From Spirulina sp. SIO3F2 (GTDB taxonomy: Bacteria > Cyanobacteriota > Cyanobacteriia > Cyanobacteriales > Spirulinaceae), in contig JAAHHN010000007.1 of assembly GCA_010672165.1 (NCBI GenBank), positions 1 to 64,000 on the forward strand: DNA of 64,000 nt, read 5' to 3'. The notes below the pieces were generated by a model. It was not told the DNA's origin. It saw nothing but the letters and a program-made list of their open reading frames with translations, and did not search any database. The position numbers and the translations under genes were made by a program. Below are positions 1 to 64,000 of the stretch, one piece after another (position 1 is the stretch's first letter; each line of letters starts with the position of its first letter).

Positions 1-650
1 TGAAGAGAGATTTAAGCAGAACAGTAATTTATGCTAACGGTGATGGTCTTGTCAGTAGCCTAAACGTTCATACTGGAGATTTTATCAATGCTCAATGGGG
101 TTATAAAGAACCTCTCATCAGACTAACTGAGAATATCGTGTTTAAGGCTTTCGTTGACCAAGCTAGATTGAATGATGTAGAAATTGGCGATCGCACTATA
201 GTGCGCTTAATTGCTTACCCCGGAGAAACTTTTTCGGGACAAGTAATAAAGATTAATCCGACTGTTCAAACAGAAGAGACGAGAGTTGCAAAGGTGACAG
301 TAGATCGGCAATATACTTATTCAGTATGGATTGAAATGGACTCACTTCAGATGCCAACTGGGTTACAGGGATATGTTGAGTTTAATAAGAATAACGTTTC
401 CTTGGTCATTCCAGAAAGTGCAGTGACTCATTTGTCTGGAGGTGAAGGAATGGTAATGGTCGTGTCTGGAGGTGAAGAGAAAGCAATTGTGAGAAAAGTG
501 AAGGTAGGGAGGACATTTGATAACCAGCGAGAAGTCCTAGAGGGTTTGACAGTTGGAGAACAGGTGGCACTTCATCCTAGAGCATTAGAACCTGATGATT
601 CCTTAGCATTAGAGGAGCTAGAAGCAGAGACGAAAGGCGATCGCTTGTAA
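1..650 (+). CDS. HlyD-family membrane fusion (periplasmic adaptor) protein, C-terminal part
   Basis: The reading frame is open from base 3, so the gene starts outside the window and about 215 C-terminal residues are visible. An internal GTG at 138 lies inside the conserved fold and is not the start. Visible order: the second half of a lipoyl-like hairpin (GDGLVSSLNVHTGDFI), a beta-barrel region (GETFSGQVIKINPTV) and a membrane-proximal region with the family's late motif (VLEGLTVGEQVALHP). Such proteins link an inner-membrane exporter (ABC or RND) to an outer-membrane channel. The transporter must lie upstream. The glycan genes downstream suggest export of an envelope polymer or glycolipid, which is inference. 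Confidence 0.8.
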   Translation, partial: KRDLSRTVIYANGDGLVSSLNVHTGDFINAQWGYKEPLIRLTENIVFKAFVDQARLNDVEIGDRTIVRLIAYPGETFSGQVIKINPTVQTEETRVAKVTVDRQYTYSVWIEMDSLQMPTGLQGYVEFNKNNVSLVIPESAVTHLSGGEGMVMVVSGGEEKAIVRKVKVGRTFDNQREVLEGLTVGEQVALHPRALEPDDSLALEELEAETKGDRL

Positions 651-687
651 TTGTCAAGTTGAATTGGGATAAGATGACTATTTTGTA

Positions 688-2127
688 ATGAATAGAGTTC
701 AGCCGAAACATTGGTTTAACCGAGAAACAATTACCCTTTTAACGGGATTGTTCCTTTTGGTTCTGGGCTCTATCTTTCCTTGGTATCAGTTACCGCCTGA
801 ATCTTTAGAAATATTTGATACTAATCTGCTGCTCGCTAAGATAGCCAGAGTGTTGACGGCTTTATTGGCTATTTGGACTTTAGTTTTGGCTTTATTCTCT
901 GGAATTAGCCGTCTACCTCGTTTTCCATTCTGGGTAGGATTTATTGTAGTGCTCTTGTTTCCTTATTTTATTACTACCTGGTCTCCAACCGTTAGTTATT
1001 TAACCGAATCTTACTTCGAACAAGGACGAACAGTATCCTCACAAATAGAGAGAAAATATTCTCAGATTCAGGCGCAGTGGAAACAAAACCTAGTTATAAG
1101 TGAATCCAAACCAACCCAATCGACTTTTTATTTTTCTATATCAGATAGCCGTTTTTTTCAAATGCCATCTTGGGAACAAGTTTTTCTCGATGGCTTTGGC
1201 TACAGGAATAGTTTTTTTGCTTTTATTGGAAAAGGTTGGAGTTTGACGGCGATCGCGCTAGTAATGATATTAATGGGACTCTATCTGAAGATAACTTCCC
1301 CTGGACTATGTTTCTTTTTGCAGGATATGAAATGGTTGGTTCCCGGCGTCAGTTTATTGCTGGTTATCATAGTTTTTCAGATAATTTCAGCTAATATTGT
1401 TAACCATAAACTCGATACTTTATTTGCTAAAGGACAGTACCAACAAGTTATCTCTCTAAGCCAAACTATAGAATCTTGGTATCCTCCTTTAAAGGGAGAT
1501 GAGGTCTTTCTCCGACGTTTAGCAGAATCTGGGTTTTATAGCGATGAACCAGAGCCAGCTTTGGTTGATTTTGTTAAGGGATTAGAAAGATATCGTGTTG
1601 GGGATTTTAATAAAGCACAAAGCTACTTTCAACAGTCTCTCGAACTCCAACCCAATCGCTTTTTGGTCAGAGGATATCTAACATCAGCATTAATTAATGA
1701 AGCGGTTGAATATTCCCAATATTCTGACGGACCAAAATTACCTGTTGCATCTTCAGCTTTGCCCTATCGAGCCAACTTCCTAGATAGTAGTCAAGCTCAA
1801 GAAAGACCGAACAGTAAAAGACCAAATAGAACAGCAGAGCTTTTGGAAAAAGCACTAGAAGTTTTTCCCAGTAATATAGAGGTACTGTATGACTTGATGT
1901 TGACTCAAGCTATCAATGGAAAATTTAGCCAATCAGCCGAAATTGCTCAACAACTAATAGAATTACAGCAATACTCTCAGCAACCTAATATTTCCTTATT
2001 AGGCCAAGCATATCTACACTTAAGCTGGAGAGACTATCGAAATGGCGATGTAAAACAGGCCTGGAAGCGATATCGACAATCGATTGATCCTAGAGTCTGG
2101 AACCCAACTAGAAATTCATCGCAATAA
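688..2127 (+). CDS. Multi-spanning membrane protein with C-terminal TPR region
   Basis: A 479-residue protein not assigned to a named family. About five hydrophobic segments lie near residues 16-35, 47-76, 79-98, 186-203 and 216-238. A soluble C-terminal half (about 245-479) holds TPR-like helical pairs, for example VGDFNKAQSYFQQSLELQP and a second pair near 384-428. It starts 37 bases after the HlyD gene with no strong ribosome site and ends just before the FkbM gene, so it is probably co-transcribed. TPR membrane proteins in such loci often scaffold glycan assembly; nothing here shows a catalytic site. Confidence 0.75.
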   Translation: MNRVQPKHWFNRETITLLTGLFLLVLGSIFPWYQLPPESLEIFDTNLLLAKIARVLTALLAIWTLVLALFSGISRLPRFPFWVGFIVVLLFPYFITTWSPTVSYLTESYFEQGRTVSSQIERKYSQIQAQWKQNLVISESKPTQSTFYFSISDSRFFQMPSWEQVFLDGFGYRNSFFAFIGKGWSLTAIALVMILMGLYLKITSPGLCFFLQDMKWLVPGVSLLLVIIVFQIISANIVNHKLDTLFAKGQYQQVISLSQTIESWYPPLKGDEVFLRRLAESGFYSDEPEPALVDFVKGLERYRVGDFNKAQSYFQQSLELQPNRFLVRGYLTSALINEAVEYSQYSDGPKLPVASSALPYRANFLDSSQAQERPNSKRPNRTAELLEKALEVFPSNIEVLYDLMLTQAINGKFSQSAEIAQQLIELQQYSQQPNISLLGQAYLHLSWRDYRNGDVKQAWKRYRQSIDPRVWNPTRNSSQ

Positions 2128-2173
2128 ATTATCCAACGATTTACTACAAGAAGATATTAATGAGGTTTTGCCC

Positions 2174-3088
2174 ATGTCTAGTTACGATCCATCTTTCCAA
2201 GATCGTCTGCGCTTAAAGATTAGCCTAATTACCGAGCAACACTTGAAATTTCCAAGAAAAACGATTCCTTATCTATTATCTTTTATCTTTTGTAAAGTAT
2301 TAGATGTGCTGTTGGGAACACGAAAGAAAAGTGCAACAAAACGTATTAGAGGAATCACCTATCAACTCGATACCCAAGACTTGATAGATTTTAGATTGTT
2401 TTACTTTGGTTGTAATGAAAATCATCTCATAAATTATCTTCAAAATCAAATTAAAGAAAATCATACTGTATTATGGGATATCGGGGTAAATATTGGCTCA
2501 GTGTCTTTACCATTAATTGCAGCTTGTCCTAACTTGCAAATTCATGCTTTTGAAGCATCGCCACCAGTCTTCGAGCGATTGAAAATTAATGTCGATCTTA
2601 ATGGATTGACAAGAATTAAACTTCATAAAATTGCTTTGGGAAATGAATGTAGAGTAGTTGATTTTTTTGTCAGTTCAATGGTTAGAAATAGTGGTGTAGG
2701 CTCCTTGGCGAGCACGAGCAATAGCACCAATGTTCCTGTTCAAGTTGATTGTTATACTGGCGACCATATTATAGAAAAGAAAATAGCCATTGAACCTTCA
2801 CTGATTAAGATAGATGTAGAAGGCTTTGAATATGAAGTTTTAGCCGGTATGAGATCATTACTAAAAACTGCTGCTAACCTAAAAATCGTTTTTGAACACG
2901 AACCATATCGATTAAAGGAAAGAGGAATGCGCCCTGACAAAATCGTTAATATGCTCATGGATTATGGTTATGAAATGTATCTGATTTCACACCAAGATGC
3001 TTTTTACAATATTTCCCAAAACTCCCTAAAGAAATTTGAATTATCAATGCTAAAACATAAATGTGATTTTGTTGCCATCCGAGAATAG
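2174..3088 (+). CDS. FkbM-family SAM-dependent methyltransferase
   Basis: FkbM proteins O-methylate sugars or other small acceptors. The sequence shows the SAM-binding strand-loop (VLWDIGVNIGSVSLPL), the acidic residue after strand 2 (IHAFEASPPVFERL) and the family signature IKIDVEGFEYEVLAGM. An upstream in-frame ATG at 2084 would overlap the previous gene by 44 bases. I chose ATG 2174 because GAGG at 2162-2165 sits nine bases ahead and the predicted fold begins after it. The protein is then 304 residues. Context in a run of glycan genes suggests methylation of an exported saccharide. Family call is firm; substrate unknown. Confidence 0.85.
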   Translation: MSSYDPSFQDRLRLKISLITEQHLKFPRKTIPYLLSFIFCKVLDVLLGTRKKSATKRIRGITYQLDTQDLIDFRLFYFGCNENHLINYLQNQIKENHTVLWDIGVNIGSVSLPLIAACPNLQIHAFEASPPVFERLKINVDLNGLTRIKLHKIALGNECRVVDFFVSSMVRNSGVGSLASTSNSTNVPVQVDCYTGDHIIEKKIAIEPSLIKIDVEGFEYEVLAGMRSLLKTAANLKIVFEHEPYRLKERGMRPDKIVNMLMDYGYEMYLISHQDAFYNISQNSLKKFELSMLKHKCDFVAIRE

Positions 3089-3164
3089 ATTGAGTGATTT
3101 CTAGTATCAATTAAAAAAAAAATTTGTATTCATGATGTAAAAGGCAGAAGATTGGGTTGCGTTA

Positions 3165-6100
3165 ATGAAGGTTTTAAACCGTTGGCTATCATTAGGAATT
3201 ATTTTAATCTTAGGCTGTTTTCTAGGGCTGTTAGGAAATTCTATATGGGATCAATTGCCATCTGCTGTCAATCGTGTTGATTGGTCGTCCGAAGCACAAT
3301 GGATTACCTCACAAGAAACAACCTATCGTTTTTTTGCAACTCGTCGGTTTAGCCTATCCGATCCCCCACGGTCGGGTTGGTTGCGCGTCAGCGCCGATAA
3401 TGACTTTGTTCTCTACGTTAATGGTAGAGTGGTGGCCCAAGAACTCAGTTATCAAAGCCAAATTCCCCGCAATTCTTTGGGTTTAGCCGCAAAAATTAGC
3501 GACCCATTTCAGAAGTTTAATGATGGTGTAGCTTACAATCTATATGCCAGTGACTGGATTCAGATGCCCTATCCCAGAGACTGGAAGTTAACCTCCTATG
3601 TCGATATTAGTTCTTACCTACAAACAGGTAAAAATGTTATTGGTTTAGAAGTCCAAAACAGCACAAAAAAACCGCGTGTTGTGCTTGAGGGCACTGTTTA
3701 TACCTTGGCAGAATCAGCGCCCATCAATTTAACAACAGGGGCAACCCCTTGGCGAGTTTCCGCACTTTCTTATAATCACCAGCGCCTCAAATGGTCTGAC
3801 CCTCATTATTCAGATGAAAGCTGGCTGGATGCGAAGCAACTCGGTAGAGTCACAGAAGCTACTTACAGTAGATTGAGCAAGAATTTATTTAGCCGTCCTT
3901 TACAAGGAAATTGGATTGCAGGAGATGAAAATTCTCAGGGAGAAGTATGGCTAAGAGGGTTGTGGGAGATACCCAATAAACAATCGTCGCGTGCTTTTAT
4001 TCGCGTAGCAGGAGATCGGGACTTTTATTTACTTATAAATGATCTGCTTGTAAACCGTTTTGTTGGCAAGCAGTTAGACCTTTCGGGGCCGGCTACTTTG
4101 GATGATCAGGGTCAGCTCGTCCGTTTTAATGGTACCCAGCTATATTTGATCGAGGTAACTAATTTTCTAAGACCTGGTATTAATACTATTGGGGTACGTT
4201 TAGCACGTCTTCTAGATCCTGACTGGTCAGCGACAAAAAATGGTGTCTTGACTCCCACAGGCGCGATTCAATTTTTCTTAGATGGATGGGTGGAAACAGA
4301 CCGAGGTGAAATGATAGCTCCGATCGCCACCGATGCTAACTGGATGACCTTAACCGAGCCAGTTTCTGGTTGGACGGAGGGGAAAGGTACGGGAGAACCG
4401 GCGATCGCCATGCAGTTACCACAATCCCAAGAGTTTAAATACAACATTCAAGGTGATGGCTATCTGTTTAACTATCCTAATTATCTCTGGCATCAAGGTC
4501 TTTGGTGTGCGGGAGGGATAATTAGCACGTTGATTTATGCCTGGGGTTTTGGGCGATTTTGGTTGGCACGTCAGAATGGCTGGTGGGATAGTCTTGGTGC
4601 TGGAACTGCTTTACTGCTGCCAGGAACCCTATTTTTAATGGGTATCGGCTTGCTCAAACACCGCTATGCTGAGGCGGAAAAAGGATTATTATTTGCTCAA
4701 CCCCAAAGTAATGCTCTCATTTTGCTTACCTTTATAGCGATCGTTTTGCTAACGCTACTTTGGAGTCAGATTAGACAAAACTCACCAACATGGCATCACT
4801 TGACTCTGTGCTTTTTATTGGGCTTAATGATCTGTATTGGTTTGGGTTGGGCAACTGGAGGAAATGCTGTCGCGATTCTTTTAGCTGCAATCGGCATTTT
4901 AGTTTTAACGCTAATAAGTTTGTGGGGAGGTGATCGCCTCCGAGACAGCTACGGGAGACTGCGACAAACATGGCCCACTTGGGGTCACTGGGTTTTGTTA
5001 GGGGCGATCGCCATTATTGGTTTTAGTCTGAGGGTTTACAACCTGGATTTTGCCGATTTAGACCCGGATGAAAATGTTTCTCTAGATGCCGTGCGGGGAA
5101 TTCTCCGCACTGGCGCTCCCATTACTACTGCTGAGATTTGGTATACTCGCAGTCCTTTCTTTCACTATCTACTCGCTTTATGGTTAAGGATTGTTGGCGA
5201 CTCGTTCACCAATGCTCGCTTTCTATCCGTTCTTTGGGGTACAGCAACCTTGATTGTAGTCTATATTTTTACTCACCAAGTTACGGGAAAAGTCTGGATT
5301 GCTCTCATCGTCACAGCACTGTTAGCACTTGATCCTTGGGAAATATGGTATTCGCGTAATATTCGTTTCTATCAAGCAACTCAGTGCTTGTATTTGCTCT
5401 CTTTTTGGTTGTTTTTCAGAGGCTTTATGCAACGTGCAGGAAAATGGTATCAGCACCTATTTTTTTTGTCCGTAACGTTAATGTTGCTCTCCCAAGAAGC
5501 AACTCTGACTTTGCTGCCAGTATTTTTCTTGGGCTTTTTCTATTTCTATCGACCTTTCCGATGGTCTAGCGACTGGTCAATTATTCTCGGGTTTGTGATG
5601 ACAATGGGAGTGTTTTCCTATAATGCGACTTTCTTCATTGTCAAAACATTAACACCCTTGGCGGGATTATCCTCAATGACCATCTCATTTATCAAATTTC
5701 GAATTTTCTATGTTTCATTTTTCGCCAATGAATTTTTAGTGGGTTTTAACCGAATGCATATCCTATATAGCTGTCTGTTTTTCGCAGGATTGCTCTACTT
5801 TATTATCTGCAAAAATAGTAAGATAGCATTTTTTTATAGTAGTGTTATTATTAACTTGATTTTACTCACTCTTCTCGTAGCCTTACGAGCTTCACGATAC
5901 ACCTATCCTTTTTATCCTTTATTGATAATGCTATCTGTATACGGAATATTTTGTATTGCAGAAAGCCTAGACAAAAATCTGGAATCACTCTGGAAAAAGC
6001 CACTATTTATCAAAGGTATTGCCACAACTTTTGCATTCTTATTATTGCTCGGAAATATAGAGCCTGGACGTATATTAAACAGCTATAATGAGTCGATTAC

Positions 6101-6533
6101 AGCTCGTCATCTTCAGGTGTCCGAATATATCCGAGAGCATTGGCGAGATGGAGATGTTGTTATTTCTAATGTTCCCGCAGTACATGCTAATACCCTAGGT
6201 GGCGCAGATTACTATGTTCCCCATAGAGGGTCATTCTTTGATGCTGTTTATTGGAAGAACGGACGTTTAATCGACCGATGGGAGGGTCGTCAATTATTAA
6301 CTAATCCAGATCAATTCAGTCATATTTTAGCAAAAGCTAATCGAGTTTGGATTCACCTCATACATCAACCCCAATTACCAAAGGATTATGACTTTGCCAA
6401 ATTTCATGCTCTTTTACGAACCACAGGCCAGCCCGTCTTAGAGACTTTTGGCACTGACCTACGTCTTTGGCAAAAAGATGATGGTTTGCTTCGGACTCTT
6501 CCGAATCGAGGTAGAGATTTGGGAGCTTATTAA
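3165..6533 (+). CDS. GT39-like polytopic glycosyltransferase with large N-terminal beta-sandwich region
   Basis: An 1122-residue protein, about twice the usual length for ArnT/PMT-type lipid-linked sugar transferases. One N-terminal membrane anchor (about 8-28) is followed by roughly 380 residues containing two jelly-roll-like units (SADNDFVLYVNGRVVAQE and VAGDRDFYLLINDLLVNRF), similar to sandwich domains of rhamnosidase-type enzymes. From about 430 there are many membrane segments. The acidic DPDE at residues 633-636, just after a membrane helix, matches the catalytic loop of GT39/GT83 enzymes. A soluble tail follows. It probably moves a sugar from a polyprenyl phosphate donor to an envelope acceptor on the periplasmic side; donor and acceptor are unknown. 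Confidence 0.8.
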   Translation: MKVLNRWLSLGIILILGCFLGLLGNSIWDQLPSAVNRVDWSSEAQWITSQETTYRFFATRRFSLSDPPRSGWLRVSADNDFVLYVNGRVVAQELSYQSQIPRNSLGLAAKISDPFQKFNDGVAYNLYASDWIQMPYPRDWKLTSYVDISSYLQTGKNVIGLEVQNSTKKPRVVLEGTVYTLAESAPINLTTGATPWRVSALSYNHQRLKWSDPHYSDESWLDAKQLGRVTEATYSRLSKNLFSRPLQGNWIAGDENSQGEVWLRGLWEIPNKQSSRAFIRVAGDRDFYLLINDLLVNRFVGKQLDLSGPATLDDQGQLVRFNGTQLYLIEVTNFLRPGINTIGVRLARLLDPDWSATKNGVLTPTGAIQFFLDGWVETDRGEMIAPIATDANWMTLTEPVSGWTEGKGTGEPAIAMQLPQSQEFKYNIQGDGYLFNYPNYLWHQGLWCAGGIISTLIYAWGFGRFWLARQNGWWDSLGAGTALLLPGTLFLMGIGLLKHRYAEAEKGLLFAQPQSNALILLTFIAIVLLTLLWSQIRQNSPTWHHLTLCFLLGLMICIGLGWATGGNAVAILLAAIGILVLTLISLWGGDRLRDSYGRLRQTWPTWGHWVLLGAIAIIGFSLRVYNLDFADLDPDENVSLDAVRGILRTGAPITTAEIWYTRSPFFHYLLALWLRIVGDSFTNARFLSVLWGTATLIVVYIFTHQVTGKVWIALIVTALLALDPWEIWYSRNIRFYQATQCLYLLSFWLFFRGFMQRAGKWYQHLFFLSVTLMLLSQEATLTLLPVFFLGFFYFYRPFRWSSDWSIILGFVMTMGVFSYNATFFIVKTLTPLAGLSSMTISFIKFRIFYVSFFANEFLVGFNRMHILYSCLFFAGLLYFIICKNSKIAFFYSSVIINLILLTLLVALRASRYTYPFYPLLIMLSVYGIFCIAESLDKNLESLWKKPLFIKGIATTFAFLLLLGNIEPGRILNSYNESITARHLQVSEYIREHWRDGDVVISNVPAVHANTLGGADYYVPHRGSFFDAVYWKNGRLIDRWEGRQLLTNPDQFSHILAKANRVWIHLIHQPQLPKDYDFAKFHALLRTTGQPVLETFGTDLRLWQKDDGLLRTLPNRGRDLGAY

Positions 6534-6567
6534 GAGTATCGAATCTATTACTGAGACAGCTTGATTA

Positions 6568-7539
6568 ATGAAGTCAAAACTGTTTTTTATTCTGAAAATA
6601 ATAGTTAGTCTAGGACTTCTTGCTCTAATCTTCTTCCATGTAGATATCGATCGAGCTTGGAGACAGTTCCAGACGCTTAGATTATCATTTTTAGGGTTTG
6701 CTCTCCTCTACTACACAGGCTTACAATGGTTGAGTTGCCTACGCTGGCAGATTATCCTGCGATCTGCCAATCATTTAGTACCAATGAGTAGTCTGCTTAG
6801 TAGCTATTTTGCCGGAATGTTTCTTAACTTTTTTCTCCCCAGTTCCCTGGGTGGAGATGTTTATCGTATCTATCGAATCGCTAATGCAACACAAGACTCG
6901 GAGACAGCAGTTGTATCTGTATTTTTGGAGCGCTTTACAGGTCTTGCTGCTTTATCAGCTTTAGCTGTATTGGGTTTACCTCCTGTTTTTAAGGTAGTAG
7001 GACGTTGGGATATTGTCATACTGTTTTTGGGTTGCGTTGCTGCTTTAGTCGGAGGAGTGCTGCTAATTGTCAGTCCCAGGCTATTAATTTGGGCAGAACC
7101 TTGGCTACAAAAGTTGCGCCTGAATAGTTTGGCAGCTCGCTTGGCTAAAATTCAACTTCTTCTGAGACAATTCGCTCAACATCGTCAAGCTTTACTTAAG
7201 TCGATTGGGCTTTCATTTTTACTACAGCTTGGCATTGTTTACTATCACTATTGGGTCGCCCAAAATCTGAGCATCTTCATTTCCTTTTGGAACCTTTTAG
7301 TGTTTATTCCGATTATTTCAGTTGTTACTTTAATCCCTATTTCTCTGGGAGGATTGGGATTGAAAGAGGGACTGTGGGTTTACTTACTCGGTCGGGTTGC
7401 TTTAAGCTCCGAGCAAGCTCTATTGCTATCATTGACGATTACTTTGCTCGCTTGGCTGCTAAGTCTGCCTGGAGGAGTTATCCTGCTATTAGATTTGGCA
7501 GGGTTTCAACAGGGCAGACAAGAAAAACTCAAGGGTTGA
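6568..7539 (+). CDS. UPF0104 / lysylphosphatidylglycerol-synthase transmembrane-domain protein
   Basis: A 323-residue protein made almost wholly of hydrophobic helices, with the family signature FFLPSSLGGDVYRIYRI near residues 90-106 and a C-terminal GGLGLKEG loop. Members match the flippase half of MprF (lysyl-PG synthase) without the aminoacyl-transferase domain and often sit beside glycosyltransferases. It follows the GT39-like gene by 34 bases and is probably in the same operon. A role in moving or accommodating a lipid-linked sugar is inference. Confidence 0.8.
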   Translation: MKSKLFFILKIIVSLGLLALIFFHVDIDRAWRQFQTLRLSFLGFALLYYTGLQWLSCLRWQIILRSANHLVPMSSLLSSYFAGMFLNFFLPSSLGGDVYRIYRIANATQDSETAVVSVFLERFTGLAALSALAVLGLPPVFKVVGRWDIVILFLGCVAALVGGVLLIVSPRLLIWAEPWLQKLRLNSLAARLAKIQLLLRQFAQHRQALLKSIGLSFLLQLGIVYYHYWVAQNLSIFISFWNLLVFIPIISVVTLIPISLGGLGLKEGLWVYLLGRVALSSEQALLLSLTITLLAWLLSLPGGVILLLDLAGFQQGRQEKLKG

Positions 7540-7998
7540 TAAGCTCAGAGGGTGAAAACGGGCTTGAATCTAACGCCAAGTTTGGCTTTGAGCATTGAAT
7601 ATTGCCTTTGTAGGACTCAGTGTAGCAGTCAGCAATAAGATCACCCCAAACCAGCAATAAGGGGGAATTGAGTTAAACTAAGCCGGACAGTCACCCATCA
7701 CCCTTTACTAGACCAGTGTCTGATAAAACAAAAACACCTCAACATCCTTATAGACTCAAGCATTCTGGGGACAGTAATGGCAAGACTATTGGTAGCATTT
7801 ATAGCCATTTCAATCTTGACTGATGATCATAGGTACTCTTCTCTCAGATATGGGTGTGGATGGTGGCTATCTCAGTTTTGGTAATTATTGCCAATTATCT
7901 CAATCTTAAAAGAAGTAGTTGCTTATCGTGGTGAAGTTTAAAAATGCGCTAGTTTGCTGTGATACAAAGACTGAGCGCTAGTTTAGGAGCACATCACC
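7540..7998 (+). other. Intergenic region, no gene recognised
   Basis: 459 bases without a convincing coding frame. A short open frame running on from the end of the upstream gene in another frame (to about 7598) is not protein-like. The only structure noted is a 10-bp direct repeat near the 3' end, listed separately. Confidence 0.6.
7946..7984 (+). promoter_or_regulatory. Direct repeat GCGCTAGTTT, possible operator
   Basis: GCGCTAGTTT occurs exactly at 7946-7955 and 7975-7984, a 29-base period, directly before the AGGAG ribosome site of the next gene. Repeats of this spacing can bind a regulator, but no known site is matched. Confidence 0.25.
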
Positions 7999-8256
7999 AT
8001 GTCCCCAACTGATATGACTGACACGTTCATCACATTGATTAAGTTCATGGGACTGTTCTCATGTGTATACTTGGGGACGGTTTTGGCATCACGGTTGCCA
8101 CTTTGGATTCCAGCCGCAATTTGTGCTGCTGCTTGGTTTTTATCGCAGGCGGCAGGTGGTGTGATTGCCGATGCGTCTGACTATATTACAGTGGGAACAC
8201 TGATTGGCACTGTTTTTGTCGGCATCCCTCGACGTGTTTTTAAGCTGGGGGCGTAG
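7999..8256 (+). CDS. Small hydrophobic protein, function unknown
   Basis: An 85-residue protein with two or three hydrophobic segments: IKFMGLFSCVYLGTVLAS, LWIPAAICAAAWFLSQAAGG, and a weaker one near the C terminus. AGGAG at 7985-7989 stands nine bases before the ATG, supporting translation. The alternation of glycine and alanine in the helices resembles small inner-membrane proteins. I do not recognise the family. It appears monocistronic, with a small hairpin just downstream. Confidence 0.6.
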   Translation: MSPTDMTDTFITLIKFMGLFSCVYLGTVLASRLPLWIPAAICAAAWFLSQAAGGVIADASDYITVGTLIGTVFVGIPRRVFKLGA

Positions 8257-8296
8257 GCGTTAGCTCCTCAACGATGCTTGTGCTACTCTGAAAACA

Positions 8297-8314
8297 AGGT
8301 GAACCGCTTCACCT
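8297..8314 (+). terminator. Short stem-loop after the 85-residue gene
   Basis: AGGTGAA (8297-8303) and TTCACCT (8308-8314) pair perfectly around a CCGC loop, 41 bases after the stop codon. The following bases (CTTTCCG) are a weak U-tract, so this is at best a poor intrinsic terminator. Confidence 0.35.
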
Positions 8315-8390
8315 CTTTCCGCATTATTGCGGCTGCTGAACAATCTAATCCCTCCATCCTCAGTTGCCTCCCGCAACTGAATTATTGTTC

Positions 8391-9830
8391 ATGCCGCAAC
8401 CCAAAAACTTAACCCGCCTGCTGCGTGCTCTTGCACGTCAGGGGCTAGAGGTTAACTTCAATAACAATATTTATTCCGTCCGCTGGCAACAGGCTCACCA
8501 TCCTTCCGCAGAAGTCCTGATCCCGGCCGAACTCCCCGTCGAGGGTAAAGCCCTGCAACAACTTGCCACCCTCGCTCAAATCCAACATCCAGAGGGAGGT
8601 AAAGTGACAGCTACTCGGGCTACACCCGACTTCCATCCGGGAGATGCAGGGGTAGCGATCGGCTCGGTGATTCAAACCCAAGATCTGGTGATTCCCGCTG
8701 CCGTTGGCTCTGATATTAATTGCGGAATGCGCCTTCATGTGGCCGATCTGACCGTCGATGATTTCTTAAGCCAGCGCGATCGCATTGTTGACCTACTCAA
8801 AGGCGATTATTTCCTGGGTACTCGGAATCTCGCGTTCCTCACAGCCGACTTCCGTGCCCTCTTTGCCGAAGGTCTCCTGGGCTGGCTCGCTACTGCCGAA
8901 ACCCGCCCCCAAGGCAGTCTCCAGCAAACCGATTGGTCGCAACTCTGGTCAGATTGCGATCGCGTTTTTGCCCAAGGCTCTTTGGCTGGTCATCCACGTT
9001 GGAGTCCAGAAGAATTGGTGACAGGTGAGGGCTGGATTCGGGATGGGGACTTAGCCACAATCGGCGGCGGTAACCATTTTGTCGAAGTGCAATGGGTTGA
9101 GCAAGTCTGCGATCGCGCCACAGCCTATGCTTGGGGCGTGCGTGAAGGTCAATTGGCTTTTATGGTGCATTCCGGCTCCCGCACAGTGGGCAAATATATT
9201 GGCCATCAGTGGCGCGATCGAGCACGGGCAGCTTGGGTAGAAGGCGTAGCCTATCCCCCATCCAACTTGTTCTCTCTTTCCAATCAGTCCCAGCCAGATT
9301 TAGTCAAAGACTATCTAGAAGCTGAAGCTACTGCTGCTAACTATGGCTTTCTCAATCGGTTGCTGCTGGCCGAACTTTTACGGCTGCGGCTGCGCCAATG
9401 CTTTGGCGAAGTGGTTGCACCACTGGTTTACGATTTGCCCCACAATCTCACGCTGCCTGATGATGAGGGGTGGATTACCCGTAAAGGAGCTTGTCCGGCG
9501 CTGGCTGGCCAGCCTGTGATTATTCCGGGTTCGATGGGGAGTCCTTCTTATTTGATGCTGGGGCAGGGCAATTCAGACTTTCTCCAATCAGCGTCCCACG
9601 GCGCAGGTCGAGTACAGTCTCGGTTTGCGATCGCGCAACAAGCCCAAAAACAGGGGGAAGCAGCGGTGGGGTTAACCGGAGTGGATTGCATTACTCTACG
9701 TTCAGAGCGCCGCATTGAGGAAGCACCTGCTGCCTACAAACCGATTCAACCGATCATTGATGCTCAAGTGGCGGCGGGTATGGTGACGGCAGTGGCACGA
9801 TTGCAGCCGCTGTTGACGTTTAAAGCTTGA
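8391..9830 (+). CDS. rtcB: RtcB-type RNA ligase
   Basis: RtcB joins 2',3'-cyclic phosphate (or 3'-phosphate) RNA ends to 5'-OH ends using GTP and Mn2+. With ATG 8391 as start (479 residues), the manganese ligands of the family align: Asp108 and Cys111 in SDINCGMR, His229 in GGGNHFVEVQ, His260 in HSGSRTVG and His351 in LPHNLT. The guanylylated histidine is His403 in SHGAGR. A TTG at 8364 could extend it by nine residues, but the ATG is preferred. All catalytic residues are present, so an active ligase is likely. No archease gene or toxin partner adjoins it; its role may be RNA repair or tRNA healing. Confidence 0.9.
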   Translation: MPQPKNLTRLLRALARQGLEVNFNNNIYSVRWQQAHHPSAEVLIPAELPVEGKALQQLATLAQIQHPEGGKVTATRATPDFHPGDAGVAIGSVIQTQDLVIPAAVGSDINCGMRLHVADLTVDDFLSQRDRIVDLLKGDYFLGTRNLAFLTADFRALFAEGLLGWLATAETRPQGSLQQTDWSQLWSDCDRVFAQGSLAGHPRWSPEELVTGEGWIRDGDLATIGGGNHFVEVQWVEQVCDRATAYAWGVREGQLAFMVHSGSRTVGKYIGHQWRDRARAAWVEGVAYPPSNLFSLSNQSQPDLVKDYLEAEATAANYGFLNRLLLAELLRLRLRQCFGEVVAPLVYDLPHNLTLPDDEGWITRKGACPALAGQPVIIPGSMGSPSYLMLGQGNSDFLQSASHGAGRVQSRFAIAQQAQKQGEAAVGLTGVDCITLRSERRIEEAPAAYKPIQPIIDAQVAAGMVTAVARLQPLLTFKA

Positions 9831-10405
9831 AACTGAGCTATCCATTAGACAAAAATCCTTATAATCCTTGCTGCGCAAGACTTTTGCGACTCGTTGGGAG
9901 CTGGCTTTTAGCCTGCTTTAGCGGTGAGCCATACGGTTTAGCGCTTGACGGTGTGGGTCGCTCACCCGCAAACCTCGCGAGCTATGTTGTCACCCAAATC
10001 TATCAGGGCTTTGAGCGATTGCCTTTAGGGATGACAAAGCGGGAATTTACAACAATAGTCCGGACAGTTTTGGCAACGGAGCTATAAGGCTTACAGGGCA
10101 AGTATCCTAGCTATCGTCTATTTAAATCAAAGTTAGCTTTCAGGCTGACATTGATTTAAATATTTCTGGTAACGTAGGCTTTGGATTACAGGCGATATAG
10201 GGGGTCGTTTTTTGTCCGAAGTATTGTTACAAGTAGCAATATACCTGAGCATTTTAAGCCTGGCCTACTTAGTTCTTTTTCGCACTCTGTTATGGCACAA
10301 TCTACTTATTTTATTCTTGTAGAGCCTAATTCTACTCTGTTTCAGCCTCTTTTCTCTTCTTCTGCTGAATAATTTTAGGCTAGATATATCGCAAAAGTAC
10401 AAAAC
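9831..10405. other. Intergenic region between rtcB and the glycan locus
   Basis: 575 bases. A frame opening with TTG at 9827 runs to 10087 on the plus strand and ends in a rather protein-like stretch (YVVTQIYQGFERLPLGMT), but it overlaps the rtcB stop, has no ribosome site and matches no family I know; it may be a decayed gene. A perfect 12-bp inverted repeat lies at 10119-10162. The region marks the edge of an AT-rich block. Confidence 0.5.
10119..10162. repeat. Perfect 12-bp inverted repeat with 20-base spacer
   Basis: TATTTAAATCAA (10119-10130) and TTGATTTAAATA (10151-10162) are exact reverse complements. There is no U-tract. It could be a regulator site or a small element end. Confidence 0.45.
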
Positions 10406-12562
10406 TCAGCACTTGACTTTTTCCAGAAAAATAAACAATGTATTATGGTCACAAAAATTCTCAATTTTACTTTTCAAACTTTCGTGATCTGGTGCAAAGA
10501 AAAATCTAGAATATTCGCCATTTCTTAGCTTACTAAAGTCAAATCTATCTTCAACCTTAGGGATTGCATAATATTTGTTTTTGTATATAAATAAACTAAA
10601 GCCATTAAAGCTTTTCTCAACTAATATCGGATAAGTCACGTTGGCTAAATCTCCTAACAAAGCAAGATTGATTTCCTCTTTAATAAGATCGGCTGTCGAA
10701 GCTTCAATAGCTTGTAGGTAAGCATCAGATTTAAACTTATTAATCTTGAATTCTCCATCTGCTTGAAGTATTGCATAAAATCTGTCCTTGAATTGGATAA
10801 TGTTAAAACCCCTATAGCCTTCTTCAATCAAGATTGGCTCAGTTACTTTAACTGGTTGCTCTAAGGGAATATTATTGTCAATTTCTTTTTTTAGAGGAAT
10901 AACTCCTGATGCTTTAAAAGATGGTGAATAATCGCCAGACTCAAACTTATTGATCTTGAATTCTCCATCTGATTGAAGTATTGCATAAAACTGACGTTTA
11001 AATTGAATAATATTAAAGCCCCTATAGTCTTCTTCAATCAAGATTGGATTTCTATCTACAAAATCTGGACGTATCGATTTTGTGAAGTCATTAAACTGAC
11101 AAAGTTGAGAATCGTCTTCCAAATCTATTGTCAGATCACTGAGCCGTAAAATTGGACTATGAGTAGATGAGAAAAGGAATTTATAATAGCGATACTTGTG
11201 ATGAATATCCTCAACTTTATATGTTCTACATTCATTAATAGACCAGTAGGAATTATCTATGATCTGGCTTAACTCTGACCATGAATTGCCATCATTCGAG
11301 CCTAATACTTTCCATGCTTTAGGCATTCGATTCGGTTTTTCAAATGCACGAAGAGAGTAAGCTTTTAAAACTTCTTTTTTGGGAAGTTCAACTTGTAGCC
11401 ATTGAGGCATTTTTTTATTGGTTTCCCAAAAAGTGGTAACATACTCATCAACTGCATTTAGACCTAAATCACCACGCTGGAGAGTTTTCACCTCTCTTGT
11501 TGAAGATGTTGTGATTCTTCGCAAGTTGAGATGCTTACCATCTATAGAATATGCAATATCATTGAAGTTAATATATTGTTGTGTCGAATCTGTGTATTCA
11601 AAAGAATTATCTTCTATGTGTGGATCGATCTGGTGTACTTCAAGAGTTTTGATATTGTTCTCTTTCAATACTTTTATAACTAGAGAAAGAGTTGGCTGTA
11701 TAGGCATACCAGCAAATTCCAATGATAAACCTTTCAAAAAAGAACCTCTTGCTGCATCCTCATTTAAGGCTACTGTAACTATTCTTCTTACAGTTGACAC
11801 ATCAGAAATATTAGAAGCTGCTATACGCCCTCTTACAAAATTCAAGCTTCTATGAGCATTGAATACTACTCTATACAGATTGGAGAATGTAGCATAACCA
11901 GTAACTAAGGGAAAGATGATTGCTAATACGATTGACCAATAGAACTTGACGTATTTAGCCTTGTTACTAGATATCGTAAAAAATATCAATTTCAGAACTG
12001 CAAGTAAAGCTATAGTGCTATAAGGCAGTATAGAGCGAAAAGTAAACCATTGATGTGAAGTAGCACCTTTAGAAAAGAGAAGAGGAGAAAGAGAGACCAG
12101 AGGTAATATGACGAGAGTTAAAAATATTTGAAGTATCCATGTATATGTTCTATTCTTTTTCGATTTTAAAGGGTGTAGTGATTGTATTGAACTGACCAAA
12201 TAATAAATAATTGAAATTACAATCAAGCATAGAATAACTTTACTCGAAGCATACCTAAAAAGTAAAAACAAAGAACCAGAAATAGTGACATTGAATATAG
12301 ACAGAAATAAATTCAGTTGATTGACTATGTCTAAAGAAACACTCGCTTCATAAAGGCTGCCAACTGCACCTGGTCTATCTCCTAATAATTGGAATTTATA
12401 ATCAAGAAAAGGTATCAATAGAAGCTTATAGAAGACAAAATAATTTATCATGCCAAATCCATAAAGAAAAAAATCTCTCAATACATATTGTCGTGTTTTT
12501 GGCCAAGAAGAAATCTCAGAGAAAACAACTCTAGAAAATGTAAATACAAAATGTAAATACAA
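10406..12562 (-). CDS. GtrII-like membrane glycosyltransferase, 3' fragment with F5/8C-like domain and three repeat modules (frameshifted gene)
   Basis: This frame (718 residues from a TTG at 12562) continues the membrane protein encoded just upstream and has no plausible start of its own. About eight hydrophobic helices occupy residues 25-230. A discoidin/F5/8 type C-like domain follows near 353-485 (PQWLQVELPKKEVLKAYSLR, then AWKVLGSNDGNSWSEL), suited to sugar or protein binding. Three tandem copies of a ~50-residue module end the protein at residues 505-563, 575-633 and 644-702, each with a GFNIIQFKxxFYAI-type core. The first two copies are nearly identical in DNA. A GtrII-type role, adding glucose to a surface glycan in the periplasm, is inferred from topology and the adjoining gtrB-like gene. 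Whether the split gene is functional is unknown. Confidence 0.65.
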   Translation of the reverse strand: MYLHFVFTFSRVVFSEISSWPKTRQYVLRDFFLYGFGMINYFVFYKLLLIPFLDYKFQLLGDRPGAVGSLYEASVSLDIVNQLNLFLSIFNVTISGSLFLLFRYASSKVILCLIVISIIYYLVSSIQSLHPLKSKKNRTYTWILQIFLTLVILPLVSLSPLLFSKGATSHQWFTFRSILPYSTIALLAVLKLIFFTISSNKAKYVKFYWSIVLAIIFPLVTGYATFSNLYRVVFNAHRSLNFVRGRIAASNISDVSTVRRIVTVALNEDAARGSFLKGLSLEFAGMPIQPTLSLVIKVLKENNIKTLEVHQIDPHIEDNSFEYTDSTQQYINFNDIAYSIDGKHLNLRRITTSSTREVKTLQRGDLGLNAVDEYVTTFWETNKKMPQWLQVELPKKEVLKAYSLRAFEKPNRMPKAWKVLGSNDGNSWSELSQIIDNSYWSINECRTYKVEDIHHKYRYYKFLFSSTHSPILRLSDLTIDLEDDSQLCQFNDFTKSIRPDFVDRNPILIEEDYRGFNIIQFKRQFYAILQSDGEFKINKFESGDYSPSFKASGVIPLKKEIDNNIPLEQPVKVTEPILIEEGYRGFNIIQFKDRFYAILQADGEFKINKFKSDAYLQAIEASTADLIKEEINLALLGDLANVTYPILVEKSFNGFSLFIYKNKYYAIPKVEDRFDFSKLRNGEYSRFFFAPDHESLKSKIENFCDHNTLFIFLEKVKC
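10664..11050 (-). repeat. Tandem duplication of a C-terminal module (about 210-bp period)
   Basis: The segments near 10735-10845 and 10945-11050 are close to identical over about 100 bases (both contain GAATTCTCCATCTG followed by TTGAAGTATTGCATAAAA). They encode the first two GFNIIQFK modules. A third, diverged copy lies at 10457-10633. The high DNA identity suggests a recent duplication. Confidence 0.8.
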
Positions 12563-13151
12563 ATACGAAAGTTGCTGTAGGAGGATAGATCAGGAGTGCC
12601 ATAAAAAACAGAATAAATGCAAGAAAGTAAATCCTGATTTTTCTTGAGGATAAACTGAATATTGTTCTGAAGTTATTGATTTTTATTTTTTCGAGAGTAT
12701 AATATGATGAGATTGCTAATATTGCTGCTATGATTCCAGGTACAAGATTTGTCACCCAAACGACGAAGAGCTGGTTACTAGGAAGCGTGATGTAACAGAA
12801 TCCTAAGATGAAAGATTCTGTTATAGATAAGAACTTATTTTTAGTGAAAAAGTGGAGAAAGAGATAGGCACTGAAAAATAAACATACTAGGCTAAATAAT
12901 CTTGCTACAACAAGATCATGAAAGCTATTAAGCGGTATAAAGTGTAGATTTAATAGCAAGGCTCCGAGTGGTCTACCGATATAGAGTAAATGATGTGTTT
13001 CTGGAAACCACTCACTACTTTTGTCATAGGTAAATGCCATGTGGTCATTATGAAATGCAAACTCACTTAGTATCGGAGTATAAACAATAAATCCTAGAAT
13101 AAACATGCCGATAAACATTCCTACTCTAGAATTATATTTTATGGATTTCAT
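12531..13151 (-). CDS. GtrII-like membrane glycosyltransferase, 5' fragment (frameshifted gene)
   Basis: This 206-residue frame starts at ATG 13151 and stops early at 12531. It holds an N-terminal helix, a short periplasmic loop with acidic residues (FAFHNDHMAFTYD), then several membrane helices, as in GtrII-type glucosyltransferases. The last sensible residues (PPTATFVFVFTF) are followed by the nonsense CIYIF and a stop. Removing one 13-bp copy at 12535-12560 joins it in frame to the downstream fragment (FVFVFTF followed by SRVVFSE), giving one protein of about 910 residues. It lies 59 bases after the gtrB-like gene, as expected for a donor-synthase/transferase pair. Confidence 0.65.
   Translation of the reverse strand: MKSIKYNSRVGMFIGMFILGFIVYTPILSEFAFHNDHMAFTYDKSSEWFPETHHLLYIGRPLGALLLNLHFIPLNSFHDLVVARLFSLVCLFFSAYLFLHFFTKNKFLSITESFILGFCYITLPSNQLFVVWVTNLVPGIIAAILAISSYYTLEKIKINNFRTIFSLSSRKIRIYFLAFILFFMALLIYPPTATFVFVFTFCIYIF
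12535..12560 (-). repeat. Exact 13-bp tandem duplication causing a frameshift
   Basis: AAAATGTAAATAC occurs twice in direct succession (12535-12547 and 12548-12560, plus-strand reading). Thirteen is not a multiple of three, and deleting one copy restores a single open frame through both flanking fragments. This is read directly from the sequence. Confidence 0.95.
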
Positions 13152-13210
13152 GAATAAATTTTTTGGGAAGAATTTGACTATAAAGTTTGCTTGAAGTTTT
13201 TAGACTTATA

Positions 13211-14167
13211 TTAGGAGGATGATGGCTTGTAATCTGATTCACAAACGAATACAGTTAGAGGCTTTTTTCTAACTCTAGTCTCAGCAAGAATACGGGCCAT
13301 ATATATCGATATTGTCCCAAGAGATAAAAAAATACCAATCATCATCAAACTTATAACGACCATAGGAGCTGTAACTCCAGGCACGACTATTCTTAATATT
13401 TGTCCAAGCAGAAAAATTAGAGCATATAAGATAGAGAGTATAATGCCAAGGAAGCAAGACATACTAGAAATCAAAAGCGGCAGATCGGAGTGTAATGTAA
13501 TCGCTCGAATGAGTTCTCGATAGGGATTAAGACTACGAAATAGAGAAAACTTTTTTGTGCCCGCAAAGCGAGATTCTCGCACATATTCAAGATATCCTTG
13601 AGGAAATCCTACAGACGCTGTAAGACCTCGCATAAATGGATCATTATCTGCGTATAGTAAAACGGAATCAACTGCTCTTCTTGAGAGTAATTTGAAGTCT
13701 CCAGAATTGGGTTTTAGCGAAATATCAGAAAGAAATTGAATTACTTGATAAGCGATAGAAGTCAATAACATTTTTATGACATTCTCGCCCTTCCGCTGAA
13801 TTCGAACAGTATTAACCACATCCAACGAATCAGAGATGGCTTTCTCTAACATTGTAGGAATCAGCTCAGGTGGATCTTGAAGATCAGAATCTAAATAGAC
13901 TACATAGTCAGCTTTGGTGTACTCTAGCCCCAGCAATAAACAAGAGGTAACACCATAACATCGAGATGTTGTGATAACCGATATTGGATAGTTGTCTGAT
14001 AATTCTTGTAGAATAAAAAAGCTAGAATCTGTGGAAGAATCATTAATAGCAAGTATGCGATAAGAGATTTCTGGAATCGACTCAACAGATTTGCTAATAC
14101 GCTGTATAAGTGATTGAAGATTTTCTGCTTCGTTTTTAAAGGAGAGAATGATTTCAAGGCTGATCAT
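13211..14167 (-). CDS. GtrB-type polyprenyl-phosphate glycosyltransferase (GT2)
   Basis: A 318-residue GT2 enzyme of the bactoprenol glucosyltransferase / dolichyl-phosphate-mannose synthase type. The N-terminal nucleotide fold is visible (FKNEAENLQSLI, AINDSSTDSS) with the metal-binding DSD at residues 93-95 (YLDSDLQDPPE). The C terminus has two membrane hairpins near 229-265 and 268-295. It would charge undecaprenyl phosphate with glucose or a similar sugar on the cytoplasmic face. The neighbour encoded 59 bases downstream is a GtrII-like transferase that would use the flipped product. No GtrA flippase is seen nearby. Confidence 0.85.
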   Translation of the reverse strand: MISLEIILSFKNEAENLQSLIQRISKSVESIPEISYRILAINDSSTDSSFFILQELSDNYPISVITTSRCYGVTSCLLLGLEYTKADYVVYLDSDLQDPPELIPTMLEKAISDSLDVVNTVRIQRKGENVIKMLLTSIAYQVIQFLSDISLKPNSGDFKLLSRRAVDSVLLYADNDPFMRGLTASVGFPQGYLEYVRESRFAGTKKFSLFRSLNPYRELIRAITLHSDLPLLISSMSCFLGIILSILYALIFLLGQILRIVVPGVTAPMVVISLMMIGIFLSLGTISIYMARILAETRVRKKPLTVFVCESDYKPSSS

Positions 14168-14279
14168 GTAATGAAGTGATGATTTTTGAGGTTTTATAAA
14201 TAGAGCAAATGATTTTTTTATAAATAAAGAATATTTTTAAAAAGTCCGAAATGGATTTTTTGTTGAGGATGATTGCTTT

Positions 14280-17252
14280 TTATCTTATCTGTATAACTCG
14301 CCATTTAATTCGAAGCCACAGCACTCTTAGTCGCCAAGCTCGTGTCTTTTCTAGTCTTCGAATTTCAGCCATAAGCTCTTCAGAATTTAATTGCGAACTA
14401 TCCTCATCACATTTTTTGGGTTCAAAAATCAGAAATTTACTGGATCGCATAGCAGTAATGCGATCGCAGAGAAGCTTTCGATTCCTATCATCTGGAGGAT
14501 AGTAAGGTTTTATATCTTGAGTAAGTGATTTTAACCGAATATTTTTCTGTAAAGCTTGAATGCGTCTCCGAAGATTTCGAAAAGAAGATTCAACTAGAAT
14601 TTCACGATTATTATTCATATCAATCTGATAAAGATCAATATATCCCAAAGACTTAGGAATACCATAATAATATTCTTTCCATATTACGAGATTATAATAG
14701 CGGGTAAAGTAAATTAATTTTGGCTTTATAGCATCGCTATTAGATCTGTAATCAGCCAGGAAATCATTAAGATATAGTAGGTGTGTTTTGATTCTAAGTT
14801 TCATGATCAGCCAATACACGCGTAGCCGCCAAGCAGGTTTAGACTCAATTTCACGGATTTTATGCAGCAAGCTTTCGGTATTAAGATTATTAAGACTATC
14901 TTGATTGTCCCAACCAAGGAATCGAGAAAGATATAAAAACTTACTACTTTTCATCGCTCTTATTCTCTCTTGAAGCTCTTCTAGAGTAGTATTTTGAGCA
15001 GGCGCAAAAGGGTAAATATCATGCTCGGGTATATCAAGAACATAGCTGATAAATTTGCGAACATAGCTAGTGATAGAATCTCTAATATATAGAATATATG
15101 TTGAAAGCAGAGTTTGTGTAAACTCTCGATACTTTAAAGGATTAAGCACAATTGCAATTGATGGACGCAGTAAATCGACAGAAGCAGTCTCAATATCTTG
15201 AATTGAGGCAAAAATTGGTTGAATTTCAGCATCGAGAAATTGACTCATACCCTTTTTGTTAGACAAAGCTTGCTCATGAATGATTTTATAAGCTTGCAGA
15301 AATTCAGTCGTATCTTTAGAAAGAGAAATTAACATGGTTTTCAATCTAATATTCTGCTTCAAATCAAAATCTTTTTGGAATTCTTTCTTGATATAAGATA
15401 ATCTGTATTTTGCAAAGCTGGGATCGAATTCGATAGCAGCCAGAAAATACTTTGAGTTTTGAGTATAAAACCCTAAGTAGTAATGGATAGAAGCTAGAAT
15501 GATTTGAATGAGCTTCTTTTCTTGGACAGTATCATCTGATGTCAAACTCTCAAGTACGCAATCAAAATAATCTCTGTAGTTAAAATAGTTAGAAAAGATA
15601 TCATAGGGAAAAACATCTTCTAAGCAATTGATCGACCAATACTTGGGTGATTCATGGAGAACCTCCATGGCGGCATTAATAGCTTGAGAAACTTGGATGG
15701 GATTTCCAAAGTGGATCAATGTCCGAATAAAGTTAAATCGTAATACAAGAGAGGTAGGGGAGTTTGCGATCGCATTTTTATAAATTCTCTCTATATCTTT
15801 CAACCAAGGATTAAACGATAATATATTAATAGAGCGATGGTAATGAAATAGAGTGATCTCGCGCGCTTGATCAATCGCAATTCTTGGAGATGAGTTCTCT
15901 ATCGATTCAATATCACTCAGACGTAATAAGTTTGCCTTATTAATTTCATCAAAGACTTTACTATGTTTGAAATCATGGCTAGGCAACCATCCTTTATGTA
16001 AAACAGTTCGTTTTTGAACTAATTGATGATAATTGATCTTTTTTCTCTGTTTAGTTATACCAGGCTTAGCTGCTAATACTGTCAAGTAGCGCAGAAACTG
16101 TGAAGCGACCTTATTAGCAGAAAACTCTCTGCGGATGATTTTAGCGCATCTATGAGCTTTCCATTGATAGTCAGACCAATTTTGAGCGATATGAAGTAAG
16201 TTTTGGGTTAAGTCCTCTTCATCATAAGAATAAGTCAGAACCCCTTCTTTCTCACCTACAAAGAGTTTGAGAGTACTTTCTTTCTGAGTCACTAAGCCAC
16301 AACCTAAGCTAAGTGCTTCCAGACCACGCGTTGGTGTTGCGCCCGGATGTCGGACATATGTAAAACAAACTTTAGAGCTGGACAAATTCTCATAATATTC
16401 GTCTGTACTGGTAAAACCATGAATAACTTTTATATTGAGTCCAGGCACTCGCAGAATTTGTGATAGTAAGTGAGCTTTGTCTGGATGATAAGGATGAGTT
16501 ACGGTGCCCGAAAGATAGAGATCGATCGGTCTTGGCTTCAGTTCTAACTCTGGAAGTGTTCTCAACAAACAAAAAGTCTTAGGGAAAGTTGAGACAGGGA
16601 CAGATACCAGCTTTGAGACATCTTTCCACTCTGTGCTATCCGTCACGAGCAACTCATCAAACAGTTGTAGCCAAGGATAGACGGCTTGAATATGTAGGTC
16701 ATAATCGGCGGTCTGTCCAAAGAGAGGGCACGATAATTCTTGAAGATTAGGTGGAATCAGATGCCACTCGACCATTTGGCAAATGTAAAAATCAGGTGGC
16801 GCTTGTGGGTTATAAAATTGATGAATATCCGCGTAGGGTTGATTAGGAATATCATCAGGATGAAAGCTGATATTCTTGACCAGGAATTTTGGATCGTCTT
16901 CCACACCGGCTAACCAATCTGTAAAATGGTTGCGAATCCAAGGTATTTGAGCCAGTACCGTGATTTTTGGCTGCTGAATCAGTTTGAGAAGATTCTGGGC
17001 ATGAGTTGTCGGAACTTTTTCTAGCAATTGACAAGCTAATCTATCATCGCCATGCATCCAATAGGCAACTCCTTCGTAGAAATTGGTATTGGTATTGTGA
17101 CGATGATTCTGAAAATAGGCGATCGCCTCTGTTGTCTTGCCAATCAGTGCAAAAGCAGCATACTTTTCCCAAGCTAGAGGATGACCTAATCGCGCAACTT
17201 GGGTATAGTTTCCAGATTGAAATAGCTGTTGAGTTTTGCCTAGGGATAACAT
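14280..17252 (-). CDS. Large glycosyltransferase (GT4/GT1-like) with C-terminal repeat modules
   Basis: 990 residues. An N-terminal TPR-like helical part (about 1-90) precedes a GT-B type domain whose C-terminal half is clear at 240-340 (IDLYLSGTVTHPYHPDKA, RHPGATPTRGLEALSLGCG). A helical middle region follows. The tail has two copies of a motif with AMxSSKF and AWRLRVxWL cores (about 755-822 and 924-990). Between them, near 842-905, is one copy of the ~50-residue module also found in the radical SAM and GtrII-like proteins (YYNLVIWKEYYYGIPKSLG). AGAGGAG stands six bases before the ATG. Likely a sugar transferase in surface glycan synthesis; donor unknown. Confidence 0.75.
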   Translation of the reverse strand: MLSLGKTQQLFQSGNYTQVARLGHPLAWEKYAAFALIGKTTEAIAYFQNHRHNTNTNFYEGVAYWMHGDDRLACQLLEKVPTTHAQNLLKLIQQPKITVLAQIPWIRNHFTDWLAGVEDDPKFLVKNISFHPDDIPNQPYADIHQFYNPQAPPDFYICQMVEWHLIPPNLQELSCPLFGQTADYDLHIQAVYPWLQLFDELLVTDSTEWKDVSKLVSVPVSTFPKTFCLLRTLPELELKPRPIDLYLSGTVTHPYHPDKAHLLSQILRVPGLNIKVIHGFTSTDEYYENLSSSKVCFTYVRHPGATPTRGLEALSLGCGLVTQKESTLKLFVGEKEGVLTYSYDEEDLTQNLLHIAQNWSDYQWKAHRCAKIIRREFSANKVASQFLRYLTVLAAKPGITKQRKKINYHQLVQKRTVLHKGWLPSHDFKHSKVFDEINKANLLRLSDIESIENSSPRIAIDQAREITLFHYHRSINILSFNPWLKDIERIYKNAIANSPTSLVLRFNFIRTLIHFGNPIQVSQAINAAMEVLHESPKYWSINCLEDVFPYDIFSNYFNYRDYFDCVLESLTSDDTVQEKKLIQIILASIHYYLGFYTQNSKYFLAAIEFDPSFAKYRLSYIKKEFQKDFDLKQNIRLKTMLISLSKDTTEFLQAYKIIHEQALSNKKGMSQFLDAEIQPIFASIQDIETASVDLLRPSIAIVLNPLKYREFTQTLLSTYILYIRDSITSYVRKFISYVLDIPEHDIYPFAPAQNTTLEELQERIRAMKSSKFLYLSRFLGWDNQDSLNNLNTESLLHKIREIESKPAWRLRVYWLIMKLRIKTHLLYLNDFLADYRSNSDAIKPKLIYFTRYYNLVIWKEYYYGIPKSLGYIDLYQIDMNNNREILVESSFRNLRRRIQALQKNIRLKSLTQDIKPYYPPDDRNRKLLCDRITAMRSSKFLIFEPKKCDEDSSQLNSEELMAEIRRLEKTRAWRLRVLWLRIKWRVIQIR

Positions 17253-17340
17253 TTTTTTCTCCTCTATTCGGAAAAGTGCTTAGGTTTTTACCTAATAGAA
17301 TTGAAGTTGATTTATTCGGGAAATGTTGATCGGAATTGTA

Positions 17341-18978
17341 TTAAAGACTCAATAGATCTCTAAGAGAATTAAGTAATTTATTGATCAAACTATTACTCGA
17401 ATCATTGTGTATAACTTGAATTCTTTCTTTTAAGCGATCGCAAGAAACGTCAGTGATTATATTTTTGTGAATATCCAGACTTATCTGGTCTAAATCTAAC
17501 GGGCCTAAGTATTGAGGTATTCCATGAAAACAAAGCTTCCAGGCAACAATATTGTAGCCATGCATTTGCTCAAGCAGGGTGGGCGAAGGATAGTAATTGG
17601 ATTGCTCTCTATCTGGCAACACACTCAAAGACTTCTGCATTTCTACATGAATCATCGACAGTAGTTTTGCATAGGTATCGCCAAAAATGATTCCTGGGAC
17701 TGAGTTTAAATCAACTTTATCAAGTTCAATATGTCCTATTTTACATGGGACTCCAATAAATACATCTTTGAAATATATAATGTTATAGTGTTCTTGGTTA
17801 CTGATGAATCGAGGTGGCAAGTATGGCTCTTCAACATCAATTACACCCATTTGAAATTCAACACTATCCAGATAAGAATGCAAGTTGTAGTTAAAATGCG
17901 ATTCTATTTCATGCATGTCAGTGTCTTCAATACCGATACAAAATCTAAATGCATCGCATCGTTTACATTCCTCCTCTTTATCGGTAATGAAACGCCGTAT
18001 TTGATTTGCATCTTCTCCAAACCAAATATCTTCAAAGCTGGCATCATGTAAATTTCCAACTGAATACTTATAGCAGAGTTGAACCTCTCCATTTGGCAAA
18101 ATTCTGGCAAAATTAAATGCCGAGTTACACTTATAAGATGGCATCATTGCATGCTCTTTCCATAAGTATAGTTGACGACAATTTTCTAGTCTTCGCACGT
18201 CAGCGCGATCGGAGTAAACCCACTGACCGCTAAAATTTTTTGGATATTCTTGTTGAATTGATGATTGCCGATGATACTGCTGACATAGAGCGATTCGTAG
18301 CCGGTGTTCAATAATATGACGTGACGCTTGGTCTAATACCTCTTGAACTTTATCTCTGATCGGATATAAGCACTCTCGAATGAGATCAGCATCCGGATAT
18401 CGAACAATCATTGTGATGATCCGAATCATATCTATCCCCAGTGATTCCCAGAGATTGATTGCTTCAAGGGTTTCATCCAAGTTGCTTCTCATGATGGTAT
18501 TGTTGACAGCAAAATAAGTCTCATGGTCAGTGAGCCTATCCTTGAGCTTTTTGATATTCTCAATAACTCGTTCATAGTTAGAATGACGGCGTATATAGTT
18601 ATAAGTTTTGGGTGTTCCACCATCGAATGAGAGAGTAATTAGTTGCATGCCAACATCTGACAAAGCATTCAATTTATCCTCACTACAATGGGTTACATTT
18701 GTGATTAACTCTAGCTTCATGTTGAGATCACCAAGCCGTCTCACTAGACTTGAGAAATCTTGATGGAGCATTGGCTCAAAGCCAGAACCAAGAACGGTGT
18801 AACATCCTTTAAGGCATCGAAGTTTATTGACGAGTTCAATGTCAAAAAGTTGAGTGGGTAGAGAAGGCTCAAAACTAACGTGACACATCCGGCAACGCAA
18901 GTTACATGTATTGGTAACTTCAATTTCAAGTAATTCAGGTAATTTCAGTATTCCATTCCAATTATCAAATTGAGCCAT
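17341..18978 (-). CDS. Radical SAM/SPASM protein with two C-terminal repeat modules
   Basis: 545 residues from ATG 18978, which follows AGGA at a spacing of about six bases; a TTG at 18990 is a less likely start. The radical SAM cluster motif CNLRCRMC sits at residues 25-32. A SPASM-type cysteine region lies in the middle (ILPNGEVQLCYKYSVGNLHD, then ECKRCDAFRFC). The C terminus carries two copies of the ~50-residue module (17641-17817 and 17407-17586; cores HYNIIYFKDVFIGVP and GYNIVAWKLCFHGIP). SPASM enzymes modify peptides, sugars or other small molecules. Its place between glycosyltransferase and sugar genes suggests glycan chemistry; the substrate is unknown. Confidence 0.8.
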   Translation of the reverse strand: MAQFDNWNGILKLPELLEIEVTNTCNLRCRMCHVSFEPSLPTQLFDIELVNKLRCLKGCYTVLGSGFEPMLHQDFSSLVRRLGDLNMKLELITNVTHCSEDKLNALSDVGMQLITLSFDGGTPKTYNYIRRHSNYERVIENIKKLKDRLTDHETYFAVNNTIMRSNLDETLEAINLWESLGIDMIRIITMIVRYPDADLIRECLYPIRDKVQEVLDQASRHIIEHRLRIALCQQYHRQSSIQQEYPKNFSGQWVYSDRADVRRLENCRQLYLWKEHAMMPSYKCNSAFNFARILPNGEVQLCYKYSVGNLHDASFEDIWFGEDANQIRRFITDKEEECKRCDAFRFCIGIEDTDMHEIESHFNYNLHSYLDSVEFQMGVIDVEEPYLPPRFISNQEHYNIIYFKDVFIGVPCKIGHIELDKVDLNSVPGIIFGDTYAKLLSMIHVEMQKSLSVLPDREQSNYYPSPTLLEQMHGYNIVAWKLCFHGIPQYLGPLDLDQISLDIHKNIITDVSCDRLKERIQVIHNDSSNSLINKLLNSLRDLLSL

Positions 18979-19109
18979 GGTCTTCCTCAATTGGCAGATC
19001 TAATTATTTTTGTGATAATGAAGTATTTGATCCTTTTTGATAGCTGATGCAAAGGTTGAAATTAATATAGATTTTTCACTAAAAAGCCAACCCTGAACAT
19101 TAAAGAGTT

Positions 19110-20618
19110 CTAGTGGTGTGTGCCTTTGGATATTTTTCTTTCTAATTTATGGGCAGCCATTTTTTTGATATGCTGAACTGTTCCTTTGCCAAACTTTTCA
19201 TTAATCATTTTTAAGTAGTGAGGGCTACTAAAGTAAGACTGAAAAGCATTATCCCGGAACACTAAGACCTGAGCAGCGCTTAGATATTGAGTTCTTAAGG
19301 GCAGGCTCTCAAAAGCATGTTGAGAATATCCTGCCCAAGAACTAGGTAATTCCCATCCTTTTCTTAGAGCTAGATTATAGAGTTGAGAGCCTGGATAGGC
19401 CATTGTTGAATAGAAATTGGCAAACTCACAGTTGAGTTCTAAGGCTAAGTCTAAAGTTGCTTGCATACTCTCGAAATTATCTTCTGGTAAACCAAAGATG
19501 TAGTTGCCAATAACGTTAATGCCGGCATTACGAATTTTTCTGATGGTTTTGTAGATATCAGTTTGTCCAATCTCTTTGTGGACATTATCTCGAACCCGAT
19601 CGCTTGCCGCTTCAATCCCTAAAGCTAACCAGTTCACACCCGCACGCTTTAGCGTATCAAGCATCTGTTCTTGCACCGTATCCACCCGTGCATAAGCCCA
19701 AATATTGAGATCATAACCCCGCTCAATAATGCGATCGCAAATTCCCAGAACATGTTTAGCATTGAGGACAAACATCTCATCAGCAATTTTGAGATTACGG
19801 ACGCCATATTGATTGACCAAGATGTCGATCTCTTGGATGACATGATCTAGGCTCCAATAGCGATAGCTGTTCCCGGTTTGCCCTAGCAAGGCTTCTCCTT
19901 CTTTAAATGGCGCTTGAATACAACAGAAGCTACAGCGGAAGGGACAACCTAGAGTGGTGTAGAGAGCTGCATAGGGGTGACGTGATGAGCCATCAAAACA
20001 ATGCCAGTTGTGGGCTCGATATTTTTCCATTGGGAGTAAATCCCAGGCAATACCCGGTAGCTCACTATCTAAATCTTGAACCAGCGGTGCGCCCGCATTC
20101 GAGCAGACTTCAGACCCCTCAAAGTACCAAAGTCCCCGCACCTGGCTGTAGTCTGGCTGAGCTGTTTTGAGGGTAGTAATAAGGTCACTCAGGGTATAAA
20201 GTCCTTCGCCAGACGCAATAAAATCCGTATCTTCTTCACGGAGCGATCGCTCCGGCAAGGCTGCCACATGGCCACCCACAATAATCATCTTCTGGCTGGG
20301 AATCTGTTTTTTCACCGCACTACAGACAGCGCTCCCCCCAGCCATCACCTGAGTTGAGGCTGAAGGTTGGTGGCCATAAACCACAATTGCCACCAATAAC
20401 GGCTCAATAGCAGCGACCTGCTCGGCAATTTCCGCTGGTTCTAAATTGTCAGCACAGGCATCCAGAATCTGAACAGAATAGCCTTTCTGGCGCATAAATG
20501 TTGCCATTAAGCCTGCCCAGATGGGTGGCTCAATCGCCGTCAGCTCTGATGCTAGCGATTGATAAATGCGCTTGCGGTTGTTGGGGTTGATTAAAAGTAA
20601 ATCAACTTGAGAAGGCAT
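19110..20618 (-). CDS. B12-binding-domain radical SAM protein
   Basis: 502 residues. The N-terminal Rossmann-type cobalamin-binding region (about 5-160: LLLINPNN, GYSVQILDACADNL, IIVGGHVAALPE) precedes the radical SAM domain with CPFRCSFC at residues 225-232. The canonical DxHxxG base-off motif is not evident; the matching segment reads VYGHQPSAST. The family includes methyltransferases and ring-modifying enzymes such as HpnJ/HpnP. GGAG lies eight bases before the ATG. Between a SPASM radical SAM gene and a sugar 3-dehydratase gene it may C-methylate or rearrange a sugar or lipid. That role is inference. Confidence 0.85.
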   Translation of the reverse strand: MPSQVDLLLINPNNRKRIYQSLASELTAIEPPIWAGLMATFMRQKGYSVQILDACADNLEPAEIAEQVAAIEPLLVAIVVYGHQPSASTQVMAGGSAVCSAVKKQIPSQKMIIVGGHVAALPERSLREEDTDFIASGEGLYTLSDLITTLKTAQPDYSQVRGLWYFEGSEVCSNAGAPLVQDLDSELPGIAWDLLPMEKYRAHNWHCFDGSSRHPYAALYTTLGCPFRCSFCCIQAPFKEGEALLGQTGNSYRYWSLDHVIQEIDILVNQYGVRNLKIADEMFVLNAKHVLGICDRIIERGYDLNIWAYARVDTVQEQMLDTLKRAGVNWLALGIEAASDRVRDNVHKEIGQTDIYKTIRKIRNAGINVIGNYIFGLPEDNFESMQATLDLALELNCEFANFYSTMAYPGSQLYNLALRKGWELPSSWAGYSQHAFESLPLRTQYLSAAQVLVFRDNAFQSYFSSPHYLKMINEKFGKGTVQHIKKMAAHKLERKISKGTHH

Positions 20619-20672
20619 ATTGTATGCTCCATCATATGATTTGAGGACGGTAAATTATAGATTTCCCTATAC

Positions 20673-21875
20673 CTATAGGCTGTTGAGTAACTCACAAAGA
20701 CTCAGGATTTTTTGAGATTCTAAACTGGGGTAGTTGCCAATATAGAAGCCATAAAAATGGACATGTTCTACATTGGAATAGTTTTTATGTGCTTCATTCT
20801 CTATGAGCTTACGCAAATAGGGTTGACGTAACTGATTGCCTCCACCTGAAGTCCCCCGCCGAAACTCTACCTTGGCTGCTCGCATCGCTGCTATAACACG
20901 ATCGCGTAATGGGTCATCGGGATGCTTGAGAATTAAGGTAAATGCATAGTTACAACTGCCTTTAAGGGCAAAGTCTGTAAGATATTTACCAGGATCAAGA
21001 TGATCGAGAAAAAGCTGGAAATTTTGCTGTCTGAGTAAATTATTGGCATCAAGACGTTTCAGCTGATTACGCCCAATCACAGCATTGATTTCGGTGCTCC
21101 GGACGTTATAGGCAGGAAAAGCAAAGATAAAGTCAGGATTTAAATCTGGATAATCTTGCCAATAAGTGTGCTTCAGGGAATCAGAGGTAGATTCTCGTAC
21201 CATGCCGTGGGAGCGCAACATTCGGAGGGTTTGATAGAGCTGCTCGTCATCAGTACAAATCATGCCGCCTTCAATAGTGCTGAGGTGGTGAGCATAGTAA
21301 AAAGAAAAGTTCGACATCAGACCGAAGGTTCCCAGCTTCTGACCCTTAAAGGTTGCACCATAAGATTCACAAACATCTTCAATTAATGGAATGTTGCGAT
21401 CGCGCAGCTCATCTAACAACATTTGATTGAGGGCATTGTAGCCCAGCACATGGGTTAAAAAGACTGCCCGTGTTTGAGCTGTGAGCTGCGCTACAACTTG
21501 TTGAGTATCCATCCCCAAAGTGTATGGATCAATATCCACAAAAACAGGTTTGAAGCCACAGTGTAGAACCGCCGCAATATCAGACACCCAAGTTAATGTG
21601 GGTACAATAACTTCACCATCACCATAGGTCTCTCGAATGGCTGTCAGGGTTAGCAGGTTAGCAGAGGAGCCAGAATTCACAAAAACACTATATTGGCACC
21701 CCAACCAGTCTGACCACTCCTGTTCAAAAGCTTGCACATTTTTCGATTGAGTCAGGATCAGATCATCTTGTTTTAAGAAATTGATAACTGCATCTAGATC
21801 TTCGCGAGTGATGTTATTTTCCATCAGCAGCCAGTCAAGGTGACTTGAGGATTGTTGCTTGTGTTGCAACTGCAT
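20673..21875 (-). CDS. PLP-dependent sugar 3-dehydratase of the DegT family (ColD/RfbH-like)
   Basis: 400 residues with the DegT/DnrJ/EryC1/StrS fold: cofactor-phosphate loop (VNSGSSANLLTL), ring-stacking region (VIVPTLTWVSDI) and Asp in LIEDVCESYGA. The position normally held by the Schiff-base lysine reads SFYYAHHLSTIEGG, placing His196-His197 there. The same Lys-to-His change defines ColD (GDP-4-keto-6-deoxymannose 3-dehydratase) and RfbH, which remove the C3 hydroxyl instead of aminating. The length is near that of ColD, and I see no RfbH-type cysteine cluster. It is divergent from the sugar-nucleotide operon. An aminotransferase is unlikely. A second ATG at codon 18 is a possible alternative start. 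Confidence 0.85.
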   Translation of the reverse strand: MQLQHKQQSSSHLDWLLMENNITREDLDAVINFLKQDDLILTQSKNVQAFEQEWSDWLGCQYSVFVNSGSSANLLTLTAIRETYGDGEVIVPTLTWVSDIAAVLHCGFKPVFVDIDPYTLGMDTQQVVAQLTAQTRAVFLTHVLGYNALNQMLLDELRDRNIPLIEDVCESYGATFKGQKLGTFGLMSNFSFYYAHHLSTIEGGMICTDDEQLYQTLRMLRSHGMVRESTSDSLKHTYWQDYPDLNPDFIFAFPAYNVRSTEINAVIGRNQLKRLDANNLLRQQNFQLFLDHLDPGKYLTDFALKGSCNYAFTLILKHPDDPLRDRVIAAMRAAKVEFRRGTSGGGNQLRQPYLRKLIENEAHKNYSNVEHVHFYGFYIGNYPSLESQKILSLCELLNSL

Positions 21876-22179
21876 AGTGTAATCTTCAGCGGATAGCTGT
21901 AATGTTGTTGTAACTGTTTGATGTTGCTTATAGCAGAAGAATATTTACAGCTTTCCTATGTTTACGGTTTAAAATACATAAATCGACATAATGGATTGTG
22001 CAGTCGAGATAGTATTCTTTTAGGCTTAACACTAAGATTGACCTCTATTCCATTACAAACTATTGACTCTTACAATTCAAAATCTTTACATTTTTGGGGT
22101 ACAACATTTAGATAGATGCAGAGCATCTATCCTTTTTGTGTCGGTTGCTTAAGGTTGATCTATTTGGAGAGCGAAACTT
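21876..22179. promoter_or_regulatory. Divergent promoter region between the 3-dehydratase and sugar operon
   Basis: 304 AT-rich bases. Leftward, TATAAG (CTTATA on the plus strand, 21927-21932) is a possible -10. Rightward, TACAAT at 22071-22076 is a possible -10 without a good -35; TTGACC at 22038 is too far away for it. A terminator-like hairpin at 22111-22131 would lie inside the rightward leader. Confidence 0.4.
22111..22131 (+). terminator. Terminator-like hairpin in the leader of the sugar operon
   Basis: GATAGATGC and GCATCTATC pair perfectly around AGA and are followed by CTTTTTG. It sits 48 bases before the first gene. The upstream gene is on the other strand, so on the plus strand this could act as an attenuator rather than as the end of an upstream transcript. 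Confidence 0.5.
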
Positions 22180-23118
22180 GTGAGTTTACATGTCTTAGTG
22201 ACAGGCGCGGCTGGCTATCTCGGTTCTGTGCTGTGTGAGCAGCTTCTGGATGCCAATTATCAGGTCACAGCCTTAGACAATTTGCGGTATGGTCAGAATT
22301 CGTTATTTCATCTCTGCGCCAATCCGCACTTTGATTTTATCTTTGGCGATGCACGGAATCCGGAATTAATGCAACCGTTGACTCAGCACGCTGATGTCAT
22401 TATTCCTTTGGCTGCGATTGTGGGTGCGACTGCTTGCGATCGCGATCCGTGGGCAGCGAAATCTACGAATTTAGAAGCTATTCAAATGCTGAATCAGGTG
22501 CGGAGTCCTCAGCAGCTCTTGGTGTATCCCAATACCAATAGTGGCTATGGCACTCAAACGGGTGAAATCTATTGCACAGAAGACACGCCACTAGAACCAA
22601 TTTCGTTCTATGGGCAAACCAAAGTTCAAGCTGAGTTAGAGCTGCTGGCGTCGTCTAATGTTATTACGCTAAGGTTAGCCACCGTCTTTGGCATGTCGCC
22701 CCGGATGCGACTTGATTTGCTCGTGAACCACTTTACCTATGCAGCGCTCTTTGAGGGTTATATTACGCTGTTTGAAAAGGACTTCAAACGCAATTACATT
22801 CACGTCCGAGATGTGGCGGATGCTTTTATTTATGTGATTGAACATGCTGATGCTCTGCGAGGCCGAGCCTACAATGCAGGCCTCGATGCTGCCAATTTTT
22901 CCAAGGAAGAGCTGGCCCTGAAAATCAAGGCCTATATTCCTAACTTCTATATCCATGCTGCGCCCATTGGCAGCGATCCTGATCAGCGTAACTATATTGT
23001 TTCTAACCAGCGGTTAAGGGAGGCGGGTTTTGAGGCGAAACGTACCTTAGACGAAGGAATTCAGGAGTTAATTAAGGGTTATCGGATGTTGGGTCGAGGT
23101 AAGTTCAAAAATGTCTGA
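22180..23118 (+). CDS. NAD-dependent sugar epimerase/dehydratase (extended SDR)
   Basis: 312 residues from a GTG start with GGAG 11 bases ahead. The NAD-binding GAAGYLG is at residues 9-15, and the catalytic set is Thr119 (NTNSGYG), Tyr144 and Lys148 (FYGQTK). It belongs to the extended SDR group of nucleotide-sugar epimerases and dehydratases. It overlaps the next gene by eight bases (ATGTCTGA), so the two are translationally coupled. In this operon it may supply the 4-keto sugar intermediate or epimerise it; the exact reaction cannot be read from sequence alone. Confidence 0.85.
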   Translation: MSLHVLVTGAAGYLGSVLCEQLLDANYQVTALDNLRYGQNSLFHLCANPHFDFIFGDARNPELMQPLTQHADVIIPLAAIVGATACDRDPWAAKSTNLEAIQMLNQVRSPQQLLVYPNTNSGYGTQTGEIYCTEDTPLEPISFYGQTKVQAELELLASSNVITLRLATVFGMSPRMRLDLLVNHFTYAALFEGYITLFEKDFKRNYIHVRDVADAFIYVIEHADALRGRAYNAGLDAANFSKEELALKIKAYIPNFYIHAAPIGSDPDQRNYIVSNQRLREAGFEAKRTLDEGIQELIKGYRMLGRGKFKNV

Positions 23119-23857
23119 TCAGCCCCGATTGCAAGGCCGATTACAAGACTGTACAGCGGTGATTTTGATGGGTGGTCTGGGCACACGGCTCCGCTCAGTG
23201 GTGTGCGATCGCCCCAAACCTCTCGCTCAAGTCAACGGCCGTCCGTTTATTACCTATCTGTTGGATCAATTAGCGGATACAGGCCTCCAGCGGGTGGTGC
23301 TCTGCACAGGCTATATGGGCGACATGGTAGAAGTTGTTCTCGGACAGATCTGGCGATCGCTGGAATTGATCTATTCTCCAGAAAGCATGCCCCTCGGCAC
23401 GGGCGGCGCTCTCCGTCTTGCGGCTCCCCATCTTCAGTCAGCAACCGCATTGGTGATGAATGGCGATTCTTATTGTGATGTGGATTGGGCGACGCTGTGG
23501 ACACAGCATCAGCGATCGCCCCAAGGCTGCACTATCGTGCTGACGCAGGTGCAAAACGTACAGCGCTTTGGGCAAGTAACGTTGAATACCAGCCAACAGG
23601 TGATCCAGTTTGCAGAGAAAGGCCAAAATTCGGGTTCGGGATGGATTAATGCAGGAATTTATCTGCTGCCTGTCGCAGCGATCGCAGCCCTGCCCGCACA
23701 CCAGCACTGTTCGCTAGAGACCGATCTACTCACGCAGCAAGTGGCGCACAGACAATTACGCGGCGTTAGGACTCAGGGGCTATTTATTGACATTGGACTC
23801 CCCGATTCCTATCAGCAAGCCCAATCTCTCATGAGGGATATTAAGCTCCAGTGCTGA
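23111..23857 (+). CDS. Sugar-phosphate nucleotidyltransferase (HddC-like)
   Basis: 248 residues with the nucleotidyltransferase fold: MGGLGTRLRSVVCDRPKPLA at the N terminus, then SPESMPLGTGGALRLA and VMNGDSYCDVD. Length and motifs fit D-glycero-D-manno-heptose 1-phosphate guanylyltransferase (HddC) and close relatives. The adjacent HddA-like kinase strengthens that reading. Product would be a GDP-sugar. Overlaps the preceding gene by eight bases and the next by one base. Confidence 0.8.
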   Translation: MSDQPRLQGRLQDCTAVILMGGLGTRLRSVVCDRPKPLAQVNGRPFITYLLDQLADTGLQRVVLCTGYMGDMVEVVLGQIWRSLELIYSPESMPLGTGGALRLAAPHLQSATALVMNGDSYCDVDWATLWTQHQRSPQGCTIVLTQVQNVQRFGQVTLNTSQQVIQFAEKGQNSGSGWINAGIYLLPVAAIAALPAHQHCSLETDLLTQQVAHRQLRGVRTQGLFIDIGLPDSYQQAQSLMRDIKLQC

Positions 23858-24924
23858 TGAGCAGAACACCCTTTAGGATTTCCTTTTTCGGTGGTGGCAC
23901 AGACTACCCAAGCTGGTACAAGCACCACGGTGGTTCAGTTTTAGCCACAACGATTAATCACTATTGCTATTTAACCTGCCGCTATCTACCGCCGTTTTTT
24001 GAACATCGGTTCCATGTTGTTTACTCCCGCATAGAAAACTGCTCAACGATTGAGCGGATTCAGCATCCAGCCGTTCGGACTACACTCAAATATCTCAACC
24101 TGCATCAGGGTTTGGAGATTCATCATGATTGTGATTTACCCGCCCGTAGCGGCCTGGGATCTAGCTCGGCGTTTACTGTGGGTTTGCTTCATGCGCTGCA
24201 TGCCCTGCACGGTCAGCACCCCAGCAAGGCCCAACTGGCACAAGAGAGTCTCCACATTGAGCAGAATCTTTTAGGGGAAACCGTGGGTTCTCAAGATCAG
24301 ATCTGTGCGGCTTATGGGGGCTTTAATCACATCACCTTTGGGCTCAATGGTGAGATTTCAATCCAGCCGGTTGAAGTGGATGGCGATCGCCTCCACCAAC
24401 TCAATCGCCATTTGATGCTCTTCTACACAAAGGTGCGGCGCACTGCAACTGCTTCGGAGATCGCCCGCAGCTATGTTCCGAACTTGGTGAAGAAGCAACA
24501 CCAGCTCGGTATGCTGCAAGCGTTGGTGGATGAAGGGCTCAAGATTCTGGTGAACCATCATGATTTAAACTCTTTTGGGGAGCTCCTCCACGAGACTTGG
24601 CAGCTTAAGCGAGACTTGGGAGCGCAAATCTCCAATGCCCAAATTGATGACCTGTATCGCTGTGCACGAGCGGCAGGTGCGGTAGGCGGTAAACTTACAG
24701 GAGCTGGCGGTGGGGGTTTCTTGTTACTGTTTGTGCCACCGGAAAGGCAAGCCACGGTGCGCGATCGCCTCCACAACCTCATCTATGTGCCGTTCCAGTT
24801 TGAAGGGTCAGGCAGTCAGATTATGTTTAGCGATCGCCAGCAACCTGATACGCAAACTAATCAAGCGATCGCGCCCTCGCAAACATTTGTCCACGCGATC
24901 CCTGATCGAGACAGTAAGGATTAA
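23857..24924 (+). CDS. GHMP kinase, heptose-phosphate kinase type (HddA-like)
   Basis: 356 residues from ATG 23857, whose A is the last base of the upstream stop (TGATG); a GTG at 23851 is a less likely alternative. It begins with the sugar-binding RTPFRISFFGGGTDYPSW, followed by the ATP loop PARSGLGSSSAFT and a late GHMP motif GGKLTGAGGGGF. This pattern fits D-glycero-alpha-D-manno-heptose 7-phosphate kinase (HddA), which makes the 1,7-bisphosphate, and related sugar kinases. The phosphatase and isomerase of the GDP-heptose route (GmhB, GmhA) are not in this window. Confidence 0.8.
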   Translation: MSRTPFRISFFGGGTDYPSWYKHHGGSVLATTINHYCYLTCRYLPPFFEHRFHVVYSRIENCSTIERIQHPAVRTTLKYLNLHQGLEIHHDCDLPARSGLGSSSAFTVGLLHALHALHGQHPSKAQLAQESLHIEQNLLGETVGSQDQICAAYGGFNHITFGLNGEISIQPVEVDGDRLHQLNRHLMLFYTKVRRTATASEIARSYVPNLVKKQHQLGMLQALVDEGLKILVNHHDLNSFGELLHETWQLKRDLGAQISNAQIDDLYRCARAAGAVGGKLTGAGGGGFLLLFVPPERQATVRDRLHNLIYVPFQFEGSGSQIMFSDRQQPDTQTNQAIAPSQTFVHAIPDRDSKD

Positions 24925-24939
24925 GGGAGGCAGCCTGAA

Positions 24940-25872
24940 ATGGAACAAAACGACAAAATTTTTGTGGCTGGCAATGACACCCTCATTGGTTCTGCGCTGG
25001 TTCGTCAGCTTAAATCTCAGGGCTATAGTTCGCTCGTTGGGCAAGGCGATCGCGGGCCAGACTTGCGAGATGCGCGTTCTGTTGATACGTTTTTTGCCGC
25101 CCACAAACCTGATTATGTGTTCCTCGTTGCAGGCGAGTCAGGAGGCATCTTGGCCAATCAACACTACCCCGCCCAACTGATGCGAGATAACCTGCTGGTG
25201 CAAACCCATGTGATTGAGAGTGCGTATCGTCATGGGGTGCGCAAGCTTCTCTACCTCGCCAGTTCCTGTAGCTATCCCAAGCATGCTGCCCAGCCGTTGC
25301 AGATAGATTCATTATTAACCGGGCCACTAGAACCCACCAATGTGCCTTATTCCGTTGCCAAACTCGCAGGCTTACACCTTTGTCAAGCCTATCGTCAGCA
25401 ATATCAGGTGGATTTTATTGTAGGGATTCCGGCCAATGCATTTGGCATTGGGGATGACTTTGCGCTAGAGACAGCCCATGTGATCCCCGCCTTGATTCAC
25501 AAACTTCACTGGGCTAAATTGCACAAACAGCCCAGTATTGATGTGTGGGGAACGGGGCAACCGCGACGTGAATTTGTTTTTGCGGATGATCTGGCGGATG
25601 CTTGCCTGTTTGTAATGCAGCATTACAGCAACAGTCTCCCGATCAATCTGGGTGGTGGCACAGATCTGTCAATCCGGGAGTTAGCTGAACTCCTCAAAGC
25701 TGTTGTGGGTTATCAGGGTCGGTTGAACTTTGATACCAGCAAACCCGATGGCATGCCTTTGAAGGCACTCGATTCGACCCCACTGTTGTCTCTCGGCTGG
25801 CAACCCCAAACAGCTCTAGAGTCTGCGATCGCTGCAACATATCAATGGTTCCGAGAGACTGCTGATGGCTAA
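24940..25872 (+). CDS. GDP-fucose-synthase-like SDR (4-keto sugar epimerase/reductase)
   Basis: 310 residues with AAGGGAGG nine bases before the ATG. It resembles GDP-L-fucose synthase (WcaG/Fcl) and ColC. Conserved residues include Ser109 and Cys110 (ASSCSYPK), Tyr137 and Lys141 (YSVAK) and His180 (AHVIPAL). In fucose synthase the Cys and His act in epimerisation and the Tyr/Lys in reduction. The NAD(P) loop reads GNDTLIG, lacking the usual middle glycine. Next to a ColD-type dehydratase it would finish a deoxysugar by epimerising and reducing the 4-keto intermediate. It overlaps the next gene by eight bases (ATGGCTAA). Confidence 0.8.
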   Translation: MEQNDKIFVAGNDTLIGSALVRQLKSQGYSSLVGQGDRGPDLRDARSVDTFFAAHKPDYVFLVAGESGGILANQHYPAQLMRDNLLVQTHVIESAYRHGVRKLLYLASSCSYPKHAAQPLQIDSLLTGPLEPTNVPYSVAKLAGLHLCQAYRQQYQVDFIVGIPANAFGIGDDFALETAHVIPALIHKLHWAKLHKQPSIDVWGTGQPRREFVFADDLADACLFVMQHYSNSLPINLGGGTDLSIRELAELLKAVVGYQGRLNFDTSKPDGMPLKALDSTPLLSLGWQPQTALESAIAATYQWFRETADG

Positions 25873-27889
25873 AACCGACCTCTACACCCCTTTTTATCGT
25901 GCCCTCTACCGAATTCGCAGGGTTGAGGAGGAGATTGCGCGGGTTTACCCCACTGATAAGATCAAGAGCCCCATTCATTTATCCATTGGTCAAGAGGCGA
26001 TCGCAGTGGGGGTTTGTGTTGCACTCCAACCCCAAGATATTGTCTTTGGCACCTACCGCAGCCACGCCCTATATCTGGCCAAGGGGGGGAATTTGAACCA
26101 GATGATCGCTGAACTCTATGGCAAGGCGACGGGTTGCGCCAAGGGTAAGGGCGGTTCCATGCACCTGATTGCTCCAGACGTCGGCATGATGGGCACGTCA
26201 GCAGTCGTCGGTACGACGATCGCCAATGCCATCGGCTACGCCTATGCCCTCAAATATCGGCGGCAGAACGCGATCGTGGTCAGCTTTTTTGGTGATGGTG
26301 CGGTGGATGAAGGCGTCTTCTCCGAGAGCCTGAACTTTGCCGCTCTTAAGCAGTTGCCAATCATCTTTATCTGTGAGAACAATTCCTACGCCATTCATAC
26401 TCATCAACGCTTGCGGCAGGCTCAGCTCAACATTCGCGATCGCGCCCAAACCTATGGCATTCCCGCAGACCGCATTAATAATAACGACCCCTTCGAGATT
26501 TACGAGCGGATTGCCGCCGTTGCCGACCCGTTACGACGCGGAGAAATTGGCCCCTGCTTTTTTGAATGTCTAACCTACCGCTGGAAGGAGCATGTGGGGC
26601 CAGGCGAGGATTATCACTTGGGCTACCGCACTCACGAGGAGGCACAACCCTGGATTGATAGTGACCCGCTGCCTCAACTGGCTCAACAGGTCACAGACCA
26701 GCAACGCACCGCGATCGAGGCAGACGTTGAAGCGGAAATTAGAGCGGCGTTTGAGTTTGCTGAGCAGAGTCCCTTTCCAGAGCCCGCTGAGCTGTATACC
26801 GATGTGTTTAAAGCACGGGAACCTGCACCCATAAAAACAACTCCAGCGTCCGATCGCATTTGCTCCTATGTCGAAGCCCTGCGCGAAGCGGCTCACCAGG
26901 AACTGGCCGCAGATGCTTCAACCCTAATGCTTGGCTTGGATGTGGATGATCCCAAGGCGGTTCAAGGTACAACCCAAGGGCTGCGGTCTGCCTTTGGCCC
27001 GGAGCGAATTTTTGGCACACCCCTGGCAGAAGATGCCATGACTGGAGCCGCGATCGGGATGGCTCTAGCCGGACTCCGCCCCGTCCATATCCATATCCGG
27101 ATGGACTTTCTGATGTTGGCGATGAATCAACTGGTGAATGTGGCTGCCAAGAGCCGCTATATGTTTGGTGGTCAGGTCTCAGTTCCCTTGGTCGTGCGGG
27201 CGATGATTGGCAAGAGTTGGGGTCAGGGTGCTCAACATTCTCAGGGGCTCTATGCCTTGTTTATGAATATTCCAGGTCTCAAGGTTGTTGCTCCCACCAC
27301 GCCCTATGATGCCAAGGGTTGCTTACTGGCCGCGATCCGCGATGATAATCCCGTGATTTACGTTGAGCATCGTTTACTTCATTTCCAGAGTGGCCTGGTT
27401 CCCGAAGAGCCCTACGAAGTGCCAATCGGTCGAGCCCGAGTGACCGCGATCGGTACAGATATTACCCTGGTCGGAATTTCTTATATGCAGATTGAATGTC
27501 TGCGAGCCCAGCAGTATCTGCTGGATGTGGGCATTACGGCGGAAGTGATTGATCCCATTTGGCTAAGTCCCCTAGATATTGAAACAATTGCGACTTCTGC
27601 GGAGAAAACGCAACGCCTCTGTGTGGTGGATAATGGTTGGCTAACTTGTGGGGCTGGGGCGGAGATTATTACTCAAGTTTTAGAGCGACTCCAGGGCAAA
27701 CGCCCAATCCAGATCCGGCGTTTAGGCTTTGCGCCCGTCACGTGCCCTACCACTCCTATTCTAGAAGACCAGTTTTATCCCAATGGCCGCACGATCGCGG
27801 CTGCGGCGCATCAACTGATCAAGGGTGCTGAATGGCTGCCAGAAGAACGAGCTGACCTCAAAACAATTGAGTTTAAAGGGCCGTTTTAA
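25865..27889 (+). CDS. Fused thiamine-diphosphate E1 alpha/beta enzyme (pyruvate or 2-oxoacid dehydrogenase E1-like)
   Basis: 674 residues combining E1 alpha (about 1-320) and E1 beta (about 335-674). The alpha part has the ThDP/Mg motif GDGAVDEG at 143-150 ending in the NN pair at 172-173. The beta part has TPLAEDAMTG with catalytic-type Glu389, AQHSQGLYALF and PGLKVVAPTTP. Normal complexes need E2 (lipoyl) and E3, and neither is here. Being the last gene of a sugar-nucleotide operon, translationally coupled to an SDR, it may add an acetyl-derived two-carbon unit to a keto sugar, as proposed for E1-like pairs in branched-sugar pathways. The alternative, a housekeeping 2-oxoacid dehydrogenase, is less likely here. 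Confidence 0.8.
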   Translation: MAKTDLYTPFYRALYRIRRVEEEIARVYPTDKIKSPIHLSIGQEAIAVGVCVALQPQDIVFGTYRSHALYLAKGGNLNQMIAELYGKATGCAKGKGGSMHLIAPDVGMMGTSAVVGTTIANAIGYAYALKYRRQNAIVVSFFGDGAVDEGVFSESLNFAALKQLPIIFICENNSYAIHTHQRLRQAQLNIRDRAQTYGIPADRINNNDPFEIYERIAAVADPLRRGEIGPCFFECLTYRWKEHVGPGEDYHLGYRTHEEAQPWIDSDPLPQLAQQVTDQQRTAIEADVEAEIRAAFEFAEQSPFPEPAELYTDVFKAREPAPIKTTPASDRICSYVEALREAAHQELAADASTLMLGLDVDDPKAVQGTTQGLRSAFGPERIFGTPLAEDAMTGAAIGMALAGLRPVHIHIRMDFLMLAMNQLVNVAAKSRYMFGGQVSVPLVVRAMIGKSWGQGAQHSQGLYALFMNIPGLKVVAPTTPYDAKGCLLAAIRDDNPVIYVEHRLLHFQSGLVPEEPYEVPIGRARVTAIGTDITLVGISYMQIECLRAQQYLLDVGITAEVIDPIWLSPLDIETIATSAEKTQRLCVVDNGWLTCGAGAEIITQVLERLQGKRPIQIRRLGFAPVTCPTTPILEDQFYPNGRTIAAAAHQLIKGAEWLPEERADLKTIEFKGPF

Positions 27890-27895
27890 TCGGCA

Positions 27896-28696
27896 TCATG
27901 ATCGATATTTGCGTATCGGCGAGACGTAATACTGATAGAACTGAATGATGCAATCTGCACCCATTTTTTCTAGAGTTTTGCGAATTATTGTTCTCAGCAG
28001 CATGAAATAAAACCTGACCTGGCATGGTAGATAGCCTTGACCGTGTAGAATGCGCGCTTTAGTGATCTCTTTATAGTTGGCAACCCAGTTACGGTCAGAA
28101 TTACCGCCTAAGGTCATATTGGCGATCGTCTCGTTGATATAAAAAAACGGCATCCCGGCAACTTTGGCTCTCAAATAAAACTCATAGTCATTGGCATGCC
28201 CAAAATTTAGGTTGTATATCCCAACCGTTTCATAAACTGCTAGCGGGACAAACGCCGTAAAATGATTAATACTGATCGCTTTTTCAGAATCATCGCGGGC
28301 AGTAGAAATATGATCAGACTGGCCGCTCTCTCGCCAATAATGAAGATTACCATGCAGAATTGCGCCAGGATGCTGACGATGGAACAGTGCAATGCGAGGC
28401 AATATGTCATCAACATAAGAATCTCCCGCAAAAATCATGCCAATAATTTCGCCATGACTGGCACGAATACCTTTGTTCATGGCATCACTGGTGTTAATAT
28501 CACTGCCACTGATGACTTGAGAAATCTGGTCTCGATATTTCTCTATAACCTCTAAAGTGCCATCGATAGAGCCCCCATCAATAATGATGTACTCTAAAGG
28601 TTCATAAGCTTGCTGGAGAACATTTAGAATGGTTTTTTCCAGCGCTTGAGCCTGATTGAGTACGATAGTAATAATGCTAATGCTGGGGTTGCTCAC
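27896..28696 (-). CDS. Family 2 glycosyltransferase
   Basis: 266 residues from GTG 28696, with GGAG seven bases ahead. GT2 features: SIITIVLNQAQALEKTI, YIIIDGGSIDGTLEVIEKY and SDAMNKGIRASHGEIIG, with a GDS in place of the usual DD of this subgroup, then FGHANDYEFYLRAK. The order matches the WcaA-like GT2 proteins common in polysaccharide loci. It converges on the E1 gene with only six bases between stop codons. The likely role is adding one sugar during assembly of the exported glycan. Confidence 0.85.
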   Translation of the reverse strand: MSNPSISIITIVLNQAQALEKTILNVLQQAYEPLEYIIIDGGSIDGTLEVIEKYRDQISQVISGSDINTSDAMNKGIRASHGEIIGMIFAGDSYVDDILPRIALFHRQHPGAILHGNLHYWRESGQSDHISTARDDSEKAISINHFTAFVPLAVYETVGIYNLNFGHANDYEFYLRAKVAGMPFFYINETIANMTLGGNSDRNWVANYKEITKARILHGQGYLPCQVRFYFMLLRTIIRKTLEKMGADCIIQFYQYYVSPIRKYRS

Positions 28697-28720
28697 AGCA
28701 GATCTCCAACACCAGAAGCG

Positions 28721-29473
28721 TCAATTAAGTGCATAGCGTTGCTGTTCTCGTGCCGTAGCGAGATAGGCCTCAATTACGCTTTGGGCGGGGCCAACTTGCT
28801 GAATCTGCCCCTGATGGAGCCAAATAACGCGATCGCAGGCAGCCTGGATAAACTCCATCTGATGAGATACAACCACAACCGTGGTCTGAGTTTGCCACAG
28901 TTTTTGCATTCGTTGCTGACACTTGGCTTTGAAACGTTCATCGCCCACAGACAGCACTTCATCTAGGATTAAAATATCCGGCTGGACATCCGTGGCAATG
29001 GCAAAGCCTAAGCGGGCTGTCATCCCAGAAGATAAGGCTTTAACAGGTGTCTTTGCATACGCTTCAAGTTCAGCGAACTCAAGAATCGCTGATACTCGTT
29101 GTCGCATTGTTGATAAGGGTACACCTAGAAAAACGCCATAGGTCAAAATATTATTGACGACAGATAAATCCCCCACAAAACCTGCACCGAGTTCAATTAA
29201 GGGGGCAATTCGACCGTGAGTCTTCACAGATCCGAGGGTCGGTTCTAAGATGCCAACAATGACTTTCAGAAGCGTCGATTTTCCTGAGCCATTGGCACCA
29301 ATGATTCCGATTTTTTCACCCGTTAAGATTGAAAGATTAATATCATTGAGGATTCGATGCTTCACCGGACGGTGATACCGACCTTCAAGTAGTGATAGAA
29401 TCGTTTTTTTTAGATCATAGGTCAATTCTTCCTGTGTTCTTCTCCATAGGGAAACTTGATTGAGCGTAATCAT
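28721..29473 (-). CDS. Polysaccharide ABC exporter ATP-binding protein (Wzt-like)
   Basis: The start is ATG 29473, which shares its A with the stop of the permease gene (TAATG). An in-frame upstream extension to 29575 overlaps the permease and is not used. The 250-residue protein has Walker A GANGSGKST, signature LSSGMTARLGFA and Walker B DILILDEVLSVGD. There is no C-terminal carbohydrate-binding extension as found in chain-terminus-sensing Wzt. It would power export of a polyprenyl-linked polysaccharide made by the enzymes of this locus. Confidence 0.9.
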   Translation of the reverse strand: MITLNQVSLWRRTQEELTYDLKKTILSLLEGRYHRPVKHRILNDINLSILTGEKIGIIGANGSGKSTLLKVIVGILEPTLGSVKTHGRIAPLIELGAGFVGDLSVVNNILTYGVFLGVPLSTMRQRVSAILEFAELEAYAKTPVKALSSGMTARLGFAIATDVQPDILILDEVLSVGDERFKAKCQQRMQKLWQTQTTVVVVSHQMEFIQAACDRVIWLHQGQIQQVGPAQSVIEAYLATAREQQRYALN

Positions 29474-30312
29474 TATAAAAGATCCATATATTGGGTTTTC
29501 CAGCAATGGAAACAGGCCAAGCCGATCGCTAGTATTAATAGGGCCGTTGAAAAAGAAGAAAAGACCACGCTCCAATAGGGGACATGGCTGCTAAAGACAA
29601 TTTGTCGAATACTGTCAATAATAATGAACAGTGGGTTGAATTTTAGAAACGGTTGGATTGCCTCAGGCACTATATCCGGTGGGTAGAAGACTGGACTACT
29701 GATCCAGAGTGAAAAAGTAATCAATTCATAAAAGTATTGCAAGTCTCGGAAAAATACATAAAGACCACTCACGATCAAAGCAATGCCTAGACAAATAATT
29801 ATGAGCGCGATGAAGGGCAAAATAACCATACACATATTGACCCAGCTTCCTGATTTTAGCAACGTTAAAAATAGAACTAAGGGTAAAACACCTGTTGTAA
29901 ATTGAACGGTATTAGCAGTGACGATACCAACGGGAAAAATGCTCAAGGGGAGCTTAATTTTATTTAATAGAGTTCCATTCGAGACAATGCTTGTTAACGC
30001 CTGAGTTGTGGACGCTGAGAAAAAGTGAATGACGATGAGTCCCAGAAACGCCGCCATTGCATAGCTTAAGAGCGAGTCATTATAATAGCTGGCAAACTCG
30101 GCTCCAAACAGTGCGGTATAAATACCTGTCATAATCAAGGGGTTGAAGAGTGACCAATATGTGCCGAGCAATGAGCCGCGATATCGTGTTGCGAGGTTCT
30201 GAAAGGCAATAATTCGTACTAACTCGCAATAGCGATTATATAATCCTATACTTAAGTGATGATATAACCTTGTCTTAAATTGAATTTTTTGTGAGTTCAA
30301 TTTTCTGAGCAA
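29473..30312 (-). CDS. Polysaccharide ABC exporter permease (Wzm-like, ABC-2 type)
   Basis: 279 residues with the ABC-2 polysaccharide permease pattern: amphipathic N terminus, RYRGSLLGTYWSLFNPLIM, six membrane segments and the late WISSPVFYPPDIVP and NPLFIIIDSIRQ motifs. The start is a TTG at 30312 without a good ribosome site; no ATG precedes the conserved region. Coupled by a one-base overlap to the Wzt-like gene. Together they form a Wzm/Wzt exporter for lipid-linked glycan. Confidence 0.88.
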   Translation of the reverse strand: MLRKLNSQKIQFKTRLYHHLSIGLYNRYCELVRIIAFQNLATRYRGSLLGTYWSLFNPLIMTGIYTALFGAEFASYYNDSLLSYAMAAFLGLIVIHFFSASTTQALTSIVSNGTLLNKIKLPLSIFPVGIVTANTVQFTTGVLPLVLFLTLLKSGSWVNMCMVILPFIALIIICLGIALIVSGLYVFFRDLQYFYELITFSLWISSPVFYPPDIVPEAIQPFLKFNPLFIIIDSIRQIVFSSHVPYWSVVFSSFSTALLILAIGLACFHCWKTQYMDLL

Positions 30313-30632
30313 TTGACGCTGGGTTTTATACCTTCACTGTAATGTTTTAGATTTCCCGAAGTTGTGTAGGTCAAGCTGGCAACTTCAATGAAAGCTGGTC
30401 TTAGACCATAACAGAAATAGTGCTGTTCAGGGTATTTCGGTAAGACGTCACTCGATTCTAGGGGTTCCCGATGTGATGTTTTTATCCGTTACCGGGCTCT
30501 GCCAGGGAATGCAAATATAGAGGCTTTGTCTCGAATCACGCAAAGTATTGCTATAAACTGTAGGCGTCAGAGCTGCAAGCGATACATTTCACCGCAACAC
30601 TATAAGATGAAGAAGACTGGTAATAATGCAGT
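30313..30632. other. Intergenic region upstream of the exporter genes
   Basis: 320 bases without a coding frame of note. It carries a plausible leftward promoter (30346-30374) for the exporter and otherwise shows no structure I can support. The cyclase gene to the right reads toward it. Confidence 0.5.
30346..30374 (-). promoter_or_regulatory. Candidate sigma-70 promoter for the Wzm/Wzt genes
   Basis: On the minus strand TTGACC (30374-30369) and TCTAAA (30351-30346) are separated by 17 bases, matching -35 and -10 boxes at 5/6 and 4/6. Transcription would begin about 27 bases before the TTG start at 30312. Confidence 0.4.
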
Positions 30633-32327
30633 CTACGATTGATGTTGCGTTGTCATACCCAGAGTATTATCTCCAAGCGTTAAATGAGGAACAGTCGTTT
30701 GACGATGGCGCATTCTGTAGATCGGTAGCGGCTGGACAAAACCTTTCAATGACTGTTCACCGCTGTGGATAAACGCATCTTTATTACTTAATTGTTGGTA
30801 CGTGGCCTCAGAGATAAGACATTCATTGGCAGGACAAATGCCTTCAAGCCGCGCAGCGAGATTCACGGTTTGGCCCAACACAGTGTAGTCGACTCGCTGG
30901 GAACTGCCCACATCGCCTACCACCGCTGTGCCACTGCTAATGGCCACATGAATTTGCAACGGTTCTGGAAATGTGTTCATCATATTTAGCTTTTCTAGAT
31001 GTTTGAGCATACTTAACCCTGCTCGAACAGCACGATCGGCATGATTAGTCTGGGGCTCAGGCGCACCGAAAAAGGCCATGATGCAGTCGCCAATAAACTT
31101 ATCTAATGTCCCACCTTGAGCAAAGACAAAGCCCAACATCTCGTCAAAGAAGCGATCGAGCAGATGAGCAACTTGTTGAGGGGTCATGCGCTCAGACATA
31201 TTGCTAAACCCAACCAAATCCACAAAAATAACACTGATGTCTGCTTCTTTGGGTTTAATTCGTCCCGCCGCCAATTCACCCGCATTAATGAGCTGCTGCA
31301 CAACTGCTGGAGAGTGGTAGCGTTCGAGTTGCTGGCGAATCCGCTCTTGACCTTGCAGTCGGCGATGGAGGAGCCAGCGCTGGACACTGTAGGCGACCAG
31401 GTTGGCAATGGTTGAAAAAAAGCTCAAGTCCTCGCCCCCTTCTGCACTATCCGCGGCCTTGACGCTGACATCGGCATACAGTACACCAACCACCTGATTG
31501 GTATCCCAGAGCGGTGCGGCTAGAACGCCTTCAATTTCTCGAAACACAATACTCTGTTTACCTTCAAAGCGTTTATCGGTTTGGGCATCTAGAGTTTTGA
31601 TGGCAATTTTTTTGTTGAAAGCCTGGCTGCAAATGCTGCGACTAATCCAAGCGTCGGTTTGGGGGTCTGGGCCATTGAAGGGAGTAACAGAATTGATCAC
31701 TTGCAGTTTACGATCGCCCTCCACATCCACCAAGAGTGCTAGACGCTGCATATGGTCAATCTCCTTAAAAAGGATCGCCTGAACCTTGCCAAAGATATCC
31801 TCAATCGATTCGGCAGAACTCAAGTTTTTAGAAATTTCCACCAAATATTCCAGACGGGCGATACGACGCTCAGGTGTCTGTTCAGCTTTGCTCAAACCAG
31901 TTTCGAGCCATTGTTGTTTGAGATCTTCGGCATCTTGTAATATTGTGTGTTTTCGCAACCCTGATGGTTTAGGCTTAGGTTGTGGTTGGTGGACGCGCGG
32001 CGGCGCTGGCTGCACGACTGGTACTTCATCGGTGAGGGATACAGACAGTTGTGTACTGCCAATTTCAATGACATCCCCCTGCATTAAGAGCTGGGCGGTT
32101 TTAAGCTCCATCGCGTTGACGAAGGTTCCGTTGGTACTCCCCAGGTCTTCAATAAACCATTGGGCTTGGCTATTCTGGTAAATCCGACAATGCTGGCGAG
32201 ACACATCAGATAAGGGTAAACAGAGATCACATTGTTCAAGACGGCCGACCACAAACAAGGGCGTGGCAATGGCGATCGCTTTGGGGTCTAAGTCCTCAAT
32301 CTGGAGGTGCAGTTTGAGTTCAGGCAT
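30633..32327 (-). CDS. Class III adenylate cyclase with FHA and GAF domains
   Basis: 564 residues. An N-terminal FHA domain (about 20-98) has Gly28-Arg29, Ser43-Arg44-Gln-His46 and Asn66-Gly67, which bind phosphothreonine. A GAF domain (about 170-325) follows, then the cyclase domain. Metal ligands are Asp370 (FVDLVGFSN) and Asp414 (FIGDCIMAFFG). Adenine-specifying Lys410 and Asp480 (VDYTVLGQTVNLAARLE) are both present, so ATP rather than GTP is the expected substrate. The architecture implies cAMP output controlled by a phosphoprotein partner and a small ligand or redox cue. It lacks membrane segments. Confidence 0.9.
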   Translation of the reverse strand: MPELKLHLQIEDLDPKAIAIATPLFVVGRLEQCDLCLPLSDVSRQHCRIYQNSQAQWFIEDLGSTNGTFVNAMELKTAQLLMQGDVIEIGSTQLSVSLTDEVPVVQPAPPRVHQPQPKPKPSGLRKHTILQDAEDLKQQWLETGLSKAEQTPERRIARLEYLVEISKNLSSAESIEDIFGKVQAILFKEIDHMQRLALLVDVEGDRKLQVINSVTPFNGPDPQTDAWISRSICSQAFNKKIAIKTLDAQTDKRFEGKQSIVFREIEGVLAAPLWDTNQVVGVLYADVSVKAADSAEGGEDLSFFSTIANLVAYSVQRWLLHRRLQGQERIRQQLERYHSPAVVQQLINAGELAAGRIKPKEADISVIFVDLVGFSNMSERMTPQQVAHLLDRFFDEMLGFVFAQGGTLDKFIGDCIMAFFGAPEPQTNHADRAVRAGLSMLKHLEKLNMMNTFPEPLQIHVAISSGTAVVGDVGSSQRVDYTVLGQTVNLAARLEGICPANECLISEATYQQLSNKDAFIHSGEQSLKGFVQPLPIYRMRHRQTTVPHLTLGDNTLGMTTQHQS

Positions 32328-32451
32328 GGGGGCATTGGCGCAGGGTCAGCACAAAGGGGTTTGTTTCCCTTTACTGTGTCCAAATGGCCTAGACCGGAAA
32401 AATAAAGCAGGGTTCCATGACCAAAAATTACGAATTCCCCAAACATTAAAA

Positions 32452-32477
32452 TGCTCTAGACAGAGTTGTCTAGAGCA
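32452..32477 (-). terminator. Intrinsic terminator of the PEP-CTERM gene
   Basis: TGCTCTAGACA (32452-32462) and TGTCTAGAGCA (32467-32477) form a perfect 11-bp stem with a four-base loop. Read leftward it is followed by TTTTAATGTTT and lies 51 bases after the stop of the gene at 32528. Confidence 0.75.
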
Positions 32478-32527
32478 GAAGGATCTTCTCGGCAGACCGA
32501 CTTGGAGAAATACAGGGTGAAAAACGT

Positions 32528-33349
32528 TTATTTTTTACGCTTCTTCAGCAATGCACCTGCACCCAGCGCCAAGCCTGATCCGATCATCGAAAAGGGTTCA
32601 GGCGTTGCAGCGTCATGCCGAGACTCGGTGGTGAATGTCATTGCACCAAAGCCGATGTTCGGGTCAGCTGCCACATCGATTTCTGTCCCATTTTGCTTAT
32701 AGTTTTCATAGCCTAAAACCACCCGCGTGATACCTGCACCCCCGACGGAGAGCAAGAGATTTCCTGCATCTCCATCCGCCGCGATCAGCGCATCGCCACG
32801 ACCGAAAACACCGTTAGCATCCGCTTTATAAAAGCCCAAAGGATTACTCTGGGCACTAGAGTTGTAAGAGAATTTAAACGCATCTACGACCTCATTATTA
32901 GCATTAAATGCAGTCAAAATAATATTGTGATCAACCACTTTTTTCTTGTTGTAATCACCATAATCCAGCATGCGTAGAGAAAAATCACTGACTGTGGTGT
33001 CGTCAGCAAAGGTAAATTCAAAGGTGTGGTTCCGCTTACCTAAATCTGCAAAACCGCCCAAGGCACCAATCCCACCGTTGCGCACATTGCTGTTGGGGGA
33101 AGTCTGGCTGGAACTCGCACCATAGGCTCCTTTACCGGCTGCTCCCTCAAAAATAGCCTTGGCTTCGCCGCCCCCGAGGGTATTAATATTAAGCAGTTCG
33201 TGAACTGTACCAAGTCCTTCTACACTATCCCCGTTGTTAAGGTGGGTGAAATCAGTTCGCACAGTGAAAGCCTGGGCTGAAGCTGCGAACATCGTAATAC
33301 TGGTTGCAGCAATCGTGGTGGTTAGGGTTGTTGTGATCAGTCTTTGCAT
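32528..33349 (-). CDS. Secreted PEP-CTERM protein
   Basis: 273 residues. A signal peptide (about 1-27, ending SAQA) precedes a glycine- and asparagine-rich beta-type body. The C terminus has TPEPFSMIGSGLALG, a hydrophobic segment and a KKRKK tail, the sorting signal recognised by exosortase. Such proteins are exported with surface polysaccharide and processed at PEP. No exosortase gene is in the window. The body contains TFEFTFADDTTVSDFSLRML, seen in cyanobacterial LEVG/PEP-type proteins, but I cannot assign a function. Confidence 0.8.
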   Translation of the reverse strand: MQRLITTTLTTTIAATSITMFAASAQAFTVRTDFTHLNNGDSVEGLGTVHELLNINTLGGGEAKAIFEGAAGKGAYGASSSQTSPNSNVRNGGIGALGGFADLGKRNHTFEFTFADDTTVSDFSLRMLDYGDYNKKKVVDHNIILTAFNANNEVVDAFKFSYNSSAQSNPLGFYKADANGVFGRGDALIAADGDAGNLLLSVGGAGITRVVLGYENYKQNGTEIDVAADPNIGFGAMTFTTESRHDAATPEPFSMIGSGLALGAGALLKKRKK

Positions 33350-33804
33350 TACTCAAACTCTGCTTTCAAAAGCATCAGCGTTATTTATTTCAATAGAAAA
33401 GCTCCGCAAACATGAGTAACTTTTCTATGTTTCCTGTTCCTAACATAGCCGGACTCTTCAGGACTATCTGTGAAGTTTGTGTAGAGTTTTTGAGTTTTTG
33501 TGTAAAAGTTTAGTAATTGTGTGATGTCGAGTTGCACGTGGCAGCAATAGTGCAGACTTTGTCTGTTTTATGACTCCCAGCCTGTCCATTTTCCACTCTG
33601 CTAAGGCTGCTTTGATGATGGGTTTGTAGAGTCGATGCACGTTAATCCGGCTGTTCTCCAGCCAGCGCCTGAGTTCTCTAGGGTTTTGTTGTGGTAACTC
33701 AATTCTAGAGGACTGGCTCCCTCTTCTGAATTCCCTACATCCCTTTCTGCATCAGCTTTCTGCTGTCCCCCCACTGAGTTTTTTCCGTCAATCAGATTCT
33801 GAAC
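33350..33804. other. Intergenic region with transposase remnant
   Basis: 455 bases between the PEP-CTERM and deacetylase genes. The first 150 or so should hold the PEP-CTERM promoter; no strong boxes were picked out. The middle, 33560-33720, looks like a decayed transposase and is listed separately. Confidence 0.5.
33560..33720 (-). pseudogene. Possible transposase fragment
   Basis: On the minus strand one frame reads NPRELRRWLENSRINVHRLY and continues KPIIKAALAEWKMDRL before losing sense. This resembles, from memory, the early part of a cyanobacterial IS4-like transposase. No start codon, catalytic region or terminal repeats were found. Treated as a remnant. Confidence 0.4.
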
Positions 33805-34497
33805 TCACGAACCCCCTGCCCAGAGTTTCGAGAGCGTCACCATTTGATAACCTTGTTGGTGTAATCGCGGCAATAACTGCCGAAGCACTTGGGCAGTACT
33901 AGCAGAGCGCTGCGCTGTACCGCCGTGGAGCACCAAAATTGCACCAGGAAAGATAAATTGGCTCAGGTAGGGCAGGGTAAAGCCAGGTTTGCAGGTGGGC
34001 CAGCGGGTATCCAGAGGGAATGCGGAACCGAGGGCAAACTGAGGGTGATAACCTGGTAAAGCTTTAAGGGTCTGTAGCATGGCGCGGTTGTAAAGCACTT
34101 GACCCGGACGGAACCATTGGATTGGGGCATCGACGGTGGTGGTTAGGATCTGGTGAGCTTGCTGGATTTCGTTTCGGAAAGCTACTGATGATAAGTTGGC
34201 GTGGCGGTGATCTTTGCAGCCGTGGTTGCCGATTTCATGACCTTGACGGATGAGTTCGGTTAACAGTCCGGGGGCTGTTGGGAGGGAGTTTGTAATCACA
34301 AAAAAGGTGACGTGGGCCGTTTTGTCTGGACTACTTATAGTTTGATTAAACTCAGTTAATACTGTGAGAATTTCCCAGCTGTCTCTACCGCCTACATCAT
34401 CAATTGTGATCGCAATTTTCCGGAGCGGAGTGTCTTTGTAAAAGACAGCACTGGGAAAAAAACGAGCAATCTTTCGCACCAGAGAAGCCGTGAGCAT
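33805..34497 (-). CDS. Polysaccharide deacetylase (NodB/CE4-like)
   Basis: 230 residues. The CE4 motifs are visible: IAITIDDVGG (metal-binding Asp pair, a variant of TFDDG), EIGNHGCKDHRHANL (histidines of motif 2) and WFRPGQVLYN (motif 3). Late LVLHGGT supplies the final histidine. No signal peptide is obvious; residues 1-20 are only mildly hydrophobic. It starts 14 bases after the adhesin gene's stop and is probably co-transcribed with it. It would remove N-acetyl or O-acetyl groups from a glycan. Confidence 0.8.
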   Translation of the reverse strand: MLTASLVRKIARFFPSAVFYKDTPLRKIAITIDDVGGRDSWEILTVLTEFNQTISSPDKTAHVTFFVITNSLPTAPGLLTELIRQGHEIGNHGCKDHRHANLSSVAFRNEIQQAHQILTTTVDAPIQWFRPGQVLYNRAMLQTLKALPGYHPQFALGSAFPLDTRWPTCKPGFTLPYLSQFIFPGAILVLHGGTAQRSASTAQVLRQLLPRLHQQGYQMVTLSKLWAGGS

Positions 34498-34511
34498 ACA
34501 AACCCAACCCC

Positions 34512-36572
34512 CTACGGGCAGCTTGTTGGTGTCGCCGTCGGCGTACCAGAAATATCATCAAACCCAGTGTTGTTGGCTGCAACGTTGGCGAAGTTCACGA
34601 AGCTCACCGTTGAGCCGCCAGCAATATCGAGGTTCAAATCGTTGCCGCCTGCACCAAAAATATTCGGTGTTCCCCCCGTATTACCCATGAATTGAGCGAT
34701 GCAAATGTTGTCAGCGACGGTATTGGTGAGAACTTGGAACAAATGCTGACCCGCTTGCTGAAGCGCGTTGTTCACGATCGCCACATTGTTAACAGTGCTG
34801 CCCCCATCGGTATCGACCAAAATGCTAGAAGAAGCAGAGCCTGTGGTCGAGATTGTGTTCCCGGAGATGGTTACATTGCTGATCGTTGCTCCCCCTTCGG
34901 CATAGGGGTTAATCCCCACAGAGTCGCTTCCTGTTGTGGAGATTGTGTTCCCGGAGATGGTTACATTGCTGATCGTTGCACTGCTTGCAGCATTAACAAA
35001 TACACCATGAGCAAAGCTGCCGCCTGTGGTCGAAATCGTGTTCCCGGAGATGGTTACATTACTTGCTGCGGCACTGTTTCTGACATAGATATAGATGCCG
35101 TAAGCATCTGTTGTCCGCAGGGTATTGCGATCCACAGTCACATTGCTAACCGTATCAATTGTGATGGGTACTGTTGCTGTTGCTGCAAGTTCAAAGCCTG
35201 AGAATGTTGAACCTGCACTCATACTCACAAGGGTGGTTATGTTATTCACTGCTGTTGTCACGGTCGTGCCATTAATCAAGGGCAATGTGCCCGTTCCCGA
35301 TCCTGGCAACTGGAAATCAAATGCATCACTGCTGAGATTCGCAACAGTCGTGCTCAAGTTTAAAAACTGGCTGACCCCTGTGGAGAGGGTCTGGACATTG
35401 GTGGGAACCGTAAAGCCATTCATGCCGGAGCGATCGCCTGAGTCCACATAAATGATGCCATTACCATTGGTGGGGACGATCGCGGTTGCATTTGTCACTT
35501 CCCCAAAGGGGTTCTCGGCGGTGCCATCTCCGCCCGTTGCGCCATCCGTCACATGAATAAAGCGATATTCCTGGCCTGTGCTGGGGTTGATCGCAGCAGC
35601 AATACTTTCTTGGCGATCGATCGCCATCGTGTCTTGCCGTTGAACGGGTTGCGCCATGCGGGCTAATAGTGATTCTGCTGGGGTTTCATCCTTTTTCCGG
35701 TTCCGGCGTTTGCCCAACAATGTCCCCACCTGCAAGGCAAAATTTGTGCCAAAGCGGCCATCAGAAGAAACGGCTAGACCTGCGGTGTAGCGATCGCCAA
35801 ACTCTGCCAATAGCCGCCCCCGCATCCCGATAAATGTGCCAGCACCATTGGCTGAGATTAAGTATGGATTGGCATAGGTATAAAGACTCCCGGCATCCCA
35901 ATCGAATAGCCGATAACCCCCCTCTAGGTCAAACCCGGTCATGGCAACTTCCGATGTACGATTGATCAGGAGTTGATAACCTGTGAACCGGCCGCGTCGA
36001 AGTTGAGCCGCTTCTTGCCGGGGGTCACCGAAGGGCAAGTAAGCGTTAAATCGAGCTTCCCAATCTTTAGCGGTTAGTTCTGCCCCCAAACCAAATTGGG
36101 TAAACGTGTTCCGGAACTCGGTACGCTGGAAATCAATACCAAAATATGTACCCCAGATCAGGTCACTCTCTGCGATCGCTTCCCGGTAGCCCATCCGAGC
36201 ATTGCCGCCATAGGCCGTGTCATGGCTAAACAGGCGCATCTGGCCCTCAAAGAAGAAAGTACTCTCGCCCGCCACCTGGCTAAAGGGAATAAAGCTATAG
36301 AGTTGGGCATAGGCGCTACCATCACCAATCTCTGGCCCCGTTTGGATACTTGCCCCCCAGCGATCGCGGAGTGCAGCGATTTCAACACTGTCTGCGTTCT
36401 CGATTTGAGCGATGGGGAGCGTAACGTCTGGCTGTAACCATTGCTCAGGTGGTAGAGCAATTGCAGCGGGGCGGGTTTCCAGTTCAGGGATGAGTTGCGA
36501 TCGGGCGGGGAGGGCGATAACCGAGAGCAACAGGGTGGTGAAAAGTGGTCGATTTAGGGCGGTTTTGAGCAT
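34512..36572 (-). CDS. Inverse-autotransporter-like beta-barrel / beta-helix surface protein
   Basis: 686 residues. A signal peptide (about 1-25, LLLSVIALPARS) is followed by a region of about 50-285 that resembles the intimin/invasin-type beta-barrel (FFFEGQMRLFSHDTAYGGNA, WGTYFGIDFQRTEF, LGLGAEL-like strands). A passenger from about 330 has parallel beta-helix repeats built around NVTISGNTISTTG at 30-31-residue period. It ends in a conserved GFDDISGTPTATPTSCP. Barrel first, passenger after, is the inverse autotransporter order. Likely an outer-membrane adhesin. A paralogue lies next to it. Confidence 0.75.
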   Translation of the reverse strand: MLKTALNRPLFTTLLLSVIALPARSQLIPELETRPAAIALPPEQWLQPDVTLPIAQIENADSVEIAALRDRWGASIQTGPEIGDGSAYAQLYSFIPFSQVAGESTFFFEGQMRLFSHDTAYGGNARMGYREAIAESDLIWGTYFGIDFQRTEFRNTFTQFGLGAELTAKDWEARFNAYLPFGDPRQEAAQLRRGRFTGYQLLINRTSEVAMTGFDLEGGYRLFDWDAGSLYTYANPYLISANGAGTFIGMRGRLLAEFGDRYTAGLAVSSDGRFGTNFALQVGTLLGKRRNRKKDETPAESLLARMAQPVQRQDTMAIDRQESIAAAINPSTGQEYRFIHVTDGATGGDGTAENPFGEVTNATAIVPTNGNGIIYVDSGDRSGMNGFTVPTNVQTLSTGVSQFLNLSTTVANLSSDAFDFQLPGSGTGTLPLINGTTVTTAVNNITTLVSMSAGSTFSGFELAATATVPITIDTVSNVTVDRNTLRTTDAYGIYIYVRNSAAASNVTISGNTISTTGGSFAHGVFVNAASSATISNVTISGNTISTTGSDSVGINPYAEGGATISNVTISGNTISTTGSASSSILVDTDGGSTVNNVAIVNNALQQAGQHLFQVLTNTVADNICIAQFMGNTGGTPNIFGAGGNDLNLDIAGGSTVSFVNFANVAANNTGFDDISGTPTATPTSCP
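34840..35070 (-). repeat. Coding tandem repeats, 90-93-bp period
   Basis: A GTGTTCCCGGAGATGGTTAC core recurs with 90- and 93-base steps (units near 34848, 34938 and 35031). The repeats encode beta-helix turns of the adhesin. Confidence 0.8.
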
Positions 36573-36660
36573 GGTGGGGGTGATCTCAACGCCGGAAGTA
36601 GATCGTCATTGTAAGGCAGTGCCCAACCTCCATTCACAACTAAATATGCAGAGTCATTCT

Positions 36661-38946
36661 CTACGGACAATGTGTCAGCGTCGCCGTCGGCGCACCGGAA
36701 ATATCATCAAACCCAGTATTGTTGGTCATGACGTTGGCGAAGTCCACAAAACTCACGGTTGAACCTCCCGTAATGCTGAAATTTAGGTCATTGCCCCCTG
36801 CACCGAACACATTTGGCATACCGCTTGTATTGCCTGTGAATTGGGCTATACAAATATTGTCAGTGGCATTCTGGGTGAGGATGAAAACGCTATGCTGCCC
36901 AGCTTGTTGAATAAGGTTACTGAGGATGGTGGCATTGCTGATCGTGCCATTATCGGTAACGGCAGCAATGCCACTTGCAGAGCTTCCAGCCGTAGAAATA
37001 GAATTACCCGAGATGGTGGCATTGCTCACCATGCCGCCATTTCTGGCTCGGGCAGTAATGCCATAAGCCTGGCTTCCTCCTGTAGAAATGGAATTACCTG
37101 AGATCGTTCCATTACTTACCGTACCGCTCAGGAGGGCATAGGCAGAGATGCCCTGGGCGTTGTTGTCAGTGGTCGAAATGGAATTGCCTGAGATCGTTGC
37201 ATTGCTTATGGTTCCGTTAGTTCTGACAAAGGCAAAAATACCCTGGGAATTGCTGCCAGCGGTCGAAATGGAATTGCCCGAGATGGTGGCATTGTTAATC
37301 GTGCCATTGTTGGCAAAGGCAAAAATACCACGCGCGTTGTCGCCAGTGGTCGAAATAGAATTACCGGCTATCGTGGCATTGCTCACGGTTCCACCACTTC
37401 TGGCATCCAACAAAATTCCGTCGTCGCTATTTCCCGTCGTCGCAATTGTATTGCGCTCTACGGTCACATCACTGATGTTGTCAATCACAACCCCATCGAC
37501 CGTCGAACTCAGCTCAAAGCCCGACAGCGTTGAGCCTGCACTTATGCTCACCAACGCCGTTAGGTTATTCGTCGCTGTCGTCACTGTCGTGCCATTGACT
37601 AGCGGCAACGTCCCCGTCCCCGAATTGGGTAACTGTGTCGTGCCCACCCCCTCAATATTCAAGCTCTGGTTCACCCCTGTCGAGAGTGCTAACACATTCG
37701 CAGGTACTGTAAAGCCAGCCAGACCCGAGCGATCGCCCGCATCCACATAGATCACATCATTGCCTGCGATTGCCGCAATGGCTGCTGCTGCCGTGACTTC
37801 CCCAAATGGACTTTCTGCCGTTCCAGTTCCCCCTGTCGCCCCATCAGTCACATGAATAAACCGATAGTCTGCGCCTGTGGTGGGATTGACTGCCACGACC
37901 CCTGTGGTTGTAATGCTTGACGCGGTTGTGGTCACTTCTTCCTGAACATCCACCGCGATCGAGCTGCGGCGCTGTACTGGACTCCCCAGACGCTGGGCAA
38001 GAGGGTTGGCATCGGCGCTTATGGAACCGCCAAAGTGGGCACTCATTTGCAGACTGACATTCGTCCCAAAATTCTCATCCCTTGAAATGGCTAAAGCTGT
38101 GCTGAAGGTTTCATTGAGCTGTGCTACCAAACGTCCCTTGATGCCGAGATAAGCTCCTTCACTCGGAATATCTAAAAAGTAGGTTCCCAAATATCCTTTG
38201 AGGGAACCATTGAGCCAATCAAACAAGGTTGAGCCCCCTTCAAGATCAAAACCACTGGCTGCGGCTTCATACCGTCGGATTTGCTGCCGGAAGGTGGATG
38301 TGGCGAGATCGTAAAGCAGTTGATTGCCTGAAAAGCGCAAGTTACTCGCTGTGCCTGTTCCGGTTGTCCCCGTCGTTTCGGTAGCCAGTGAACTGGTTAG
38401 ATTGCGATCTTTACCTAGCGGAATGTAGGCATTGAATCGTCCTTCCCAATCGTGAGCCAGAACCTCAGCTCCCAGACCCAACTGCCAGAAGTTACTGTTG
38501 AGGTCGGTTTGGCGATGGTCAAAGCCGAGATAACTGCCCCACACTAAATCAGCACTGGAAATATAGCTGCGGTAGCCCGCTTTGGCGTTGCCACCATAGG
38601 CATCGTTGGTAAATAACCGCATTTGCCCTTCAAAAAACCACGTGCTGCTACCAGGATGTTGGCTAAAGGGAATGAAGCTATATAGCTCACCAAAGACAGT
38701 GCCATCACCGAGTTCGGTGCCAGTTTGGAAGCGAACCCCCCAGCGATCGCGTAGTTTAGGAATTTTGACAACTGCTGTTGTCTCGGATTGAGCAATGGGG
38801 AGGGGATATTGAAGATATAGCCATTGCTCAGATAGAAAGGCAGGGTGGGTTTCTAGCGCGGGGATAAGCTGCGATCGGGCTGGGAGGGGGATAGCTGAGA
38901 GCAGCAAAGTGGTGAGCAGTGGGATGTTTAGGGGGGGGTTGAGCAT
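36661..38946 (-). CDS. Inverse-autotransporter-like beta-barrel / beta-helix surface protein, second paralogue
   Basis: 761 residues, clearly related to the neighbouring 686-residue protein: same signal region (LPARSQLIP), same barrel strands (FFEGQMRLFTNDAYGGNAK), same linker (YRFIHVTDGATGG) and same ending (GFDDISGAPTATLTHCP). The passenger carries more beta-helix turns with ATISGNSISTTG cores, about six, at 29-30-residue period. Tandem paralogues point to gene duplication followed by repeat-number change. An adhesin or biofilm role is inferred. The 88-base gap allows co-transcription with the downstream paralogue. Confidence 0.75.
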   Translation of the reverse strand: MLNPPLNIPLLTTLLLSAIPLPARSQLIPALETHPAFLSEQWLYLQYPLPIAQSETTAVVKIPKLRDRWGVRFQTGTELGDGTVFGELYSFIPFSQHPGSSTWFFEGQMRLFTNDAYGGNAKAGYRSYISSADLVWGSYLGFDHRQTDLNSNFWQLGLGAEVLAHDWEGRFNAYIPLGKDRNLTSSLATETTGTTGTGTASNLRFSGNQLLYDLATSTFRQQIRRYEAAASGFDLEGGSTLFDWLNGSLKGYLGTYFLDIPSEGAYLGIKGRLVAQLNETFSTALAISRDENFGTNVSLQMSAHFGGSISADANPLAQRLGSPVQRRSSIAVDVQEEVTTTASSITTTGVVAVNPTTGADYRFIHVTDGATGGTGTAESPFGEVTAAAAIAAIAGNDVIYVDAGDRSGLAGFTVPANVLALSTGVNQSLNIEGVGTTQLPNSGTGTLPLVNGTTVTTATNNLTALVSISAGSTLSGFELSSTVDGVVIDNISDVTVERNTIATTGNSDDGILLDARSGGTVSNATIAGNSISTTGDNARGIFAFANNGTINNATISGNSISTAGSNSQGIFAFVRTNGTISNATISGNSISTTDNNAQGISAYALLSGTVSNGTISGNSISTGGSQAYGITARARNGGMVSNATISGNSISTAGSSASGIAAVTDNGTISNATILSNLIQQAGQHSVFILTQNATDNICIAQFTGNTSGMPNVFGAGGNDLNFSITGGSTVSFVDFANVMTNNTGFDDISGAPTATLTHCP
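36995..37475 (-). repeat. Coding tandem repeats, 87-90-bp period
   Basis: Units beginning near 36995, 37083, 37173, 37263, 37350 and 37437 share a GTCGAAATGGAATTGCC-type core. They encode beta-helix turns. The period and similarity could mislead a CRISPR search, but the whole block is an open reading frame. Confidence 0.8.
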
Positions 38947-39204
38947 GGGGAAGCGATCGCAAATAAGCAGTGACGCTAAATTCTACTGTCTAGCACCACT
39001 GGATTCTGGGGAGTGTTCAGAAAACCATGCAAGATCCGGCTGGAGACTTCAGTTTTTCGTTTCAAGGATCGGGATTTACATCAAAATTCTGATCAGATCC
39101 GGTTCTGCATAGAGTGAGATAGATGATGCCCCTAGAAACGAAAGCCAACCGAGGGTGATCAAGACATCTGATGATCCCTTGCTCTTGATTATTGAGTCTG
39201 AGCA

Positions 39205-39420
39205 CTACTCAACCAATGTCCACCATCCCAACGCCGGGCCAATAAACCGGATGGTTAGCCAACCCACCACCATCAAAGCGATTCCGATCCAAGCTCCTTG
39301 GGTGGTGATTTTCATAAACTGCTCAGATTGAGCTTTCGTAATCGGCAGCCAAGGTAAAATGCGTGGACTCTGGCCATAGGTCTCACCCATTGCTTCCTTG
39401 CGGCGTTTGGCTTCTCCCAT
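39205..39420 (-). CDS. DUF2839 family protein
   Basis: 71 residues beginning MGEAKRRKEAMGE, then ILPWLPITKAQSEQFMKITT, a single membrane helix (GAWIGIALMVVGWLTIRFIG) and a tryptophan-rich end. This is the pattern of DUF2839, a small membrane protein conserved in cyanobacteria with no known role. It appears to be transcribed alone. Confidence 0.85.
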   Translation of the reverse strand: MGEAKRRKEAMGETYGQSPRILPWLPITKAQSEQFMKITTQGAWIGIALMVVGWLTIRFIGPALGWWTLVE

Positions 39421-39698
39421 TGTTTCCTCCTTGGTAGGTAGCTTGTGGACTCTGGTTGGTCATATTTCAGCGCAATCATACCAAAGCCTTTAGGGAGAGC
39501 ACACGAGTCAGACATCAACTGTAATCACGAACAAATTATTAAGGAAGTTCACAGATTATGCCCCCAAGGTTAGAGGCGATAATTGGCGTTAACCTGCACT
39601 GATCCTGAGTACAGGACAAAGAATCAGAGATTGTCTGAAACCCTGATGATTTCGTAGGTTGTTCTGATGACTATTCTTCTTGACTTAACCCTACGCTT

Positions 39699-41450
39699 AT
39701 GACTGTCTTTAGTGATCAAAAAAACACCTTTGCTCGACGAGTTGCACCCCTTTTGGAAATCATTTATCCAGAAGAAAACACAACAGCGCTGATCGAACGA
39801 CTTTTTGCCATTATTTATCCCCATGTTGACTATGAGGTAAATGAAGACTTTGGTAAGTGGGATGAAGATAAGGTGGTGATGATCACCTATGGCGATACGG
39901 TCAAAGCGGCGGATTCCGATGAAGCGCCCTTACAAACCCTGCATCGCTTTTTAAATGACTATTTAGAAGGCGTGGTAACGGGGGTACATATCTTGCCCTT
40001 TTGCCCCTATAGCTCTGACGATGGCTTTGCTGTGATTGACTATTTAGCGATTAATCCAGAGCTGGGCAGTTGGGAAGATGTGAAAGCGATCGCCCAAGAT
40101 TTTGACCTGATGGCAGATTTAGTCCTCAACCATATCTCCAGCCATAGCGAATGGTTTCAACAATTCAAACGGGGTGAAGTCCCTGGCAAAGATTACTTTA
40201 TTGCCGTTGACCCTGACACTGATGTATCACAGGTGGTGCGACCTCGGAGTGCGCCTCTTTTGGTTCCGGTGGAAACCCAGGCAGGAACCCAACATGTGTG
40301 GGCGACCTTTAGCGCCGATCAAATCGACCTCAATTTTGGCAATGTTGAGGTCTTGATGGAAATGATTAAAATTCTCCTGGCCTATGTGGCAGCGGGGGCA
40401 AAGTATATCCGCCTTGATGCCGTGGGTTTTCTCTGGAAAAAATTGGGAACAAACTGTATACATTTGCCGGAGACCCATGCTGTGGTGCGTCTGCTGCGCG
40501 AAGTGTTGCAAATGGTCAATGCAGGGGTGGCAATTATTACTGAAACCAATGTGCCCAATCGGGAAAACCTCAGCTATTTTGGCAACCGTAATGAAGCACA
40601 TATGATCTACAACTTCAGTTTGCCACCGTTGCTGCTCAACGCCCTGTTGCAAGGCAACGCCCAGCATCTGCGCACTTGGGTGATGAGTATGCCCCCTGCT
40701 CCCATCGGCTGCGCCTACTTCAATTTCACCGCTTCCCATGATGGCATTGGCCTACGTCCCGCTGAAGGATTGCTTGAGCCAGTGGAATACGATGCGCTGG
40801 TCTCCACTATCCAAGCATTCGGGGGCAAAATCAGCTATCGCCGTAAAGCAGATGGTTCGGAAAGCCCCTATGAGCTGAATATTTCACTCTTTGACGCCCT
40901 CAAAGGCACTGTCAAAGGTGAAGACGAATGGCAGATCGCTCGGTTTATTTGCTCACAGGTGGTGATGATGTCCTTAGAGGGAATTCCCGCATTGTATATC
41001 CACAGTTTGTTGGGGACACCAAATGATGCGGCTAGGGTTGAACGCACGGGGCACAATCGCGCCATTAACCGCCACCAATGGGATGAACAGATGCTGTGCG
41101 ATCGCCTTGCTGAGCCAACTTCTGTCCAATCGCGTGTTTTGCATGAACTGAGTCGTCTGATTCAAATTCGTCGGGCTCAACCCGCGTTTCACCCCAACGC
41201 AACCCAATATTCGCTCCAGCCGATTAACTCGGCAATTTTCGCCCTGTGGCGACAGAGCATGACCCGAGCCCAGAGCATTTTCTCGGTGCATAACCTCAGC
41301 GATCGCCCCCAACAGATCCCCCTCTCTAGCCTTAACCTCATTGATACAGATGATTGGTATGACCTGATCGGAGCGCAAAAAGTTACAGATATTTACGGTA
41401 AATTGGAACTCAGACCCTATCAGTCGGTCTGGCTCACCAATCAGTTTTAA
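39699..41450 (+). CDS. GH13_18 phosphorylase (sucrose / glucosylglycerate phosphorylase type)
   Basis: 583 residues of the alpha-amylase clan. Early motifs VHILPFCPYSSDDGFAVIDY and DLVLNHISSHSEWF are those of subfamily GH13_18. Catalytic residues are Asp240 (YIRLDAVGF), Glu282 (ITETNVP) and Asp348 (SHDGIG). Members reversibly phosphorolyse sucrose, sucrose-6-phosphate, glucosylglycerol or glucosylglycerate. Length above 550 favours the latter, compatible-solute group over classical sucrose phosphorylase (about 500). The exact substrate cannot be told. It ends 21 bases before the signal peptidase gene. Confidence 0.85.
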   Translation: MTVFSDQKNTFARRVAPLLEIIYPEENTTALIERLFAIIYPHVDYEVNEDFGKWDEDKVVMITYGDTVKAADSDEAPLQTLHRFLNDYLEGVVTGVHILPFCPYSSDDGFAVIDYLAINPELGSWEDVKAIAQDFDLMADLVLNHISSHSEWFQQFKRGEVPGKDYFIAVDPDTDVSQVVRPRSAPLLVPVETQAGTQHVWATFSADQIDLNFGNVEVLMEMIKILLAYVAAGAKYIRLDAVGFLWKKLGTNCIHLPETHAVVRLLREVLQMVNAGVAIITETNVPNRENLSYFGNRNEAHMIYNFSLPPLLLNALLQGNAQHLRTWVMSMPPAPIGCAYFNFTASHDGIGLRPAEGLLEPVEYDALVSTIQAFGGKISYRRKADGSESPYELNISLFDALKGTVKGEDEWQIARFICSQVVMMSLEGIPALYIHSLLGTPNDAARVERTGHNRAINRHQWDEQMLCDRLAEPTSVQSRVLHELSRLIQIRRAQPAFHPNATQYSLQPINSAIFALWRQSMTRAQSIFSVHNLSDRPQQIPLSSLNLIDTDDWYDLIGAQKVTDIYGKLELRPYQSVWLTNQF

Positions 41451-41471
41451 CGCTTCAGTTTAGGAATATTA

Positions 41472-42038
41472 ATGGCAGCACCTGATCTCGAACCCACCCC
41501 ACCTTCGCTCACTTGGCAACAAACCCTCTGGGAAAATGGCAAAACGGTGGTGTTCTCGTTAGTGATTGTGTTCATCATTCGAATGTTTATCGCCGAACCG
41601 CGTTATATTCCCTCGGCATCAATGCTGCCAACGCTGGAGGAGGGCGATCGTGTCGTTGTGGAAAAGGTGTCTTACTATTTCCAGCCACCCCACCAGGGGG
41701 ATGTGATTGTCTTTAACCCCCCTGCTCAGCTTCAGGACTGGGGTTATTTGCCCAATCAAGCCTTTATTAAACGGGTAATTGGCACGCCTGGCCATGCGAT
41801 CGCGGTGCAAAACCATCAGGTCTATGAAGATGAACAGGCCTTACAGGAGCCCTATATTTTTGAGCCGCCAGCCTATGAGATGCCTAGTTTGCCCATCCCA
41901 CGGGAAACCTTGTTTGTGATGGGTGATAATCGCAACAACAGCAATGATTCCCATGTCTGGGGCTATTTGCCGGCGCAAAATGTTATCGGTCGGGCAGTGT
42001 TTCGGTTTTGGCCGCTCAACCGTATGGGGTGGATTTAG
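41472..42038 (+). CDS. lepB: Signal peptidase I
   Basis: 188 residues. One N-terminal membrane anchor (about 24-40) is followed by YIPSASMLPTL with nucleophile Ser50, and FIKRVIGTPG with general base Lys100. The GDNRNNSNDSHVWG motif lies near the C terminus. This single-anchor form is usual in cyanobacteria and cleaves Sec and Tat signal peptides at the outer face of the membrane. It follows the GH13 gene closely, probably a shared transcript without functional link. Confidence 0.92.
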   Translation: MAAPDLEPTPPSLTWQQTLWENGKTVVFSLVIVFIIRMFIAEPRYIPSASMLPTLEEGDRVVVEKVSYYFQPPHQGDVIVFNPPAQLQDWGYLPNQAFIKRVIGTPGHAIAVQNHQVYEDEQALQEPYIFEPPAYEMPSLPIPRETLFVMGDNRNNSNDSHVWGYLPAQNVIGRAVFRFWPLNRMGWI

Positions 42039-42144
42039 AGCGGATCTGGGTTTTGGGCTGAGGTGTCAGGTGTAAAACACACAGCTCGTCAGGCAACCTT
42101 GACATATCACAATCGCTTCTGCACTGTTCACGACAAACTGCGAA

Positions 42145-42171
42145 TTGTGAACTGTTATAACCGCCTATAAT
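42145..42171 (+). promoter_or_regulatory. Candidate promoter of nblS
   Basis: A consensus -10 TATAAT lies at 42166-42171, with TTGTGA at 42145-42150 as a weak -35 and a 15-base spacer. The transcript would start about 38 bases before the TTG at 42216. Confidence 0.45.
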
Positions 42172-42215
42172 TAGAGGAAATTTTCTTGTCCTGATCTCAA
42201 CTCCATCACCCCCTC

Positions 42216-44204
42216 TTGCTTGCTTTCCTTCACCAAATCCGTACCGTCATTCACCAATGGTGGTCAGAGTTTACGTTGCAAACCCGCCTGATGGCCGGGG
42301 CGACCTTGATTGTTTCGTTGGTGATGAGTGGGCTAACGTTTTGGGCGGTTAACACAATTCAGCAGGATGCTCGGATTAGTGATACTCGGTTTGGCCGGGA
42401 TCTGGGCTTACTGTTAGCGTCTAACATTGCGCCCCTGATTGCGGAGAATAATCTCAATGAGGTGGCAGAATTTTCGGGACGCTTCTATAGCAGCACCTCT
42501 AGTGTTCGCTATCTCATTTATGCTGACCCTGAAGGTATCATTCACTTTGGCATTCCCTATTCAGAGGCAGAAGTTCAAAATTCCCTGACAATTCAGCGTC
42601 GGATTCAACTCCCGGATAACTATGCCACCAATGCTGACCTACCAATGGTGCGTCAGCATCAGACCCCAAATGGCGAAGTAACGGATGTGTTTGTGCCGTT
42701 ACAAAATAGTGGAGATTATCTGGGCGTTCTGGCGATCGGCATCGACCCGAATCCCACTGTTGTTGCCTCCTCCAACCTGACGCGAGACGTGACGATTGCA
42801 GTCTTTATCTCGATTTGGGCAATGGTTTTGTTGGGGGTGGTGTTTAATGCCCTAACCATTACCAAGCCGATCAAAGAGTTATTGGTTGGGGTTAAAAGTA
42901 TTGCCGCAGGCGACTTCAAACAGCGCATTGATATCCCCCTTGGCGGCGAGTTAGGGGAGCTGATTTTTAGCTTCAACGAGATGGCTGAGCGCTTGGAGAG
43001 CTATGAAGAGCAAAATATTGAAGAACTCACTGCGGAAAAAGCCAAACTCGAAACCTTGGTCTCTACGATCGCTGATGGTGCAGTGCTGTTGAGCACTGAA
43101 CTTGATACGGTTTTAGTCAATCCCACCGCTCGCCGGATCTTCGGCTGGGATAGCAAGGCAGTAGTGGGTCACAATATCCTGCATCATCTCCCCCCCACGG
43201 TTACCGTTAAGCTGACTCGACCCCTCTATCGTCTGAGCGGAAGTCAAGCTGCGATCGCAGAAGACAGTCAAGATGAGTCTCTCGACCCCGTTCATAAACA
43301 TCGAGAAGGCGATGAGTTTCGCATTACCCTCTCTGAGCCGACCGAACGCACAATTCGGATTCTATTAACCCAGGTGTTTGACCAGCAACGCACTACCGTC
43401 AAAGGCATTGCGATGACAGTGCAAGATATCACCCGTGAGGTGGAACTGAATGCTGCCAAAAGCCAATTTATTAGTAATGTTTCCCATGAGTTGCGTACTC
43501 CTCTGTTTAACATCAAATCGTTTATCGAAACCCTCTACGAATATGGAGATGATCTGAGTGAGACGGAGCAGAAGGAGTTTTTACACACTGCCAATAACGA
43601 GACCGATCGCCTCACCCGTTTGGTTAATGATGTTTTAGACCTCTCCCGCCTCGAATCCAATAAGACCTATCGTCTCGGCGATGTTGAAATCACTCGCCCC
43701 ATTGAGCAGACTCTACGCACCTATCAACTTAATGCCAAAGATAAGGGCGTAGAAATTATCCAAGAGCTAGAACCGAATCTGCCGCTGATTTTGGGGCATT
43801 ACGACTTATTACTTCAGGTGTTGGCAAATTTAGTGGGCAATTCCCTCAAGTTCACCAACAGTGGTGGAAAAGTTGTGATCCGCGCCTATCTTGTCAAACA
43901 GATGAATCCTGTGATGAATCAGACCCAAAAGGTTCGAGTCGAAGTCTCTGATACCGGCACAGGTATTGATCCGGAGGATCAGGCTGCCATTTTCGATCGC
44001 TTCTTCCGAGTAGAAAATCGTGTCCATACTCTGGAAGGGACGGGTTTGGGGCTCTCGATTGTGCGCAATATTATCGAGAAGCACCATAGTCGAGTGCATT
44101 TAATTAGTGAAGTGGAGGTAGGGAGCACTTTTTGGTTTGATTTAGAAGTGTATCAAGAGCCAGAGATGCTAACTCAGGTAGAGGAAACAACACGTAACAA
44201 ATAG
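42216..44204 (+). CDS. nblS: NblS/Hik33-type sensor histidine kinase
   Basis: 662 residues, the normal length of cyanobacterial NblS (Hik33, DspA). Two membrane helices flank a periplasmic sensor part with the characteristic FGRDLGLLLASNIAPLIAEN and RFYSSTSSVRYLIYADPEG. HAMP (about 196-270), PAS (about 275-400), the phospho-acceptor His424 (SNVSHELRTPLFNIKSF) and an HATPase domain (about 530-650, GTGIDPEDQAAIFDRFF) follow. NblS works with RpaB/SrrA in high-light, nutrient and phycobilisome-degradation responses. The start is TTG 42216; the next ATG (42291) would cut the conserved N terminus. Confidence 0.92.
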   Translation: MLAFLHQIRTVIHQWWSEFTLQTRLMAGATLIVSLVMSGLTFWAVNTIQQDARISDTRFGRDLGLLLASNIAPLIAENNLNEVAEFSGRFYSSTSSVRYLIYADPEGIIHFGIPYSEAEVQNSLTIQRRIQLPDNYATNADLPMVRQHQTPNGEVTDVFVPLQNSGDYLGVLAIGIDPNPTVVASSNLTRDVTIAVFISIWAMVLLGVVFNALTITKPIKELLVGVKSIAAGDFKQRIDIPLGGELGELIFSFNEMAERLESYEEQNIEELTAEKAKLETLVSTIADGAVLLSTELDTVLVNPTARRIFGWDSKAVVGHNILHHLPPTVTVKLTRPLYRLSGSQAAIAEDSQDESLDPVHKHREGDEFRITLSEPTERTIRILLTQVFDQQRTTVKGIAMTVQDITREVELNAAKSQFISNVSHELRTPLFNIKSFIETLYEYGDDLSETEQKEFLHTANNETDRLTRLVNDVLDLSRLESNKTYRLGDVEITRPIEQTLRTYQLNAKDKGVEIIQELEPNLPLILGHYDLLLQVLANLVGNSLKFTNSGGKVVIRAYLVKQMNPVMNQTQKVRVEVSDTGTGIDPEDQAAIFDRFFRVENRVHTLEGTGLGLSIVRNIIEKHHSRVHLISEVEVGSTFWFDLEVYQEPEMLTQVEETTRNK

Positions 44205-44411
44205 CAAACAGCCCGTTGTTGTGGAGTCAAAAAAATGCTTGCGTAGGATGTACTTTGAAAGCTGAACAACGTGTGTGGTGATGATTCTGCTCAGTTTTTA
44301 ACCTGCCTTATGCACGACTCTCACCAAAATTTTTTAGAAACTTGATTCAGCAAAGGAGCGGGCAAGATGTCCGCCTGATGGATAATCCAGGCTAAGCCGA
44401 TCAGGCTCTCT

Positions 44412-45719
44412 TTATGACAATACAGGAGATATTTCACTAGAGATCGGCAAGGCAATGATAAAAGTTGTCCCTTCCCCACGGATAGAGTGGCAACGGATTG
44501 TGCCCCCATGTTTTTGAGTAATGATTTGATGCGCGATCGTCATGCCGAGCCCTGTCCCTTGACCCACCGGTTTCGTTGTAAACCCTTGCTCAAAAATTCG
44601 TGCTTTAATATCTGCATCTATCCCACAACCATTATCCTTGATTTTGAGCACAACTTGGTTGTAAAAGTTTATTGTCTGGATGAAAATTTGATTGCAGTCT
44701 TGTTCGATTTCTGTATAGGTTTTACCAAGGTTTTTCTCTTCAATTGCATCAATTGCATTGGCAAGAATATTCATAAATGCCTGATTGAGTTTTTCCCCGT
44801 AACCGATAAGACTTGGAATCTCACCATAGTCTCGTATCATCTTGATCTCTGGTCGGGCGTCACTGGCTTTTAGCCGATTACTTAAGATTGTGATTGTCGC
44901 ATCAAGATTGTTGTGCAAATTAACCGGTTCAGCTTGAGTTTGATCCGCGCGAGAAAAAACGCGTAGCGAGTAGAGAATTTTCTCCAAGCGATCGCTACTA
45001 AGCTGCATTGAGGTTAAAATCTTGACAGAATCTTCTGTGAGAGAACCAATATCTAATTCCTCTAGTTCTACCTGGATCTCAGCAGGTAGTGGTGGAGAAT
45101 TGTTTTGATATAGTGTTAAGGCCTTATAAAAGGCTGTTACCGAGTCTTGGAGCAGCGGAATACTCCCATTAAGAAAGTTAGCCGGATTGCGAATTTCATG
45201 GGCAACCCCCGCAACAATATCCCCCAACGCCGACATCTTCTCACGGTAAAGCAGTTGAGCTTGGGTTCGTTTTAAATCATCTAATGCAATTTGCAACGCT
45301 TCTGTTCGTTTAGCCACCTGCTGTTCAAGATCCCGTTGGAGCCGATAGAGTTGCACATGATTATTGACTCGCACTAAAATTTCTTGATGTCGCAGCGGTT
45401 TAGATAGGTAATCCACTGCACCCAACTTGAGACCCAAAACCTTATGTTCGGTTTCAGTTAAGGCTGTGATAAAGACAATCGGAATATCTTGAAGCTGTGG
45501 ATTGGCTTTAATCAGCCGACAGGTTTCAAATCCATCAAGCTCCGGCATCATGACATCAAGCAGAATGAGTTCGGGCTGAGTCTCCTTCAGCTGAGCTAGG
45601 GCTTCTTTGCCATTCCGGGCAATCAGAACAATATAGCCCGCTTTCTCAAGGCTATCGGAGAGGATTTGACGATTGGTTGGGCTATCCTCAACAATCAGAA
45701 TCTGGGCTGGCGGGTTCAT
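44412..45719 (-). CDS. Response-regulator/histidine-kinase hybrid
   Basis: 435 residues. A receiver domain comes first (Glu11-Asp12, phospho-acceptor Asp55 in LILLDVMMPELDGF, Lys107 in DYLSKP). A coiled-coil linker (about 120-160) and a kinase core follow, with His174 (VAGVAHEIRNPANFL) and an ATPase domain (KIKDNGCGIDADIKARIFEQ). Such receiver-first kinases act as mid-relay proteins. No dedicated partner gene adjoins. It faces the nblS gene convergently across 207 bases. Confidence 0.9.
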   Translation of the reverse strand: MNPPAQILIVEDSPTNRQILSDSLEKAGYIVLIARNGKEALAQLKETQPELILLDVMMPELDGFETCRLIKANPQLQDIPIVFITALTETEHKVLGLKLGAVDYLSKPLRHQEILVRVNNHVQLYRLQRDLEQQVAKRTEALQIALDDLKRTQAQLLYREKMSALGDIVAGVAHEIRNPANFLNGSIPLLQDSVTAFYKALTLYQNNSPPLPAEIQVELEELDIGSLTEDSVKILTSMQLSSDRLEKILYSLRVFSRADQTQAEPVNLHNNLDATITILSNRLKASDARPEIKMIRDYGEIPSLIGYGEKLNQAFMNILANAIDAIEEKNLGKTYTEIEQDCNQIFIQTINFYNQVVLKIKDNGCGIDADIKARIFEQGFTTKPVGQGTGLGMTIAHQIITQKHGGTIRCHSIRGEGTTFIIALPISSEISPVLS

Positions 45720-46021
45720 CTAAATCACCGTTTCTGGGTGAGTTGGGAATGCCACGTTTTAGGACATTCTCTGTGACGTCAATGCTTTCTTTAGCGTACC
45801 AAAACCTTGGTTGTCAAGCTCATCACGACTCATGATGGCTTTAGGGGTACAGATTATCGGTAATCTAAGGGCTGTCATCAGTTAGATTTCAAGCGCTTAC
45901 TATGAGTGACCTACAGCCCCTTTCCTATTTTTTTGGGGCGGGCGCTCTATCTCTTGTCCCGTAAGGCTTCTGGTGTTAACTGACGACGCACCCTAGAGCC
46001 AAACTACCCAACTCATCCAAA
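45720..46021. other. Divergent intergenic region between hybrid kinase and YheT-like gene
   Basis: 302 bases with no coding frame. GAGCCAAACTACC appears at 45996-46008 and again at 46027-46039, straddling the start codon of the next gene. No convincing promoter boxes were picked out. Confidence 0.45.
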
Positions 46022-47050
46022 ATGCTGAGCCAAACTACCGCCCCAGCGCTTACCTTTAAACCCACCTGTCCCTTCCAACCCGTTTGGTGGTGTACAAATC
46101 CCCACGCTCAAACCATTGCGGGTGTTGTTTTCGCCACGACCCCCCGCCTCCCCTGGCAGCGTCAACGCCTTGATACTCCCGATGGGGACTTCCTCGACAT
46201 CGATCGCCTCCCCGCCCCCAACCCAAAAAGCAGCCCCCGTCTGCTCTTGCTCCACGGCCTTGAAAGCTCGTCCCGGGGCCATGAAGTGCGTAATTTAATG
46301 GCGGCGGGCCAAGCGGCTGGTTGGGAGAGTATTGCGCTGAACTTTCGTACCTGTGGCGGTGAGATGAATCGAGCTGAGCGGGCCTATCATTCCGGTGAGA
46401 CCAATGATCTGGCATGGTTGATCGAACAAGTCTTGCAAGAAGATGCAACTCGCCCCATCCTTGGCATTGGCATTTCCCTTGGGGCGAATGTGTTGTTGAA
46501 ATACTTGGGTGAACAGGGGAAAAATGCCCCAGCTCAGCTCCAAGGCGCGGTGGCCATCTCCACCCCTTTTGACCTTAATCAAGCCACCATTGAAATTGAA
46601 CAAGGGTTTAATTTGCTCTATATGCAGCGCTTTGTGTTGAGCCTCAAACAAAAAGCTTGGACGAAGCAGAAAATTCACCCCCATTTATTTGAGCCGCAGG
46701 TGATTCGCTCCATTCAGACGTTATCAGGATTTGATGAAAAAATCACTGCCCCATTGCATGGTTTCGCCAGCGCTCGGGACTATTGGACGCAGTCCAGTTC
46801 CGCCCAATTTTTACCCCATATTCATGTGCCCACGCTCTTGATTAGCGCCCAAGATGATCCCTTTTGTCCGGGTCATTATTTGCCCTATCAACAAGTGGAA
46901 CAAAATCCGTTTTTGGTGGCATTATTTCCCGAATCTGGAGGCCATGCAGCCTTCATTGATGGCGGCTATCCCTATCGTTTGCAATTTTGGTCTCATCGCC
47001 AAGCGATCGCGTTTTTGCAGCACGTTGGGTCAGGTTTTTCTGAGCGTTAG
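46022..47050 (+). CDS. YheT-type alpha/beta hydrolase
   Basis: 342 residues. It opens with the family signature WWCTNPHAQTIAG. The oxyanion strand is LLLLHGLESSS; the nucleophile Ser152 lies in GIGISLGANVLLK; the acid is Asp278 or Asp279 (ISAQDDPF); and the histidine is His308 (GGHAAFIDGG). The family (AB-hydrolase 4, including YheT and ABHD1/3) comprises probable esterases or lipases of uncertain substrate. It appears monocistronic. A repeat-rich region separates it from the convergent giant gene. Confidence 0.88.
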   Translation: MLSQTTAPALTFKPTCPFQPVWWCTNPHAQTIAGVVFATTPRLPWQRQRLDTPDGDFLDIDRLPAPNPKSSPRLLLLHGLESSSRGHEVRNLMAAGQAAGWESIALNFRTCGGEMNRAERAYHSGETNDLAWLIEQVLQEDATRPILGIGISLGANVLLKYLGEQGKNAPAQLQGAVAISTPFDLNQATIEIEQGFNLLYMQRFVLSLKQKAWTKQKIHPHLFEPQVIRSIQTLSGFDEKITAPLHGFASARDYWTQSSSAQFLPHIHVPTLLISAQDDPFCPGHYLPYQQVEQNPFLVALFPESGGHAAFIDGGYPYRLQFWSHRQAIAFLQHVGSGFSER

Positions 47051-47072
47051 TGCAGCGTTGAGCCTTGCCGCT

Positions 47073-47097
47073 GTTGGGTTTCCTGCGTCAACCCAAC
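47073..47097. repeat. Dispersed hairpin repeat, probable bidirectional terminator
   Basis: GTTGGGTT (47073-47080) and AACCCAAC (47090-47097) pair perfectly around nine bases. The sequence resembles the GTTGGGTTTC...AACCCAACCTACG repeat common between cyanobacterial genes. It lies between two convergent genes, where a terminator is expected. Confidence 0.55.
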
Positions 47098-47122
47098 CTA
47101 CGCCATAAACTGCCGTTCCAAA

Positions 47123-47224
47123 TGTAGGGGTAGTGCCCCCGTGCCTACCCCGATCTTGGCCGCCGACCGATTAACCCTTTGCTATGCAATACACTGGGGC
47201 AACCACGGGGGGATTGCCCCTACA
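47123..47224. repeat. MITE-like element with 21-bp imperfect terminal inverted repeats
   Basis: The 102-base segment begins TGTAGGGGTAGTGCCCCCG and ends with the imperfect reverse complement, 18 of 21 positions matching. GC-rich GTAGGGGC-type palindromes are frequent dispersed repeats in cyanobacteria. No coding capacity. Confidence 0.55.
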
Positions 47225-47239
47225 GAAAAATAATGCAGC

Positions 47240-50200
47240 CTAATCTTTAGTCACCCCATAGTAATCACACATAAACTGAACAATCTGCTGCGTATGGGGC
47301 ACCATGCTGGGCAGCTTTGATTTCACCGCAGTCCGCACCGCATCAGTAAAGGCAACATAGTCGTGAGCTGCTTTTTTGACGGCAGGCGAAGACTCTATGG
47401 TTTTCAGTAGCTCCCAGTTGCTCTTGAGGTTGAGCTGACGGGTAGCTTTGACGATCGGGTCGGCAGCGGCGGCATCAAATTCCGGCAGGATGCGGCTAAC
47501 AAAGGTGACCCGGTGGAATATCCGCCAGCATGTGGGTTGTGGGCCGCTTTGGTTGGTTTGGCGCAGGGCGATCGCGTTAGGGTCGTTGCTTTGGGCCAGC
47601 CAGATGGGGTCGACGACTTTATGGAAGAAGTCTTCAAAGTTGGTGTGGGTGGGTTCTTTGAAGAAGGTCATGAAGCGATAGGCATCGACTTTGCCGGGAC
47701 GCAAAATCGGTTTGCCCAGGGCATCGTAAGCGCCGCCGCCCTCATTCACTTTGGGGTATTTCGCTTTATCGGCGTCGGTAGACACATAAACCTGAAGATC
47801 GCTGTCGCCTTCCACATTGACATTGAGGGCAAAGCTCTCGTCATCGTCTCGCGCTTTGGTCTTCACCACTTCAAGATGACCACCAAAGAGGGCATCGACA
47901 CCAAAGGCAATGCCAACCTTCGCGATCGCGAATTCTCCGTCAATATCGACCCCACCCATGCCAGCGAAGGAGTAAGTCCCAGAGATCGACTCCATCACCC
48001 CCGACAGCTTCTCATTAGATTCAGCATATAGGCCGCCCGCAGCCGTCCAGACGTAAGTATTGACAATGCTGGTTGTCGTCTTGTTGTGAAGCTCTTCATT
48101 ACGGATAGTCTTGGCGCCTGGTTTTGAACTATCTTCTTCGTCATTATTTGAACTATCTTTTTCGTCATCATAGTAGCTTGCCAGGTCTTGAGCCTCCTGC
48201 TCGGCATAATAGGCCGCCAGTTCTTCATTGTTCCGCTCAATTTCTTTTTTCAGTTGATAGGCCTCTTTGGGTTTGAAGTAGCTGTGGGGGCCATAGGTTG
48301 CCGCGTTGGGATAGTCCGGATCGCATTGCACACTGCCGTTTTCTTTCAGGCCCACCTTGCCGTCCAGAGTGCCCTGTTTGGTATAGATCGGGTTGATGGG
48401 GAAGTTGATCAGATTGATATCTTTTGGGATATCGGGGTTCGGCAGCACACGATAGCCCACAAGGGCGTTATTTTGCTCAAGCCGCAACGCAAAGATATCC
48501 ATCGTGTCCGACTTCACCAGGGCAACCCCCGTGTTGTCGGGGATAAAACGGCGACCCACATTGGGGTTAATAAAGGGGCCGTCATCATCTTCCCAAGCGC
48601 CACGCAGCTCAACCGCAGTGACTTGAGTCTGGTTCTGGCCATAGCTGTAGCTTCTCTCGTCCAGGAGGCTATTGGAATAGTCAATGTTGCCTTGTGCCGT
48701 GATCGCAACATCTGATTTTTCAACACTCGTGGCAAATCCTAAGCCCGCCGAACTGTTAGAGTCGAGACCAAAACCCGCACTCAATGCCAGAGATGTATCA
48801 AAGGCAGATTCTTTAGAAGCACCGAAGGTGAACGTCACATCGTTGGTTTGCTCCAGTTCAACGGCGCTCGTTCCGGCATAGTCGGCGGCTTCGCTGTTGA
48901 CGAGGTCAGTGCTGGTGAGGTTTTCGCTGGGGACTGGCGGCGCCCCTTCGATGTAGCCGATGATTTGTGGGTCAGCCTGGACTTGGGCAAGCCATTCAGT
49001 GATGATGTTGCCCACTTTGTAGCCCGTGAGCAGATGCCATGTGCCGTTGCTGATGTAGCTATAGCAGCGTTTCATTGCCCCTGTGAGGGTGCCGTCGGCG
49101 GCATATTGCAAGTCAGCATATTCAGTGATGCTGGGCTGGCTGCTGAGGGTGGCAGCGAGGTCAGAAGCAGCACCCAGATAGCTGACCTGGGGCATTTCTG
49201 GGCCGATGGGCGCGGTAGAAAGAGTTTGCTGGCTAGCATTCAAACCACTAATATGGTTGCCTTGACCGGAGCTGTCTTGACCCACATCTTGGGCATCATC
49301 AAAGGTGTAGTGGGCAAGCAGGTTGGGTTGAGCGCCTTGGAGCGGGCGGAAGAGGTTGTCTTGGAGTTCTTCAGGAGTTCGGACTTGATCCCAAACGCGA
49401 ACTTCATCAAGGGAGAGAGTCCCGGTCTGTGGATTGATGTATGAAGAAGAGATACTCCATTTGTTAGTGGTTTTTAGATGGTCAACAAATGCTGGATTCG
49501 GCGACGCTGACGGAATTTGCTCTGTAGCGATCTGTGAACCGTTGTAATACAGTTCTAAGCTCGAACGTTGGGGGTTGGGGTCATCGATCCAACGAGCGCC
49601 ACGGATTTTTGCATTGTTATCTCCTTTGGCGTCGTAGGCGATGTTGCCGCTGCCTTCCTCCATTGGCCACCAGGCAACCAAACCAGAGGCATCACTGCTG
49701 ATCTTGGCACCGATCGCGGAAGCTGGGCGGACAATCTCCCAGAGGCGAACATCACTGATCGAGCCTTGGTAAGGCGCGACGTTTGGAAACTGACCAATGC
49801 GACAAAAATCACCACTTTCGGCAATCTCACTATCCAAGATATAGCATTGCTCTGCACCCTTGCCTGCTGGATATAATGCAGCCAATTCTATATCAGTCAT
49901 TGTTCCTGCAACATCACCGGACTGAACAATGATCGTGTTTTGGGGTTGCAGATCGCCATCAATGTAAAACTGAACGATAACGCCTTGTTTATAAGTGCGT
50001 TGGTTGTTCTCAATTTGTAAGCCGGAAATGATTTTCCGGGTAATGGCGATTTGATGCTGTCCTGTCGAAAGATTGACTGCTGGATTGCAGTTAAATGTGT
50101 AGAGTGAGCTTGATTTAGTGCTGAAAGCGAATACGACTGAGTGTTGAGTCTTATTTGAGCTATCGTTATAAGTCTTGAGGTAAAGTGCATACGGGCAGAC

Positions 50201-53200
50201 AGAGGTTATTGAGTCTTTTGCAAGAATACCCCCTTCCCAAGGATCACCTTCTGATGAAACCTCCCCAAAGCGTGCCTGTAATGTCACCTCAATGGTCAAG
50301 TCATTGAGAATATTGAGTGAACAGTGGTTGCCGCAGTCTAAATAGGTATCTGAGCGGCCATCAAAAGAGAGTGCGTAGGACTGCTGATAGGTGGCCGCAA
50401 GATGATGCCAGGGCGAAGTTTGCGAGGTCGCACCGATATAGGGGATTTGACTGCGAACAGTGCAGCCTTTGACTGTTGCCTGTGGGTAAAAGTATGAATC
50501 TGATGAGTTGTTTGCGGTCTCCGACGACTGATATTTCCAAAATTCACCATTCTCTCCACCCACATAAAGGGTTGTTATTTTCGAAGCTTCGTCATAGGAA
50601 CCTGCGATCGCAGTGGCTGTTTTACCTGGAAAATCATTGATGATAGTGGCTGATTTTTCAGGAAAACTTGCACTACTATCCTTATTTTTGGTAATATTTA
50701 GAATCCCTTTAGCCTCATCAGATTTGATCGCATATTTTATATTATTAATCGTCACTGATTGTTGGGAGGGGGTAGAAAGTGAAGAAGAAGAAAACGTAAC
50801 TGCTCTGTTCGTTAATGTTTCTATTTTTTCAAAAATATCTGACCAGTTCTTTTCCCCAGCAGACAAATCCTTCCAGAAGGTTTGATCTTCCTCACTTAAA
50901 TCATTAAAATCCCCAGGAAGGTTATTAGCCTTACTGATACCGCAAACAACCTGTGACCAAGTATATTCATCTCCATCGAAGCGCAGGAGAACTTGAGAGC
51001 GAAGCTCCTTATATAAGGTCTCTGCAGCTAGATTGCTATTCCCTTTAAAATTGAGAATTTTCCAATGATGTTGGAAGCTTATTTTTTTTTGAGAAGAGGG
51101 AACAAAAACCTTGATTTCTCCGTTAGATTGAGCGACATATTCCTTGATTTTTGGATTCACAGGATTGTCAACATTATAGCCTTTTAGATTCAGTGATTTT
51201 GGATAAAAAGACAAGTACTCGTTCCATACAAGGTCCTCAGAAGGCGAAGATGCATGGCCTCGCCAAATGTCACCACTTGCCGCCGTATTGTACGTCCGTA
51301 TCGCATAAACGGTAATACGATCTGGAGAGTTAAATACAGAAATCTCACGAAGCTTAAAAATAGAAGGATTTCCACCATTGAGTGATTGATTGATTTCTTT
51401 CCAAGTGTTATTCTGTAACAATAGAGTATATGTACTGGATGCAGCAGAAAAGAACAACCATTGTGACAGAATAAATGAGTCTGAAGCTGCCTCTATGCTC
51501 CAACAGCGCAATGAATTCGCTGTTGAACCCATTAATGACGTTGGTATTGGCATCCAGATCCAGTCACCTGGGTAGGGCATCAAGCCTAATGTAAAGCTTG
51601 GCTCTGCCGAGGACTGACTTTGGTCACGAGCTACCGCCAGAGGCACGGGCGCAAATTCGCCAGTCGCTTTTGATGGTTTCCATGCTTCTTCTTGTTTTTT
51701 CACACTGTATGTTTCGAGCTGCTTTGCATCAAGCTGGACAAAGGTTTCGATCGAGAAATTTTTCTTGATGGGTATAGCCGGAATGCTATGGTCGCCCGTC
51801 AGAGGCCCCTGATACATTTGCCCTTTTAAGGCCGCCGCATCCATCATCCAGCCCCCTTCTTTTGGGGCTTGAACCAAGGCGGTTGCTGGGCCATCAGTGA
51901 CTTGCCCATCCTGACCGGGGGCGACATAGGCGGTGAACAGCGTTGAGCGTTTTTGGCTTGTGCCAACATTGCCAGCCTGGGCGTAGTTATAGGGCAAGCG
52001 ATAAACTGGAATCTTTTTGCCGAACGCGATTGTTGGGTTCGAGACAGTCAGCGTTGCAGGCTCGCCTTGGGTGAGAGCTTGGTCTTCAGACAACGTACAA
52101 TCGATATTTTCAATCTTGAGTTTTGAGCCAGCTTTTAAACTCTGGGTGACAGAAGCTGAAATTGATAAAGCAGAAGCAGCAGACCAATCACTAGATAATT
52201 CCCCAATGTGTTGTTCCCCTTCAGGGATATCCTCGTAGAGGTTGAATTTCACATTCTTCTGAAAATCTTCTAGACCACTAGGAACGTTTGTGGGTATGGG
52301 GAGTGGTATTGGTCGCACCGCCAATGACATTACTAGCCCGGAAGTCTCTGGTTGATCTGCCATCACCATAAAGTAAAAGCTCTCGATCATTAAGACACGC
52401 TTTGAAAGCGAGGTTGGCTGCTTAATTATTCCTTGATAATTTAAGGTATCGTTCTCTTGGGAGTTTGGAGAAGATTTTTGATAGATTAAGTATTCCCCAA
52501 TTTCCCGTCGATCTAGTTTTTGATGATCAGAGTCATATTCAAGTAAATAAACTGATTCCCCTTTCTTGATATCATTGATCCCGACATATGGATAATTCGC
52601 AGTAGTATCTATGAATAATTCGTTGGGCATCTTTACGGAAGAAACTCCGACTTGAATCTTGAACTGCCAAGAGAACTCAGAGCACCAAGCTAAACTACTC
52701 GTTTTTACTGTAATGTTTTTGACAGATTCATGATCAACAAAAGTATCAACCTGTAATGTGTTAAATGCCCCGGCATTAACAGAGCTAATTTCACCCAAGT
52801 AAATTGATGTTAGCCAAACTGACTGTGTTTTTTTTGCTAATACTGGAGTGTTTTTTAAGTCTACAGAAACCGGATTTTCCTTGGTATATGGGAAACCAAG
52901 AACAATAGCAGCTTCATTAGCAACCCAGGGAGCCGCTTCTACATCTTTTTTGACGGTTAGATCTTGTCCGAGAACGTTTAGAGTATCACCAGTATTGAGA
53001 TCTACACTCAATCCGGTTTTACCAAGCGTCAACTTGTTGTCTGAAAATGATACATCATTTAATTGACCAACTTCGATCAGCTCTTGCTCAACCCCATTTA
53101 AGATATTGGCGAGTAAATTAACATCACGAGGCAGACGCTTCCAGGTTTCCGTATCCGGAGTTGAGCCACAAACCAAAATTAAGTCACAAAACTCACTCCC

Positions 53201-55744
53201 ATCACTATTATCAGCGACAGTAATCGTTGCATTATTACGCTCTGTGCCCGGTGTATTCGCGATCAAAGTGAGTTGGCTTTTCTCTACCCAGAAAATCGGT
53301 GTTTGAGCCGGAATCTCTGTAGTAATTGGAGTGTCAGTAGTAACTGTGATCTCAGATTGGTCTGAGGAGATGTCTGTGCTGGTGCTAACCAGAATGCTGC
53401 CAACTTTTAAGCTTGTGTTTGCTTTCAATTCAACACCCACTTGAGCAGAGAGCTGAATTGTGAGACTTGCCTTTCCCTTAGTAAGTTGAGTGGACGGAAT
53501 GGGTTGACTTAATACTCCAATTAACTTGCCAATGGGCAGTTGATATTGCGATCGCACCGTGCGGGTATTGAAATAAACGACGGAAAAATCTTTCTTTGGA
53601 GATTGGTAATACAGTGCTACATCCCCTGTTGCTCCTGCGTAGAGTTGTGGCGGTGCAGGGGAAGCGCTGTTACTTTTATCAGTAGATGTATTGAGCCGGC
53701 CTCCCATAATAGTCAAGCCATCTTCTGCTGTATAAATGACAGGCATTTGCACAGAACTCGTCGTATCTAGCAATTTTAGATTTAAAACAGAATGGGCTGA
53801 ATTTTTATCATCAAATTCTGAAAATCCGGCCAAATAGCCCTCTCGTGAAACGCCAAAATCAACCACCATTAGCCCGGCTGTTACAAACATTACTCGTGCC
53901 TGCCGTTTGAGGGGTTTTTTCACAGGGCTATGGCCTGCCACTGCATCTTCTTGTTGATAGTAGAGCAGCGCAGTAAACCGACCATCCTTATTTTCACTAC
54001 TACCCACTTTATGCGGTGGTAAATCACCCTCTTTACTCAGTATTAAAGTAGCTGTTGCTAATCCTGGACTATTGATGGGAATCAAGGGCTTCTTGGTGTA
54101 GGGACAAGTCCCCGGCCCGGTTTCTAAAACCGCATCTTGATATGCTGGGTCGGGACTGGTGTAAAACTGTGTGCCTTCCGTATCAAATAGTCCATCCGCC
54201 GACTGTTGAACAGTGATGGCTTTAATTTGAAATTTGTTCACTTGAGAATCGCAAGCAAAAATCTGCCAGCGACGAATATCTGCCCGCTGTGTTGGCAACA
54301 ATAGCACCGAAAAACTACCACTTGTAGTACGTATATCTACTCCAGCACTATCTTCTCGCCCGATTTCAACACTGGAATAGTTCAAGTTTTTCACAAACGT
54401 CAGCGCTTGGGTTGGCTCATAGAATGTGCGGCCGTTCATATCTTTCGCGCCAAGGCTATCTGTGGTGCTCTGGGGGCGGCTCTTGCTGCGGCTGCGCCGG
54501 AACCGGACTTCCTGCTTGGGTTGCAATTTATAGCCCGGTGTCCAATCTGCTTTCCGAGCGTCAGACTCAATTTTTTTCGTGCTGGTATGACTATCCGGAG
54601 TTGATGCGCCAGTATTCACAAGCACAAAGCGATCGACTAACAACGTTTGAGAAACCAAGGGTAAACTCTCTGTTACATCAAATACTCCTACGGTTCCGCC
54701 TGTTTGTAAAAAACGCTGAGATACAGTCACCGCCATTTCAGAATTGATAGTAGCGATATCTGAGGTTGTGCTCAAGTATATTTCCTCGTCGCCTATTAAA
54801 ATGTCCCGAGTTGCCTTCGCTTTTATTGTTGAACCAATGACAAGACTATCGCCTTTAGCAATAGTGTAAGTAGCCCCTCTTGACAACTGAACCTGGCATT
54901 CGCGCGAAGTTGAAGAACTAGCCACTTCGGTCGCCGCCGCTACAGTCCCTACATCTAATGTGGGAGGTAGAAGAATTTTCACATCTTTACCCTTCAACTC
55001 TTCAGTCATCAACCGTGGCGTGTTAACCCGAAGCTCTGTAGCGCCAATTTTTGTCTCGCCTGACACTGTGTATGTGCGGCCATTGATTGTAATGCCGTCA
55101 CCTTCACTAAGAGGATATTTGGCTCCCTGCGTTAAAGTTACGCAGAAGCTATGACCTGGTAATAAAGTCGTTGTATTGGAGCTGACAGTTCCAACCAAGC
55201 CAAGTTGTGGGGTGGTCGCCTCACCTGTCTCCGTTAAATATAAAGGTGCTGCCGCCTGAACTGCTGACGAAGCGAGCCGTGACGCATCAAGCGACTGCCG
55301 AAACAGAAAAATATGCTTCTGATCCGACAACACCTGAAACGGTGCCACCGCCGATAGCCGCCCCGTACTCGACATAAAGGTGTCAACATCCTCCGGCGCA
55401 ATAGGGGCCGTCGCCGGCCATTCCTTGCCTTCCACATCCACGATCGGCATCGCCGTCTGATCCGTCACCCCATAGCCAACCTTCGCCAGCTCCGTCGCAA
55501 ACTCCACAGGCTGCGGCTCATTTACAAACCAATTCCTCGCATCCACCGGGTTGGCATCCTTGCGCGTCAGCTCCAACACCGAATAATAAATCCGCCCCGT
55601 CTGATCCATCGCAAAAGCGACGACCATACCCTTATGATTGACCGTTGCGGTATACAGCCATTGATGCCGTTGTGTTTGCCCATCCTGCTCATCAACTCGG
55701 GGCAGATAGACATTTTGGAAATTGGAGAAATCGAAATTAGCCAT
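47240..55744 (-). CDS. Giant LamG-containing repeat protein, function unknown
   Basis: 2834 residues from ATG 55744 (MANFDFSNFQNVYLP); a TTG at 55822 could add 26 residues but has no ribosome site. No clear signal peptide. About five copies of a ~65-residue beta module (core GDxLxIxxxxyTV, then GxxxLxV) lie near residues 191-261, 273-340, 751-825, 888-973 and 1181-1250. LamG/concanavalin-like folds lie near 1787-2160 (FDGRSDTYLDCGNHCSLN, GSISDVRLWEIVR, LVAWWPMEEGSGN). A conserved later block (FALRLEQNNALVGYRVLPNP, 2400-2440) and an acidic stretch (about 2521-2538) precede the C terminus. I recall similar giant proteins in other bacteria but no assigned role. A TerD gene lies upstream on the same strand. 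Confidence 0.75.
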   Translation of the reverse strand: MANFDFSNFQNVYLPRVDEQDGQTQRHQWLYTATVNHKGMVVAFAMDQTGRIYYSVLELTRKDANPVDARNWFVNEPQPVEFATELAKVGYGVTDQTAMPIVDVEGKEWPATAPIAPEDVDTFMSSTGRLSAVAPFQVLSDQKHIFLFRQSLDASRLASSAVQAAAPLYLTETGEATTPQLGLVGTVSSNTTTLLPGHSFCVTLTQGAKYPLSEGDGITINGRTYTVSGETKIGATELRVNTPRLMTEELKGKDVKILLPPTLDVGTVAAATEVASSSTSRECQVQLSRGATYTIAKGDSLVIGSTIKAKATRDILIGDEEIYLSTTSDIATINSEMAVTVSQRFLQTGGTVGVFDVTESLPLVSQTLLVDRFVLVNTGASTPDSHTSTKKIESDARKADWTPGYKLQPKQEVRFRRSRSKSRPQSTTDSLGAKDMNGRTFYEPTQALTFVKNLNYSSVEIGREDSAGVDIRTTSGSFSVLLLPTQRADIRRWQIFACDSQVNKFQIKAITVQQSADGLFDTEGTQFYTSPDPAYQDAVLETGPGTCPYTKKPLIPINSPGLATATLILSKEGDLPPHKVGSSENKDGRFTALLYYQQEDAVAGHSPVKKPLKRQARVMFVTAGLMVVDFGVSREGYLAGFSEFDDKNSAHSVLNLKLLDTTSSVQMPVIYTAEDGLTIMGGRLNTSTDKSNSASPAPPQLYAGATGDVALYYQSPKKDFSVVYFNTRTVRSQYQLPIGKLIGVLSQPIPSTQLTKGKASLTIQLSAQVGVELKANTSLKVGSILVSTSTDISSDQSEITVTTDTPITTEIPAQTPIFWVEKSQLTLIANTPGTERNNATITVADNSDGSEFCDLILVCGSTPDTETWKRLPRDVNLLANILNGVEQELIEVGQLNDVSFSDNKLTLGKTGLSVDLNTGDTLNVLGQDLTVKKDVEAAPWVANEAAIVLGFPYTKENPVSVDLKNTPVLAKKTQSVWLTSIYLGEISSVNAGAFNTLQVDTFVDHESVKNITVKTSSLAWCSEFSWQFKIQVGVSSVKMPNELFIDTTANYPYVGINDIKKGESVYLLEYDSDHQKLDRREIGEYLIYQKSSPNSQENDTLNYQGIIKQPTSLSKRVLMIESFYFMVMADQPETSGLVMSLAVRPIPLPIPTNVPSGLEDFQKNVKFNLYEDIPEGEQHIGELSSDWSAASALSISASVTQSLKAGSKLKIENIDCTLSEDQALTQGEPATLTVSNPTIAFGKKIPVYRLPYNYAQAGNVGTSQKRSTLFTAYVAPGQDGQVTDGPATALVQAPKEGGWMMDAAALKGQMYQGPLTGDHSIPAIPIKKNFSIETFVQLDAKQLETYSVKKQEEAWKPSKATGEFAPVPLAVARDQSQSSAEPSFTLGLMPYPGDWIWMPIPTSLMGSTANSLRCWSIEAASDSFILSQWLFFSAASSTYTLLLQNNTWKEINQSLNGGNPSIFKLREISVFNSPDRITVYAIRTYNTAASGDIWRGHASSPSEDLVWNEYLSFYPKSLNLKGYNVDNPVNPKIKEYVAQSNGEIKVFVPSSQKKISFQHHWKILNFKGNSNLAAETLYKELRSQVLLRFDGDEYTWSQVVCGISKANNLPGDFNDLSEEDQTFWKDLSAGEKNWSDIFEKIETLTNRAVTFSSSSLSTPSQQSVTINNIKYAIKSDEAKGILNITKNKDSSASFPEKSATIINDFPGKTATAIAGSYDEASKITTLYVGGENGEFWKYQSSETANNSSDSYFYPQATVKGCTVRSQIPYIGATSQTSPWHHLAATYQQSYALSFDGRSDTYLDCGNHCSLNILNDLTIEVTLQARFGEVSSEGDPWEGGILAKDSITSVCPYALYLKTYNDSSNKTQHSVVFAFSTKSSSLYTFNCNPAVNLSTGQHQIAITRKIISGLQIENNQRTYKQGVIVQFYIDGDLQPQNTIIVQSGDVAGTMTDIELAALYPAGKGAEQCYILDSEIAESGDFCRIGQFPNVAPYQGSISDVRLWEIVRPASAIGAKISSDASGLVAWWPMEEGSGNIAYDAKGDNNAKIRGARWIDDPNPQRSSLELYYNGSQIATEQIPSASPNPAFVDHLKTTNKWSISSSYINPQTGTLSLDEVRVWDQVRTPEELQDNLFRPLQGAQPNLLAHYTFDDAQDVGQDSSGQGNHISGLNASQQTLSTAPIGPEMPQVSYLGAASDLAATLSSQPSITEYADLQYAADGTLTGAMKRCYSYISNGTWHLLTGYKVGNIITEWLAQVQADPQIIGYIEGAPPVPSENLTSTDLVNSEAADYAGTSAVELEQTNDVTFTFGASKESAFDTSLALSAGFGLDSNSSAGLGFATSVEKSDVAITAQGNIDYSNSLLDERSYSYGQNQTQVTAVELRGAWEDDDGPFINPNVGRRFIPDNTGVALVKSDTMDIFALRLEQNNALVGYRVLPNPDIPKDINLINFPINPIYTKQGTLDGKVGLKENGSVQCDPDYPNAATYGPHSYFKPKEAYQLKKEIERNNEELAAYYAEQEAQDLASYYDDEKDSSNNDEEDSSKPGAKTIRNEELHNKTTTSIVNTYVWTAAGGLYAESNEKLSGVMESISGTYSFAGMGGVDIDGEFAIAKVGIAFGVDALFGGHLEVVKTKARDDDESFALNVNVEGDSDLQVYVSTDADKAKYPKVNEGGGAYDALGKPILRPGKVDAYRFMTFFKEPTHTNFEDFFHKVVDPIWLAQSNDPNAIALRQTNQSGPQPTCWRIFHRVTFVSRILPEFDAAAADPIVKATRQLNLKSNWELLKTIESSPAVKKAAHDYVAFTDAVRTAVKSKLPSMVPHTQQIVQFMCDYYGVTKD

Positions 55745-56248
55745 GGGATTTGAAGTTGCTAAAAGAGCATACGAACGACTCAGAATCCAACAACCAGCTC
55801 CAGCAAAAAATATCCAAAACAAAGCTGCTATCTAGACTCTTGTGCTAGACAACGATATGCAGCCATTACCCACCGAAGCACAACCCGCCCAGAATGGATA
55901 AAACCCTGCCAATAAAACCCTTGAGTATCAGGTCATCTCTATGGCTTTGAAATACAAACTCGAACAATTGATCAAGAGCTATATTGAACTCTTTGCCAAT
56001 CATCAACGCACCCTATTGACTAAATACTTAACGGTTTAACTCAGTTTTGGTCTATATTTTTGCCAAACTCTAAATTGGTTGTTTTGAGTTCACAAGCTGG
56101 AATATATGACATCCTTATGCAGAAAACCGCATCTTTTTCACAAAACAACACAACAAAAAACAAACTGACATAAATAATGCAGTTGCAAAACTGTGGCTAT
56201 AGCTTGAATTTACCGCAGAAGACTCAGACCTTCTTGCAGCGAGGCTGA
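55745..56248. other. Intergenic region between terD-like and giant genes
   Basis: 504 bases. A tiny plus-strand frame at 55941-56039 (32 residues, beginning MALKYKLEQLIKSYIEL) has a helical composition but no good ribosome site and is only a weak candidate. No convincing promoter for the giant gene was recognised. Confidence 0.4.
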
Positions 56249-56821
56249 TTAAACATAGCGATCGACCATCGCCTGCAAACCCCCCGCATAGCCCTGACCC
56301 ACCGCATTCAGACGCCATTCTGTATCCTTGCGATAAATTTCCGCGATCACCATTGCCGTTTCCGTGGAATAGTCTTCCATCAGGTCATAGCGCAGGATCT
56401 CTTCCTTGGTTTGTACATTCAGCAAACGCACAAAGGCATTTTCCACTTGACCAAAGTTTTGACGGCGTTTTTCAGCCTCATGGATTGTGACAGTGAAAAT
56501 CAGTCGAGTAATCTCAGGGGGGACTTTGCGCAAATCCACAATAATCGCCTCATCATCCCCATCCCCAAATCCTGTGGAGTTGTCCCCCATATGTTTGACC
56601 GATCGCTCAGGGTCAGGACTTGTCAGGTTGTTATAGAAGATAAAATGCTGATCGCTCGGGATTTTTTCATTCTCCCCCAACATAAACACTGAGGCGTCTA
56701 GGTCGAATGCATCCCCTGCGGTTTGCCGGACATCCCAACCCAAGCCCACAAAAACGGCTTGGAGACCTGGCGATACTTTTTCCAGGGAAATCCGTTGTCC
56801 TTTGGTTAACGAAACTGTCAT
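56249..56821 (-). CDS. TerD-family stress protein
   Basis: 190 residues, the usual TerD length. It opens MTVSLTKGQRISLEKVSPGL and has the calcium-binding DLDASVFML and FGDGDDEAIIVDL, plus FTVTIHEAEKRRQNFGQVEN and the end WRLNAVGQGYAGGL. TerD proteins bind Ca2+ and take part in tellurite, phage and envelope stress responses, usually beside TerB, TerC or TerZ. None of these is nearby; the next gene on the same strand is the giant LamG protein. Divergent from lpxD with only 35 bases between starts. Confidence 0.9.
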   Translation of the reverse strand: MTVSLTKGQRISLEKVSPGLQAVFVGLGWDVRQTAGDAFDLDASVFMLGENEKIPSDQHFIFYNNLTSPDPERSVKHMGDNSTGFGDGDDEAIIVDLRKVPPEITRLIFTVTIHEAEKRRQNFGQVENAFVRLLNVQTKEEILRYDLMEDYSTETAMVIAEIYRKDTEWRLNAVGQGYAGGLQAMVDRYV

Positions 56822-56856
56822 TGTTAAGGTGTGATGTGAATTCTAAGCGTGCTGCA

Positions 56857-57903
56857 ATGAAATTTTCTGACCTGATCGCTCAATTGGAGCCAGCGTTCAT
56901 CCAAGCCAGTAGCCTGACGGCTCATCCTGATTGTAACCCTGAGCTGGTGGGGGTCGCATCGGTCGAGGTAGGGCAATCCGAACGCTTAAGCTACATCGAA
57001 AACGCCAAGTTCGCGGCTTTTGTGGCCACCACAGGCGCGGGGGCTCTAGTCTTGCCGGACGACCCAGCGCTGAGTCAACAGGCGAGCGATCGCGGCATTG
57101 CTTGGCTCACCACCCCAAACCCCAAGCTGCTCTACGCGATGGTCATTGAGCAGTTTTATCAACCCTATCGCCCCCAACCCCAAATTCACCCCACGGCCGT
57201 GATTGACCCCACGGTGCAACTGGGGTCTGAGGTGGCTATTGGTGCCCATGTGGTGATTGAGGCAGGCTGTATTATTGGCGATCGCGTCTGTATTTTCCCC
57301 AACGTCACGATTTATCCAGGGGTGGAAATTGGGGCGGATACCGTACTCCATGCCAACTGTGTGATTGAAGAACAGACTAAAATTGGTCAGCGCTGCGTGA
57401 TCCACAGCGGCGCCGTCATCGGCGGAGAAGGCTTTGGCTTTGTGCCCCATCCGCCCCAGGGTTGGTATAAGTTGCTCCAGGGCGGTAAAGTGGTGCTCGA
57501 AGATGAAGTGGAAGTGGGCTGCAACAGCACGATCGATCGCCCTCCCTCTGAAACGACCTACATTGGCACAGGCACGAAAATCGATAACTTAGTCCAAATT
57601 GCCCATGGTTGTCAGGTGGGCCAACATACGGTGATGTCGTCTCAAGTGGGGCTATCGGGCCGCGTAAAAGTGGGCAACTGGGTGCTCCTCGCGGGCCAGG
57701 TGGGCATTGCCAACCAGGTGGAAATTGGTGATGGCGCGATCGCCACTGCCCAGTCGGGTTTACATAAGGATGTTGCACCGAAAGCAGTGGTCTCAGGAAC
57801 GCCTGCGATTGATAATAAACTCTGGCTCAAGGTCTCGGCCGCCTACAATCGTCTGCCGGAACTGCTCCAAACGGTACGCCGTTTGAAGCGGCAACAGAAG
57901 TAG
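56857..57903 (+). CDS. lpxD: UDP-3-O-acylglucosamine N-acyltransferase
   Basis: 348 residues from ATG 56857; the open frame runs upstream to 56707 but that part overlaps the divergent TerD gene. The N-terminal uridine-binding domain (about 1-100, IENAKFAAFVATTGAGALVL) is followed by a left-handed beta-helix of hexapeptide repeats and a C-terminal helix. The catalytic histidine is His250 (NLVQIAHGCQVG). LpxD adds the N-linked acyl chain in lipid A synthesis. In many cyanobacteria lpxD is clustered with lpxC, fabZ and lpxA; here it stands apart. Confidence 0.92.
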   Translation: MKFSDLIAQLEPAFIQASSLTAHPDCNPELVGVASVEVGQSERLSYIENAKFAAFVATTGAGALVLPDDPALSQQASDRGIAWLTTPNPKLLYAMVIEQFYQPYRPQPQIHPTAVIDPTVQLGSEVAIGAHVVIEAGCIIGDRVCIFPNVTIYPGVEIGADTVLHANCVIEEQTKIGQRCVIHSGAVIGGEGFGFVPHPPQGWYKLLQGGKVVLEDEVEVGCNSTIDRPPSETTYIGTGTKIDNLVQIAHGCQVGQHTVMSSQVGLSGRVKVGNWVLLAGQVGIANQVEIGDGAIATAQSGLHKDVAPKAVVSGTPAIDNKLWLKVSAAYNRLPELLQTVRRLKRQQK

Positions 57904-57939
57904 CACCTGGTCTATGTTTCAATGCCGAGAGACGTGTAG

Positions 57940-57956
57940 GGTGGGCATTGCCCACC
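57940..57956 (+). terminator. Hairpin after lpxD
   Basis: GGTGGGC and GCCCACC pair around ATT, 36 bases after the lpxD stop. The surrounding TAGGGTGGGCATTGCCCACC is a common dispersed cyanobacterial sequence. No U-tract follows, so terminator function is uncertain. Confidence 0.4.
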
Positions 57957-58138
57957 AAGTTACGGTTTCAAAGGTTCCGAGCTTCACCCTGATTAAGGTG
58001 TGTTGAAGTAAAATTACTGGGCCAAACAATTGCACGAATCAATTTGCACCCTGCGGAATTAACATCATGCTCCGCCTGAATGTAGACGCTCACTCTACAA
58101 TTGCTAAGGAGAGAGAACTTGATCCTGTTGGCTAACGA

Positions 58139-58528
58139 ATGACCTCTGATTTGATTGCATTACTAATTCTGGCTCTATGGACTCTGTTCCTTAATCATTT
58201 ACCGGCCTTGGCTCGGGTACAGGTGGCTGGCGTGCAATGGGCCTTAAGTAATCGAGAGGACAAGCCCACAACACCTGCTTGGGTAGAACGCGCCGATCGC
58301 GCCCAACGCAATCATTTAGATAATCTGGCACTCATCGCCACTGTTGTCCTGATGGCCCATGTTATCGGCCGCAATGATGTTGTGACAGCGATCGCAGCAG
58401 GGGTCATCACCAGCAGCCGTATTGCCCATAGCCTGTTTTATCTGGCAGGACAACCCCTGCTTCGTTCATCGAGCTATTTTGTGTCTGTCTTGGGATTGGG
58501 GATGATTGTCATCCACTTGTGGATCTAG
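58139..58528 (+). CDS. MAPEG-family membrane protein
   Basis: 129 residues with four hydrophobic segments and the MAPEG motif ERADRAQRNHLDNLALIA in the first loop. Eukaryotic relatives include microsomal glutathione transferases and leukotriene C4 synthase; bacterial members are mostly uncharacterised and may conjugate glutathione to hydrophobic compounds. The following glycosyltransferase starts five bases after its stop, so the two are probably co-transcribed. Confidence 0.85.
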   Translation: MTSDLIALLILALWTLFLNHLPALARVQVAGVQWALSNREDKPTTPAWVERADRAQRNHLDNLALIATVVLMAHVIGRNDVVTAIAAGVITSSRIAHSLFYLAGQPLLRSSSYFVSVLGLGMIVIHLWI

Positions 58529-58533
58529 AGTCT

Positions 58534-59697
58534 ATGCGTATTTTGGTTGCCAGTCATACTTACATCGTTGATCTTAACTGTGCAAAACTGCGATCGCTGG
58601 CTAAACTGGGCGCGGAAGTGACTGTTATTGTGCCCCAATGTTGGCGGCCCGGTGGCATTCAAAACCGCATGGTGCAACCCAAACCGCTCCAAGAAGGCGG
58701 TTTCCGCCGCATTCCCCTGCCCCATTGGAGCCAAAACAATCAGGGCTTACTGACCTTTAAAGCAGAAATCATTCCGCTACTGCGTCGGTTTCGCCCCCAG
58801 ATTATTCACGTGGAACAGGGGGCTAAGGCGTTGGGTTATAGCCAACTGATCACGCTCAACAAACTCCTGAGAATTCGCGCCAAGAATTGCTTCTTTACGT
58901 GGTGGAACTTGCCCTATACCAACGCATTGCCTGTGGCCTGGCTTGAACGCTATAACTTAGCCAATACCCATGGTTTAATCGCAGGCAACCAAGATGGCTT
59001 AAAGATTTTGCATGATCATGGCTATCGCCGCGCTGCCACCGTTCTCCCCCAGTTAGGCGTAGATGAAACTCTGTTTCGCCCGGCCCCTCAACCCGCGTTG
59101 CGAGCCCAGTTGGGCATTCCGCCAGAGATGTTTGTGGTGGGGTTTGTGGGGCGGTTTGTGGTGGAGAAAGGCCTCTTGACTCTGATCCGGGCCATGGCTG
59201 GCTTAACTGAGCAGCCCTGGCGTTTACTTCTGCTTGGGCGCGGCCCCATCCGAGAGGAATTGCAGGCCTTGGCAGGACAACTGGGGATTGGCGATCGCCT
59301 GATTTGGGTCGAAAGTGTGCCCCATGACGCTGTGCCCCGCTACATTAATGTGATGAACACGCTGGTGCTGCCGTCAGAAACCAATACCGAGTTTGCCACC
59401 TTGACCGCTCGGGGCTGGAAAGAGCAATTTGGCCATGTGCTCATTGAAGCCATGGCCTGTAAAATCCCAGTCATTGGTTCTGACTCGGGTGAAATTCCCC
59501 ATGTGATTGACACCACAGGTCTAGTGTTCCCGGAAGGCAACATTGAAGCGTTGCGTGATTTGCTTGCCCGACTGATCAGCCAACCCAGTTTGGCCAACGA
59601 CCTCGGTGAACGTGGTTATCAACGGGTACAAGAGCGCTACACCAATGATGCGATCGCCCGCCAGCAACTCGCCTTTTATCAACAGTTGTGGCAATAG
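58534..59697 (+). CDS. GT4 glycosyltransferase
   Basis: 387 residues from ATG 58534 (MRILVASHTYIVDLNCAKL); an overlapping GTG at 58519 would add five residues. GT-B fold: the C-terminal domain shows VGFVGRFVVEKGLLTLIRAM, LLLLGRGPIREELQAL and the E-x7-E type donor site (FGHVLIEAMACKIPVIGSDS, then GEIPHVI). This resembles glycosyltransferases in cyanobacterial glycolipid and O-antigen synthesis. Followed by a second GT4 gene at a 54-base gap, so likely a two-gene glycan unit. Acceptor unknown. Confidence 0.88.
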   Translation: MRILVASHTYIVDLNCAKLRSLAKLGAEVTVIVPQCWRPGGIQNRMVQPKPLQEGGFRRIPLPHWSQNNQGLLTFKAEIIPLLRRFRPQIIHVEQGAKALGYSQLITLNKLLRIRAKNCFFTWWNLPYTNALPVAWLERYNLANTHGLIAGNQDGLKILHDHGYRRAATVLPQLGVDETLFRPAPQPALRAQLGIPPEMFVVGFVGRFVVEKGLLTLIRAMAGLTEQPWRLLLLGRGPIREELQALAGQLGIGDRLIWVESVPHDAVPRYINVMNTLVLPSETNTEFATLTARGWKEQFGHVLIEAMACKIPVIGSDSGEIPHVIDTTGLVFPEGNIEALRDLLARLISQPSLANDLGERGYQRVQERYTNDAIARQQLAFYQQLWQ

Positions 59698-59751
59698 GGC
59701 GTTGCAGGCGAAAATGTTGGTAATGGCAAAACTGGTGGTAAGGGCTTGGTG

Positions 59752-60930
59752 ATGAGAATTCTACAAATTATCCCCTCTGTAGCCGCTGTGTATGGTGGCC
59801 CCAGCCAGATGGTACGCGGCCTCTCAGCCGCTTTAGCCCGTCAAGACGCCACAGTGGACATCATTACCACCAATACCAATGGAGATGTCGGCCAAGCCCC
59901 CTTAGCGGTCCCCCTCAATCAAGCTCTCCCTGAAGAAAACTATACGGTGCGTTACTTTCGCTGTGCGCCTTGGCGACGGTATAAATTCTCACCTGGCCTC
60001 TGTTATTGGCTCTGGCAGAACGCCTACCGCTACGATCTAGCCCATATCCATGCGCTCTTTTCGCCTGTCAGCACCGCCGCCGCAACGATCGCCCGCTGGC
60101 GACGTTTACCCTACTTGTTACGACCACTAGGTACACTTGATCCAGCAGATCTGCAAAAAAAGCGACGACTTAAGCAGGTCTACGGCTACTGCCTAGAACG
60201 CCCCAACTTAGCAGGGGCCGCAGCATTACATTTTACCAGTCGCCAAGAAGCTGAAATTTCTGAACGCTACGGCACCAATCCCATGTCCTTGGTGATTCCG
60301 TTGGGAGTACCATTGCCAGACTTACCTGTTCCTGGTCAAGCGCGGCAGCGTTGGCAAATTCCTACAGACGTTCCGATTGTGCTCTACATGTCTCGGATTG
60401 ACCCCAAGAAAGGGATTGAGTTACTGATTGATGCGTTAGCCCTATTGCAAGCGCAATCCATTGCCTTTCATCTAGTCTTAGCGGGCTCGAATGCGCAAGA
60501 TCCCAACTATGAAGCCCTTATCCACAACTATGCCAGCCAGCAGTTGGGGCAACAGGTGACAATCCCGGGGTTCGTCAGCGGTCAGGAAAAACAGGCTTTG
60601 TTACGGGATGCTAACTTGTTTGTGTTGCCGTCCTATTATGAAAACTTTGGCATTGCAGTGGCAGAAGCAATGGCGGCTGAAATCCCCGTTGTTATTTCCG
60701 ATCAGGTGCATATTTGGGAGGCTGTACAGCAGGCTCGAGCCGGTTGGATTAGCCAATGTCGGTTAGATACCCTAACCGATGTGCTCACCAATGCCCTCTC
60801 AGACCCAACGGCTCGTCAGGAACGGGGCAAGAATGCTTATCATCTAGCGAAGACTGCTTATAGTTGGGACGCGATTGCAGCAGAACTCCTGACTGCTTAT
60901 CGCTCTATTCTGCATAATGCTGGCGCTTAG
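59752..60930 (+). CDS. GT4 glycosyltransferase
   Basis: 392 residues from ATG 59752 (MRILQIIPSVAAVYGGPSQ), preceded by AAGGG; a TTG at 59746 is a weaker start. The N-terminal domain has the GGPSQMVRGLSAALARQ loop of GT4 acceptor sites. The C-terminal domain has VLYMSRIDPKKGIELLIDAL, LVLAGSNAQDPNYEAL and YENFGIAVAEAMAAEIPVVI. This type is common in exopolysaccharide clusters and in glycosylating enzymes of WcaI/WcaL kind. Pairs with the preceding GT4 gene. Confidence 0.88.
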   Translation: MRILQIIPSVAAVYGGPSQMVRGLSAALARQDATVDIITTNTNGDVGQAPLAVPLNQALPEENYTVRYFRCAPWRRYKFSPGLCYWLWQNAYRYDLAHIHALFSPVSTAAATIARWRRLPYLLRPLGTLDPADLQKKRRLKQVYGYCLERPNLAGAAALHFTSRQEAEISERYGTNPMSLVIPLGVPLPDLPVPGQARQRWQIPTDVPIVLYMSRIDPKKGIELLIDALALLQAQSIAFHLVLAGSNAQDPNYEALIHNYASQQLGQQVTIPGFVSGQEKQALLRDANLFVLPSYYENFGIAVAEAMAAEIPVVISDQVHIWEAVQQARAGWISQCRLDTLTDVLTNALSDPTARQERGKNAYHLAKTAYSWDAIAAELLTAYRSILHNAGA

Positions 60931-61319
60931 GCCGAATTATTAACTGATACCACCATATTTAGCGTTAAAAGTGGCTGAAATGGATTGTAATTCCTCTATG
61001 GAACACAAAAATACTAATCTTTAGTCTTATTACACGTCTCATCCTCGTAGCATGAGAAATAAAATATCTGTACTCAATAAATAGGATTGTGAAGAGCAAG
61101 ATCCTGAAGTCAAAACTATCGGTAAAAGCAAAGATTGGGTTTAGGGTAAAACCCCTCACTCACCCATTTATTCAAGACACTTTTTGTTCAAGACATTTGT
61201 ATTTATTGAAATTTAGAGAATATCTGATATTTCAATCAAAATATTAAGGTCTCAATTAGAAGCATGGACGATCGCTATTGGCCTGATGTACGATATCGGA
61301 AAATTGCTCACAGGTTGTA
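60931..61319. other. AT-rich intergenic region
   Basis: 389 bases with no convincing gene. A 64-codon minus-strand frame (60965-61159) is low in complexity and lacks a ribosome site. Promoter elements for the downstream gene are presumably here but none stands out. Confidence 0.5.
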
Positions 61320-63386
61320 ATGGAATCGCTTTCTTCCCTTTATTATGCCCTCACTTTTGAGGAGAACGAAGCGCCGCAGCAACGGGAAATTTCTTTTACT
61401 GGGTTTGTGCGTCGTACCCGGCTCAAGATGATTTCCTTGGCTTGGATCTGTCTAGCGGTCGGATTGTTTACGGTTAGCTTGGAAAATGTTGCCTTGGCGA
61501 TTAAGCAGGGCGATCGCGGTTCTGAAGTGACAACCTTGCAAGAAACGCTTAAAACCGAAGGTTATTTTCACGGGCCCGTAACGGGATATTACGGCCCGAT
61601 CACCGCTGAGGCGGTGCGGCGTTTTCAGCGCACCAACCAGCTTGATAGCGATGGGATTGCTGGGCCCAAAACCCAAGATAAACTCTATGGCCCCGCCGAG
61701 CCCCAAGATGACAGCCGGTTGAGCGGAACGGCTCAACTCCCCCGCCGTTCTTCTGTACCTGCGATCGCACCAGAGAGTTCAGGATTGACGCTGGGGCAAA
61801 ACAAACTCCTGAAACGGGGGCAAAATAGCGATACGGTTCGTCAGCTACAGCTCAAACTCAAACAGCTTGGCTATTTTAATGGGCCCACTACCGGTTATTA
61901 CGGGACGTTGACCGAAGCTGCGGTCAAGCGTTTCCAGAGCGCGAAAAATCTCGCTCCAGATGGGGTTGTAGGTCCCAAGACCCTAGCAATCATTGAAGGC
62001 CGTGAGATTGAACCGGATAATACACCATTCCAGATGGATGATTTCACCGCAGGAGACAGTAGCGGTAGTAACTCACCCTTTGCGGATTGGGAGAGTGCAA
62101 CACAAAATGCGCCCAGAATTGATTGGGAACAGTCAGATTTTGGTTCATCAGATCCGACTTTAGGCTCGCCAGAGAACAGCTCATCCCCTTCGCGCTTGAG
62201 TCAGCAAACTCAGGTGCTCGTGGAGACTGCCCATCGCCTCGCTCGTCCACCACGTCCTGAGGCAAGTCCTCGTTCACCGGACAGTCCTCAGCTTCGCTCG
62301 GCCGCACCACCCTCGGAGACCCCGAGCACTGCTCAACCCCGTCTCAGCCTATCCGATTACACCGCCGAGTTCACTGAAGCTGCCCGTACTGTCACTGAGC
62401 GGATGGCACTCAAGACCACCATCTATGGCAATATTGCCCCCAAGTCGATTGTGCATTCGGGTAAGGGTCTGTTTTTTGCCCAAAACATGATGTATACCCA
62501 CAGCATCACGGTTTATGATCGCAACTATCAATTGGTCAAGACCATCTCTGATGCCATCGAATTACAAAAGTATGGCTATCCACAATATGCTGGCAAATAT
62601 CGAGGCGCACCGGTTGAAGCGTCGTTTTCTCACGATGGTCAATATGCTTGGGTGTCTAACTATCAAATGTATGGCGCTGGCTTTAACCGTCCGGGCAATG
62701 ATAAATGTAATCCGGGGCAAAAGACTGACCCGAGCTTTTTATATCGGGTGAACACCCAGAATTTTGAAATTGATCAGGTGGTGAAGGTGGGGTCTGTGCC
62801 GAAATATGTGGCGGCAACCCCAGACGACCGTTATGTGCTAGTAACCAATTGGTGTACTGATGATCTCAGTGTGGTGGATGTGGCTCGCAATCGTGAAGTG
62901 CGTCGGATTAAGCTGGGCCGCTACCCGCGAGGGATTGTTATTGATGGGACATCGAATCAGGCTTATGTAGCCGTGATGGGTTCCCAAAATATCGCCAAAA
63001 TTAGTTTGGACAAGTTCAAGGTGGATTGGTTTAAGAACGTGGGGCGATCGCCCCGCCATCTGAGCATCGATCCTCAGGGGCGTTATCTCTATACCAGCCT
63101 CAATGGTGAGGGTCGGGTGGCGAAAATTGATCTCAAGACGGGAAAAACGGTGGCCAAGGTGGTGACCGGAAATGCGCCCCGCAGTATGGTGCTCTCTCAG
63201 GATGGTGAGCATATTTATGTGGTGAACTACGAGTCAGACACGATGGCAAAGGTGCGTACGACAGATATGCGTGTGGTGCATACAGTGTCGGTGAACGACA
63301 AGCCGATTGGGATTACCTATGACCCTGCTAAGAAGGAGGTTTGGGTTTCGTGCTATTCGGGCAGCATTATGGTGTTTGAGGGGTAA
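61320..63386 (+). CDS. Peptidoglycan-binding / beta-propeller protein
   Basis: 688 residues. A membrane helix near 37-60 may be an anchor or a late signal. Two PG_binding_1 domains follow: about 60-125 (GDRGSEVTTLQETLKTEGYF, AVRRFQRTNQL) and 165-227 (GQNSDTVRQLQLKLKQLGYF, AVKRFQSAKNL). A proline- and serine-rich linker (about 230-350) leads to a YncE-like beta-propeller (about 367-688: YVAATPDDRYVLVTNW, GRSPRHLSIDPQGRYLY, PRSMVLSQDGEHIYVVNYES). It probably sits on the cell wall and binds a partner through the propeller. No catalytic site is evident. Confidence 0.85.
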   Translation: MESLSSLYYALTFEENEAPQQREISFTGFVRRTRLKMISLAWICLAVGLFTVSLENVALAIKQGDRGSEVTTLQETLKTEGYFHGPVTGYYGPITAEAVRRFQRTNQLDSDGIAGPKTQDKLYGPAEPQDDSRLSGTAQLPRRSSVPAIAPESSGLTLGQNKLLKRGQNSDTVRQLQLKLKQLGYFNGPTTGYYGTLTEAAVKRFQSAKNLAPDGVVGPKTLAIIEGREIEPDNTPFQMDDFTAGDSSGSNSPFADWESATQNAPRIDWEQSDFGSSDPTLGSPENSSSPSRLSQQTQVLVETAHRLARPPRPEASPRSPDSPQLRSAAPPSETPSTAQPRLSLSDYTAEFTEAARTVTERMALKTTIYGNIAPKSIVHSGKGLFFAQNMMYTHSITVYDRNYQLVKTISDAIELQKYGYPQYAGKYRGAPVEASFSHDGQYAWVSNYQMYGAGFNRPGNDKCNPGQKTDPSFLYRVNTQNFEIDQVVKVGSVPKYVAATPDDRYVLVTNWCTDDLSVVDVARNREVRRIKLGRYPRGIVIDGTSNQAYVAVMGSQNIAKISLDKFKVDWFKNVGRSPRHLSIDPQGRYLYTSLNGEGRVAKIDLKTGKTVAKVVTGNAPRSMVLSQDGEHIYVVNYESDTMAKVRTTDMRVVHTVSVNDKPIGITYDPAKKEVWVSCYSGSIMVFEG

Positions 63387-63416
63387 ACAGTTGGCCTTGT
63401 ATAGGCTTAATTGGGT

Positions 63417-63527
63417 TTAATCCATTCGAGACGCAAACCAAAACGCCAACACCACAGTGCAGAAAAACAGGATCGTACAGAACATATCGACCCAAGTATG
63501 CCATTGTTCAGAGTTGATAAAGGTCAT
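63417..63527 (-). CDS. Possible 36-residue single-helix membrane protein
   Basis: An ATG at 63527 opens a 36-codon frame ending TAA at 63417. The product begins MTFINSEQWHTWVDMFC and continues with one hydrophobic helix (ILFFCTVVLAFWFASRM). Aromatic residues at both helix ends and the short polar tail suit a small membrane protein, as found with photosynthetic or respiratory complexes. No ribosome site is obvious and the family is not recognised. Confidence 0.4.
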   Translation of the reverse strand: MTFINSEQWHTWVDMFCTILFFCTVVLAFWFASRMD

Positions 63528-63723
63528 GATTTGGAATGGAAGAGCACGATCAAGCGTGAGCAATAAACTCCATCTAGTCAGCGAAGTTTAAACTGTTGAA
63601 GACAGGATTTACTAGCTCGGGTTAAGAATGATGAGTTAATTCTAGCGTTAGCGCTGGTCACTGCTAATCCTTTAATATCAGGGATGTCATCAACTCACAC
63701 CACCAAGGCAGATTAAGACCGTC

Positions 63724-64000
63724 ATGTTAAACCGCTTTCAATATGTGTCAATAATGCTCGGGAGTTCGCTATTACTGAGCCAGCCCCTCATCGCTCAAGC
63801 CCAAAGCACTCCAATCCAAGCCGAGCCAGACCCACGCATTCAAAACTTACTTGAGCGATTTGAAGGTTACGAAAGTTCCCCAGGCTTTATCTCGGGGGGA
63901 CGCTCCAAGCTTGGTGATACGAGTTTGACTCAAGTTGAGGAGGTGAATTCGCTGCTAGCGTTAGCACGTCGCTATGACTGCCTGCCGAATGAACCGGATT
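63724..64000 (+). CDS. Secreted protein, N-terminal part (possible SLH/porin-type)
   Basis: The frame starts at ATG 63724 and runs off the window after 92 residues. A signal peptide (about 1-27: MLNRFQYVSIMLGSSLLLSQ, ending IAQAQ) is followed by a polar region. A segment TQVEEVNSLLALARRYDCLP resembles the early SLH-like helix seen in cyanobacterial outer-membrane porins and other SLH proteins, though it is degenerate. The full product cannot be assigned. Confidence 0.6.
   Translation, partial: MLNRFQYVSIMLGSSLLLSQPLIAQAQSTPIQAEPDPRIQNLLERFEGYESSPGFISGGRSKLGDTSLTQVEEVNSLLALARRYDCLPNEPD

Follow-up and report, generated by a model that had tools for sequence, protein, structure and literature searches.

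A module of about 55–66 residues recurs on proteins of unrelated chemistry in a glycan locus of Spirulina sp. SIO3F2, and on glycan enzymes and polysaccharide export proteins in at least seven phyla. It is best explained, with roughly even confidence, as an undescribed non-catalytic domain that would tether these proteins to their common glycan. Most of the gene clusters that contain it also hold a Wzm/Wzt polysaccharide ABC exporter, and in three genomes it lies within the Wzt protein itself. Portable accessory modules are already known from glycan enzymes; an uncatalogued module common to most enzyme classes of one pathway plus its exporter is a new variation on them.

Six copies of the module in a glycan locus of Spirulina

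The window, i.e. the whole 64,000 nt stretch analysed (positions 1 to 64,000, forward strand, of contig JAAHHN010000007.1, assembly GCA_010672165.1), contains six copies of the module distributed over three proteins (Table 1). The initial annotation had placed six copies close to these positions, which independent hidden Markov models (HMMs) confirmed. Whether the HMM was built without the window copies or without any cyanobacterial sequence (168 sequences; used against self-recruitment), the same six segments were the only matches among the 630 window ORFs. The cyanobacteria-free HMM gave them i-E values of 1.8e-9 to 1.3e-13, and in the same test the reversed window ORFs gave nothing below ~0.8. 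The reversed-ORF controls and the independent HMMs rule out chance or low complexity as the source of the copies. The six segments aligned over 55 columns, and no further copy was found in the rest of the 7.3-Mb genome.

Table 1. Module copies, their host proteins and neighbouring genes in the window (i-E values of module copies are from the cyanobacteria-free HMM)
Feature	Position	Strand	Remarks
Host 1: GtrII-like GT-C membrane glycosyltransferase, C-terminal ORF, 718 aa	10406-12562	-	
GtrII-like protein, module copy 3	10445-10642	-	i-E 1.8e-9
GtrII-like protein, module copy 2, EG/DG subtype	10652-10849	-	i-E 9.1e-12
GtrII-like protein, module copy 1, EG/DG subtype	10862-11059	-	i-E 1.8e-12
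F5/8 type C (discoidin, CBM32-like) domain, host 1	11252-11515	-	PF22633 1.5e-9, PF00754 7e-8
GtrII-like gene, N-terminal ORF, 206 aa	12531-13151	-	Out of frame relative to 10406-12562
GT2, PgfS/ArnC-like polyprenyl-phosphate sugar transferase, module-free	13211-14167	-	
Host 2: 990-aa glycosyltransferase, Glyco_trans_1_2-like	14280-17252	-	Pfam 24.8 bits, cut-off 25
990-aa glycosyltransferase, single module copy, LG subtype	14541-14738	-	i-E 1.3e-11
Host 3: radical SAM/SPASM protein, 549 aa	17341-18990	-	Radical_SAM 3.5e-20, SPASM 1.5e-11
Radical SAM/SPASM protein, module copy 2, LG subtype	17401-17598	-	i-E 1.3e-13
Radical SAM/SPASM protein, module copy 1, LG subtype	17632-17829	-	i-E 2.4e-12
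Wzt-like ABC ATPase, without a Wzt_C domain	28721-29575	-	
Wzm-like ABC-2 permease	29473-30312	-	PF01061 9.3e-12

The three hosts, described earlier as adjacent, do lie close by, but not strictly side by side, since the N-terminal GtrII-like ORF and the module-free GT2 intervene. Besides its three modules, the GtrII-like host has TM helices and an F5/8-type C domain located in the same chain, upstream of the modules. The Wzm/Wzt pair (28721-30312) is found ~10 kb past the radical SAM gene, and its ATPase was the sole match of its kind in the window's genome at E ≤ 1e-30.

The module matches no known family

No Pfam or NCBIfam family exceeded its curated cut-off over the module in the window hosts, in the long arrays described below or in stand-alone module proteins. 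The six window copies gave no Pfam match above cut-off either, and a sequence search of the PDB returned nothing for the module; it is therefore, as first proposed, not a named domain. The nearest Pfam miss was CarboxypepD_reg-like (PF13715), which scored 29.3 bits against a cut-off of 32.2 in a single protein whose three copies are nearly identical. PF13715 is an all-beta sandwich of ~90 residues. Membership of this family was rejected because the score falls below the gathering cut-off and because the modelled module, unlike an all-beta family, ends in a 13-residue helix. Identity with Wzt_C (PF14524) was also rejected: the two occupy separate stretches in one protein, and the fold predicted for the module ends in a helix. 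Inspection of the open PMC literature, which cannot prove absence, found no description of the module or of its combination of hosts.

An AlphaFold2 model of the second radical SAM copy (17401-17598; 89-row alignment) had a pLDDT of 91.8 and a pTM of 0.78. It predicts a compact fold with a three-stranded sheet (strands 3-12, 15-21 and 23-28), a short strand (48-50) and a 13-residue helix (53-65). The three divergent copies of the GtrII-like protein, modelled jointly (pLDDT 75, pTM 0.55), each repeated this succession of elements; the copies are therefore predicted to have a common fold, and the joint model fits a beads-on-a-string arrangement. In the PDB, Foldseek gave no match at E ≤ 0.001 (best E 1.2), and VIA (best Z 4.3) found no convincing fold relative among the chains examined. 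The integrase arm-binding (AP2-like) fold reached a VIA Z of only 2.9-3.0, level with unrelated folds.

The module consensus is LIESYKGYNIVKYKGRFYAIPQSLGAVDLTKEEQKNYPGILKADSLEELKKKID. Overall identity among copies is only ~25%, yet specific polar and turn residues are strongly conserved, with peaks at N9 (87%), Y18 (75%), G/A19, P21 (72%), G25 (92%) and D28 (67%; 208 copies, 144 effective). In the model, conserved residues alternate along strands 2 and 3 and so lie on both faces of the sheet. Since the single helix would cover one face only, the other is a candidate binding face.

The module is sporadic across at least seven phyla

In total, 208 copies were found in 76 ORFs from at least seven phyla, with no match in 2,536 reversed ORFs. 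Cyanobacteria of the same family as the window's genome contained 7 (G005) and 20 (G010) matches. A wider search, in which a degenerate DNA pattern that favours the LG subtype was run over 85,000 genomes and followed by iterative HMMs, added Nitrospinota, Nitrospirota (including Magnetobacterium casense), Desulfobacteraceae, Planctomycetota, Pseudomonas, Methylomonas, Pseudanabaena, Acidobacteria and a Zixibacteria MAG. Two Azospirillum plasmids have the module on GT2 and APS-kinase fusions. The module is therefore neither a cyanobacterial nor a family-level peculiarity, and the suggestion that it is restricted to cyanobacterial glycan loci did not hold. Phage records gave no matches and two viral-contig scans no module, so a phage origin was rejected.

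Prevalence is low and sporadic, ~0.3-5% of sampled genomes, all counts including the seed genomes: 5/148 in Nitrospirota, 3/77 in Nitrospinota, 3/299 in the phylum of Methylomonas and 1/198 in that of the Desulfobacteraceae locus. Around the window's genome, the figures (1/386 in the phylum sample, 5/391 in the order sample) were obtained with an earlier profile and are hence lower bounds. Copies of one locus are, on average, 26% identical, as against 25-27% for copies of other genomes, outside the genus of G010 and G005, where copies are homogenised across hosts. Co-evolution of copies within a locus was accordingly rejected except in that genus, within-locus identity elsewhere being at background level.

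Host proteins build, decorate or export glycans

After masking of the module, its hosts fell into ~29 BLAST clusters, or ~25 host families once recognised classes were merged. Pfam identified GT2, GT2+GT4 fusions, radical SAM/SPASM and B12-radical SAM proteins, Methyltransf_24, sulfotransferases, APS kinase, Acyl_transf_3 and Wzt; GT-C hosts were assigned by TM pattern and sequence. Nearly all recognised families are glycan-building or glycan-decorating according to Pfam. The claim that one module is common to enzymes of different chemistry in a glycan locus can thus be extended from the window to many other genomes.

The initial annotation took the module to be a C-terminal appendage. It is found at the C-terminus, and also at the N-terminus (L031:13594-15225), internally, and in stand-alone proteins in which two modules are the only recognised domains (L150:14097-14570, L151:7860-8300). 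The longest arrays comprise 16 copies on a radical SAM/SPASM protein and 12 on a GT2. As in the CBM class, the module is appended to catalytic domains, portable and repeatable, with 1-16 copies on ~25 host families.

Module clusters hold Wzm/Wzt exporters

Whole-genome scans located the copies of each genome in 1-3 gene clusters, in agreement with the locus restriction proposed for the module. Most of these clusters hold a Wzm/Wzt exporter. A survey of 112 neighbouring ORFs identified ABC_tran (11), ABC2_membrane (10), Wzt_C (7), epimerases (9) and DegT (6). Wzm/Wzt homologues, i.e. an ABC-2 permease plus a Wzt-type ATPase, were present in a fetched module cluster of 13 genomes, namely that of the window and 12 others. 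A less biased test was provided by five genomes (G766, G791, G1263, G1287 and G1301) added with confident matches by phylum profile scans. In all five, modules were present on at least two ORFs of one cluster, and all five had Wzm/Wzt homologues in that cluster. The genomes checked contain only 1-3 ATPase homologues and, in most cases, 1-2 Wzt_C genes, and typically one Wzt-type homologue lies in the module cluster; with so few genes, the probability of chance co-location within ~20 kb is estimated at near 1% for each. The stretches fetched from G681, G447, Azospirillum and several MAGs showed no Wzm/Wzt pair, and neither did some second clusters.

In one Planctomycetota (L149) and two Nitrospirota loci (L161, L185), the module was found inside Wzt, between the ABC ATPase and Wzt_C. 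The L149 protein has its ATPase at residues 43-175, the module at 259-316 and PF14524 at 362-510; in L185, the module spans residues 269-324 and PF14524 residues 374-512. In characterised systems, Wzt_C acts in the cytoplasm, where it recognises the cap that completes the chain (PMC9445017). The linkage to Wzm/Wzt and the insertion into Wzt tie the module to one polysaccharide pathway. Wzt_C resembles the module in being non-catalytic and in having a host that takes part in ABC-dependent polysaccharide export (PMC9445017). However, it is a jelly-roll of ~140 residues present once per Wzt, whereas the module is predicted to be a beta3-alpha unit of 55-66 residues, which accompanies Wzt_C within single proteins and is also carried by many further enzymes. 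The module sequence can serve to recognise a widespread, though sporadic, class of polysaccharide loci, and in each it points to the proteins that probably make up the assembly line, some of them without a recognised family.

Module copies are probably both cytoplasmic and periplasmic

Among the hosts, Wzt, APS kinase, radical SAM and methyltransferase proteins are cytoplasmic. The C-termini of GT-C hosts, which bear the modules, follow a positively charged last loop and appear to be periplasmic. So do the three modules of a single-TM protein, which follow a TM segment preceded by seven K/R and no D/E. Copies are therefore present on both membrane sides, the periplasmic location being probable and judged from hydropathy and charge only. 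The EG subtype is not a strict periplasmic marker, as cytoplasmic hosts of several genomes carry it.

Possible roles of the module

The reading we prefer, while regarding the case for it as evenly balanced, is that the module is a non-catalytic, weakly glycan-binding (or lipid-linked-glycan-binding) tether of the enzymes of a Wzm/Wzt polysaccharide pathway. The modules of each enzyme would hold it on the growing chain, much as CBMs hold glycosidases on cellulose, and the module borne by Wzt would allow finished, decorated chains to be handed to the pump. We infer that the ligand is the glycan, that avidity rises with copy number and that the module serves to pass chains on to the exporter. The arrays of up to 16 copies, the two-module stand-alone proteins and the presence of an F5/8C domain in the same GT-C chain support a tether. 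So does the presence of copies on both membrane sides, since the ligand available on both would be the glycan, whether growing or in export, or else its lipid carrier; this would favour a glycan ligand over enzyme-enzyme docking. A ligand special to each locus is disfavoured because copies within a locus are no more alike than others (outside the G010/G005 genus), and the lack of a fold relative of known function in the Foldseek and VIA searches weakens the tether reading. CBMs of glycoside hydrolases (CBM32/F5-8C) resemble the module in being small, repeatable and portable among unrelated catalytic domains; they differ in that the module matches them in neither sequence nor fold, is hosted by biosynthetic and export proteins, and has a glycan as a putative ligand only.

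Taken across the whole pathway, the module might be a tag for a subset of Wzm/Wzt systems in several phyla, marking a modular assembly line that ends in hand-over to the pump; its carriers would be polymerases, sulfo-, methyl-, acyl- and radical-SAM tailoring enzymes, periplasmic GT-C proteins and the export ATPase. We rate this combined proposal slightly below an even balance. If glycan binding is true, one recognition unit would link export with tailoring by sulfation, methylation and radical chemistry, and the idea of cap recognition by Wzt would extend to the entire pathway.

A distinctly less probable possibility is docking, in which copies would bind each other or a common scaffold and so gather the enzymes and Wzm/Wzt into one membrane complex. 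Almost all enzyme types of a locus carry the module, stand-alone proteins with two or three modules are possible scaffolds, and the most conserved residues are kept across phyla with presumably different glycans. Protein-protein complexes are, moreover, established in this pathway: WbdD recruits WbdA, and this coupling, together with the coiled-coil rulers of O-antigen terminators, provides non-catalytic organisers of ABC-dependent O-antigen enzymes (PMC3482155, PMC11231755). WbdD-WbdA coupling keeps docking a serious rival, and, if docking is true, the module would scaffold glycan synthesis in general. The known organisers are, however, coiled coils and a recruitment site that serves a single enzyme pair, whereas the module is globular and found on most enzyme types of a locus. 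Further, no separate cognate partner-domain family was apparent in the hosts or neighbouring genes, though copies may bind one another, and no partner array matches a copy number that ranges from 1 to 16. A single complex could not hold all copies if, as it appears, they lie on both sides of the inner membrane.

To bind undecaprenyl-linked sugar phosphate or a membrane face, rather than the sugar chain, is an improbable role for the module. A lipid carrier is common to all these loci, and would fit both the sites on the two membrane faces and the conservation of residues between phyla (N 87%, G 92%, P 72%, Y 75%); yet a polymer would be a better match than one carrier head group for arrays that reach 16 copies, and no membrane-inserting element is evident in the predicted secondary structure. 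Finally, a passive spacer or mobile linker without a specific ligand, spread by recombination inside glycan loci, would agree with the homogenised copies of the G010/G005 genus and the ease with which repeat-rich genes recombine, but is very unlikely given how strongly particular polar and turn residues are conserved despite low overall identity, and given the selective presence of the module in Wzm/Wzt clusters of many phyla.

Module subtypes and possible recent spread

Across all loci, the module sequences fall into two subtypes, distinguished by EG/DG vs LG at consensus positions 24-25. Both can be found in a single locus, as in the window, where the copies of the GtrII-like protein are of the EG/DG subtype and those of the radical SAM protein and the glycosyltransferase are of the LG subtype. 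In the genus of the same-family genomes G010 and G005 (loci L031-L037), the module copies (PQGEGEFSLERIEKKDYS) are almost the same across methyltransferase, radical SAM, glycosyltransferase and GT-C hosts. This likeness between copies on different hosts suggests that, within loci, the module has spread recently or undergone gene conversion.

One protein, encoded at locus L034 on a contig different from that of the same genome's other module genes, has a single transmembrane helix and otherwise only three near-identical modules. Its charge distribution indicates an N-in orientation, and its modules are therefore probably periplasmic.

Other features of the window

The GtrII-like gene is split between two frames, and a 13-bp tandem direct repeat (GTATTTACATTTT, two copies) lies at the break; this may be a real mutation, a slippage site or an assembly error. 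In the 990-aa glycosyltransferase, another repeat flanks the module on both sides. Elsewhere in the window, the GHMP kinase and nucleotidyltransferase pair of a nucleotide-sugar operon suggests that a heptose-type precursor is made.

Features of the window and of locus L034
Feature	Position	Strand	Remarks
GtrII-like gene	12531-13151 and 10406-12562	-	two ORFs in different frames; break and 13-bp repeat within 12531-12562
~65-residue repeat of the 990-aa glycosyltransferase	about 14283-14480 and 14763-14970	-	pattern RI.AM.SSKF ... AWRLRV.WL..K
Nucleotide-sugar operon	22180-27889	+	epimerases, nucleotidyltransferase, GHMP kinase, fused E1/transketolase-like TPP enzyme
2860-aa ORF	47240-55822	-	single ORF
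Single-TM three-module protein	L034:9139-9861	-
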